In this document: in pieces, positions 1 to 64,000 of the stretch | How positions within the stretch are numbered: the stretch's first letter is position 1 | How the letters are laid out: each line of letters opens with the position of its first letter | DNA from: Clavelina lepadiformis | Lineage: Eukaryota; Chordata; Ascidiacea; Aplousobranchia; Clavelinidae | DNA length: 64,000 nucleotides | Reading direction: 5' to 3' | Assembly: GCF_947623445.1 (NCBI RefSeq) | Contig: NC_135245.1 | Coordinates: forward strand, 4,347,501 to 4,411,500 | Notes under the pieces: model-generated | The model's input: the letters and a program-made list of their open reading frames with translations, nothing else | What the model was told of the DNA's origin: nothing | Database searches by the model: none | Translations under genes and position numbers: made by a program

Positions 1-660
1 AAGGCATGTTGTACTGTAGTATTGACGGTGGTACAATTAATTAGTAATGGAGGTATAGAGGCTTCCCCGTGAGAGTGAGTCTAACTGTCTAACGCGGGAG
101 CGGTGTAAACACATTTGAACAGTAGGCTAACTGTACAAAGAATGAACATGTTTAGTTTTGTATTCTCCAATATGATTTGTACGTATTAAATTATTACATA
201 TATTTAATATAAATAAGTTTTATATATACATTATAATTTAATCAGTGAGTGCACAATGAGGCTAACAGCAAAACAACTAAGCCTACCAAAGCACGTGCTG
301 CAAGGAGTGCTCTAAGTTTGTACAACATAAAAAAACACACAAAAATAAATTAAACCATATAGCGTGTGACAACAAAATAAACCACAAAACAACAAACGTA
401 TATACAAATTCAATAGAAAGGATAAGATAACTGAATTCAACCAACGAGTGTAACTAGCTTAATAAGTAACAAAATCACGTGCTTGTTAGAAATGCGAAAG
501 GAGAATTGACGATATAATGCCCAACGTTAGCTCATACTAAACGTAGAGTTTCGACAAAAATACCTGGGTCTTTATACAAATGGTCATAAAAAAGATCTGT
601 GATTATATTTCACGGCAAAGATCCGTGAGTGTATGACACGGCTTTCACTGTAAGTTGCTA
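1..660. other. No gene seen
   Basis: AT-rich sequence without a convincing reading frame, tRNA or clear repeat structure. It precedes the first copy of a direct repeat. Confidence 0.5.
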
Positions 661-1174
661 TTGTGACGATTACGTCACGACTCACGAGTTGTTTTCGAGA
701 CGTTTGGAATTTAATTTGGGAACTTGTAATTCAGTGTTTACCAGACTTGAGTTTTCCTTAATGACGTCAGATAAATTTCCTCGATTGAACTAGTTTGCCA
801 CATATATATACTGTTGTAATGTTTACGATCTTCCCTTTCCCTTTTACCGTTTCACGTGTTACTGAGCGCGATGTAACATTCAGCAAGATTTGCCCGAAGG
901 CAAAAGCCTTTGTGTTATAATAAATAAAATGGGAACTTTATAATTTAGTAATTTGTATAGACAGAATCAAGCAACTAACAGCATAGTCACGCCGTCTGAG
1001 AAATGAGAACTCAAACATCGAAGCAGAAGTAAAACAAGTTATCAACCATAAATCGTCCTCGCTCATATTCTAACAATAACCGCCAGCATTCGCGGTCTTT
1101 ATGGCAGATGAGTTTATTGTGTAATACTGTACTTCACACGAGTAGTGCACAAGCGAATTATTTCTTTGTCATAC
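661..1174 (+). repeat. ~510-bp direct repeat, copy 1 (possible LTR)
   Basis: This stretch is repeated in the same orientation at about 2256-2768. Both copies begin TTGTGACGATTACGTCACG and end near CTTTGTCATA. They share a CRE-like GACGTCAG, a TATA-like stretch (about 800-812 here) and an AATAAA-type signal (about 921). Promoter-like and polyadenylation-like motifs in one unit, starting with TG, suit a long terminal repeat. However, I see no primer-binding site, polypurine tract or gag/pol coding between the copies, so a plain local duplication is equally possible. Confidence 0.55.
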
Positions 1175-1604
1175 TATCAATGGTGTAGTAGGGTGCTCTT
1201 AATGAGGTCTATAGCGACCATCCATGTTATTCTGCTCGGTTGCCTAACTCACTAAAAATCATAATGTGACCTGTCTTAAATTGATTTCATTGATCTGATA
1301 TGAGTTTGAACGATGTTTGAAAACCAACGACCTTCGTGACGTCTTATCCGCTCATCGCTCAGTTTTTTGAAAACGGCTTTGCCAATAACTCCTTTACAAA
1401 AAAAATAAAGGAATTTCGTTTATAGTATCGGAATCAACATATTTTTATCATTTTTTCGGAAATTGGTTGAAAATGACGTCAGTTTTGCTTTAAAATAGAA
1501 GGAAAACCATTATGTCAGACAAAAATCAACTGTAAACTTTGGTAACCTACTAGACTGCCGGTGCTTGTGTGATAAAATAACTTTGCATTTGCCTTAAGTT
1601 AAAC

Positions 1605-1933
1605 CAGAGGTCGGGAACCTATGGCTCGCGAGCCAGATGTGGCTCTTTTGATGACGACATCTGGCTCGCAAATAAATCTGAGCTGGCATTTCTCAGCACG
1701 ACTGTTACGAGCAAAACTTTTTCTGTAATTTTTCATAACGCATTAACAGTAAGAAGCATGATATTAAAAAGTAAATTCAGACATTCATTGTCGCCTGAAA
1801 TTGTTGGTTTTGCTTAAACATGCACACGTTAGTTGCATTAAGTGTTAAAAAATATTACATGGCTCTGATGGAAATACAATTACAAATATGTAGCTTTCAT
1901 GGCTCCCTTAGTTAAAAAGGTTCCCGACCCCTG
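1605..1933. mobile_element. hAT-type MITE
   Basis: The ends are inverted: CAGAGGTCGGGAACC at the left and GGTTCCCGACCCCTG at the right, a typical hAT terminal repeat of the CAGGGGTCGG class. The interior repeats GGCTC-rich words near both ends and has no coding. The flanking octamers (AGTTAAAC and CATTATAT) do not match, so the target-site duplication has decayed or an end is misplaced. It sits between the two direct repeats. Confidence 0.7.
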
Positions 1934-2255
1934 CATTATATAAATCATGTATGAAATTAGCCAATCACAATTGGTTAATTTTTCTAAAATATTTTTAGCC
2001 ATGCTGCATGCAGATTAGTCCCTTTGGTTAAATTTAATCCAGAATCCCACCACTGGGGCTAGCGCTAGAGCGACGAGGAATCAGGTACATTCTTTTTATT
2101 ACCGGTACCGATTAAAATAAGAGAAAATGTTTATGCTTGAGTGATTTTGAACCTGTACGCCGGTGAAGTGCCAAAACCTGTGAGCCAAGAAAATGAGGAC
2201 AAAGTGTTCAATAGCTTAACTCGGCCAACTGTGCTCGCCGCCAGTCAGAGTCAGG

Positions 2256-2768
2256 TTGTGACGATTACGTCACGACTCACGAGTTGTTTTCCAAGATGTT
2301 TGAAATTTAATTTGGGATTTTGTAATTCTGTTGTTTACCAGACTTGAGTTTTCCTTAATGACGTCAGATAATTTCCTCGCTTGAACTGGTGTGTTACATA
2401 TAAATACTGATGTAATGTTTTCAATCTTTCCTTTTTACGTGATTGGTTTCACTGGTTACTACAGCGCTATGTAACGGTCAGTAAGCTTTGCCCGAAGGTG
2501 AAAACCTTTGTGTGTTATAATAAATAAAATGGGAACTTTATAATTTAGTAATTTGTATAGACAGAATCAAGCAACTAACAGCATAGTCACGCCGTCTGAG
2601 AAATGAGAACTCATCCATCGAAGCAGAAGTAAAACAAGTCACCAACCATCTATCGTCCTCGCTCACATTCTAACAACTACCGCCAGCATACGCGGTCTTT
2701 ATGACAGATATGTTTCTTCTGTAATACTTCACACAAGTAGTGCACAAGCAAACGAATTTCTTTGTCAT
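2256..2768 (+). repeat. ~510-bp direct repeat, copy 2 (possible LTR)
   Basis: This is the second copy of the unit at 661-1174, with scattered substitutions and small indels. The GACGTCAG motif, TATA-like segment and AATAAA-type signal (about 2521-2527) are conserved. The spacer between copies is about 1.1 kb, of which some 330 bp is the hAT MITE. Confidence 0.55.
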
Positions 2769-4420
2769 AAGGTTACACTTACAGCTCATTTTCTGCTCTG
2801 TCAAAATCATAATTAAATTTCAATTTTATGACGTCACCATGTTGTAACAAGTTTTGGACACGGGAAAAGTTTTGGAACTACACTGGCAAGCTTTAACAAA
2901 AAATTTTTCCACAATTTCATAAAGAAATCAAAAATAAAAGTTATATATATATATATAGCTGTGGTTAGGATTCTGGACTGTATCTTTAACAGAAATCTGA
3001 TTGCTACCACCAATAGCTCTCCTTCATCGGACGCGTAAAATTGCAGTAGGCTACTGAAAAATGACGGTAATCAGTGTTTCCTTTCAAAATATTGCAATAT
3101 ATATGTAGGACTATGGCTATGTAGTACATGTAAAACTATAACATATGTGTAATAACTGATAAATAATTATTTACAATTAATATTTTATTATTACATGCGT
3201 AAGTGTAGCGATACAAATACGTACGTAAGGTTTATGTGATTTTTAATTGTTTCAAAAACGCATTTAGGTAAAACTATACGTATAAGTAATACGATTCTTC
3301 TAGTTGAGTCATAGTCATAGCGTTTGCTATTTTTAGTCAGTTTCTAAATTTGTTCACTGAATTTGTTGCTTCTAGGTTAGCAACAGAGAGCGTTAAAAAG
3401 GTGATCGCCAGCAAACTAAATTTTTTAATCTTAAAATTTATGTATTTTATAGTTTGGAAAAGAAACACTGGACACACACTTTGCAGTGATTATATCATAA
3501 TTTTCGAACTTCGCTTTTTCTGATCGTCTGAGCTGTCGATTTGCGTGGCGAGATTGTTCATCGTGACCATTAAACAGAAGCGAGCGCGGTAAAATGGAAC
3601 TGCTGATGGGCATGGAGTATAGGTTCGCATAATTGCAAGCCCGGTGCTTTAACATCTCTGGTAACGTGTGTTATTCCGTTTACTGACTGGATATCTTAAT
3701 CAGCAAGTTCTGGGTCGGTTACCACTTGGCAGTATAGATTACCTTAAATCACTGGCTGAAAAACTGCAAATGAAAGTGTTGAAACCCTACCTATGACAAC
3801 GAAAATTAAACCAATAGAAATATTAATGGGTTAGGTTTACTAATACACACACAACTACAGCAAAATGAGACCATACAATAATTCACTGCTAATGCTAATC
3901 AGCGTTTCCTTCACAACAGTTTGCCATTGAAATCCATTTCTTATATCTTATTAACCGTGAAATGAAACTTCACAATAACTTTATATACACTCCTGTTGAA
4001 ACTGCAAGAACTGTATGCAACTAACAATGGATACAACATATTCATATGATACTAACATTAATGACACAAATTAATACTACTACATTCATTAACAATGAAA
4101 GCATGCCGGGTTGCGCGAATTTAAATTGGAGTGACAGAAGCAAACCAAACTGAATGTTATTGCTTTCAAGTTTAGCCAAGTAAGAAAACAGTATTAACAC
4201 CGTAGTGCATATAGAACATCAAGCTTGATTCATGGATATAATAGAGCATGCCAACTTTTTACAAATCGTGCTGAATAATATATGGGTTCAATGCTAAAAC
4301 AGATGAGTCTTAAAAAGAGCAACTCCTGAAGTACCGGCGGCTTGGATTTGCACATTGAGTAAGTAGGAAACCAAAAGATATGATAGCCGTCGGTTGAAAT
4401 CAACACATGTTTTATGCAAA
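2769..4420. other. No gene seen; downstream flank of 14-3-3 gene D
   Basis: There is a short (TA)n run at about 2941-2957. Short reading frames here show no family resemblance or splice support. The part just below 4421 should hold the 3' UTR of the minus-strand 14-3-3 gene, but I see no canonical AATAAA close to the stop. Confidence 0.4.
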
Positions 4421-9624
<5,204 letters not shown>

Positions 9625-11105
9625 CTTTTTCGGTAAAGTTTTACTTCGATTTAAACAGATACAACACTGTCCTTAAATTTTTTGCGAACTCTTGCTTTGC
9701 CACACCCGCATAAAAAGACACAGACTGGTGCTAAGTTTTTATATTACTTTAAGTTAAGTCTCTACACGGAAATCTTATAACCGAAGAACTAAATAGCAAA
9801 GTCACACAATGAATAGTTTTCTATCTTTACCTCAAAATGCACTTTTTCCCAAATATATGTTTAACTGTTTCATAATCATATTGGAACAAGGTTTAACTAA
9901 ATTTTCATATAAAACTTAAAAAGACTGCAGTAATTTAACGATAATGTCTGCACACAAATACATATTAAAAAAAATTAGTATTAATTTTAATAGCAAATTG
10001 CATTTAATAGCATATGCATTTAAAAGCATTGAAATTTTGTTCATGTCACTAATTGTGTTGAAACCTATTATAAAATTGTAGGTCTTTTTTAAATATTTTT
10101 TGAACAAATCGATTTCATAAAATTGGCATAAAATCGCCGTTCAGGAAAAGGAAAAAAATCTTAAAAACTGTTCAGAGGGTCCTTCATTTATCCTCCTAAA
10201 TACTCTTTCAGTCTAGCACCAAAGAATTTAGGGAGGGTGGATTGGGACATACTAATTTGCAGTGTTTCAAGGTCAATGTATAAGACTTTCCAAATTGTGC
10301 ACGGCGTCTAAAAAGTGAACTTTATATTGTCCTTATAAATATGAAAGTACAATTCGTTTAAGGTGTTTTAAAGCGGTATTTTAGCCACAGACACAAAAAC
10401 TTTGCGATTCGCACATTTTGGTTGGGGTAGACAAGCTCGGGAATTTTGAAAACAACTTTTAAAACCTTTTTGTTTGGTGCTGGAGTGCAGATTTACACAA
10501 ATAAGAAACAAAAATAGTGCAAGACATTGTCACATAGTGTCATGCTGATGATGAAGTAAAATAATTTTTTATACAAAAGCGTCTTATTTTCTAATAGTTT
10601 CAAATCATTATATTTACTGCAAATACTGCAGATTTTTTTACATATTTTCAAGATAAAAGACTGCAACCAGTTACTGGATTGAAACGTCACCACTACCGCC
10701 ACTCAAGTCTTCAGCTTCGGACCAAGAGGAGTTACATTTCAGCACTACTATTTTACCTTTCATCTATTGGATAGCATTAGCATTTTTTCCGTACATCCTT
10801 GTCGATGTACCAGCGAATTTTTCATTTTGCAACGAGCAGTATTGTCATTGCTGTACATCCTTGCTGTACCAACTCGGGCTGATCAAAATACCCTTCCTTA
10901 GTGCTATGGCCACCAGAAACCGGGCTCTTGCCTAGGATGGGGTGCCTATTGCGGTGGATTTCTTTTGCCCTTCTCTGATGGACAGCACTGAAGCCATTTT
11001 CATTCATCAGTTGCTTGAACACACCACACATTCGTCTGCTTAACTTTTTGCTTTTTCGACTTATGTTTTATGGATTTAACTAATTATTGGTTTAGTGGCC
11101 GTGCT
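9625..11105. other. Divergent intergenic region between 14-3-3 genes D and C (left part)
   Basis: The start codons of D (9624, minus) and C (12806, plus) face away from each other across 3.2 kb. This part would hold the D promoter, but I recognise no specific element. A minus-strand frame at 11031-10822 (69 codons) resembles nothing I know. Confidence 0.4.
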
Positions 11106-11469
11106 CAGTGCCGGATTTACCAATAGGCTACGCAGGCGGCTGAAGCCTAGGGCCTCAAAGTCCAGGGGCCTTGAAATTCAATTTTGAAGTTTGGGATTGA
11201 TGCCGCTTTAATTGCTTTAAAGAACCTTACGTCGTATTTTTAGGGCAGGGGTTTGTCTTTTGGGCATTTTGACACCCTTGGTATACCATTTTGTACCAAA
11301 GACATCCCAAAATTAAGAACATGCAAATAGTGTCTTGATTTTTTGTTTTTTTTAGGAACATTGGTTGTTGATTGCTTTGCACGCACAGTCGAATCTGACT
11401 TTAAAAATAAAATAAGGGGCCTCACAAATGGAATAGCCTAGGGCCTCTCATGGTCTAAATCCGGCCCTG
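11106..11469. mobile_element. hAT MITE with perfect 8-bp target-site duplication
   Basis: Inverted ends CAGTGCCGGATTTACC and (right, reverse complement) CAGGGCCGGATTTAGAC, with subterminal GGGCCTC / CTAGGGCC words. Flanks are GCCGTGCT at 11098-11105 and GCCGTGCT at 11470-11477, an exact 8-bp duplication as made by hAT transposases. The interior is non-coding. Confidence 0.92.
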
Positions 11470-12805
11470 GCCGTGCTAGTTATTACCAGCAAATATCAAC
11501 GTTATTTCTCTTGACCACGTTTTAACCGTTTTCGGCTTTGTTACCTTTTCCTGTTCATTGGCGTGTGTTAGTAACAACTGGCTTGATTTTTCGTCTATAT
11601 CGCGCTTTTGGCGAAAAATAAAATGATGATATTGATTAGGGTTTGACATAACGGTTCCGAGCAAAACATACGAAATCTCACGATGTTTTTCGCTAAGGCA
11701 TAGAGAAACATTGTCGTGTTCGTAACAGTAGGACTCCTGAAATAACCAACATAAGTTTTCCGTTTAACGTCCCTCACTCCCTGATACCCTGACGTGAAAA
11801 TTGACTTGAAAGTTGACCACCCCTGACGTGATTGGATAAAGGCAAATCCTGTAGGCTGAGATACTGAGGTTGATCACAAAACCCACGGTAGCAAAATGTG
11901 CACTACCGGATACAAAAAGTTGGTGGCCTATGGTAAGGTAGGATGATGTTTATCTTCGGACTGAGGAAAGTCTTTGCACGACTTAAACCCGGCGATGATT
12001 TCTCATCGCTCGAGCTTAAGTTTTCAGGTTCGCAAGTCAAAGAAAACTTTACTTTCACTTTTCTTGACTTGCGAATCTCACTCTCATGGTAGGCTTGCTG
12101 AAACAAACCTTTCAGCTTCGGCGTTTCTCCACATATTTACCGTGAGCATTGAGCAGGGTTTCTTGAGATTGAAAAGCGAAGTAGGCCGACCCAGTTTTTT
12201 TATGCTCAATTTCATTCCAGAGAAATCGCAAACAGTTGGAAAACGATCGAGCGCATGTTGATCAATCTCTCCCTCTAAACTTATCTTGCTATGGCGCTTC
12301 TGTGGAAACAGCATTTTGTTGTACTAAAGCCCGTTAATTTAAAGAAATACGTTTTTTATGCCCTCCTTTAAACTGCTTGCTAATAGGAATCACGAACCTC
12401 ATTTTTATTTTGTAAGATGTCTGAAAAATATTTCAGCTATCCTTACACTTGCCGCTTAGGAAATTTTTAACTGATTCTTAATTCCAAATTTGGGTTTTCG
12501 ATATGTATTCATCCGCTTACCAGTAACGCCATTTGCCGTAAATTTTATCCATGTTAATCGCGTTAAATTTAATAAAATCAGCAAGTTATTTGTTTTCTAG
12601 ATAAAGTTGACGCTTGTTTGTATAACTTTTTTGCTTTGTTAAGTAAGTTAGAGTTGTGTTTCGATCTATTTATTTTAGAGTTACGATATTAGTTAGTGCA
12701 AAAAAAGCCGGTACGATTATTTGTGCAGAAACGAACGTGAACTAGAGTGTGATAAATCCGTCTTAATCTTAATCTCAGTAAATCGAAGTTATTTAATATC
12801 AAAAA
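11470..12805. other. Upstream region of 14-3-3 gene C
   Basis: No gene is seen. It contains a strong hairpin at 12027-12077 (separate entry). About 11470-11600 resembles 63383-63510, suggesting a dispersed repeat. Confidence 0.45.
12027..12077. repeat. Hairpin / short inverted repeat
   Basis: The left arm TTCGCAAGTCAAAGAAAA pairs with the right arm TTTTCTTGACTTGCGAA with one bulged A and a loop of about a dozen bases. It lies some 730 bp upstream of the C start codon. The role is unknown; it could be a foldback remnant. Confidence 0.7.
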
Positions 12806-15800
12806 ATGGGAGAATCTAAAGATAGAAATGAAACAGTATACCAGGCCAAATTAGCTGAACAAGCTGAAAGATACGATGGTATGTTGTAAAATATTACCAG
12901 TAGGCCATGGTATACCGTCGTTTATGAAAATAGCTAGGCCTAATGCTTGCTGGTACAAAAGCTATTGTAATTTGTTTTGTTTCGTTTAAATTTAGTAAAA
13001 GTAAATAGATTATTGTATAATAGTATAACTGTCATTTGATTTGGACACTCAATGCTTTGATTGATTTTTAAATCTGGGCGGCAAACTTCGATGACCACAA
13101 GGTCTTTCGTCGCCCCACACCAAGCTGCTGTTAGTATTTGTAAAGCTGCGTTATTAATTTGTTTGAAGCTCGAAAACAAATTCCTTCTCTCTCAGTAGCG
13201 TAATGGTTTCATTTAACCAAGCTCTACCAGAAAGTTTGCTTTCAGTAGGCAAGATAAATGCACCAAAAATGTAATACTAAAATTTCCACCATGCCAAGGG
13301 TGCCTCCAAAAATTAAAGGTTCGCTTGGATTGCTAAATTCACTTGCATCATTCGGTTGGAGCGCTTATATGGCTTGAAACGTTTTGATTGTTTTGACAAC
13401 GGAAATCGTTTGTGGATGGATCGAAGCTGTAAAATTGAAGTAGTCTATAAGCTGGTGCTGTGTAAATACATCTCACAAACTTAAATTTTTAGTGTAGGGA
13501 CATTAAGTTATAGTTGGCGTCTCCCACTGGGAATTTTGTATGATGTGCCGGCATAGGCGCCGAAGTTTACAAAGTGTAGGGTTTTTTCTTTGCAATTTAA
13601 ATCTCATGTTAAATAAGTTTGCCTGGGGCTAGAGAAAAATTTTTTCACCAAATTGTGCAGAATTTAATCTACTTTTTTACTATATATAATTTTATATTAT
13701 TTTTTGTTAATGCAAAAACAGAGCAAAACAATTTCTTCCAAGACTACTTTTTTCGGGTAATTGCGGTCACACATCTCCATAAATGCGTCCGCATTTCCCT
13801 ACTTTTGCGGACGTATTTTTATGAAGAATTTAGCCTTTTACAGTATTGCGGTTTGTTGTGTGTAAGACTGAAGAAGAACATTGGAGTTAAAAGCAATGCA
13901 AAATAAACTGCTTTTATTCATTGATTCATCGAATAACTGTATAATAAATATATGTATGTATAAATATTGTAATAATAAGGGAGAAGAATATTCAGGTAAC
14001 TTGGTTTGTGTAAAACGATGCGCAACCACTACGATTCGTTTTTACTTTTGCATTTATATAATGGACGGGTCAAGTTTTAAACGTTTTTAGTATACCTTGC
14101 ATATCCTATAAGCGTAACTTAACCGTAACGATTATCGTATGTTTACAGTGTAATGCAAAATTAAAAGTAAGTCATTACGCTTAGCCTGCATCGAGTACAA
14201 GAAAAATTACAAAGGAATAAGGCGGCAAGCTTATACTCGTGTACATGATAAAAATTCATGGTACAACATGTTTTCTGATAATGTATTTGTTTATTTCATG
14301 CGACAAGAAACAATTCAAGAAAATACTTCTTGAGAATTGATGCTAATAAAAGAAGAACCGAAAAACATTTTATCAGCACCATTTTCACACACACATATCA
14401 CAATACCACTGCACGTTTTCAATTTCATTCACCTCGATATTGAGGTTGGTGCATTTGGTATGGTCCCAGAAATCACAAGCTACCCATGACGGTTCAGCCG
14501 GACCTCTTTTCCATTTTTGCAAATAGCTGAAAGAGCTGCATTTAGCGTTACTTGATCGTAAGAGTTCCTTGATTTCTTACTTGGTAACTCCATATTGCAC
14601 AAGTAGACTAAAGTAAGCAAATATTCGCGTGCAAACAAAGCATTTGATAAACGAGAATGGCCACGTTATGCTGTCCGCTTTTTGGGGGTTGTTTTGTAAT
14701 TGTGATGACACACAGAAAAATAAAAAAAAAACATTGAAAAAATACACATAGACATATAAAATTTTGTACATACACAGAAGAAGGATACAGTTACTCATGT
14801 GCGAAAAAAGAATGAAAAAAGAGCAAGATTTGCGGGAGAAACAGCAGTTTAGTTTGCAGAGTGTAAAAAAATTTTTTGCTGTTTTTCATATCGTTCTGGT
14901 CTTTGTTTGAGATAGTCACGCTCTAAGGGTAATAACAAACGTTTTACTTGGAGTAACTCCCTGAAATTTTCTGGAGTTGTTTATTAGAAATATTAGATGA
15001 GGCTAATTTTAAGAAAAGATTTTTCGTTGTAAAATTTTTCGGTAATTTCAGAAACAATTTTACTGGCCGCAATAGCGCCGATTGACCCTAGCACAATTGT
15101 AATTCTATTCATGTCTTAGTGCTTAGCCACTTTTTTTGACAACGAATCGCTGGGAGCATGTTCTTTGTTCTACCATACGTCGTACTTTTAGTTCTGTGAA
15201 GTTTACGGCAAAAATTTAACGACATTTTTATACGAATTATTCAATCATTATCTATTATTTAATTATTGTTGGTTTTTTAATTTATTTGCATCAAAAAACA
15301 TAAACAGATCTAACAAAATTAGCAGCAACGATTACTGAATATACTTCTATTTGACACATAATCAAGAACAATAAAAGTTTGAACCCTTCACTAAAGTATC
15401 TCGTCTGTGATTTTCCGCACCCTCTTCTAGTTTTGCACTCGCTATTCTCTTTAAACTCTTCGCATGCATCGTCCCAAGGTTATTTTTGGTCATTATGTTT
15501 GTCTGTACAGACGTTACTTCCGTAACACCAGAGATTGTAAAACACTTCCAGCAAAAGCATATAAGCCTATATAACCTTTTCACTCAAACTGTATTCATTT
15601 GAAACATACACGCAGACATAACATTCAAAACAAGAGTAATGAAAAGTACATAATAAAACACACTGGGAAGTTAAAATAATCTCACTTGGAAAAAGTATTC
15701 TGGCGAAAAGAATTGCGATCAATCCATTCATTTATTACAAGATTTAAGTCAAGTTTGTCTGCTCGTTCCTTTAACATGTTTAAAATGCAAACGTGAATAA

Positions 15801-18800
15801 GCCGTTTCTGAGACATGGTCGTACGCAAATAAGTTTTCAGACGATGTAAAGTACTGAAAGATCGTTCTGCTTCACAGGCGTTACATGGTAATGACAGATA
15901 AATGCGGAGCAAGGTCAGAACATTTGTAAATAAATTTTTATAGCATGCATCCGTCTTAAAAAACTCACAATTAAGTCATTCACAGAAACCACCTCAAATA
16001 ACTTTGCCTCAGCAACTATTCTAACTATTACTTCAACTAAGTAAACCTATGTCTAGTTGCATTTCCAGATTAAGACGATTTGTGTCCAAATCGTTGCCAT
16101 ACAGCTCTGCAATGCAACTAGAAATAGGTTTGCTTAGTTGAAGTAATGCATCTTCAACCGCTGAAGCTGACGTCAAATCTTCCTGAGGTACTTCCCCTTC
16201 AGTGCAGCGCAGCATTCCTGGAAAACTTTCACATAGAGAGACGCATAGTATTCTTTCGCAGATTGCAAAAATTGCCTACACGCATGCCACGACGTTGGAC
16301 TTCAACAGGAATATAGAACCACGTTCATCAGAAGAAATTGTAAAACTTGAAGCATGAAATAAGTTGAAAATTTCTTCATAGAGTGGAGATGAGCATTGGC
16401 ATTACTACGTGTGGAACTGTCAATTGATAAATCGTTTGACAAACTCGCCAACCAATTCAGAACGCTTTGATACTGAGAAAGGAATGAATCCAGAGCAGGA
16501 AGGTATAAAACCCACCTTGTGGGACACAACGGTCGGAGAGATTTAAATCAGCTGCAGCCGCTATTGAGTTTAAACTGATTGTAGCTTGATAATCATTTAG
16601 GAGAAGCCATGATAAAATTCACCACAGCACTTTAGGGGCTGTTGGCCCATCCGAAGCCCTATCTAAAACAATGCAAAGTACCATTTTTCAATTTGAATTT
16701 GCTTCTAAACAAGCCCGGTCACCTCGCTGAGTTTTTGTATCCGCCGAGATGTAGGATAAAAGAACTTAATGCAGTATTTTGAGCGAATTCTCGTATCTGG
16801 AATTCTCACACCAAATGCTTCAACTTTTTAACAACTTTTTTTCTTGTATTTTTCCAAAAAATCAGCCAAGAAGCCTTTACTTTGAACCAACACAAAACGT
16901 CAACTTTAGCCTGAACCTAAACTCCGCACATGCCATAACAACAGCAAACCTTCACAGATTAAGGTCACGTGCGCACTGGACCGGAACCATTGATACTTTT
17001 TCTATACTGACGTCTTGCATGCAACCTTCGTCACAATCGCCGGGTTGCCATTTTAAAACTGCTCAAAATGGTACTACAGGCCCTTAAGATTCTAATGGCA
17101 GCAATACTCTCAATGGTGGTGTTGAAAGCATCTTGTATAACAAGATTTATTTGATTACCTGCACAGTAAATATATGTCATCGCTGGGTTAATCTGCTTAA
17201 ACCACGAGATGGCCACGCATGTTAGCTGCGCCATCATTTGTTTGCCTTCGACAATTTTTCAAGTCTAATCCAGCTGAAGTAACGCAGCTCTTAATAACGT
17301 TAAATAAGGTGAAAGAATCTGTGCTATCGGTTGCATAAAGCCCTAAAATATGTTCTTGGACACATAAATTCTCGTCAACATACCGAACGCAGATGGAAAC
17401 CTGTTCCTGATTTGAAACATCAGTAGTTTCATCTGCAATTATACTGAAAAACTTATACTGCTGCTTATATTTCATCTGCAATTATACTGCTTTATTAATA
17501 TCGGCTACGACACCGCGGATTACTGCCTCTGCTATCATTTGCAACATTTCATTTTTTACATCATGGCTTATCCATTTCGGTTTTGCTGATCTTTCAAAAC
17601 AGAGTGACACATCTTCATTATATTTCCTCAGTAGTGTAAGCGTTTACACTAAGTTCGACTTGCTGTCGTCATGTCCTCTCAAAGCTAGACCTTGCTGAGT
17701 GAGAAATCTTATACTCTCGAATATTGCCTCAAGTGAAACCCTATTTCGCTTGAGATTTTCTTGTGCTTTTGAATTAACTAAAGCGGCAACGTGACTTTCA
17801 GGCGTAGTTCAGCTTTGTGTCAAGACAGAGCTTGTGAAGGGAACTCTCGCTGTGTTTCTTGGCGGTACCTTTGATGTGCTTCCAATCTATGCATCCTGTC
17901 AGCCAAACTGGTTACTCACGTTTGAAAGTCGAAATAACATCGGGGGTCACATGATTTGCTGAAGAAACCCAATTGCACACAGCACAAATAGCCACGATAG
18001 CGACTGCACCTTTTGTCGATCATATCTTATCCATTCGTGCTGTTATAGCAATCGTAAAACATATTTTTCACTAATAGTGAAACTTTCGGAACAACCAGGA
18101 ATAGACGGATCTGAAGTCGAAACGTCTTCTTTCTCATGCGGCAAACTAACTTCATTGTCGTTTTCCCCTGGTCTATTCTGAGCGAAAAACGACCTAATAG
18201 ATGTTTGCCTGCCTGACCTTTCTACATCCTTACGTTTAACAGAGCTCCTCTAACTCGCATTGGTCATTTCTAAACAAATTTAAATGAAGAGTTGTTAAAA
18301 TTTAGCCTAATCTTGGCATACTGGTACTTGTAAAATTCTGTATTAAAGTAGTAAACGTAGGAAAATTTTGTGATCACAATTTTCCAAATTGTAAAATTCC
18401 GTTTTGGAAAATTGCACAGTGGAAAACTTTATTCCCCTATTTTTCTTTTAGAATTTTTCACTGGTCATCTTATTGTATGACGTGTTTAATTTAGAGTGCA
18501 TTTATAAATAAATTGCATTGTTGTAATAATGGTTATTGTATCGCGAGAAAGTCACCTGTTACGCCATAAAGTTTATTATGTAACGTGTAACAAGTAAATG
18601 GGTGATTGCAGAAAGTCCATTAGTTTTGGATCGCATTGATAAAAATGTTAAGTCTACAAAGCTTGTCGCATCTGCCATCACGGCAAGCAAGCTATGAGGA
18701 AATCTTAGTCGAAGTGACCGGACTGGAGTTGTCACTCTTCAAACCAGTAGCAACAATAAATTTAACCAATTTATCTTGATTACAAGAACGTAAAATCGCT

Positions 18801-21800
18801 ATTATTTGTTAAAAAAATCTGCCCAAGTTCGACGCCCGTTTGTGCCGGTTAACTTCTTGGCATAGAATTGCCGTTTTGCCTTATATTATATTGGCGTGCA
18901 AAAAAACTCATATTTTTGGTGAAGTCTGTGATGTAAAAAGTTTTTTGTTCATTAATGGACACTTTTTATTGAAGGTTGAAATTTATGCTGTGAAATAATA
19001 AAATTGTTTCCGTACGCTCGTTGACACCACAGATCTGCCTGTTGTCATTTTGAACCCTGCAATTTGCAGTGCATTATGCGTGAGGAACGTATCTTGACCT
19101 CTTTTTTCTCTAGCTCGTTTTTCTTTTAACTCCTTGGTAAACGTTATTTCTTTCGTGCAAACCAAGGTGCCTAATGTAATGTAGATATTGTCGTTAGCAC
19201 ATTATTTGTTATCTGTTGTTTATTTCTCGTCATGTTTAACCAGGCATTGTTGTTTGAAAGTAGTAAAATGTATTGTTTTCTTCAAAGTTGCATCTGTGGA
19301 AACAGAAATAAGATTTTATTTTGTGAAAGTGATAATTGGGCCCATTTTGCGAGGTGTGTGTTCGTTCGATCTGTTCTTGTAGGTAGGGTCATTTACCATT
19401 ATTGTGTTGGGGATACACATGAAAATGTTTCAATTACACCAAGCATTTACAGTTTCAACGTTGGATGCTTTAATAAGCGTTAATGCATAAGTACTTTGCT
19501 TTGACTGGATCGTTGTGTTCATATTCAAAAAATATTGTTGTACTAATTTCCCAAACAACGGAGTACTACTTGTATATATTGGAAATTCGAAAGTTTTTTG
19601 TGAATAAGCATTTGCAGTTTACATTTTTCGTATATCAAATCTAAACAACGTGTAACACTCTTATGATTATCACGATGTTTGTATGTCGTTTAAATGTAAT
19701 TTTAAGAGTAGGTTAACTATAGCAATTACTCACTGCAACACCTGATATGACTTGTTTTGCTCATGTGTTAAGTTACTTGCATAACACCATTGACGTCACC
19801 ATAGACGTCACACCATTGACATTATTTTGCCAAGCTGGCTTCAATGGGTTGGGTTTATTCTGGTATCCTAATTAGAACTGTCAAAGAGAGAGAAAATAAA
19901 TACTAAAGCTGCTAATAAGCCGAGGTTTTTAATCAGAATTTTTGAGATTAAAGTTAAAGCATTATTGTTTGCGCTCGCCAAGGCACAAGGGTAGTGTAAT
20001 GCAGCCGATACACTCAAAACTTTGGGCACCTGATCTACAGCTTCAACGTTTTCACCAGAACATTCATTTGTATTGATGAAGATTAACATAGGTCCCATGC
20101 ACTCAAGAGTTAACTTGTGCAAGTTCACATTGGAAAGTACACACTATCCTTCGATTTTTTTTCAAAGACTAAAGACTTTCGATAAAAACTTGTCTGTTTG
20201 TAATATGTTTTGTAAAAAATTGTAATTCTATACTACAGTAATTACACATTATGCTTGTAGTTATAACATCATCCTACATGCTGGCAAGCATTATAAAATT
20301 GATAACTGCCACTTTTGCTTCAGAAATGGTCAAGTTCATGACTGAAGTCGCGAAATTGGATACGGAGTTGACTGTTGAAGAAAGAAACTTGCTATCGGTG
20401 GCATTTAAAAATGTTATTGGTGCTCGTCGTGCATCATGGAGAATAATCAATAGTATTGAACAGAAGGAAAAAGCTAAAGAATCTGATGAACGCAACAACA
20501 GGGAGCTGGCAGCCAACTATCTCCAAATTGTTAGTTCTTTAAATGTTTATATATTTATTGTATGGCATATGTGCTATGTCTTAATCAATTTTTGTTAGTC
20601 CAGACTTTGTTCATAACACTGGTCTGCATGAAAATTTTATTCTGTATGATGCCAACGTTTTCTAGCTAATTTTGGTGCGCTGATTTCAAAAATGCCATCC
20701 TTTTTGGCCTGTCACATCAGGTTTTAAAGTTACGGTCGAAAAACCGCATAATTTTTCTCTTTTACGTTTTACTACCCACTTTTTTGTCAAAAGGATATAA
20801 TTTGTCAAGATAAATTTTGTTATCACAACGAGCTACGTATGTGGTACCAGAAAAAACTCAAGAGCCTTCCCTTTGGCGTCCCTACGGTATGTAGGGAGCA
20901 AAAAAACTATCGAAAGGACTGTTATTTTTGTATGGTGTATTAAGGGGTTTAACAGAAGAAACAAATCCAATATCAAGTACCCTAATTTAAAGTCAGCATT
21001 GAGGTGTGTACCACATTGTGATGAAATTCCTGTGCCGAATCCTCTAACAGAGATGCAAAGCTCCTCAGAATCTGAAAGAAGTGCAGGTGATGGAGAGCAC
21101 TATCAGGAAGGAATAAACGATGACTCTCCAGAGCTGTGTTCACAAACTCAGCTGAATGATCTCACAAGAGAGTTATATCTTTCAAAAGTATATGCACAAC
21201 TTCTAGTGTCAAGATTAAAGGAAAAGAATCTTCTAGAAAAGGGTACAAGTTTTGCGTGGTACCGCCACAGAGAGAAAAAATTTACAGAATTTTTTAGTAA
21301 AGAAAATACTCTGGTTTATTGGAAGAATGTTCAGGGTTTAGTTGAAACATTTGGGATATCATATTCAGCAGAATATTGGAGACTGTTCATAGATTCTTGG
21401 AAGACGAGCATGAAAGCTGTGTTGTGGTACAATGGGAAAACTGTGCCATCAGTACCTGTTGCACATTCTACTGATATGCCAGAAACGTATGAAAACACAG
21501 AAACTCTGTTGCAAATGATAAAGTACCAAGAGCATAACTGGTTGATATGTGGTGATTTAAAAGTTGTAGCTCTCATACTATACTACACTAAATTTCCCTG
21601 TTTTCTTTATCTCTGGGACAGTAGGGCGGATACTTCTCACTTTACTCGGAAATTGTGGCCAGCAAGAGATGAGTTTCTGCCAGGATCTAAGAATGTAAAG
21701 GCACATCCTCTTGTTGCTCCAGCAAAAGTTTTTTTACCGCCCTTGCACATCAAGTTTGAGTGCATGAAAAACTTTGTGAAAGATATGGACAAATACGGAG

Positions 21801-24800
21801 AAGGATTTAGGTACCTGCAAGAAAAGTTTTCTTCTTTATCCGAAGCTAAGCTGCAAGCAGGTATTTTCACTGGACCTCAAATCAGAGAACTGTTGAAGGA
21901 TGAAGATTTCGAAAAAAAAGTCTATAACGGAATTGCAAGCCTGGAAGGGGTTAAAAGCTGTTATCCAGCAGTTCCATGGAAATAACAGAGCCTCCAATTA
22001 CAAACAGCTTGTTACAGATATGCTCGATGCCTTTCAAAAACTTGGATGTAGGATGAGCATCAAAATGCACTTTTTACCCTCCCACCTAGACTACTTCCCA
22101 AATAACTGTGGGACGTTTAGTGAGGAACAAAGTGAACGTTTTCACCGCGAGAAAATGGTGATGGAGGAACGCTATCAGGGTAAGTGGAACGTCAGCATGA
22201 TTGCTGACTACTGCTGGTGTCTTAAAAGAGAAGACTCTACTAAATATGTGAGAAAATCAGGTAGACACGCATTTTCAATAAAATAGATACCGAGGGAGTG
22301 AACCGCTGTGCTTTCAATAATAATCATTTTACTGGATTGCATGGTTATTGCTGTCATATTTCAAAAATCTTTATTGTTTTATCATAAGAAGACAAAGATG
22401 TGTAACAATTCTGTGCAAACTGTGAATTTTTTCGAGTCAAGCTTGTTGTACACCTTACGTTATTTGCAATTATTCACCAAAAACGCTATATCACGTGTAA
22501 CAGTTATCTCAAAAACCTGATGTGCTAGAATAAAAAGGACCACAGATTCGGAATCAGCGCCCCAAAATTAGCTATGTTTGCATGTTTTTAGTGAAAAAAA
22601 AATTTTTAAGTTGAAAAATGCAGGCCAGTGTAATATATCCGAAATTATTAACTATTTAACAGAATCTTTTAAGGAATATTTTTCCTGTCTGTGTTAATAT
22701 ATTGTATTTAATGTAGTAATTATGCTTGAAGTAGTGATATGACGGTATTGGTCCATTAGGTTAAGTCTGGCCAAATATCGGTAGGTGTGCAAAATTGGTC
22801 AAATCAGTTATCGGTTGTGTGTGTACCAGTAGTTGTTAAGCTGGGTTTGTTGAGTCACTGGGGTTAATTGGGCTTTAGGATATATACTCGCTGTTTGTTT
22901 AATGTATGTTTTTGAATTTTGAGTTCAGTAAATGCATATGACATGAAACTTGAAGGGTTTACCACCTTGAACAAGTTTACTAACTACTGGTATAAACTCA
23001 GTACAGAGCCGGGGCAGATGTAGAAGATTTATAAGGGAAGTGTTCTGTTCGTCTGAAGTTTTGAAAATAGGAATTCCCCAAGAAACGGGAATTTTGCCAA
23101 CTTTATTTTACTGCTGGTTTATTTGCTTTCGTATCACTGTCCATAGTGTATTGGTTAATGAGCTTAAGAATATGTGCTTTTTTCACATAAATCATTCTTA
23201 GCTCATTCCTATGCTTGCTTTCCCTGTTAAATTTTCCAAAGTATAAGACCACAAGCAAAATCACAATAAGAGTTGTTGGTAACCAGTGCTGACGCATTTT
23301 GTTAAGTCGTCTTTAGTCAGTGATACTTATGCAAAAATCTGCAATTGTCTTCTTACGAAACACTTGTAACTATTTGGCCACGTCAAAAAAAAACAATATG
23401 ATGTCGGCACATAACAATGCAACATAACATTGTGACATCATAAACATTAGAAAAACACTTTTCAAAAAGGAGGTCAGTACGATGCATGTTAGCAAAAAGG
23501 CGACTCCAAATGTCTTCAAAATGATGACGTTATTCTTGAACCATCGTCACTTTCTACAGTGAGTAAATTATAGTTTTTTGAAACAACAGACAAGGCTAGT
23601 GAACGCAGTGCTCGAAAACAAACTATTTTTGCAGAAAATATTTCTTCTTCCACCAACAGTTTGTTTACTATGTTAATCCTTATGTTTTCAAGAAATTTAA
23701 GGTAACCATGCAAGCGTCAAGGTTACATTAATTATTATTTATATTTACTCCATTTCACATAAACGCATATCCATTTTGTCAGACATTTTTATGTGATTAT
23801 CTGTTATATGCGTTTAAGCCGTCTGCTCTAGAAATCATTTTCACATAAATAGACGATTGTGTACTTTACAAAACTAAACTCAAACAAAATCACACAAACT
23901 TCACAACAAGATAAACCAGTATGTTCCATATATACTGGGGTATAAGCCTTTCAAAAGAAAAATATAAGGCTTGTAATAGACCGTAAGTATGATCAAAGCA
24001 GTTTGTTTCATTAGTTAGCAGGTCGATAGATACAGTCGAAATCGGTTATCGCATAGTCAATTTGCCAAGCTTTTTTATGCGACTAACCGATGTATAGTCA
24101 AGTGGGGCAAAAAAATGCAAAATTGACAAACTTTTGATTTTCTCGCTAAAAAATGGGCCAAAAAGTAAAGTTTTACCCTCTATTGATCAATATTAATATT
24201 CCATTGATGTATCCAAAAAATTGGAGCATTATGTTTATTCTTTTTATTTTTATCGAATATTTTGTGTTGCTTTTTTTTCCCCAGTGTTTGGGGCAATAAA
24301 AACCATGCTTGGGGTAAAAAAAAACAATCAATTTCAACAGCAAATTTTGTTTATTAAAAGCAATACAAAGCAGAAGAAATAGCAATATATACAGATGAGG
24401 ATGAAACTGTAACATCTTGTTCAAACAAACAAAAAAGTTTATGCATTATGAAGTCCATATTTGCTTAGGAACACAAATTTTTCTTTCACTTCCTCTTCTT
24501 CGGCAAAACCAAAATATTATTTTGCACTTCCTTTGTTTGCCAGTCCCAATACACTGCATCTTCTGAAGTTGATTTCTTGTCCCAAAACTTAAATTCAGCT
24601 TGCTCAATCTTTCCATCAACCTCGTCTCTGAAGACCTTCAGAAGTTTTCCCCAATAATATGTTTTTGGCTTCTCCCAAAACACTGCAAAGTACTTTCCAA
24701 CTTGCTTTTTGTTTATTTCCAATTTAAATGTTCTCTTTTCTTTCTTCTGTTCGTTTACACTTTCTTCAGTTACATCTCTTCTCTCTTCCTCTACATCTTC

Positions 24801-27800
24801 CATTCTAACAACTGTGTCTTCTCTTGTTTTGTCATTCATTTCTTCAGATTCATTGTCAGACTCTTCTACCATCTCATCCTCTGTATCTACTCTCCTCATG
24901 TCTTCATCCATTTCTCTTTGAATTTCCTGCTCCATCCTTCTTTCTATTTCTTCCTCCTCCTCCAAGTCCAGTGATTTTATTTCTTCATCTTCGTCTGCGT
25001 TCCTTTTCCTTCTCCCAGCTTTTCTCTTTTTTGCAATTGTTCCATTTGCTTCAAAGTTTTCAACTTGCTTGTTAAATTCTTCATTTGTTAAAATGCTTCC
25101 ATTCATCTTCACTCTTTTTTCTTTTTTTCTTCTTGTCATTTGATTGTCGTCCCCTTGATTTTAACACACTTTCTATCGAAACCGATTCATCTTTTGACAC
25201 AAGCCGTATTTTATACTTCATCCTTTCGGGAGCGTGAAGTTGCAACTCATTGATGATGTCCTTTGTTGTTCTGATCCGTGATTGTACTGTGGTGCTCGTC
25301 GACGGTGTGAAAACAGCTTAAATGTTGCGGATTTATGAGGTGGATGGCATTTCTTCCACATTACTTGACCATTCAGTTTCCTGTGGACTGGTCTTTTCCA
25401 AAATTGGATTGCCTTCTTCATCTTTTGGAGAAACACAATGCTACCAGGACTGGTTAAACTACTACTGAACAGAGACTTCTGAAACTGGTAAATGCTTACA
25501 AGAAGGTTAAGCTTTTGAATAGCTATTTGGCAGGAGTTCAACAAAGTGGAATGGTACATAAATCAATTAACTACAAAGAACAACACAAAATGATTGGAGA
25601 GTGAAACTTCACGCTTAATTTCACTCGCTTAACTTAATTTCAAATGAATCATCAGTACATTAGGTTTAATGTATTTACTAGAGATCAGGAAACTGAGACA
25701 ATGCAAGTAAAACATTAAAATGTTAGTTTAATGCCTTATAGCAACCAAAATTGTTTTAAAATAAAAGTTATTAAAGATGGGGTAAAAAAAAACAAGCACA
25801 GGGAAAATAAAAACAGCTGTCTTTTTTTGCCCCAACACATTGTGTAATTATGGGGCAAAAAAAGACAACATAGAATAGAATGAAAGGTTAACAGAAATCA
25901 AAATTGAAGTACTGGAGTACAATCATACTGAAATATCATGTAGATACACATAAAAAGATTGTGATTTTCAACCATCGTTTTCAATCCACAAAAAGTTTAG
26001 TAAAGAGCAAAAAAAGTTTTTTTGGACCGTTTTTGGGTCAATTTAGTGATTTGCATAGTTCCTGAAGAGTACTTACCTCTGGGTCTGTATTGTATGTTAA
26101 AAAAATATGCAAATAAATGATGTTTCTAACCATGCAAAGCTTTTTAAAAAAAATCATTCTTAGGGGGAGTTGGGGGGGTTGTCCTTTTTTACCCCAAGTA
26201 CCCCTATGTTTTTTTTTGCCCCAACTGACTATATGCGTTTTTTACCTACATTTTCTCCGCTATTCTCTTTTAAACACCGGCGCACGCATTCTTGCTCCTC
26301 CGCCGATTTTTGGAATGACGCAACAAGTGAGCTTCCTTCTTTTCGATTTCGACACAAAAAAACACGTTACGTTACACACTTTGCGACGTAACAATCCTTC
26401 AATAAAAATTAGTCTTGTTGTTCTATTGTGATGTAACGATCCGTAACAATCCTTAAATGAAACGTAGTTTTGTGGTTCATAATCACTGTAGAGAAGGCCT
26501 TTTTTCGTGAAGTTTTACTTTATTGTTCAAATCATTTACGTGCTACTGTCTCTATAGCCTTCAGCCTTGCGGTGAATTTAATCACAGCTGTCTTTAATTC
26601 ACAACTGCTGTCTTCAGTTTCTTGTTGTGTATTTAATCGCTGCGGGTTATGGGAGATCTTGCGATGATTTTTGTTTATTGGTGAGGGTAATCTTCAGCAA
26701 CTTAACACTTCATCAAAGGAAATATGCAGTCAAGTGATACAAGTCTACAAATCAATCAAGAATTCCTATTCGATTAACCGATTTATACGATAAACCCTTA
26801 TGCGATTAACCGATGAATTTTCTTCACAAGTGAATGGGAATGGTTTGGGATTATGCAATTCTATGCTATAAAGCGATTTATGGATTTAACCAATATGCGA
26901 TTAACCGATTTCGACTGTATATACAATGGATAGATAGATAGAATTTGATTTAGGACTTCAGATTTGTATGCAATAAAATGATTTGTGCATTTAAGCGGCA
27001 TGTGATTAATCGATTTCGTCTGTGCTGCTGTAAGTTGTTGTTTAGGCCTATGCATGCATTCCCAATTTTTATTCTATCTCTTTAGAAAGCAACTCAGATA
27101 TCAAATAAAATATTTCAATCTGCTTCTAAGAATGTTATTTAAAGTTTGTCCTTTACATAATTTGATTTGATGTGAGGCAGACAAGTGAATTTGCTTTTCT
27201 TTTAATTTTTGAAACTAGAGATAAACTTACTTAAAAACACCATGTAAAAAGGGTCCATAATAATACCCTGCATGAATGGCAAATGACCTCGAAAAATCAT
27301 ATATATGTTTTGTTTCAACTGCTTTCGTGCAAAAATGGGAATTCTTCAAAATTAGTTAGTGATGATGTAAGTGTCTCCTCAAGCGTCAAATCCTGGTTCC
27401 GCCACTGTTTGATACAATGTGCTTAACAAAACCAGGAATCAGATAACCTTAAGGAACTTGTCGAAGAAAATCTTATTTGCACAAAATATATTGCAAGAAA
27501 CAAAGAAGTCCACATATATTGTTGTATGCATTATTGGTAGTTTTGGTCTATTTATGTTAGTTGACTATTCATTTTTTAGTTTAGCCATGACACCATACTT
27601 AACAATGATGCAAACTGTGTACGTTGCCGCTCTCATGTATTAGCGCAACTAAAACGTTCCTTGTTATAGTAAAACAACAAACTTTTAATACCATCAATTG
27701 CAGTTTTCGGTTGAGAAGAACAAACGAACTTTTGACCAAGTATCCACCATCTGTTAATTAATCATGTACAGCGGGCCAGATATTCAAGTTAATCAAATTA

Positions 27801-30386
27801 ACCCGGACACGTGTAGTATCATAATTCAGATGACATTACCAAAATGATATAATTGTAATCAGTATATATACAATGAGTACAGAAATCCAATATTGTAATA
27901 ATTAAATGAAATGAGATAGCTACTAACCAGAGAAATGTATGGCAAAATGCGACTGTGGCCTATCGTATCCTGTTTTATTTTGATTATTTTACCTCACTTG
28001 TAAGGAACCGATAATTTAGCAGTTTTGTTGCCCAAGTCTGGTAAGTCTACATGCCCAAATCACAAAGGTATATATAGCTTTTCAGTACCGCTATGCATTG
28101 TGTTTATCATTTTTTCTGAAAAGTATTTCCTGAAGCAAAATCACAAAGCAATCTGTAGAAGCCAACATGGGCCACTGACACGCTTTGTGCGCGAAAATTT
28201 TAATCGCATTCCAGCCAGCCATTGTTGATAGCACAAATGTGGTTTCATTTGCCACTGGACTGTGCTTAAACCAGATGCAAGTATTTCAAAAAAAACAAAA
28301 GAAAAAAAAACTGTGAAATTGGTAAAAAGAAACGGTGAGGGGGAAAAAATGCTTGCCGTTTGTCATAAAAGCGTTTTAGTAAGCATGTTTCTTTTCATTC
28401 TAGTGTTAGAACAAAAGTAATAGTTGTTTTTAATCAGCAAAATAAACTTTTAAGAAATGCGCGCAAAATTTATTTTAACTGCCATTGGTGGTGTTGCACC
28501 ATCTCAACTCCCCGGCTGTTTCCGCCCCGGGTACAGGGTATTAAAAGCTCATTTATTTTTGTAATTATGTGCTCATAGTACATGTGTCGTATAACTACCA
28601 CACGCCTTGTTAAACATCAGAAACGGCAGGAATCTTTAGCAAGCAGTTTATGCAATTTGGAAAAACAGTATTTTTCCTGAAGTAAAACTGTTCCTGTTGG
28701 CATGTAACTGACTTCAATGTTGCTCAATTATGGTGTAACTATACTGTGTTTGTGTGACAAGTTTGACTAAATTTGTATGCATTTCAGGTTGAGAGCGAGC
28801 TAAAAAGCACTTGCAGTGTGATACTCAACTTATTGGACAAGCATCTTATACCAAACTCTGCAACTGACGAGTCTAAAGTTTTTTATAGCAAAATGTAAGT
28901 GCTATTATGTGTGCCGGTTTAGTTATGGAACTTGTTTAGTTTGAAATGTATCGGAGAGGTTTGATACGCGTATTTTGGCGCCGAACTGACTATAGTAGCC
29001 GTAAGTGGCTTAACTCCCATATCTACCTGACTCTCAAGAAGGGCATCTCCATCCCAACCCATAGGCGGATTTTACCCAGTCAATCACAAAAGATAGCCTA
29101 TGCTGCTACTACGAGTGTAATCAGTGTAATGTGTTCGTACTATAGTCAATGCACTACGCACACAATCAAGGTGCATTCCAATTACGTTATAATTACAACA
29201 CGAACATAACCATCTTAAACTATACAACCAAATAAGAGACAGGTGGGGTTAGACGCCACAAGTTGGACAATGTGAATAATTTATCTTAAAGTAAATATAT
29301 AGCTAAACTCAAATAATAACAATACTCCAAAATCAGTATTATTACTTCTAAAATTAATCAAGTTGCTAGTTAATTCTGGATTTAGTTTTAGACCCATTAG
29401 TTCACCAATACACAGCCAGTATGATAAACGATTTAATTTGGTCCACCTTCATTTCATTTTACAGGAAAGGAGATTACTACAGATATTTAGCTGAATTTGA
29501 GAAAGATGAAGACCGTAAACTTGCTGCGGAAAATAGCCTTCAGGCTTACAAATCTGCTTCAGACCAAGCCACAAGCGCTCTCAAACCAACTCATCCTATT
29601 CGATTAGGTAGATTTAAATTGTATATTTAATAAACAAGATGAATATTGAATATGCTATTTTTTTGCTAGCATATATTGTGTGAAATTAGTGCAACCTGAA
29701 AGTTATTACTCAAGGTTAAACTCATTTTTGTAATTACAGTATAGTGGTGATATGTGTGTTCAAAACTTGTGAATTTACAAAGCTGATTAAATCAGAACCT
29801 TGACTAAGCCTACTTATAAAGTTATAACCGCTGTGGACATTTGAAATTTTTTATGACTACCTGTAGGTACAAATCACAATATTAAAATGATAACAATTGG
29901 GTTGTGTGTTAAATTCAATCAATACCATATCAACAAAGCCAAACAAACGATTAAAAATATTTTTTGAATGTTTATTCTGTTACCAAATTATTACTTTATG
30001 CAGGACTGGCTTTGAACTTCTCCGTTTTTTATTATGAAATCTTAAATTCACCTGATCGAGCTTGCGCTCTTGCGAAATCGGCATTTGATGCAGCTATCGC
30101 TGAACTGGACACTTTATCTGAAGACTCCTATAAAGATTCCACATTGATCATGCAGCTCTTACGCGACAACCTCACCTTGTGGACATCAGATATGCAGGCA
30201 GAGGGTAAGTGGGCAATTTTTGTCACATTTTAGTCACAGTGGTAAGCCGAATCATACCCAAACTGAAAGCTTGAAGTATACCCAGTGACGTGTCCATTGC
30301 TAAAGTGTCAGAATTTTATTTACTTCACAGATGTGAACCCAGATCAACAACTGGAAGATGTTGAAGACAATGCTGACGCTTCCTAA
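12806..30386 (+). CDS. 14-3-3 epsilon-like protein (gene C), mosaic structure
   Basis: Phosphopeptide-binding 14-3-3 adaptor. Exons: 12806-12878, 20324-20529, 28788-28894, 29465-29607, 30004-30204 and 30331-30386. Phases are continuous and predict 261 residues. The start is [20 protein letters not shown]. Key pocket residues are present in [16 protein letters not shown] and [11 protein letters not shown], and the C-terminal tail reads [13 protein letters not shown]. Introns 1 (7.4 kb) and 2 (8.3 kb) are swollen with transposons; introns 3-5 are short. The exon 2 tail ([13 protein letters not shown]) is unlike D, and its donor GTTAGT is less certain. Exons 4-6 with introns 4-5 and the 3' UTR are nearly identical to inverted copies in genes A and B, while exons 1-3 are D-like or unique. 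A likely polyadenylation signal is ATTAAA at 30634-30639. No internal stop is seen, so the gene may be functional. Confidence 0.88.
12879..15681. other. Intron 1 of gene C, left part
   Basis: No gene or clear transposon terminus seen. The reading frames here are short and low in complexity. Confidence 0.45.
15682..18268 (-). pseudogene. Decayed hAT transposase (TTF-finger / ZMYM-like type)
   Basis: Read on the minus strand, fragments occur in the correct order for a hAT transposase but are broken by stops and frameshifts. At about 18268 a start is followed by a stop at codon 6, then [20 protein letters not shown]. At 17481-17197, [18 protein letters not shown] and a degenerate NDGAANM carry the RNase-H-like core. 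At 17237-17031, [15 protein letters not shown] occurs, where functional copies have a histidine. At 16529-16302, [15 protein letters not shown]. At 15912-15682 lies the C-terminal dimerisation region with [17 protein letters not shown]. It lies antisense inside intron 1 of gene C. It is certainly non-functional; I could not locate terminal inverted repeats. Confidence 0.85.
16027..16147. repeat. 37-bp inverted duplication within the hAT relic
   Basis: Arms 16027-16063 and 16111-16147 are reverse complements at 35 of 37 positions, separated by 47 bp. The right arm belongs to the ancestral coding sequence (it encodes [14 protein letters not shown] on the minus strand); the left arm is a flipped copy that breaks the frame. 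This looks like a template-switch event. Confidence 0.85.
18269..20323. other. Intron 1 of gene C, right part
   Basis: No gene seen. Three GACGTCA-like words cluster at about 19790-19825 (TTGACGTCACC, AGACGTCACACC and a degenerate one), without further support for regulatory function. Confidence 0.4.
20873..22286 (+). pseudogene. Frameshifted gene of a widespread transposon-like protein family
   Basis: The first frame (20873-21985) runs without an ATG until about 21051 and contains [52 protein letters not shown] and [17 protein letters not shown]. The family continues in another frame (to 22286) with [56 protein letters not shown] and [10 protein letters not shown]. The switch falls at a run of eight A (21912-21919). 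I remember this protein as highly repeated and unnamed in arthropod and cnidarian genomes; the spaced acidic residues would suit a transposase, but that is inference. Relative to that memory a few residues are missing before YTKFPCFL. It lies in intron 2 of gene C, same strand. Confidence 0.75.
22287..24032. other. Intron 2 of gene C, middle part
   Basis: No gene or clear repeat end found. Confidence 0.4.
24095..26231. mobile_element. Nested pogo/Tigger-like element with GGGGCAAAAAA ends
   Basis: Left end TAGTCAAGTGGGGCAAAAAA and right end (reverse complement) TAGTCAGTTGGGGCAAAAAA, with TA on both outer sides (24093-24094 and 26232-26233). Extra GGGGCAA or GGGGTAAAAA words occur in both orientations at about 24275-24320, 25780 and 25855, probably subterminal binding repeats. 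The minus strand carries an acidic/basic protein segment at 25139-24486. The element sits inside the element at 24033-26917 and therefore inserted later. Confidence 0.85.
24486..25139 (-). CDS. C-terminal-type segment of a pogo/Tigger-like transposon protein
   Basis: Up to 217 residues within the nested element. The first part is highly charged ([17 protein letters not shown], then long Glu/Arg/Asp-rich stretches). The last 70 residues contain [20 protein letters not shown], followed by a hydrophobic/charged segment rich in Trp and a basic end LPKKRK. That pattern of a short beta-rich domain after an acidic linker recalls the C-termini of some Tigger/jerky-like transposases, which is inference from memory. 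No DDE core is visible upstream: the frame at 25559-25218 is unrecognised. Probably a remnant of a deleted transposase rather than a host gene. Confidence 0.5.
   Translation of the reverse strand: MTRRKKEKRVKMNGSILTNEEFNKQVENFEANGTIAKKRKAGRRKRNADEDEEIKSLDLEEEEEIERRMEQEIQREMDEDMRRVDTEDEMVEESDNESEEMNDKTREDTVVRMEDVEEERRDVTEESVNEQKKEKRTFKLEINKKQVGKYFAVFWEKPKTYYWGKLLKVFRDEVDGKIEQAEFKFWDKKSTSEDAVYWDWQTKEVQNNILVLPKKRK
26920..28787. other. Intron 2 of gene C, right part
   Basis: Contains a decayed second copy of the TA-element terminus near 27005-27023. It also contains a lone hAT-like end at about 27388-27406 (TCCTGGTTCCGCCACTG, reverse complement CAGTGGCGGAACC) whose partner I could not find. No gene is seen. 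Confidence 0.4.
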
Positions 30387-30560
30387 ATTTTCCTGAGATA
30401 AATCTGTTTTATGTATTTCACCAATGGCTATTGTATCTCTTGGCTCTCAAATTATTCAATGTGCAACTGATACTTTAAGATTGCCTAGAGTCAACCTTTG
30501 TGAGCACTGGCATTTGATATTGTTCAGTTTCTTGCAATCAAAGAATAATTAATTATAAAA
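29447..30560 (+). repeat. 1.1-kb segment shared, inverted, with genes A and B
   Basis: From the intron 3 acceptor (ACCTTCATTTCATTTTACAG) through exons 4-6 and into the 3' UTR, this segment matches the reverse complement of about 34980-36110 (gene A) and 43760-44875 (gene B), introns included. Upstream of the acceptor and beyond about 30560 the match stops. Confidence 0.85.
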
Positions 30561-31214
30561 TGCTTCCCAAAGCAAACTAACGATTGTGATGTCATAAAAA
30601 TTTCTATTTTGGCAGCATTGAATTTTGTATGGAATTAAAGAGTGCTGTGTAGTAACATAATTTTATTTTAAAAACGTAGTTTTTTTTTCAAAGAGACTTT
30701 TCAAGCTGTTATCACATGTAGTTGTTTTGGCTGTGATAACTAGCATAACACGAGCATCACTACAGTTTCTAAAAAGCTGCATTTGGATGACTGGTGATTG
30801 TCAGTGTAAAGTTCATTAATGCGCTTGAACTATGACATTTTTTGGCCTAATACCCAATTCCTTTGAGCTAAGTACTGTAGTATTTTAAGTCAAATATCGT
30901 ATTCATTTCAAATGCTTCTGTAGTTGTGTGTGAGTAAACCAAACGATTTTGTGTTAAGATTTTCTCTTCGAAGTTATAAGATGTATGAGAATTGAGAACA
31001 GCAGATGTTACTTCGCGTTATTTTAAAATTTCAGCTGGTGGCGTATTTCAGGTTCGTCTTTACCTTTGTTCGTCCTACGCACGAAAGTTCCAGCTTTCAG
31101 ACAAAAACTACATAGCTGAGAAGACGAACAATAACTATCATTTTAGTATTGATTTATGGCCACTGTCCATGCTGAAATTAGTCGATTTCCATGATTTTGT
31201 TGCACGTTCTACGT
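30561..31214. other. Downstream flank of gene C
   Basis: Holds the ATTAAA signal at 30634-30639 and otherwise nothing I recognise. Confidence 0.45.
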
Positions 31215-32100
31215 CAGGGGTGTCAAACTCAATCGCACCAGGGGCCAAATCTTAAAACTTATTTAACGCCGCGGGCCGTAAGGATGATAAATGACTGAAC
31301 GTACATGAATTGGAACAGGCAATGAAACAACACCAAGTGTTTGATGTTTAAAGCTCGGTTTATTATTACCTTACCTTAGCTTACCTACCACGAAGTAGGC
31401 TTATTATTGAAAACAAGGCTTTGGGAAAACCAGTGTATTTCACGGAAGTTGGGCCGCACAATCAGTTGGAACAACGTGAATTAAAAAATATTCTATTAAG
31501 TCTGTGCTGCATTGTTGGATGTTTAAAGAAACCGCTCTCAAATATGAGCACAAAGTAGACCGATACAATGAATATGTAAAAAATGAATGTACGCAGCTTA
31601 CGGTATGGCACGCTATATAACTATAAGCTCATACGCAGAAATGCAGTAATAAGATTCTGTCAAACACGAGCGTAGCCTCCTACAGGTAGCCTGCATCAAA
31701 AAATGTAAATGAAACCATGCATTTGAAAGTTAAAATTAGAAATTGCATTAAAACGTTTGGCCATATTGAAAGGTGCCGTACTATTAGACTTGCCAAAATT
31801 AAACTGAGGCTGCTAAATAAGAGCAGTTTTAGCTGGGCTATTTTTAATAATTCTTCTGTTGCATCCCAGGTTACAAGCGATAGAATAAATCTATTTATTC
31901 TATCGTATGGTGGGGCAACTACTGTGCTACTGTATTGTGCGGTTTAATATAATCTTGTTTTTTGCTTGAAAAAAGTAAGTTATACTGTACAATGATCTCG
32001 CGGGCCGGAAATAGTTCAATGTATGAAATAACTACGCGGGCCAAGTTTTATTGTAAAGCGGGCCGGATGTGGCCCGCGGGCCGGGAGTTTGACACATATG
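31215..32100. mobile_element. hAT element (CAGGGGTGTCAAACTC ends), perfect 8-bp TSD
   Basis: Left end CAGGGGTGTCAAACTC; right end, reverse complement, CATATGTGTCAAACTC. Flanked by TTCTACGT at 31207-31214 and TTCTACGT at 32101-32108. Subterminal GCGGGCCG words lie near both ends, as in many Charlie-like hAT elements. The 0.9-kb interior has no recognisable transposase. The last bases of the right end have drifted from the CAGGG consensus. Confidence 0.93.
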
Positions 32101-32108
32101 TTCTACGT

Positions 32109-33107
32109 AATGGTTAAACAAAGTGTGTTAGACCGATCCGAGGCCAGCATGGTTGGTGTTTTTTTTAGTGCGGGAGTTACCCTAGCAAATAACGCATTAA
32201 AATGTCCTGGTAGCATGTTTAGCTTAGCCTGAAATGTAGATGAAAGTTGATCAATTTTGACTTTTTAGCCCGTAACTGTCGTGTTGAGTTTAGTGGGCCT
32301 ATTGGAAGAGCTAGAGATATGAAATTTTACAAGATAATCGCCTAAGGCATACTAAAATCTCAGTGAGCCACATGCGGGGTTTTTCGAGTTAATGCGTTTT
32401 TAGTAATTTCACTCTACAATACAATAAAACAAACAGAAATATTAGCTCTATTTACAAGGTTTGACGGCTCGATAAGTCACAACAGCTTGTAGGCAGATTG
32501 ATTTGTTAATAAAGGTTTTGAATAACATTTCGGCAGGAGCTTGTACTAAATACAGTACGTCTCTTTCTTAAAAGTTTACTTTAATTTTGTATAAAGATGA
32601 CTAAGTTACGCCTCAACTAACGAACGAGTTACGTTTCTTATGTTGAATTCTTCGTAAGTTAGCTCTGTACTTTTTAATCGGTGTTGCTTAAGTTGTTTTC
32701 TTATTTTAAAGACAGAAAAATAAATCTGGAAACTTAAATAGCATTTTACGCATCGTATATTCCGCTATTGTTCTGATGAAGTTTTTTATATGTAACAGTT
32801 TGTTTTATGACTTGTGACAACTATACGCCTACCAAATAATCGAGTAAGATTAATTGTATAATTTGTTTTCTCCAATATTTTATAGTCCCTGTGGACTAGT
32901 GTTACATTACGTTACTATTGTTACTTTGACGGTGTGACCAACACAACTTTTTATTAGCTGCTGTGCCAAACACAAAACTACTTAAAATTGAATATAATAA
33001 TCAACCGATTACTATGTCTTTGGTAACTAAACAATCCAGTAATCAACCGACTTCCATTGGTGAATCCTGTTCAACTTAATTGAATAAAATTTGATTAATT
33101 TGAAAAA
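32109..33107. other. No gene seen
   Basis: AT-rich spacer between the hAT element and the tandem segmental duplication. I recognise nothing in it. Confidence 0.45.
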
Positions 33108-33902
33108 ATGCTAACAATTGACTAAATTACACATTACGAAAAACGAATCACTTTAATTCTGTTTATAACTTAGAAGGTTTTGAAGAAGAATGTATGTGCT
33201 TGAAAAAGGTTTGGTTTGTGATGTGATGTCTACTTGGACCAACGGAAATACTTAAATTTTGGAGAGAAATTCAACACAAGAGCGCAATGAAGGAAAGGGG
33301 GGGATTTCAGTTTTATCACTTCTGCGACCATATCGTTTAAATACTAAAATGAAACGTGTCTTTGTTTCATAAAGAAATTTAACATTTTCTTTGAGGTTTT
33401 GAGCGCTTTTTCATTCGTTCAAATTTTGCATCGGAGTTAAGTTTGCTATATAAATTTTATTATGACACCACAATGTATTTTACGTTACGTGCAAGGTTAT
33501 GTTGGGGCAACTTGAAGCCGTTTGAAATTAGCAAGTAAAAAACATCGGAAATGATGTGTGTAGATTTGCGATGTTCACACTGGATTGGTAGACGTGTGTA
33601 CGAATGTTCGTAAGTCGAGGAGTTACTGTATTTGTGTTATTAACGGTGACTCGCAATTCTCCACCTATTCTGAGAAGGGAGCAAACTCAGCCTAGAACTC
33701 TTTAGGTATCAGCCAACTTAAAACAGACAATCATCATTAATAGAAATATGTATTATTGTTACAGACAAATCTTATAATTACAGGTTAACTGGAAGATACT
33801 CTCAGGCTTAAACGGCTCAGTTAAAACTCAATAAACATCTAGAAAGTTTAAATTCAGCATAGAGCAGTTCAGCTCGATTACCTAGATTACTAGAGGTTAC
33901 AG

Positions 33903-34001
33903 CAGGGAAGGGCAACATACGGCCCGCGGGCCGGATCCGGCCCGCCAAATACTTCATTTTCTCATATCAGGCCCGCCGACCGAAGAAGTTGCCCGCCCCT
34001 G
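33903..34001. mobile_element. 99-bp hAT MITE, perfect TSD, absent from unit B
   Basis: Ends CAGGGAAGGGCAACATACGG and (reverse complement of the right) CAGGGGCGGGCAACTTCTTC. Flanks GGTTACAG at 33895-33902 and 34002-34009. The right half is almost the same as the left end of the element at 52261-52601, so it is an internal-deletion derivative of that family. The matching position in unit B (GGTTATAG, 42745-42752) is uninterrupted. Confidence 0.95.
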
Positions 34002-35152
34002 GGTTACAGGTTACTATAACACATACCTAGCCCTTTTATTGACCTAAACGACTCTACTTTTTGAGGTGGAAAGCGGTTACATAGGCCTATTTACAGGTTG
34101 ACAGGTAATAATAAAACCTATAACTAAAAACAATAAATATAAATTGCACACATGAAGGGGTGTAATTAACGTGTAAGTACAATGAACTTCGCAGTTTAGC
34201 CAATGGGGATTAAGTTTATCATATTTTTTATTAGTTGCGCATTAATTGTTATCTCCAAGATTATTGTAACTCTAAGTCGTCTTCATAAATAACAAACGGC
34301 TTCAAAAGTTGTAAGTACAAGGTCATAAAAACATCAAGTTCAGTTAAACACGTGCATTATTTCTCTTGGTTAGTTTCTCTAACGCTTCATCAACAATTAT
34401 AAAACTTATTCCGTAATTCTTCAAAGCAACGTCATAAAATCATTAAGTTTTACGTCATATGAGGAAAAGAGAAAACATTGCACTAAGATAAGCTTACATA
34501 ACAGGATTAAAGCTTTCAGTAATAAAATCCTTTGTCTAAGTCTGACGTTACTTTTATAGTAGAAAGAAGCAGTGCCCATCATGCTAACCTTTGGATATCT
34601 GGTTCTTCAATCTGGGCAGAAGAATAAGTGCTTTTAAATTCAAGCAATTGTTTCTTTGACGTGGTTCGTGGTTGTTCAGGTTTTACATTTGCGCGGTGTG
34701 TCCAATTCTCGTTTATAGTGGAGAATGACCGAGCATAGCACGGAAGACTTCATTTCGTGACAAGAGTTGTGTGTTGATGTAACGTATGGATTAGGTTGTT
34801 AAACTGTCAAGAGAATTTTGTTACGTCATAATTTGGCGTCGTTTGTGCGCTGTATGCCTGACGTCAACCATCACAAAGACATTTGTTTTTTAACTCAGGT
34901 TATATATACCTATTTGTGTTGTTTTCAGTATTTTTCGACATTAACTATGGAGTGTAAAAACAAAAAAGTATGGGGGTATTTTATTATTAATTATTCTTTG
35001 ATTGCAAGAAACTGAACAATATCAAATGCCAGTGCTCACAAGGGTTGACTCCAGGCAATCTTAAAGTATCAGTTGCACATTGACCATTTTGAGAGCCAAG
35101 AGATACAATAGCCATTGGTGAAATACATAAAACGGATTTATCTCAGGAAAAT

Positions 35153-38100
35153 TTAGGAAGCGTCAGCGTGCTCGAGGTCTTCAACGTCTTCCCGTTGTTG
35201 ATCCGGGTTGACTTCTGTGAAGTAAATAAAATTCTGACACTTTAGCAATGGACACGTCACTGGGTATACTTCAAGCTTTCAGTTCGGGTATGATTGGGCT
35301 TACCACTGTGACGAAAATGTGACAAAAATTGCCCACTTACCCTCTGCCTGCATATCTGATGTCCACAAGGTGAGGTTGTCGCGTAAGAGCTGCATGCTCA
35401 ATGTGGTATCTTTATAGGAGTCTTCAGGTAAAGTGTCGAGTTCAGCGATAGCTGCATCAAATGCCGATTTCGCAAGAGTGAAAGCTCGATCAGGTAAATT
35501 TAAGATTTCATAATAAAAAACGGAGAAGTTCAAAGCCAGTCCTGCATAAAGTAATAATATGGTAACAGAATAAACATTCAAAAAATAATTTTCATTCGTA
35601 AGTTTAGCTTTTGAGGTGGTAATGATTGAATTAACCACACAACGCAATTGTTATCAGTTATCACTTAAATATTGTGATGTTTTGTCTAGTCTTAAAAAAT
35701 GTCATAATTTCAAATGTCCGCAGTGGTCATAGCTTTATAAGTAGGCTTAGTCAAGGTTCTGATTTAACAAGTTTTGTAAAATTACCAAGCTTTGAACACA
35801 CATATCACCACTATAGGCCTACTTTAATTACAAAAATGAGTTTAACCTTGAGTAATATCGTTCAGGTTGCACTAATTTCACACAATATATGCTAGCAAAA
35901 AATAGCATATTCTTCTTGTTTATTAAATATACAATTTAAATCTACCTAATCGAATAGGATGAGTTGGTTTGAGACTGCTTGTGGCTTGGTCTGAAGCAGA
36001 TTTATATGCCTGAAGGCTATTTTCCGCAGCAAGTTTACGGTCTTCTTCTTTCTTACATTCAGCTGAATATCTGTAGTAATCTCCTTTCCTGTAAAATGAA
36101 ATGAAGGTTAAGAGTGGAGTGCATGATTCGCTAAAAGTACATGATTCGCCAAATGTACATGATTCGGTTATAAGCATGATTTGAAAAAGGTACATGATTA
36201 ATATGTGTATTATATACCAAATATCGATATTATTATATGGATAAATACAGATATTATTATACCGATATTCCAGCCTACCACAGCACTGAAGTGCCGCTAT
36301 CAAATCAATAACGTCTATACCGGTACTTTATCTGTCACACTTCTAACAAAACATAATCTTACGGATTTAGTGTTGAAATAACTTCTAAAGAAACATTCTA
36401 TTCTTCGACACAAACAAAACTAAGCATACGCTTATTCCTGATCGCAAAATATTCTGCAGTGACGGTAAACGGTAGCTTTCCGTCTGCCCAAAACTTAGGC
36501 TTGTAACAGAACTTTGTCTTTTGTCAAAATCCCTTTGATTCTTGCATCCCGCCAATAGAGAAACGTCTTATGACGTCAAACATATTAGTGCACACTTGGC
36601 GCACTCTAACAACGAATCATGAGCAATTGATCAATTACCTACTTTTGGCAAATCATGTGTACAGTTACCGAATCATGTATATTAGGTAAGTCAGGTAGCT
36701 TACATTTAGCAAATCATTTACATTTTTGAAATCATTTACGAATTCACCGAATCACGTACATTTGGAAAAATATTATCTGTACATTTGACGATCCAGGTAT
36801 AGTTATGTATATACTGTAGGTATATTCATGAAGACGCTATGCGATTCATACGTTCTTTTATAGAATCATTTAGTGTTTTTAGGAATGATGTTGGTTTCGC
36901 AATTTGTGTAGGCCTATGTCTGTCTTATCACGCATGTATTTTGCAAATTGGTTTGCTGATTTTTAATTTACAGAAATTAATTTCTGAATCTTACTAAATC
37001 TGATTAACAAAACTGCATTTCTTTTAAAGAAAATACTATTTGCAATTAGGCATTGAAAATTTCCAACAGCCAGTTTGTTTTGAAGTTGTTACATCTGACT
37101 TAAAATATCTTGGTTTAATTTAAAAAAATCAAGTTTATAAAACTGTGGTGTAATTGTAAATGTTGCGAAACCATTTTGAACATTGGCATATGAATCGCGC
37201 GATGGCAATCACAGAAAAGCCTATTTCAATGCTGGTTTTGACATTTGGTTTTTTGTTTCGTGATTGGAATCTATAAAATTGTATTTAAAAACTCTTCACT
37301 TAAATTATGTAAACAAAAAATAACTTGCAAAGTTGCGATACAATTTAGCACTTTGCTATTTTTGCGGCGATGTCGTTTGATATCTTTGTAGCATAATTGT
37401 CTAATAAATAACTACATGCGTGTTTAATAATGTTAATATTTCATTTGGTGGTTTCAAAACAGAATACACATCCTACACGTGCATTCGTTGACCATATACA
37501 GTATACGTACATCTTCATGAAGTAAACCTTCGCCTCCAAATCGTCCTCTTCGCAACCTGAATATAACGGCAAAATATGCTGATCGATTAAATCTATGACT
37601 TCGTTCGTGATGTCAGTGAGTTCGTTGTCAATCTGTTGGCAAATTAAAAGCGAGAAAATATTAAAAGCCAAACAATGAAAAATATTTTATAGATCAGACG
37701 GATCAAGTCAAAACAAAAATCTATAGTAGACGTCTTTTTGAAATAAAATGGAAGAGTAGCAAAAATTTTCTGGTGACGTTACCAATTCAAATGCAGCCTC
37801 CTGTTTTAGAGTGGCGTCACGTGGTTATAAATAGGTATGTCGCAATGCTGTTGATGACGTCGTGTAGTTGCTGATTAGTAATTTAGAGAGGCAGATCACA
37901 ATCAGAAGGAAAAGTGTTAATGTTTTACAGCAGCCTGCTGCTTTCAATAGCACCTTGTCATTGTTTACTGCTCAGTAACTGGCAGGCTGATGTTGGTGTT
38001 GTATAAGGCTAGGTTGCTGTTCATGACATAATGAACAGCAGACAGCATCAGCGGCTAACTTTGTTAAAAAATTAATTGCTTTTGATTACGTCCCGAACAG

Positions 38101-40850
38101 CAGCCTGGTGCAACACCAACAACATGTTGTCAATCACTGAGCAGTAACAGCAGGCTGCAGAATCCATTGTTTTGGTTACGAAGTCGTCTCGCATGTTTTG
38201 TCAAGGTCCAGACAAGGATGGGATTGTGAGAAGAGTCCAATTTAAGACTGCAGACAATAGATTCATGCGTGACATACGCAAGCTCTGCCTGCTGGAGGCA
38301 GCATGACATAGAGCGGAGCCCAAGGTGTTCAGCAGCGCATTAATTTGCGAACATACGCGGTTACAATACGAAACATGCTTTAGCCATTAACAGGACAAAA
38401 CACCTTTCCATTTCTACATACACATCTTCTTAACTGTGGTAGTTGCCTTACTGTAACCATTTGTAGCAGTTTTATATCATTCGATTCATTCTCACTGTTG
38501 CTTGCATGCTTAGTATTATCTTTCTAGTTTGGTACTGTTCATTTATATTGCTTGCCAAAGATTTACTGACTGACTACCAATGTTAATACTGTGCCTCATT
38601 GCTAGATTCTTCCGCATTTAAGCCTTACATACTTAATTACCTCTTAGACTTTGTTGTTTTGGAATGTACCCGAACTTGTCATCACCTATGATCATTTGTA
38701 AGATGTTCCTTCTTCATTTGCCATCATATGTAGCTTATTAACCATTGTAGTGTGGTCGTGTTCTGATCTTTATTCATAAGTGATGTGCAGACTTGGTTTT
38801 CATGTCAGTTACCTCTTTCTGTTACCTCTTTTCATGTCAGTTACCTTTACCAGTTATGTTTTCCTTGCTGTCCTTGAATTTGTCCGTTTTTTTTTTATCT
38901 GAGAATAACTTCATTCCACTGCGTTATTCTACGATATTACAATTTACTAGTATTGCCGATTATTTTCATTGGGTGCAGACTCACTGGATAGTGTTTGTTT
39001 CCTTACTTAGGCCTTGTTTGTACTTTCGGATGATAAGTACCCTGAGTTCTGTACTTATAGAAATCACACACACACCCCATACCCTTATACGCCCACAGAT
39101 TTGTAGCTGTTCTGTTCGTCTGTTCGAATGATCATTTCTTTCTAGCCATTCAATATAAGACTTTCAAGAAATCCGTGTGCATTACTAATATTCAGGGAAG
39201 GGCGGAACTCAGTCCTTGATGGCCCGAAGGACACCCCTTAGGACTTAGATGATCGACATTTATAAATTTGCCGCTTATACTGTCTTTGGTAAGGGTGTAG
39301 GCATATGTTTGAAGCAACATTATATTTTCGGCGTATATTAGGCGTATATTTTCGGTTTAGTATTTTCCTGTTTAGCCCTTCACATTTTAGTAATTTCTTT
39401 ACTAGTACACTTTTGCAGCGACTTCATATCCTGTGGCCTGCGTAACGTTTTCAAAACCTAGCACAACAAACAACCAAGTGAGCAAGTACCAACGACAAAC
39501 AAACTCATAACAAGAGTTGCTTAACTTTTGAAATAGTATTGCAAAAGTATTGCTTAAAAGAGTATGATTTTGGTTATTCGTATTATTGATAGAGTGTACA
39601 GCACCTATAATAAAACCTTTTCTTGTAAACTAGTTTTGTTGCAATATTAAAACCTTTCGACAGACAAAAAGGTTAGAGTATTCTAACGGCAAGCAACAAT
39701 AGAGTCATAAATATTTAACAGGTAATTTAAGTAATGATACCCTCATACGTCAAAAGGACTTCTTCACAGTCATGAATATAATAATGTATAATAATTATTT
39801 CCGAAACCACCAACATGTTCCTGATATCTTTCCATTGCACTCCTGTCGTACTCTCTTTTTTGCCGTAATTCTTCCAAGGTTATCCAAGATGAACGTCGAG
39901 CGCCAACAAGGTTTTTATATCCAAGCGACCAAAGGTTTCTTTCCTCTCTGCTTAACTTTTCTCCACTCATTACAACAGGTTTCATGTATTCGACCAAATC
40001 TGTAACATACAATAGCCTCTATAGTACACAAGCCAATGTCACTATAAGGTTGCAAACATGGCGAGCCCAAAACCAGTTACACCTTGGTGCTAAGCTTTTG
40101 ATCGAAGTCGGTTCATTGTTCACGTAAAATGGGCCACAACCGAAATTATCTCTACAGTTTAATTTAGTCAGTTAATTATGAAAATATTTATAACTTTATG
40201 TAATGACAAATTTGGCCAAGCTTGGCATTTAAGCCCATTGTTCTGCAAAAACACACTAATTAATCGGCAAAAATAGCCATTAACAACAACTATTACCGGT
40301 TATTTGGTGCACAGTGAGTTTTTTTTATAAATCATTTCAATTTTAAATGACCTGGTAAATGATTCTTTGAATTTCAACATTTAAATTTATTTCACGTTTT
40401 ACAAACAATATTTGTTTTGCCATAGATTAATTCAAATTTGGATTTATCTTAATTTTTTTAAATTGTTTTTGTTTTTTATTTTGAATTAATATGGATTAAC
40501 ATAAATCTAAATAAATTACTACAAATTGTTTCAATCGTATCGTAAATCTTATGATTCTAATATAAATCCTCGTATTCACAACAGGTAGCAAGTAGTTTTA
40601 CGGATAACCTACTTGAGCTGCGAATACGTAATTGAATAAGTAACATGTGAACCGGTAACTTAGCAGACAGTACGTTATTGCCTCTCGTTAAGATTAAAAA
40701 AAAATTCTCTTCCAATTTACATATTATTTCGATACAGCTAATTCTCTAATATCCACATATTTGCAACGTACCCTGATATCTTTCAGCTTTCTCTGCCATT
40801 TTAGCTTCGAAAATACACTTTTCTTTGTTTGTCTGCGCGGCTTGACCCAT
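35153..40850 (-). CDS. Divergent 14-3-3 protein (gene A)
   Basis: Exons on the minus strand: 40850-40772, 39999-39815, 37632-37511, 36088-35946, 35541-35341 and 35214-35153. All phases join, giving 263 residues; an in-frame ATG at 40859 would add three. The start chosen, [12 protein letters not shown], is the one conserved in gene B. The pocket residues remain in [15 protein letters not shown] and [10 protein letters not shown]. Exon 3 is unusual: [20 protein letters not shown] replaces the typical HLIP...ESKVFYYKM. Exons 4-6 closely match gene C. The tail ends EDLEHADAS. An acceptor-like TTTTGCAG precedes an open in-frame stretch upstream of the start (boundary 40905/40904), compatible with a 5' UTR intron or spliced-leader addition. 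AATAAA lies at 34980-34985 on this strand. No disabling change is seen; divergence suggests a lineage-specific paralogue. Confidence 0.88.
36121..36800. repeat. Foldback-like repeat region in intron 3 of gene A
   Basis: Near the left, the word ACATGATTCG(C/G) recurs about every 18 bp (36121-36190). Near the right, its reverse complement CGAATCA(T/C)GTACAT recurs (about 36620-36790). The centre includes AATATCGATATT-type palindromes. Opposed arrays of one word suggest a foldback transposon or an expanded inverted minisatellite. The same structure is present in unit B, so it predates the duplication; gene C intron 3 lacks it. Confidence 0.7.
37928..38165. mobile_element. Palindromic MITE-like repeat, unit A copy
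   Basis: The ends read ACAGCAGCCTGCTG and (reverse complement of the right) CTGCAGCCTGCTGTTACTGC. Long imperfect complementarity extends inward, including TGTTGGTGTTG against CAACACCAACA. It is non-coding and lies in intron 2 of gene A. It is shared with unit B at 46926-47166, so the insertion predates the duplication. I did not find a clear target-site duplication. Confidence 0.65.
38199..39290. repeat. ~1.1-kb sequence present only in unit A
   Basis: Unit B runs straight from CGTCTCGGATGTTTAG to TTTTGGTAAGGGTGTAG, while unit A has about 1.09 kb between the matching points. It may be an insertion in A or a deletion in B. Short reading frames inside (for example 38793-39131) look unremarkable. 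No terminal repeats are seen. Confidence 0.7.
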
Positions 40851-43800
40851 TATAGACATTTCAGTTGCAAGTTCATCCAGTAAAAGCCTATATCCTTTTC
40901 CACTCTGCAAAATTTAGGGTACTGCGGCTATTTTTAGATATGTACTGTAATCTATCTCAACTATCCGAACGGAAAGTTCTATAGCCTGGTAACAAGCATT
41001 TGACAAAACAAGCTGTAAACTTTATACACTGTGAGAGAAGCTATTCAGTAAGTAATACGACATACGTAATTCAACATACATATTATACACACAACGTTTC
41101 ACCTGACAAAGTAGCCTTGTGCGGCTAAAAATGCTCGTGTCTTATAAAATTTACCAACTATTATGGTTTAAAAATGTGCGCCTTGTTGTTATGCTATACT
41201 TCTAAAGTGATTAGCAAGAAGTCGACATCATATTTAAAATAGCCTCCATACATATGTACAGCTAAACATAAACAGTGTTATTATTAGGACTATTATGTTT
41301 CAGTTTGTTGAGGATATGACAGAACATAGCAACGTACGAAGATGCATAATGACTCAACGCTGCAGAGAATCCAGGTGAATAAATAAGAATGCAGTGTGCG
41401 CGATGTATATGTATGATGATTGTTTTGATATATTGCTAAAAATGAATGTTGCAACTGCAACCACGATATCGCACCCACGCGAAACTGCAGTCAAGAACAT
41501 TATTGGTTTTGTGGTAAACTTTTAGCATGTTATTGTGGTAAAAACTTTTGAATACGAAGTGCTACATTTTACCTACCATTAGGATGTCGAAATAGAAAAT
41601 ACTTGTGCTGTGCTTATGTAGATTTTAGCGAGTTTGTTTAAGACCATATAGGGGGGCGGTACCGAACTACTGTACCGCGGTATTTTTTCCCTACCGATAC
41701 CGGTACCGTCGGTACTTTTAGAAAAAAAGTACCGAATCCATGTATACAGAATTACTTTTTTCGCGTACAAGGATACCGTTTATGCGTGTTATAAATAGGT
41801 GTCTATGCCAGGTGACGTATTAGGTCTAATAAAAAGTGTAGTGTCCTCCGCCAGAAAATAAAGTTTCATGCAAACCTAAGGAGGCATAGAGACAACTAAT
41901 CTTCATTTGCATGTACTTTACTCTGGAGTTCCATTCCGCCCGGAACTGAAACAAACTTCACAATATATATCACATAGTAGGTAATTTTAAAATATGCTAA
42001 CGATTGACTAAATTATACTTCACGAAAAACGAATCACTTTAACACTGTTTATAGAAGGTTTTGAAGTGGAATGTATGTGCTTGAGAAAGGTTAGTTTTGT
42101 GATGTGATGTCTACCTGCACCAACGGAAAGATTTAAATTTTGGAGAGAAATTCAACACAAGAGCGCAATGAAGGAAAGGGGAGGATTTCAGTTTTATCAC
42201 TTCGTCGACCATATCGTTTGAAAACTAAAATGAAACGTGTCTTTGTTTCATAAAGAAATTTAACATTTTCTTTGAGGTTTTGAACGTTTTTTTATTCTTT
42301 CGAATTTTGGATCCGAGTTAAGTTTGCTACATAAATTTTATTATGACACCACAATGTATTTTACGTTAAGTGCAAGGTTATGTTGGGGCAACTTGAAGCC
42401 GTTTGAAATTAGCAAGTAAAAAACATCGGAAATGACGTGTGTAGATTTGCCATGTTCAAACTGGATTGGTAGATCGCTGGAGGTTGCCTACTTGAAAATT
42501 AGACCTTGGGTTAATAAAGGTTGGGCAATGGGCATTCTTGGTCTACTGTAACTTGTAGGTTTATGCTAGGACGGAAGTATCTTTCATGCACCAATAAGCA
42601 TTATGAATGAGCTTCTTCTCTATGATTGGAAGCTTAATACTGTGTGCAGTGTCTGCGGTTTATATCGTAATGGTTAATTAGGCCTAAATAGGAAGCTGGC
42701 CGTTCGTGTGTGCATAAAGCAGTTCAATTACCTAGATTACTATAGGTTATAGGTTACTATAACACTTACCTATGGCCCTCTTCTTGACCTAAACGACTCT
42801 ACATTTTGAGGTGGAAAGCGGTTACATAGGCCTATTTACAGGTTGACAGGTAATAATAAAACCTATAACTAAAAACAATAAATATAAATTGCACACATAA
42901 AGTGTTGTAATTAACGTGTAAGTACAATGAACTTCGCAGTTTAGCCAATGGGGATCAAGTGAATAAGTTTATTTCATATATTTTTATTAGTTGCGCATTG
43001 TTATCTCCAAGATAGACTATTGTTACTTTAAGTCGTCTTCATAAGTAACAAAAGGGTTCAAAAGTTGTCAGTACAGGGTCATAAAAACACCAAGTTCGGT
43101 TAAACACGTGCATTATTTCTATTGGTTAGTTTCTCTAACGCTTCATCAACAATTATAAAACTTATTCCGTAATTCTTCAAAGCAACGTCATAAAATCATT
43201 AAGTCTTATGTCATATGAGGAAAAGAGAAAACGTTGCACTAAGATAAGCTTACATAACAGGATTAAAGCTTTGAGTAATAAAATCCTTTGTCTAAGTCTG
43301 ACGTTACTTTTATAGTAGAAAGAAGCAGTGCCCATCATGCTAACCTTTGGATATCTGGTTCTTCAATCTGGGCAGAAGAATAAGTGCTTTTAAATTCAAG
43401 CAATTGTTTCTTTGACGTGGTTCGTGGTTGTTCAGGTTTTAGATTTGCGCGGTGTGTCCAATTCTCGTTTATAGTGGAGAATGACCGAGCATAGCACGGA
43501 AGACTTCATTTCGTGACAAGAGTTGTGTGTTGATGTAACGTATGGTATTAGGTTGTTAAACTGTCAAGAGAATTTTATTACGTCATAATTTGGCGTCGTT
43601 TGTGCGCTGTATGCCTGACGTCAACCATCACAAAGACATTTGTTTTTTAACTCAGGTTATATAATACCTATTTGTGTTATTTTCAGTATTTTTCGACATT
43701 AACTATGGAGTGTAAAAACAAAAAAGTTTGGGGGTATTTTATGGGTATGGGGGTATTTTATTATTAATTATTCTTTGATTGCAAGAAACTGAACAATATC

Positions 43801-43965
43801 AAATGCCAGTGCTCACAAGGGTTGACTCTAGGCAATCTTAAAGTATCAGTTGCACATTGAACATTTTGAGAGTCAAGAGATACAATAGCCATTGGTGAAA
43901 TACATAAAACAGATTTATCTCAGGAAAATTTAGGAAGCGTCAGCATTGTCTTCAACATCTTCCAG

Positions 43966-46900
43966 TTATTGATCTAGGTTGACTTCTGTAAAGTAAATAA
44001 AATTCTGACACTTTAGCAATGGACACGTCACTGTTTATACTTCAAGATTTCAGTTCGGGTATGATTGGGCTTACCTCTGTGATTAAAATGTGACAAAAAT
44101 TGTCCACTTACCGTTTGGTTCTTTTGTCCATAAGGTGAGGTTGTCGCGCAAGAGCTGCATGATCAATGTGGTATCTTTATAGGAGTCTTCAGGTAAAGTG
44201 TCGAGTTCAGCGATAGCTTCATCAAATGCCGATTTCGCAAGAGTGATAGCTCGATCATGCATATTTAAGATTTCATGATAAAAAACGGAGAAGTTGTAAG
44301 CCAGTTCTACATAAAGCAATATTTTGGTAACAGAATAAAACAGTTAAAATAGAATATGAAAAAAAATATTTTTCATTCGTAAGTTTAACTTTTTGATATG
44401 GTAATGATTGAATTAACCACTCAAGGCAATTGTTATCACTATTGTAATTTTGTGTCTAGTTGTAAAAAACTTTTATAATTTCAAATGTCCACAGTGGTCA
44501 TAGCTATCCTAAGTAGGCTTAGTCAAGGTTCTGATTTAACAAGTTTTGTAAAATTACAAGTTTGGAACACACATATCACCACTATACTTTAATTACAAAA
44601 ATGAGTTTAACCTTGTGTAGTATGGTTCAGGTTGCACTGATTTCACACAATATATGCTAGCAAAAAATAGCATATTCATCTTGTTTATTAAATATACAAC
44701 TTAAATGTACCTAATCGAATAGGATGAGTTGGTTTGAGAGTGCTTGTTGCTTGGTCTGAAGCAGATTTATATGTCTGGAGGCTATTTTCCATCGCAAGTT
44801 TACGGTCTTCATCTTTTTCAAATTGAGCTAAATATCTGTAGTAATCTCCTTTCCTGTAAAATGAAATGAAGGTTAAGAGTGGAGTGCACGATTCGCTAAA
44901 AGTACATGATTCGCCAAATGTACATGATTCGGTTATAAGCATGATTTGAAAAATGTACATGGTTAATATGTGTATTATATACCAAATATCGATATTATTT
45001 TATAGATAGATACAGATATTATTATACCGATATTCCCGCCTATACCACAGCACTACAGTACCGGTATCAAATCAATAACATCCATGCCAGTACCTTATGT
45101 GTCTCGGCTTAATAGTCACACTTCAAACAAAACATAACTTAACGCGCTTAGTGTTGAAATCATTTCTAAAGAAGCATTGTATTCTTCATCGCAAACAAAA
45201 CTAAGCTTAGGTTTATTCCTGATCGCAAAATATTCTGCACTGACGGTACATGGTAACTTTCTGCCTGTCCCAAACATAGCCTTGTCACAGAACTTTGTCT
45301 TTTGTCAAAATCCCTTTGATTCTTGGTTCCCGCCAATACAAAAACGATTTATGATGTCAAACATAATTGTGCACACTTGGCGCACTCTAACAACGAATCA
45401 TGTACATTCGATCAATCATGTACTTTTGGCAAATCTAGTGTACAGTTACCGAATCGTGTATGTTCAGTATGTCAGGTAGCTTATATTTAGCAAATCATTT
45501 ACATTTTTAAATCATATACGCATTCACCGAATCACGTACATTTGGTAAATTATCTATACATTTAACGATCCATGTATAGTTGGAAATTCATGAAGACGTT
45601 ATGCGGTTCATACATAATTTTACAGAATCATTTAGTGTTTTTAGGAATCATATTGATTTCGTAATTTGTGTATGTTTGTCCTATCACGCATGTATTTTGC
45701 AAATTGGTTTGCCGTTGTTTAATTTACGAAAACTAATTTCCAATCATTTGGCCGTTTTATAATTCATGATAAGTTATCAGTTATTACACGAATAAAGAAA
45801 CGGACATTTGATTAACAAAACTGCATTTCGATTAAAGAAAATACCATTTGCAATTAGGCATTGAAAATTTCCAACAGCCAGTTTGTTTTGAAGTTGTTAC
45901 ACCTTACTTAGAATATCGTGGTTTGATTTAAAAGTCAAGTTTATAAAACTGTGGTGTAATTGTAAATGTTGCGAAACCATTTTGAACATTGGCATAGGAA
46001 TTGAGCAATGGCAATCACAGAAAAGCTGGTTTTGACATTTGTTTGTTTTTCGTGATTGGAATCTATAAAATTATATATTTATATATAATAATCTATAAAA
46101 TCTATAAACATAACTTGATAAGTTGCGATACAATTTAGCGCTTTGCTATTTTTCCGACGACGGCGTTTGATATCTTTGCAGTATAGTTGTCTTATAAACA
46201 ACTACATGCGTGTGTAATAATTTTAATACTTCATTTGATGGTTTCAAAACAGAATACACATCCTACGTGTGCATCGGTTGACCATATATACATACATCTT
46301 CATAAAGTAAACCTTCGCCTCCAAATCGTCCTCTTCCCCACCAGAATATAACGGCAAAATATGCTGATCGATTAAATCTATGACTTCTTTGCTGATATCA
46401 ATGATTTCGTTGCCAATCTGTTTGCAAATTAAAAGCGAGAAAATATTAAAAGTCAAACAATAAAAAATATTGTATTGATCAGACGCAATAAGTCAAATCA
46501 AAAATCTTTAATGGACGTCTCTTTGAATTAAAATGGAAGAGTAGCAATTAGAATCGATGGGGAAAGTTTGGAATTCTTAGTCTTACCAAAATGTCGGAAG
46601 TCTTACTCTTACCAGTTCAGTCTTACCAAACTGGAAAACACCAAAACAAAACTAATGAAAATAGAAACAATCAAAGCGGAAAAAACCAAACCGGGACAGG
46701 ACACTCTTGGATAATGTCAAGGGATCTTTTAATAGCAGTTTTAACTGAGCACATACTAGAATTTTTCTGGTGACGTTACCAATTCAAATGCAGCCTACTG
46801 TTTGAGAGTGGCGTTACGTGGTTATAAATATAGGTATGTCGCTTTGCTGCTGTTGACGTCATGTAGTTGCGGATCAGTAATTTAGAGAGGCAGAATCACA

Positions 46901-49379
46901 GTAAGAAGAAAAGGTGGTAATATTGTACAGCAGCCTGCTGCTTTCAATAGCACCTTGTCATTGTCTACTGCTCAGTAACTGGCATGCTGGTGTTGGTGTT
47001 GTATAACGCTAGGTTGCTGTTCATGACATAATGAACAGCAGACAACTTCAGCCGCTCACTTAGTTACACAACTAAACTGCTTTTGATTACGTCACGAACT
47101 GCAGCCTGGTGTTACGACACCAATAACAACAGGCTGTCAATCACTGAAAAGCAAAAGCAGGCTGCAGCATCCATTCTGTTGGTTACGATGCCGTCTCGGA
47201 TGTTTAGTGCTGTTTTTGGTAAGGGTGTAGGCATATGTTTGAAGCAACAAGCGTATATTCTCGGTTTAGTATTTTCCTGTTTAGTCATTCCCATTTTAGA
47301 AATTTCTTTACTAGTACACTTTTGCAGCGTCCCTCAATCCTGTGGCCTGTATTAAGTTTTCAAAACCCCAGCACAACAAGCAACCAAGTGAGCAAGTACC
47401 AACGACAAACAAACTCATAACAAGAGTGGTTTAACTTTTGGTAAAACGGTCTTTACTATTTCACAAATGTCAATAGACATGTTATAAGCAGTAGTGTTGC
47501 TTATGTTCTTGGTTATTCGCATTATTGATAAAGTGTACAGCACCTATAATAAAAACCTTTTCTTGTAAACTAGTTTTGTTGTAATATTAAAACCTTTCGA
47601 CCGACATAAGGTAAGAGTATTCTAACCGCAAGCAACAATAGAGTCATAATTATTTAACAGGTAAATTAAGTAAAGATACCCTCGTACGTCAAAAAGACTT
47701 CTTCACAATCATGAATATAATAATTAGGGCAACCAGTTTTTTGACCTAAAAAGTTTAAATTTTGACCTCATTTTGACCTAAAAGTTTAAATTTTGACCTT
47801 ATTTTGAAAAACGCTATATACTGATAGTCTCTACACTGTCTATACAGCAACTTTCTAATCTAAAGCTGCATTTAAAAATGACAAAATGCATTTCTAGTGT
47901 TGACTTTGACTTTCGTTTCTGCGTATTAAGATTGACAACTTGCAGTTTCAAATGCAATGCCGTCACATCGTGACGTCACCAAACGCGCTGAAAAGCCTTC
48001 CCTCTCTTTGTGGCTTTGGTTCTCAGTAAAATTTGCGGTACTGGAATTGTTTGCGAAAAACGGAAGAATAATATTACAAAATGGTTATAGAATTACAAGT
48101 TTAATGAATTTTGACCTAAAACAAAGACCTAAAGAAACAATTTGACCGTATTTTGACCTAACGTAACATTTTGACTTTATTTGACCTAATAACTTCTATA
48201 CCACACGTCGTACAAAGCTGAAATTTGTTTTGTGGTGTTTGATAACATTCAGGGCAGGTTAAAAAAAATTGACCATATTGACTTTTGGTTGCCCTAATAA
48301 TAATATATAATAATTAATTAACTTTAGTTTATTATTTAGATATTAGGTTATTATTATCATTATCGCGATATTTAGGTTATTAGTTAACCACCAACATGTT
48401 GCAGATATGCGTTCAATGCATTCTCATGGTTGTTTTCATCCACATTTAACTTGTTCCGTAACGATACCAAGGTTTTCCAAGATGAACCTCGAGCGCCAAC
48501 AACATTTTTATATCCAAGCGACAAAAGGTTTCTTTCCTCTCTGCTTAACTTTTCTCCACTCATTACAACAGGTTTCATGTATTCGACCAAATCTGTAACA
48601 TACAATAGCCTCTATAGTACACAAGCCAATGTCACTAAGGTTGCAAACATTGCGAGCCCAATACCAGTTACACCTTGGTGCCAAGCTTTTGATCAAAGTC
48701 GGTTCATTGGTCACGTAAAATGGGCCACAACCGAAATTATCTCTACTGTTTAATTTAGTCAGTTAATTATGAAAATATTTATAACTTTATGTAATGACAA
48801 ATTTGGCCAAACTTGACATTTAAACCCATTGTTCTGCAAAAAACACACTAATTAATCGGCAAAAATAGCCATTAACAACAATTATTACCGGTTATTTGGT
48901 GCACAGTGAGTTTTTTTTATAAATCATTTCAAATTTAAATGAACTATTAAAATATTCTTTGAATTTCTATATTTAAATTTATTTCACATTTTATAAACAA
49001 TATTTGTTTTGATATAGATTAAGTCGAACTTGGATTGAACTCAATTTTTTTAAATTGTTTTTGTTCTTTATTTTTAATTTGGATTAACATAAATCTAAAT
49101 AAATTACAATAAATTGTTTTAAACTTAGCTTAAATCTTATGATTCTAATACAAATCCTGGTGTTTACACTAGGCAGCAAGTAGTTTTACAGAAAACCTAT
49201 TTGAGCTGCGAACCGGGGAACCGGTAACTTAGCAGACAATACGTTATTGCCTCTCGTCAAGATGTACCCTGATAACTTTCAATTGAATTGTGTAACGTAC
49301 CCTGATATCTTTCCGCTTTCTCTGCCATTTTAGCTTGGAAGATACACTTTTCTTTGTTTGACAGCGCGGCTTGACCCAT
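43966..49379 (-). CDS. Divergent 14-3-3 protein with shortened tail (gene B)
   Basis: Exons on the minus strand: 49379-49301, 48592-48396, 46417-46296, 44853-44711, 44306-44112 and 43985-43966. Phases join to give 251 residues. The start is [12 protein letters not shown]. The final exon meets TAA (43968-43966) after EVNLDQ, so the acidic tail present in genes A and C ([11 protein letters not shown], still readable beyond the stop) is lost. Other oddities: [15 protein letters not shown] replaces the family's [23 protein letters not shown] replaces [10 protein letters not shown] after a 6-bp loss in exon 5, and GARGSSW has lost the second arginine of GARR. The Lys-Arg pair in YKNVVGAR and the Arg-Tyr in DYYRYLAQ remain. 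It is either a fast-evolving functional copy or an early pseudogene. AATAAA lies at 43757-43762 on this strand. Confidence 0.83.
44889..45578. repeat. Foldback-like repeat region in intron 3 of gene B
   Basis: Counterpart of 36121-36800: GTACATGATTCG words on the left, reversed CGAATCA(T/C)GTACAT words on the right, and ATCGATAT-type palindromes between. Shared descent through the tandem duplication. Confidence 0.7.
46546..46768. repeat. ~220-bp insertion specific to unit B
   Basis: Unit A reads GAGTAGCAAAAATTTTCTGG across this point; unit B has about 220 bp between GAGTAGCA and ATTTTTCTGG. The left part repeats the word AGTCTTACCA three times; the right is rich in CCAAA/AACAAA words. I see no terminal inverted repeats. 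Confidence 0.7.
46926..47166. mobile_element. Palindromic MITE-like repeat, unit B copy
   Basis: Counterpart of 37928-38165, with ACAGCAGCCTGCTG at the left and its complement near GCAGGCTGCAGC at the right. It lies in intron 2 of gene B. Confidence 0.65.
47725..48296. mobile_element. 572-bp hAT-type MITE, perfect TSD, absent from unit A
   Basis: Inverted ends TAGGGCAACCA and (right, reverse complement) TAGGGCAACCAAAAGTC, flanked by ATAATAAT at 47717-47724 and 48297-48304. Unit A has a single ATAATAAT at 39778-39785 with matching sequence on both sides, an intact empty site. The interior is rich in TTTTGACCTAA words in both orientations and has no coding. The element lies in intron 2 of gene B. 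Confidence 0.93.
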
Positions 49380-50830
49380 TATAGAAATTTCAGTTGCAAG
49401 TTCATCAAGTAAAAGCCTATCCTTGTCCACTCTGCAAAATTTAGGGTACTGCAGCTATTTCAGAAAGCCACCATTTTAGATCTGTACTGTAATCTATCTC
49501 AACTATCCGAATGCAAAGCATTTGACGTAACAAGCTCTAAACTTTATGCATGGTGAGAGAAGCTATTCAGTAAGTAATACGACATACGTAATTCAACATA
49601 CATATTATACACACAACGTTTCACCTGACAAAGTAGCCTTGTGCGGCTAAAAATGCTCGTGTCTTATAAAATTTACCAACTTTTATGGTTTAAAAATGTG
49701 CGCCTTGCTGTTATGCTATACTTCTAAAGTGATTAGCAAGAAGTCGACATCATATTTAAAATAGCCTCCATACATATGTACAGCTAAACATAAACAGTGT
49801 TGTTATATTAGGACTATTAGGTTTCAGTTTGTTGAGGATATGACAGAACACGGCAACGTACGACGATGCATACTGACTCATCGGTGAATCCAGGTGAATA
49901 AATAATTGAATGCAGTGTGCGCGATGTATATGTATGATGATTGTTTTGATATATTGCTAAAAATGAATGTTGCAACTGCAACCACGATATCACACGCGAA
50001 ACTGCAGTCAAGAACATTATTGGTTTTGTGGTAAACTTCTAACATGTTATTGTGGTAAAAACTTTTGAATACGATGTGCTACATTTTACCTACCATTAGA
50101 ATGTTGAAATAGAAAATACTTGTGCTGTGCTTGTAAATTCGAGCGAGTTTGTTTAAGACTATATAGGTGGCAGTACTGAATTATTGTACCGCGGTGAAAA
50201 ATTACTGAACTGACCAATTACTTCAAAACCACTCACATAACCCGTGCTGAAACTTGAGCCCTATAAGGGCGAACTGATGTGAGTTAATTTAACATTATAC
50301 TAAGTTAACTAACTAACTAACTCTGCATCTGCCGCAGCAACCTCTGCAAACTGACCAATTACTTCAAAACGGGAAATTTGCGAAGCGCAAACTGCGAGTT
50401 AATCTCACCTTATACTATATTACAAACTTTCACTTTACTAACCATGTCCCCATTTTGTCCCAACAGTGTTAGGCAAATTAAATGTAAACAACATCCCCAA
50501 AGACCATTGCACAGTTGCAATTAATTAATGATATGACAAAGCATTAAATCAAAAAAATGTAGACATATCACTTCAATCGAATTTATAGTACTGCAGTTAT
50601 ATCGTACAGGTCGCGTACAAGGATATCGTTTATGCGTGTTATAAATAGGTGTCCATGCTAGGTGACGTATTAGGTCTAATAAAAAGTGTAGTGTCCTCCG
50701 CCAGAAAATAAAGTTTCATGCAAACCTAAGGAGGCATAGAGACAACTAATCTTCACTTGCATGTACTTTACTCTGGAGTTCCATTCCGCCCGGAACCGAA
50801 GCAAATTTCACAATATATGACGTAGTATGT

Positions 50831-51610
50831 GTTCAACACGCCAATGTGAATTTATAAATGGCAGAATTTTTGCTCTGAGTTATACCATAACTACCGCATA
50901 TGTGCTCTACATGCTAACACCATAGGTATATCTATAAGGGTAATTGACTGACCGTGTAAGTTATTGTAGGGTTATGTCATTCTCTGGCACTTTTTATCTA
51001 TTTCTGCTCCATTTGGTATGCGTGAAATTAGTCAATAGTATAGGTGGTATACGGTAATTTCGGGTAGCCTACAATAGTAGTAACATCTGAAAACTAGCCA
51101 TCTACGAATGTGTATCATCCACGATTTTATAGGAGATAGGCTACGCCACGCTAATCTCAAGTTGATACTTCAGTCTGGACCGCAAAATATATTAAAGAAG
51201 CAGTGGTCAAATTATTATTTCTACGAATTGGTTGGTGTTATCGGTTGAAAGTTTAACATGATTTCTGTGTTTGATTTCTTTCTAGGAATCAAACAGTTAG
51301 GAATCAAATGTACTGATCATGATGCCGATTCCTTCATCCAAGAACGCTTGAGAGTCAACCTTGTTTTCCAGAGCAAATTTTACGTTAGGTTGTGTTTGTT
51401 GAGCATGAATGACGATTTCACGAGTTCTGTTCACAATACTGTGATGAAGATCTGCGGGGTGTAGCTCATATGGTAGCCTAGAACAGGCGCTATGCATGCG
51501 CAAGGTGCCTGGGTCGATGCACGGCATTTCCGTTTCATCATTTTCGGACAAGACAAAAATGTTTATTTAATGGATTTCACAGAACTATTTTGAAAACTTT
51601 TTTAAAACGT
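50831..51610. other. No gene seen
   Basis: Spacer between unit B and the tRNA. I recognise no coding or repeat structure in it. Confidence 0.45.
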
Positions 51611-51682
51611 GCCTCGAGTGAGGATCGAACTCACGACCTTGAGATTATGAGACTCACGCGCTGCCTACTGCGCCATCGAGGC
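51611..51682 (-). tRNA. tRNA-Met (CAT), elongator type
   Basis: On the minus strand the cloverleaf is complete: acceptor arms GCCTCGA / TCGAGGC, D arm GCGC-AGTAGGCA-GCGC, anticodon loop CTCATAA with anticodon CAT, variable loop AGGTC and T arm GTGAG-TTCGATC-CTCAC. There is no intron. The internal A box (GGCGCAGTAGG) and B box (AGTTCGATCCTC) are intact and a T-rich stretch with TTTT follows the 3' end. The anticodon loop and D arm match the animal elongator tRNA-Met rather than the initiator. Confidence 0.96.
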
Positions 51683-52260
51683 TTGATACAATAAACAAAT
51701 ATTATAGTCTAATGTAAAATCCCACGTTGGGTAATGTACATTTATTAGGCATTTTTAATTTGCGATTATTAAGAAGCTACTCCAGCAAACAAATTTACCT
51801 TTGCATCTTGTAGGATCTTAGATTACTTAGATGAAATAAGTAATAAGATTTATATCTGGAATTTGCACACCAAACCAGTTAGACTTCCAACATGGTATAA
51901 GTAGGCTATAGGCCTATACTCTATTATAGGTTTAATCTTAAAAAGTGATCCATTGAAAGGAAGTTCGTTTGAACCGAATAAATAGGTAAACTTAAGCCCA
52001 GACTCGCATCCAGCAAACGCCATGAAAACCACCAAGTATCAATCAACAACGTCACATGCGTACTGTACGTGAAAAGGGTTTAGTTCTTTTTATAGTGATT
52101 TGTGAATCAATTAATCGTCTCAATCAGGCGGTTGCGTTCTCAAATTTCTTATGACGAAACTACAGTCTCGATAAAGTTTTACTCATTCATTGAAAGAAAA
52201 AAATGAAATCAGCTTGAAGCTGATAAACAGAGACAATCGTCTGTTGTTGTTCCTCTATCT
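51683..52260. other. No gene seen
   Basis: Spacer between the tRNA and a hAT element. I recognise no features in it. Confidence 0.45.
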
Positions 52261-52601
52261 CAGGGGCGGGCAACTTCTTCGGTCGGCGGGCCTGATATGA
52301 GAAAATGAAGTACTTGGCGGGCCGGATTCATGAATAGTTTGGAACGCAGCTTTGTCTTATTAATGTTCATGGTCGAAAATGTTTGCTCACAAATGTATGT
52401 AGACCCGAACAGAACAAGTAGATTCATGGCTATTTTTCTCAGGTTGGCAAACTTGGACTTATTCAGTGACGCAATACAGGGATTGCGGCAGAACTTGGCC
52501 GCAGGCCACATTATCATGTTAGACCGGAAACTGTCTGCGGGCCGCTCAAAATCCCGTCGCGGGCCGGATCCGGCCCGCGAGCCGTATGTTGCCCGCCCCT
52601 G
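52261..52601 (-). mobile_element. hAT deletion derivative with transposase C-terminus, perfect TSD
   Basis: Ends CAGGGGCGGGCAACTTCTTC and (reverse complement of the right) CAGGGGCGGGCAACATACGG, flanked by CTCTATCT at 52253-52260 and 52602-52609. On the minus strand the interior encodes a transposase dimerisation-domain fragment: LVLFGSTYICEQTFSTMNI followed by NKTKLRSKL, the pattern seen near the C-terminus of hAT transposases such as the GTF2IRD2/ZBED-related group. The element is the longer sibling of the 99-bp MITE at 33903-34001. Confidence 0.93.
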
Positions 52602-52609
52602 CTCTATCT

Positions 52610-53189
52610 CATACACTCCTGGCCTTCATCATCAAAGTACGTTAGAGGTCCTCCAAGACTCTCTCATAATGGCTGATGCAACTCGTCAGGAATAAATGAA
52701 GCCGACAGCGTTGGTGATGCTTCTCGCAAAGGGGAAATTATGTAACTCCCCGCTTGTCGCTACAACTACCGTTAGCACCACAAACAAAAAGTTATTTGCA
52801 AAGATCAAATAAACGCACAGTTGTTCGAAACCTTTGAAGTGCGTTTGGGCTACATAAATACGTAAATTGTTTGCGAATGTTTCGATATTGCCCCCAGACC
52901 CAGATCCAATGGAAACGAACAATAACGCTCGCCAAAAAAAACCTAAACCTAAATAAAGAAAATGTCGAATAACTGTGCGCCCTCCGGTACGACCCTGGAC
53001 TTAGTCGAACACCGACAAAGTCCTCACCATCCTAATCACAACGACGAATCGTCACATATAGAAAGCCAGACTCAAATGTGTAATCGAAGATCAACAGTTC
53101 TCCTCAGAAAATTTATCAAACATTGTATTTAAGAATAAAATAAAATATAGAATAAAAATGAAAAATCTATTTTTTAATACTGTAATTAG
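52610..53189. other. No gene seen
   Basis: I recognise no gene or repeat end in this stretch. Confidence 0.4.
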
Positions 53190-53392
53190 GGCGATTATTT
53201 TTTGACTTGTCAAACAAAGTCAAAAATTGGTCAAATTTGGTTTTATTTTTCTTGTTAGTGTTGCCATTCGTTGGTACAGGCTTTCATGCTTTAAAATTTT
53301 CGTTATAATTACTTGATTGTTTTCATGAAGCTCCATACGTACTCTGACGTTTGAAATTCGGCCCCGACACCAGAAAAGGTTGGAAACCACTG
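53190..53392. mobile_element. Probable hAT fragment (one end only)
   Basis: The right end reads, in reverse complement, CAGTGGTTTCCAACCTTTTC, a familiar hAT terminal repeat. The left side begins near TTAGGGCGATTATTTTTTGAC, which vaguely resembles the TAGGGCAACCA family but does not pair with the right end. The boundaries are uncertain. Confidence 0.4.
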
Positions 53393-53927
53393 CCTTATAG
53401 TGAACGTGATTGCCGATGGTTAGCAGCTAGAAAAAATGCATTTCCTATTTAGCCAATCAAAATAGTAAGTCCGTAAAAGTCCGTAAAAATCCGTAAGGAG
53501 TCCGTCTTTTACCTACCCCCAAATTTCAAGTCATTGTTTAAAATTTAGACTCCTAAGTTAAGTAAGTTTAGACTTTAGACTAGAGTCTAAAGTTTCAAGA
53601 AACTAGTGTTCAACTTTTTGACTCATTTTAACAGAAATTTCCTTTACTACACGATTTGGTATTGTAGCGATAGAGCTCGTCTGCTACGGAAGCCCGAAAT
53701 CACCAAACGTAAGCCAAAAAGCATAATACCAACCCAAACCGGAAGAAAAAAAAACCCTAGCCGGCACCGGGTAAAAGCTGAACACGACGCGGCTTTTACC
53801 CGGTTCCACCCTAGCCTAGTCAGATTAAAAGTAATTTAAGTAGCCTAGGAAATTACCGATACTAGCCTATATGTTGCTGACAAGTGACTACCACAGCAAT
53901 TAGTATTTTAGATAGAGTCAGCAGGAG

Positions 53928-54352
53928 TAGGGATGTGCCGCGAGGAAGATTATTCGGGTTCGTGTGAACCCGAATATCATGAAAGTCGACACGAACGAAT
54001 CCCGAATCTATTCGCATTAAAACCAAACAATAAAATTTCCTCCAAAAGTTGTCAAGTGTTGCTTCAAAAATGACGTAATCGTTAAACAAATCGCAAATCT
54101 TTCGAAAAATAGTGTTTAAAAAACGATCGAAAAAGCAAAATCGTTAGGAAAACGACCTTCATTGTAAGTACTGCTGAGTCTAGTTTAGCATTGTCTGGAA
54201 ACTAGATCATCATTTTTTACGAAAGTCAGTAAATTTATAAGTAATATTGTATCCGGGTTCGCCATTGTTGGTATTCGTGTTCGCCCGAATCTTCCATAAA
54301 GGCGATATTCGGCGAATCTATACGGATTTGGGTTCGTATCGGCCCATCCCTA
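53928..54352. mobile_element. hAT MITE (TAGGGATG ends)
   Basis: Left end TAGGGATGTGCCG; right end, reverse complement, TAGGGATGGGCCGATACGAA. Flanking octamers AGCAGGAG (53920-53927) and GTCAGGAG (54353-54360) match at six of eight positions, so the duplication has slightly decayed. Internal CGAAT / ATTCG words are repeated near both ends. Non-coding. Confidence 0.82.
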
Positions 54353-54971
54353 GTCAGGAGACAAGTTTATGGATGTTTGAGACACTACAAAATTAATTAT
54401 ATAGGCCTAATTGTCTAAGACTAATAGCAATGTGTTTTATTGGGTGGTGCACATAAATGCAAATGTTTAAGTCTGATTTCAATGCCTAATAATTAAAGTT
54501 GCAGGAAACCTCTGGCAGAAATAGAAATGTAAATCCTGGAAAACAATACGCTTTCAGGCTTTGCACGTATGAATCCTGACAATAACAACCATAGTGGAAA
54601 GCTTGGCAATTAACGACTGCAGCTTAAGATTTTTCAAAGAAAAATTTCCAATAAAGGGGAAAAGACAAGACATGCACTTTTGATCGTATGTTTTTGGAAG
54701 ATCAGAGCATAATATCTTGTTTTTTTAGTTATTGCACAATCAACAAAAGGAGAGCCCACATGATTTGCGTTTAGCCTAGACTTTAGTGACATAGACTACA
54801 TAATGCACTTGGTGTATCCGAATTTCGGTTGTGTTGCACCCTCGAGATCTTGTTAAAAAGTGCATTTTCCAGTCAGGATAAACAACTCGCATTACACAGT
54901 TGAAATTGTTAGTTAGGACTATATTATTATTATATGTTTTAATTACGTATTTTTAAAACTTTCACTTTCAG
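54353..54971. other. Upstream region of ACSS1-like gene
   Basis: No gene seen. It ends in a good 3' splice acceptor (TTTCACTTTCAG, ending 54971), consistent with a 5' UTR intron or a spliced-leader acceptor just before the ACSS1 reading frame. Confidence 0.5.
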
Positions 54972-54987
54972 ATTATTTCTGCTTGAT

Positions 54988-54999
54988 ATGTGCTGTTGA
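54988..54999 (+). promoter_or_regulatory. Minimal upstream ORF before ACSS1 start
   Basis: An ATG at 54988 starts a three-codon frame (ATG TGC TGT TGA) that closes four bases before the main ATG at 55004. If the transcript begins at the acceptor at 54972, ribosomes would meet this ATG first. It could reduce translation or be bypassed; no functional proof. Confidence 0.4.
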
Positions 55000-55003
55000 A
55001 AAA

Positions 55004-57046
55004 ATGATTTTGTCTTTATCTAAGCAAATACCATCGGCATCTAGAAAAATAAAGTTGCAATGGTTTTCGGTAACAACTGCACCGTATTCTCATGGTCATG
55101 AAATAAAATTAACTACGCCAATGCCAGAAGTGGCATCCTTCAAAGGGGTAACATCGTATACTGACTTGTACAATTATTCTATTACAAACTCTAATCATTT
55201 TTGGGAAACACATGCTAAATCTAGATTGAAATGGTTTGAACCATTTCATACCACTTCGGAATGTGACATGAGTGTTGGAAAAGCTAAATGGTTTCTGGGA
55301 GGAAAATTAAACGTTTCTGTTAATTGTGTTGATCGGCATGCACAAACAAATCCTGACAAAATTGCACTTATTTGGGAGAAAGATGAGCTTGGACAGAATG
55401 AATTTGTTACCTATCAGCAGCTTTTGGAAATGGTGTGTCGCTTGGCCAACTCCTTGGTTGACAGCGGTGTGCGTAAAGGTGACAGAGTTGCGATATATAT
55501 GCCTGTTTCACCAATTGCAGTGGCGGCCATGCTTGCTTGTGCAAGAATTGGAGCAGTGCATAGTGTTGTATTTGCAGGATTTAGTGCAGATGCATTAGCT
55601 CAACGGATTAAAGATGCTGGTGCAGAAACAATTATAACAACAGATCAGGCTGTTCGCGGTGGTAAGGTTATAGAACTCAAAAATATAGTCAATGCTGCTT
55701 TGGTTCAGTGCCCAAGTGTCAAGCGAGTCTTTTTGAGTCATCGTCTGGGTAAAAGTTATGCCCGGACCGATAAAGATATTGATCTAGACGAAGCAATGTC
55801 AAAAGCTGATAAATACTGTGAACCTGTTTCTATGGACAGTGAGGATTTACTGTTTATGCTCTATACTTCCGGAAGCACTGGAAAGCCGAAAGGCATTGTC
55901 CATACCCAGGCTGGATATTTGCTTTATGCCATGATGACCCAAAAGTATGTGTTTGATTATCGGGATGGTGATATATATGCTTGTGTTGCCGATGTTGGTT
56001 GGATTACCGGACACAGTTATGTTGTCTATGGTCCCCTTGGTAATGGTGCAACCAGTGTTTTGTTTGAAAGTGTTCCAACATATCCAGACCCAGGAAGATA
56101 CTGGAATATGGTGGAGAGATTGCGTATCAACCAGTTTTATGGTGCTCCAACTGCCATTCGATTACTACTTCGATACGGTGATTCTTACGTTAAAAAATAC
56201 GATCTGTCAACACTCCGTGTCTTGGGAAGTGTTGGTGAACCAATCAACCATGAAGCATGGGAATGGTATCACAACGTAGTTGGAAATGGCAAGTGTGATG
56301 TTGTGGACACTTGGTGGCAGACCGAGACTGGTGGTATTGCCATAACACCTCGTCCATCTTCTTTGGGAGATGTCATCGTTCCGTCTGCTCCAATGAGACC
56401 TTTTTTTGGAATTCAACCTGCTCTAGTCGGTGAAGATGGCAAGGAGCTTGTTGGAGGGGACTCGGATGGTGCTTGCTGTTTAAAAACTCCTTGGCCGGGA
56501 ATGGCCCGCACTATTTACGGAGATCATGAACGCTTCTTGGATACTTATTACAGGCCCTACCCAGGTTATTATTTCTCTGGTGATGGGGCAAGAAAGATAG
56601 AAAATGAATTTTTTCAAATAACAGGCAGAATGGATGACGTCTTGAATATCAGCGGCCATCGGTTAGGAACTGCAGAAATAGAGGATATACTGGATGAGCA
56701 TGTGGATGTTGCTGAAGCGGCTGTTGTTGGAGTGCCGCACCACATTAAGGGCGAGGAAGCGTTTGCTTTTGTCTCCCTTAAGGAAGGAGTCTCTAAGCAA
56801 AAGGTCAATTTGGTGGGTGAGCTGAAATCAGACGTGAGACAGAAGGTTGCAGCTTTTGCAGTTCCAGGACAGATACTAATAAGTGATGCTCTGCCCAAAA
56901 CAAGATCCGGGAAAATTATGAGACGTATTCTTCGGAAGTTGGCAGCAGGTGAAGTAAACGATCTTGGTGACACGAGTACACTTGCTGATCCTACTGTCGT
57001 AGAAAGATTAGCTGCTGAACGTCTTAAAATGAAGGATGAGCAATGA
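55004..57046 (+). CDS. ACSS1: Acetyl-CoA synthetase, mitochondrial ACSS1-type, intronless
   Basis: Makes acetyl-CoA from acetate, ATP and CoA through acetyl-AMP. The frame from the first in-frame ATG predicts 680 residues, full length for the family. The N-terminus has several Lys/Arg and no acidic residue in its first 30 positions (MILSLSKQIPSASRKIKLQW), as in a mitochondrial targeting peptide. ANL-superfamily motifs occur in order: YTSGSTGKPKGIVHTQAGY (P-loop, about residue 290), DVGWITGHSYVVYGPL, INQFYGAPTA, DTWWQTETGG (acetyl-selective Trp and adenylate motif), YFSGDGARK, ITGRMDDVLNISGHRLGTAE (hinge), and PKTRSGKIMRR with the catalytic, acetylation-regulated lysine. MRPFFGI and WPGMARTIYGDH favour ACSS1 over cytosolic ACSS2. 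All catalytic motifs are intact. The coding region has no introns, unlike vertebrate ACSS1. Possible poly(A) signals are AATAAA at 57183-57188 and 57243-57248. Confidence 0.95.
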   Translation: MILSLSKQIPSASRKIKLQWFSVTTAPYSHGHEIKLTTPMPEVASFKGVTSYTDLYNYSITNSNHFWETHAKSRLKWFEPFHTTSECDMSVGKAKWFLGGKLNVSVNCVDRHAQTNPDKIALIWEKDELGQNEFVTYQQLLEMVCRLANSLVDSGVRKGDRVAIYMPVSPIAVAAMLACARIGAVHSVVFAGFSADALAQRIKDAGAETIITTDQAVRGGKVIELKNIVNAALVQCPSVKRVFLSHRLGKSYARTDKDIDLDEAMSKADKYCEPVSMDSEDLLFMLYTSGSTGKPKGIVHTQAGYLLYAMMTQKYVFDYRDGDIYACVADVGWITGHSYVVYGPLGNGATSVLFESVPTYPDPGRYWNMVERLRINQFYGAPTAIRLLLRYGDSYVKKYDLSTLRVLGSVGEPINHEAWEWYHNVVGNGKCDVVDTWWQTETGGIAITPRPSSLGDVIVPSAPMRPFFGIQPALVGEDGKELVGGDSDGACCLKTPWPGMARTIYGDHERFLDTYYRPYPGYYFSGDGARKIENEFFQITGRMDDVLNISGHRLGTAEIEDILDEHVDVAEAAVVGVPHHIKGEEAFAFVSLKEGVSKQKVNLVGELKSDVRQKVAAFAVPGQILISDALPKTRSGKIMRRILRKLAAGEVNDLGDTSTLADPTVVERLAAERLKMKDEQ

Positions 57047-59012
57047 AGTCAACATTCATACCGCAAATCCATTAAGGAACATGTTCAAATAACTACCTCA
57101 GCTAATTTATAATCCCATGTTTTGCAGTTGCTGGTAATTTGTGAGGTTCATGTTTAGCAAACACAAATTCTATATGGGACTGAATAAAGTCAAAGTGATT
57201 TGAAGATGGAAGAACCAATAAGAATTTATATAATCCATTTGTAATAAAAAGTGTTGCTATTAGTTGTGTATAGGCTTGTCAATTTCAACATACCGCAGGC
57301 TTCAATACATAGAGAAACCTCTATCTGATTGAGTCACTTCATCATCAGTATCTTTTTTGTTGTCTTTGTGATGTTGTGTGAATTACCCAGGTTTTTTATA
57401 TATCCATTGCAAGTTAGGATTTGCTACGTAGAAAAAATGTATTTTCAAGAGTCAATTTTGAACCATTTATCTTGAAATATATGTTGGTGCCAAGTGCAAG
57501 TGCAGAGAACTGGTGCTTTGCTCCCTAATGCCTCTGTATTTCAACTTTGCCAGTTACTCATTCAAACCAGCTCTGTAAGTTGTATTCACATTTTATATGG
57601 ACCCAGATTTGCCAGTAATTTTTGAATAATGAATGATAAATGATGAATAAATGAAGAATATTGATTCTTGCTATTGTTATGAAGATTGAAAGTGTTGGCA
57701 TGATCTTCATATTTTGCTTTCAATTAGCTAATAATTATAATTATATATCTAAAGATTTGTGCAATGTGCTATTGATCACATCATAGCCTGTGTGAATGGT
57801 ATTTAATCTATGCATCAAATTGCTTTTACCACTCCTTTTATTATTATTATTATACCATACTGCTGTTTGAGGTGTCATTTTTGCCTTAAAAATATTGATA
57901 CGAGTTAAGTCCTTATGTGGCAATTCACTGTTTGTGTATGCACCTCTGTATGTCTTGCATGTATGTTAGTTTCATGTGTACATTCCCATGTCACAAATGA
58001 CAATTTTAACAGAATATAAAAATAATAAAACTGCTTCTGTTTTGATGTACGCTAAGCAACACAAGATATTCTTTGGTGTAAATGAAGAATGAACTTGTTG
58101 CCATCTATTTAGTGCATTTAATGTGGCCTTTATTTTAAATAAAAACAATGTTTAGCCACCTAAGCAGCATTGCTTTTAAAGTCTGTGTGATTATTATACA
58201 TATCAGATATCATATATATGTACTGTTTAATACAATTTCATTTTATCATCGCATTGTAACATCATTTAGTACTGAATGATGATAGTTTTGTATTTTTTAA
58301 AGTATGTCTTTGAGCTTAATAAATGCAGTAATTCAACTACGAGTACTACCCGTACATTGAGTAAATATATACATCATTAAATGTAAAGTTTTTTTAGAAG
58401 TCATCTGCAATTTTGCTAAGCTTTGTATGATATGTGTGTATAACATAGTATATAATTTGTCTGATTAGGGATGGAATCTTTGCTATCACCCAACCTCAAT
58501 ATTATCCTAAGCTGTTGACAGCATTTACCATTAGGCTCTCCTTATTAACTTCACAATTTCTGTATCTACTGTAACCAAAATGTTTGCAGCACAAAGGAAA
58601 AATACAGAGAAGCTATAAAATTGAATACTTTTGTAAAAAATAAAGTACATTCAGCACCAGAAGATACACAAAATAAACAAACACGCAACAATAAAACCAC
58701 ATGTATATTACATACATTTTGCAGAGATCCGTTTTTAACAATACTAACTAGTGGCTTTTAAATAAAGTTCGGTCATATTATTACCTACAATCATTCAAAA
58801 GCACTAACTTCAGCGGAAAGGTTACATAGCACTGGCAGTGTTATGAACTTCGAATTGCTTACATCACCTCACCTGTTGACAATGAGTATGGAAATATAAA
58901 AACTGCCAGGTTACATTTCGATGTCAACTCTACTAGACAGATCCTTTAGCTTACAAACAAGATACGGTGTGATTTATCTGAGCAACTTCAATGCAATGAC
59001 GTTTCGTACATG
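57047..59012. other. Intergenic/3' UTR region between convergent ACSS1 and RAD51D
   Basis: AT-rich and holds the ACSS1 poly(A) signals near 57183 and 57243. The genes point toward each other. No other coding or transposon ends were recognised. Confidence 0.5.
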
Positions 59013-62000
59013 TTAAGTTCCATTGGCAACTCCAGCATTGGTTATTTTAAGCAACGTTGATTGCCTTGGACTGCGAACAGATTTGTCAACAATGGCTTTT
59101 ATGGTAGGCTCAAACAGTGAACATGATTTGTCAGCGTATTTGCACTCCCATAACTGACAAGGTTCTTTATCAGGCTCAAGTACAACGCGCACACTGGGCA
59201 CAAAAGTCCAACAGCGTCCTAAAGCCGGCTTCATTGAATAGAATTCTAAATTAAAACATAGGAAAATTCTGATTAGAAAGACTAATGTTAACGGAATAAA
59301 CCCATTTAATTTCAATAGAAATCTGTGAGACTGGATTTTAAAGTGATATGTGAATTGATAAATTCAATTAATTTGTGAACCTGTAGAGGTAGTTGATGCT
59401 GCTGAGACCATGTCATTTGTGATTATAACAGCAATTGCAAAATCTTTGGCAAGAGCATTTAATCGTCTTCCTATGCTTTGCAGCAAGGAACATCCTGCAA
59501 AAATATTGCAAAAGTTGATGTGATGCAAATAGTTGAATGTAGACATATAAGAACAAATAATTACAACCTTCAACATAAGTTCCACTGACAAAACTTGATC
59601 CAAGAACTGCTGATACTGAGTCTACTACGACCAGCTTGAGGGATGAATAGAAACAATCTGGTTGATTGTGGAGTGACTTCTGTAGTTGTTCTAAGCATTC
59701 TTGTAATTCTTTTATGTCGTAACACTGACACAATTGAATACGAGACAAAACAGATGACACCTGTTTTTGTGGAAATCTAAAACATGAATTTGCATAAAGA
59801 TATTAAAGGTGTGTGGCTTCTAAAAAACCTTGCCAAAGGCAGCACAAGCTATCACACCACTTGTTAAAGAATTGTATACAGCATTCCTAAGCCTTGCCTT
59901 ATCAGCCTTGCTCAAGCTAAAACAAAAATGCAAAATTCTTGTTTTCTGAAACCCAATTTCGAAGCACCTGGTAATTCTACACAGTTTAGAAATGCTGCAT
60001 AACCCTATAACTACTTTTTATTTCATTAACGCGGTTTTGTTCCAAATCTGACCACCTCTGCATTGTATTGGTATATTAACTCCGAATATAGCCTCTTTGT
60101 ATTTTTAGTTTTGCAAGAATTACTATATTACTCGACAACCTTTTTCAGTTTCGTTTAAAACGATTAAACATGTGAAACGGTTCCTTATCATGTAATAAGT
60201 CTGCAACAAGAGAAATGAATTCAAGCCACATTTTATTAATGTGTGTAATGACACTGCCATGTTTTATCTTCATGCGAACTGATATTGTTTATTGAGCTAT
60301 ACAGCCTATAAAAAGAAATTAAGTTTGAATTAAATCGTCATCATCAGTTGACAAACGTTGTGTGGGTTTGTGTGACAACAAAATTTTCTCAAAAGTCTCT
60401 GTTTTGCACTACTGTATTTCTAAAACAGTGTTGATATTCATACGCTGTGAAATTTTTTAGTTTGTACGTGGACAAAATCTACCATGTGATTCAGTGCTTA
60501 GATTTTTCTTTTTATGAAACACTGGGTGGGCGTATTCAGGCTATTTTAAACTTGGTGGCAAATGTTTAACATGTACTTGAGGACCAATTTGTTGGGGCGT
60601 TTGAGAATTTCAGCTCTGATGGACTTACCAATGTCGATTTATTTGCTTGATTTGCATTGTCACACTCAGCTTCTAGTTTTTCTAAGAAGCTGTCGATGAA
60701 GTTGTCCAGGCCATTGCTTACAGGTGGAATGCTTTAGCTTAGTTTGTTTGAAAATTGAGAAATGAAAAATTAGATACTGAAAAAAATTATAGTAAGCATT
60801 TAAACAGTGTGCTATGTCTTGGTCACAACATCTTTCACTTTATTCTGTATTGTGTATGTAAGTGTGGGGGGGGGGGGGGGGGTTTACAATATTTTGAAAT
60901 ATACACATTTTCTGTCATAATCATGGCTTGTGCAATGAAATTTTCAACAGAATTGGAGCTAATTATATGTTTTATGTGAAACTTTAGACCACAACAACTG
61001 CAACAAAAAATTAAAAAACGACAATAGAGGCCCAAACCAAAGTTTCTTATAAAAATTGAACAAACTAAGGTTACTTGAAGTCAAATCCTAGAACAAGGTT
61101 TATTAATCTTCCGACTAGCAACCTCAATCACAACCCAGAGATTGAGAAGCACTAAGTTATTCTATGCAATTTCTTCCAGATATTCAACCAGCACAAAACA
61201 AACCTAGTTCTTGTAATATCTGCAGCTCTTTTGACAGACCATCCCCCAGTTGTGTCAATATATACTACATTTTGTTCAAGTTCTCCCACCACTTGTATGG
61301 TGAGGCTCTGGCACAACTGGAAAAAAATTGAGCAATTTTAGTAAATTTTTTTATTTATCTTAGAAACCATGACTTCATACCTGGGTTTTGCCAGAAACTG
61401 AAACTCCAACAAATTCTGTAACTTCTCCCGTGTAAACACCACAGTCTAAGATTTCATCAAGATTGCTGCAGGAAGTTGAAAGAACAGCAAGTGTGCTCAA
61501 TGCCTCATTGTATAAATCTAAGCCATTTACGGGAAAAGCTGAATATTGTGCCAGCAAAACCCTTCGAATTGATAAGACTTTCTGCAGGATTGGAAACACT
61601 GTTTGATAGAACTGTTCATTATAGCTTACAATATTCAACTTTAAATGCAAGTCCATGTAATAAAATTGCTTTAAAAGTTACCTGAAATATATGATTTAAG
61701 GTTCATAGTGCACAGATGTCTTGCTAAACACTAACTATTGCCCAAACCGAGAAACAAGGAAGTCCTTACCATGAGTTCATATATATTTTATTGCGCATAA
61801 TAATGCCTTTCAATTTCTTTTTATATTTATTAGAAATTGGTATACAGTATATCAAATCAAACTGGGCTGATAATTTTCATAGCTAAGCAATTGAAAAAGT
61901 CTAACCACTCAAAAAAATGGCGACCATAACTCAACAAGGGTCTATTGACTCAGAAATCAGCAAACGCCAAAAATTGTTAGCAATGTACATGAACTGTTTA

Positions 62001-62551
62001 CTTTTATCATACAGTAGAATGCATGCAACTGGAATGAAAGCAACAATTTTGTTAAAACTGACCTTAAATGGCAAGCCACATAACGCAGTAATTTTTTCTG
62101 GATCCATAGAAACAAAATCAATAACTAGAAAGATATGCAAACATATTAAAACAATACATGGCATATTGCTTTATGATATAACTTTGGACTCAGTTAATTT
62201 TAACTGAAACAGTTTTTGATGAAATCTGAACGAAAGTGCGTCATAAGTAAAAACACTTTTTTCTATATTACATGAGAAGCCAATACGACAACATAATATT
62301 AAAAGCTACATTATATCACTTTGGTCATATCACAATAATTGAAATTCAGGCTTTTAAACCACAGACATTGGCAAAGATACGCATTTGTAATCAAACATGC
62401 CACAAAACATGCTGTAGAGTGGAATATAAAAATATTGAGAACATAACTTATAAATTAAATCTGTACCTTGTTTTATTCCTTTAGAGGTTAGTTGCATGAG
62501 AATTTCACTGGTAAGCGCTGGACACATTCCAGCTAACAGCTGAATTGGCAT
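59013..62551 (-). CDS. RAD51D: DNA repair protein RAD51 homolog 4 (RAD51D)
   Basis: RAD51 paralogue, part of the BCDX2 complex that supports RAD51 filament assembly in homologous recombination. Exons on the minus strand: 62551-62467, 62124-62063, 61581-61381, 61316-61204, 60716-60629, 59906-59829, 59760-59568, 59494-59381 and 59245-59013. Phases join throughout, about 388 residues. Exon 1 gives [20 protein letters not shown]; exon 2 [19 protein letters not shown]; exon 3 [19 protein letters not shown] and the Walker [10 protein letters not shown]; exon 7 the Walker [13 protein letters not shown]; exon 8 [16 protein letters not shown]; exon 9 [20 protein letters not shown]. Walker A fits GxxxxGKT but lacks the usual Gly-Pro-Gly. 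The weakest calls are the acceptors of exons 5 and 6; together these exons add some 45-50 residues compared with human RAD51D (328 residues), placed between Walker A and B. Confidence 0.92.
60866..60882 (+). repeat. 17-base poly-G tract
   Basis: An uninterrupted run of 17 G in otherwise AT-rich intronic sequence of RAD51D (intron 4). On the transcript strand of RAD51D it reads as poly-C. Confidence 0.95.
61870..61955. repeat. Dispersed repeat, copy in RAD51D intron 2
   Basis: Shares with about 63245-63345 the order ATTTTCATAG / ATTTCCATAG, an AATTGAAAAA / AATCGAAAAA word, AAAAAAATGGCG, and AAGGGTCTATT, in the same orientation. It is a degenerate repeat of unknown class. Confidence 0.6.
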
Positions 62552-63244
62552 TTTAAAGGCAGCAGCAGAATCGCAAAAACCACATTTGATCTATATACAG
62601 AAATTCGTTGAATACACCCTTTCAAAGTTACAGTCTGGGTGGCAAGATTTTTTTGATCGATTATACTTAAGCAAAAAAGTCCTAGATTCCAGTCTAGACA
62701 ATGAAAAATGTCAAGCCACCTTGATTCTTCTTTTATTTAAAAGCGTTCTGGGCATTGAATTGTAAATATTTTGCTACAAGATAAAAAAAAATTGGAAAAA
62801 TGTTGCTTAGTTTTTATTTTACAGTGGCTCGAATCCTACGCTCTGGACTTGTTTGAAACAAAGTCAAAGTCAGCATAGCATGTGGTGTAAAATGCGTGAA
62901 AGTTTGCATGGTATCTGTGAAGCATTTGAATATAATGATTTGGTTTGTATTCACTTCTAGTCGATTATTTTAACCTTTGCTTGACATGCAACACAAAATT
63001 AGTCTATGTAACACGCCGCAGAAAATACCCGAACTCCTACGCATTTTACGCTGCATGTCTCGCCGACCACGTATCTAGACATTAAATTCAACAATTCCAG
63101 TATGTAGGATTCAAACCACTGTAAAATAAGACAACATATTTTCAAAATTTTTTTATTGTGTGAAGGAATTCATATGCAACTCACCTGAGCAAAACCTTTG
63201 CAATCCAATGCCCAGAACGTTTGTAATTTAAAAGAGAATCAAAG
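62552..63244. other. Upstream region of RAD51D
   Basis: This would hold the RAD51D promoter and 5' UTR. I recognise no TATA box or other specific motif and no gene. Confidence 0.4.
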
Positions 63245-63510
63245 TGGGTCGAAAATTTCCATAGTTAACTTTCGGCAATCGAAAAAATCTTGCCATCCCA
63301 AAAAAATGGCGGCAGTAACTCGGAAAGGGTCTATTTGAACTGTTATATGAACTATTAACTACTATTTTGAACGATTGAGCTGGCCGTGCTAGTTGTTATC
63401 AGCAAGTTGCTAACATTGTTATTTCTGTGTACATTTTAAGCCTATTTAGTTTTGTCACATTTCCTGTAATTTAGCGTATGCTAACCACAACTGAAAAAAA
63501 AACAACTGGC
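63245..63510. repeat. Dispersed repeat, second copy
   Basis: The first 100 bp match 61870-61955. The later part, from CTGGCCGTGCTAGTTGTTAT, matches 11470-11600 beside the hAT MITE at 11106-11469. At 63381 the GCCGTGCT octamer occurs once, so this copy looks like an unoccupied version of that MITE's target. Confidence 0.6.
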
Positions 63511-64000
63511 TTTGTATTTTCATACTATTCGGCCAAATTGAAAATCATAGCTCATTGATCCATTCATTACAGGGACATTCCCTATAGTGAAAAACATCTT
63601 TGGATTAACCTGCGAAAATTGCAACTGTACGGTGTTTTCCGTCATTGCAGAATTCCTTATCCTTGATATTATTTCAAACAACCAAATAAATGCTTTTCTT
63701 TTAAGAATGGTATAATCTTACATTCATTATGTTAATGTTTTTGAATAATGTTAAAATAACCCTATAACCGATTGGTACATTTCAAAGGTTTTGTATCAAA
63801 AATAGCTTCGCATAATTTTCGGATTAAGCTAACGAGGAACCTTAGTCAAAAGAAATCATTCGTGGTAGGCTATAAATCGCTTCTACAAAACCTAAGAAAG
63901 ATGTTTCAAACGACAATTTACGATTCCGATGCCAGCAGAAGCGTTTAAACTTTAGCCGTGAGAACTGTTGCCACTGGCTACGCTGTACAAACAAACTTAC
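63511..64000. other. No gene seen
   Basis: Right end of the window; AT-rich. No supportable feature found. Confidence 0.4.

Follow-up and report, generated by a model that had tools for sequence, protein, structure and literature searches.

Several systems are known in which related genes have come to share sequence. The Hsp70 and Amylase pairs of Drosophila provide examples of ectopic conversion between linked paralogues in opposite orientation (PMC3924832). Chimeric gene duplicates, among them those formed by partial duplication with recruitment, have been reviewed, and mobile elements have been described as limits of conversion in the same source (PMC3449122). The 14-3-3 locus of the ascidian Clavelina lepadiformis analysed here is like the Drosophila pairs in that linked, inverted paralogues have been made alike by sequence transfer; however, the part made alike is half a gene, the other half being saturated with change, one joint adjoins a mobile element, and a single transfer suffices. 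It is also like the chimeric duplicates in that a gene is built from a copied part and other sequence, but here both parts come from one family and together give a complete 14-3-3 domain. Relative to 14-3-3 epsilon (YWHAE type), gene C of this locus matches along its length and gene D groups with it in both halves, whereas genes A and B differ by a divergent N-terminal half. The type of event (hybrid genes, conversion between inverted paralogues) is well known and this locus is a new instance of it; no paper on this 14-3-3 locus was found in the literature searched.

The gene set and its shared inverted segment

The window, i.e., the whole stretch of 64,000 nucleotides that was analysed (contig C6, 4347501-4411500; positions below are those within it), contains four 14-3-3 genes in the order D (-), C (+), A (-), B (-). 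The models of all four were built by hand and have six exons each, with GT-AG ends for all introns except for one GC donor in D. Gene C, a 14-3-3 epsilon gene at 12806..30386 (+), has an open reading of 261 aa and GT/AG sites (exons 12806-12878, 20324-20529, 28788-28894, 29465-29607, 30004-30204 and 30331-30386); from these coordinates its introns 1 and 2 measure 7.4 and 8.3 kb. Gene D, a second gene of the epsilon type, lies at 4421..9624 (-) (exons 9624-9561, 7618-7422, 6019-5913, 5502-5360 with the GC donor, 5283-5080 and 4470-4421). The chimeric 14-3-3 gene A, at 35153..40850 (-), has an open reading of 263 aa with intact splice sites (exons 40850-40772, 39999-39815, 37632-37511, 36088-35946, 35541-35341 and 35214-35153). 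Its neighbor B, likewise chimeric, at 43930..49379 (-), reads for 251 aa before a stop in the acidic tail encoded by exon 6 (exons 49379-49301, 48592-48396, 46417-46296, 44853-44711, 44306-44112 and 43985-43930). Comparison of the window with itself places these two genes in tandem units, at 33096..41968 for A and 41982..50818 for B.

All four genes belong to the family, with whole-domain PF00244 scores of 280.6 (A), 274.5 (B), 336.2 (C) and 348.9 bits (D) against a cut-off of 33.2. Genome-wide, PF00244 gave 24 exon-wise matches at E<=0.001, which comprise the exons of D, C, A and B, an intronless copy on contig C9 and two genes on contig C1. A, B, C and D have in common the introns that follow RYD/RYQ and KM; both genes on contig C1, which are zeta-like, read through these positions.

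When the window was compared with itself by blastn, C 29445-30561 matched A 36108-34978 (90.4% over 1147 columns, E=0) and B 44873-43755 (87.4% over 1142 columns, E=0), in both cases in inverted orientation. The copy in C, which is donor-like (29445..30561, +), starts 20 bp before the end of intron 3, takes in exons 4-6 and introns 4-5, and extends 175 bp into the 3' UTR. Its counterparts are the C-derived 3' halves of A (34978..36108, -) and B (43755..44873, -), which are recognised by this identity together with residues derived relative to C in A and polarised residues in B (see below). The initial annotation had reported this inverted match of the last three exons, introns 4-5 and the start of the UTR; the match itself stands, but "nearly identical" is too strong for 87-90%. 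A genome-wide search with the C segment, which like our other genome-wide segment searches skips very common words, found five matches: besides C itself, these were A, B and two short stretches of D.

Both edges of the segment are abrupt, at the intron 3 acceptor and in the 3' UTR, in agreement with the initial annotation. On the 5' side 20 bases are in common upstream of exon 4; on the 3' side the match stops at ...AATTAATNATAAAAT in the 3' UTR, 175 bp past the stop codon, at an ATAAAA-like signal in an AT-rich poly(A)-signal region. Within the segment, the C-A identity in 50-column windows is 0.78-1.00; it is 0.32-0.68 in the 600 bp that flank it on each side, where A and B remain aligned with each other. 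Comparison of C 12000-33000 with the whole A and B units (E<=1e-3) recovered, besides the segment, only 67 bp of exon 2 (73% with A, 76% with B) and one further match of 26 bp in A; the earlier observation that exons 1-3 of C are quite different from those of A and B is borne out. By the Nei-Gojobori method, dN in exons 1-3 is 0.54 for A-C and 0.50 for B-C, with dS saturated in both comparisons, and in exons 4-6 dN and dS are 0.050 and 0.087 for A-C and 0.092 and 0.155 for B-C. Uniform divergence along the gene, which had been named as evidence against a transfer, is thus not what is found: dS is 0.09-0.16 in exons 4-6 and saturated in exons 1-3. The pattern is that of a conversion tract, with high identity limited to one segment, non-coding sequence included, sharp edges and paralogues that are otherwise diverged; its 5' edge adjoins a mobile element without a second end and its 3' edge lies in AT-rich UTR.

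Copying via RNA was considered and rejected: the segment that was copied includes introns 4-5, and neither in A nor in B is it followed by a poly(A) run. In a diploid assembly, tandem repeats may represent false duplications. An origin of the pattern by a misjoin or by retained haplotypes, a possibility that had also been raised against the initial reading, is nevertheless extremely improbable, given that the window has no N and that the copies differ by 9.6-12.6%, each with its own flanks. The assembly, made from PacBio and Hi-C data, has moreover a reported QV of 67.4 (PMC10884593).

Polarity of the transfer

The initial annotation had taken C for the mosaic, with D-like 5' exons joined to A/B-like 3' exons. 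At the DNA level the 3' half of C indeed matches A/B far better than D, as expected if C had received it from A/B. However, the supposed contrast between the halves of C is not seen: C and D agree at 63% of the amino acids of exons 1-3 and at 77% of those of exons 4-5, so that the 3' half of C is no less D-like than its 5' half (the C-D dS is 2.3 for exons 4-5 and saturated for exons 1-3), and D also matches the end of the C tail and the start of the C 3' UTR (E 5e-7). The best PDB match of C is 14-3-3 epsilon (1.1e-110), over almost the entire length of the protein. For the N-terminal half of A (exons 1-3), the best PDB matches are beta, theta and zeta chains, beta and theta at about 1e-25; an epsilon fusion ranks last (60th) among the best 60, the margin being small (9.9e-26 vs 2.9e-22). 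Thus, the closest relatives are epsilon proteins along the whole protein for C, by its PDB match, and for D, by the trees, but not for the N-terminal half of A. The intron positions of A and B are epsilon-like despite the non-epsilon matches of the N-terminal half of A.

Trees of the two halves point in the same direction. In the N-half tree (10 rows; 129 columns with long branches) C, D and human (PDB) epsilon form a group with support of 90/87, and the branch of A+B has a length of 1.38; the grouping of A, B, C, D and epsilon together is weakly supported (70/68). Topology tests on this half rejected an A+B+C clade (p-AU 0.014, the clade having been named after the tree was seen) and did not reject an A+B+D clade (p-AU 0.136). 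In the C-half tree (9 rows) A+B+C group together with support of 86/85 and the branch of C is 0. D groups with epsilon in the trees of both halves. Trees by exon had been proposed as a check; these trees by half bear out the association of C with A and B in the C-terminal half, and with D and epsilon in the N-terminal half, but with the polarity reversed, the hybrids being A and B.

The residues themselves also give a direction. Exons 4-5 have 22 variable residues, and comparison with D, epsilon and gamma allows 17 of them to be polarised. C carries the outgroup residue at all 17; the derived states fall to A (4), B (9) and A and B in common (2), and two further residues have changed differently in A and B. 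The outgroups leave the other five columns undecided; in one of these, in exon 5, B agrees with D and A with C. Taken together, the distances, the trees, the polarised residues and the D-like tail and UTR start of C indicate that C is an ordinary epsilon gene in both halves and that A and B are hybrids with a foreign 3' half. We accordingly reject C as the recipient, a reading that we regard as very improbable.

Joints, mobile element and order of events

Intron 3 of A contains a copy of a dispersed mobile element with inverted arms (36119..37377, -), which stops about 10 bp short of the C-derived segment, and intron 3 of B contains the same element (44884..46167, -; 46167 is set by the match, and the other end is approximate, from the alignment with A). 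Among the best 40 of 94 candidate matches in the genome, at least nine loci have two inverted arms, about 4 kb end to end, and others have one arm only. A 107-bp terminus is found at both ends of one copy (L017). One terminus is present in A and B (85% over 102 bp, 87% over 62 bp); the second was sought in these two copies and not found. A search for both termini in five copies of the element found four with one terminus, in stretches that may stop before the other end. With single-arm copies common among the matches listed, the lack of a second end is nothing unusual and by itself weak evidence, and subrepeats blur the exact break.

On the other side of the comparison, intron 3 of C has a different dispersed repeat at 28942-29264 and, besides its last 20 bp, nothing in it matched intron 3 of A better than E 1.5. 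At the 3' edge, the flank of C and that of A/B showed no recognisable homology when compared beyond the edge; the 394 bp beyond it in A have genome matches in A and B only, and the 633 bp beyond it in C match only themselves among the best 40 of 367 candidates. Both joints are common to A and B.

With order and direction read from one genome and one haplotype, we consider it probable that the 3' half of the ancestor of A and B was replaced once by an inverted copy from C, and that tandem duplication and local exchange between A and B followed. The ancestor would have been one 14-3-3 gene with an epsilon-type intron layout, already far diverged from C and D. In this gene, a copy of the 3' half of C (now 4.4 kb away) would once have taken the place, in inverted orientation, of exons 4-6, introns 4-5 and the 3' UTR. 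In intron 3, the 5' joint would have arisen beside the broken mobile element, 20-30 bp ahead of exon 4, and the 3' joint would lie in the AT-rich region of the poly(A) signal. Tandem duplication of the hybrid gene would then have given A and B, between which DNA would later have been exchanged locally. We infer a single break-repair event, with C as the template and end joining as the closing step, and a disruption of the element as the joint formed.

A partial inverted duplication with recruitment would differ from this account solely in whether the old exons 4-6 were present at the time of the transfer: exons 4-6 of C would have been inserted beside the element, next to orphan exons 1-3, whereby the orphan 5' half of an old gene got a new 3' end. 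The lack of recognisable homology past either joint is in keeping with such an insertion, as is the fact that none of the 24 genomic PF00244 matches (E<=0.001) is a remnant of earlier A/B exons 4-6. However, the orphan 5' half would have had to stay open long enough, and the position and phase of the intron at the joint are those of a native exon 4; we regard this variant as quite unlikely.

Replacement of an existing 3' half, as favored here, most likely preceded the tandem duplication, since A and B have both joints and two derived exon 5 residues in common; one transfer from C to the ancestor before the 8.9-kb A/B duplication suffices. The divergence of A and B in intron 3 (4-19% per 150-column window) is similar to that of C from A (about 9%) and B (about 14%) in intron 4 by site counts, so the two events may be close in time. 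Identity between A and B is very uneven, and a stretch of A at 34343..35093 (-) is almost identical to B, with 13 differences over 750 columns, the whole block having 315 over 3471 (0/2000 shuffles). This supports a later A-B exchange that extended partly beyond the gene.

Recurrent conversion would be the main alternative. Here, the ancestor of A and B would be an inverted duplicate of the whole C gene, with its exons 4-6 repeatedly overwritten by C, and with exons 1-3 freed by the intron 3 element (a homology 'terminator', Walsh) and by the 7-8 kb introns 1 and 2 of C. The location of the element at the edge of the shared segment is suggestive in this regard, and insertion of a mobile element as a brake on conversion has been described (PMC3449122). 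Sites of different types across A, B and C are also clumped (60 runs vs 79 expected, 2/10,000 shuffles), and over the shared segment A is closer to C than to B and closer to C than B is. However, the rapid change of B (9 of the 17 polarised residues in exons 4-5) can alone produce the clumping. Furthermore, recurrent overwriting sits poorly with the two joints and two derived exon 5 residues common to A and B, with the lack of a homologous intron beyond the element (intron 3 of C matching by no more than its last 20 bp, the rest reaching E 1.5 at best) and with the rejection of an A+B+C clade for the N-terminal halves (p 0.014). We regard it as unlikely, though less so than the other alternatives to a single replacement.

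The proximity of A to C and the one exon 5 column in which B equals D may leave room for later exchanges. A candidate for a later A-C tract, spanning exon 5 and intron 5, was examined: the ratio of A=B to A=C non-coding events is 17:14 on one side and 2:10 on the other, with p 0.039, or 0.034 with exon 5 included, after merging of neighbouring sites and with a breakpoint chosen post hoc, by eye. The exon 5 residues common to A and B speak against it, and we do not claim it. We also dropped in part the notion that the closely similar UTRs of the three genes point to recent conversion: the UTR start is conserved also between C and the much older D, so that constraint suffices to explain it; the A-B identity outside the gene remains. 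Thus, an inverted and sharply bounded transfer between C and A/B that covers the 3' half, as initially proposed, is upheld, but its description as ongoing is not, in view of the common joints and residues and of a clumping that fast change in B can explain.

Coding state and meaning of the hybrid genes

The phosphate-binding pocket of 14-3-3 proteins is formed by Lys49, Arg56, Arg127 and Tyr128 in the numbering of human zeta (PMC9523730). When these columns were mapped by hand from human zeta onto the four proteins, all four residues were found in three of them (A, C and D); in B the Arg56 column has Gly, GARR having become GARG in exon 2, and the other three are kept. B also has ELAYN in place of GLALN. 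A retains its six exons, its splice sites and the four pocket residues.

Between A and B, dN/dS equals 0.78 for exons 1-3 and 0.69 for exons 4-6, and is 1.0 when exons 4-5 are taken by themselves; the first two values may reflect weak constraint or diversifying selection. The three differences in exon length between A and B (12, 6 and 6) are all multiples of three. A search for stops in exons 1-5 of both genes found none; when 80 substitutions were placed neutrally, the mean was 4.1 stops, and 1.4% of 5000 runs were free of stops. If exon 6 and the stop of B are included, 0 or 1 stop occurred in 6.9% of neutral runs. These figures make a moderate case against A and B as plain pseudogenes, which we reject on this ground. 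A is probably a working, fast-evolving hybrid 14-3-3 protein, and B may be a 14-3-3 protein with an impaired pocket or a gene that is being lost. More speculatively, A and B could be lineage-specific hybrids that combine a fast-evolving N-terminal dimer half with an epsilon ligand-binding half, with B as a phosphate-blind partner whose mixed dimers would tune A, C or D. This is a doubtful proposal, in which the phosphate-blind reading of B derives from the absent Arg56 equivalent and the change from GLALN to ELAYN.

14-3-3 proteins are strongly conserved. With one half exchanged and a dN/dS near 0.7-1, the A/B pair amounts to a domain swap performed by nature, in which the dimer half is parted from much of the ligand-binding half. 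A conversion-like tract that ends beside a mobile element bears on how far such elements set the reach of homogenisation between paralogues.

Dispersed repeats around the A and B genes

The mobile element in intron 3 of the chimeric 14-3-3 genes A and B (window 36119-37377 and about 44884-46167, respectively) belongs to a dispersed family whose copies have long inverted arms and contain short tandem subrepeats. A genome-wide search recovered at least 230 matching pieces, and among the matches listed the two arms are found together at no fewer than 9 loci, spanning about 4 kb end to end. A second dispersed repeat of about 550 bp lies 3' of A (window 34027-34583), with a copy also 3' of B; it has 39 matches beyond those two.

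Intronless and intron-nested open frames

Contig C9 carries an intronless 14-3-3 copy at positions 1456-2205 of the extracted stretch L001 (around G000:C9:11897602-11898267), with an open frame that codes for about 244-249 aa. Its best match in PDB is vertebrate gamma, and it is probably an old retrogene whose frame has been kept open. Within the window, one uninterrupted plus-strand open frame of 709 codons (54917-57046), apparently without introns, and encodes the acetyl-CoA synthetase Pfam domains PF16177, PF00501 and PF13193 in that stretch. Intron 2 of C contains a 394-codon plus-strand open frame (20801-21985) with no Pfam match at E<=0.001.

Conservation between the epsilon-type genes C and D

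D seems to have a GC donor at the start of its intron 4 (window 5360). C and D are old paralogues with saturated synonymous sites, yet their sequence has stayed conserved across the tail end and the first part of the 3' UTR (window 4348-4444 in D, 30363-30466 in C), at 72.6% over 106 columns. The conserved segment is a possible regulatory element.
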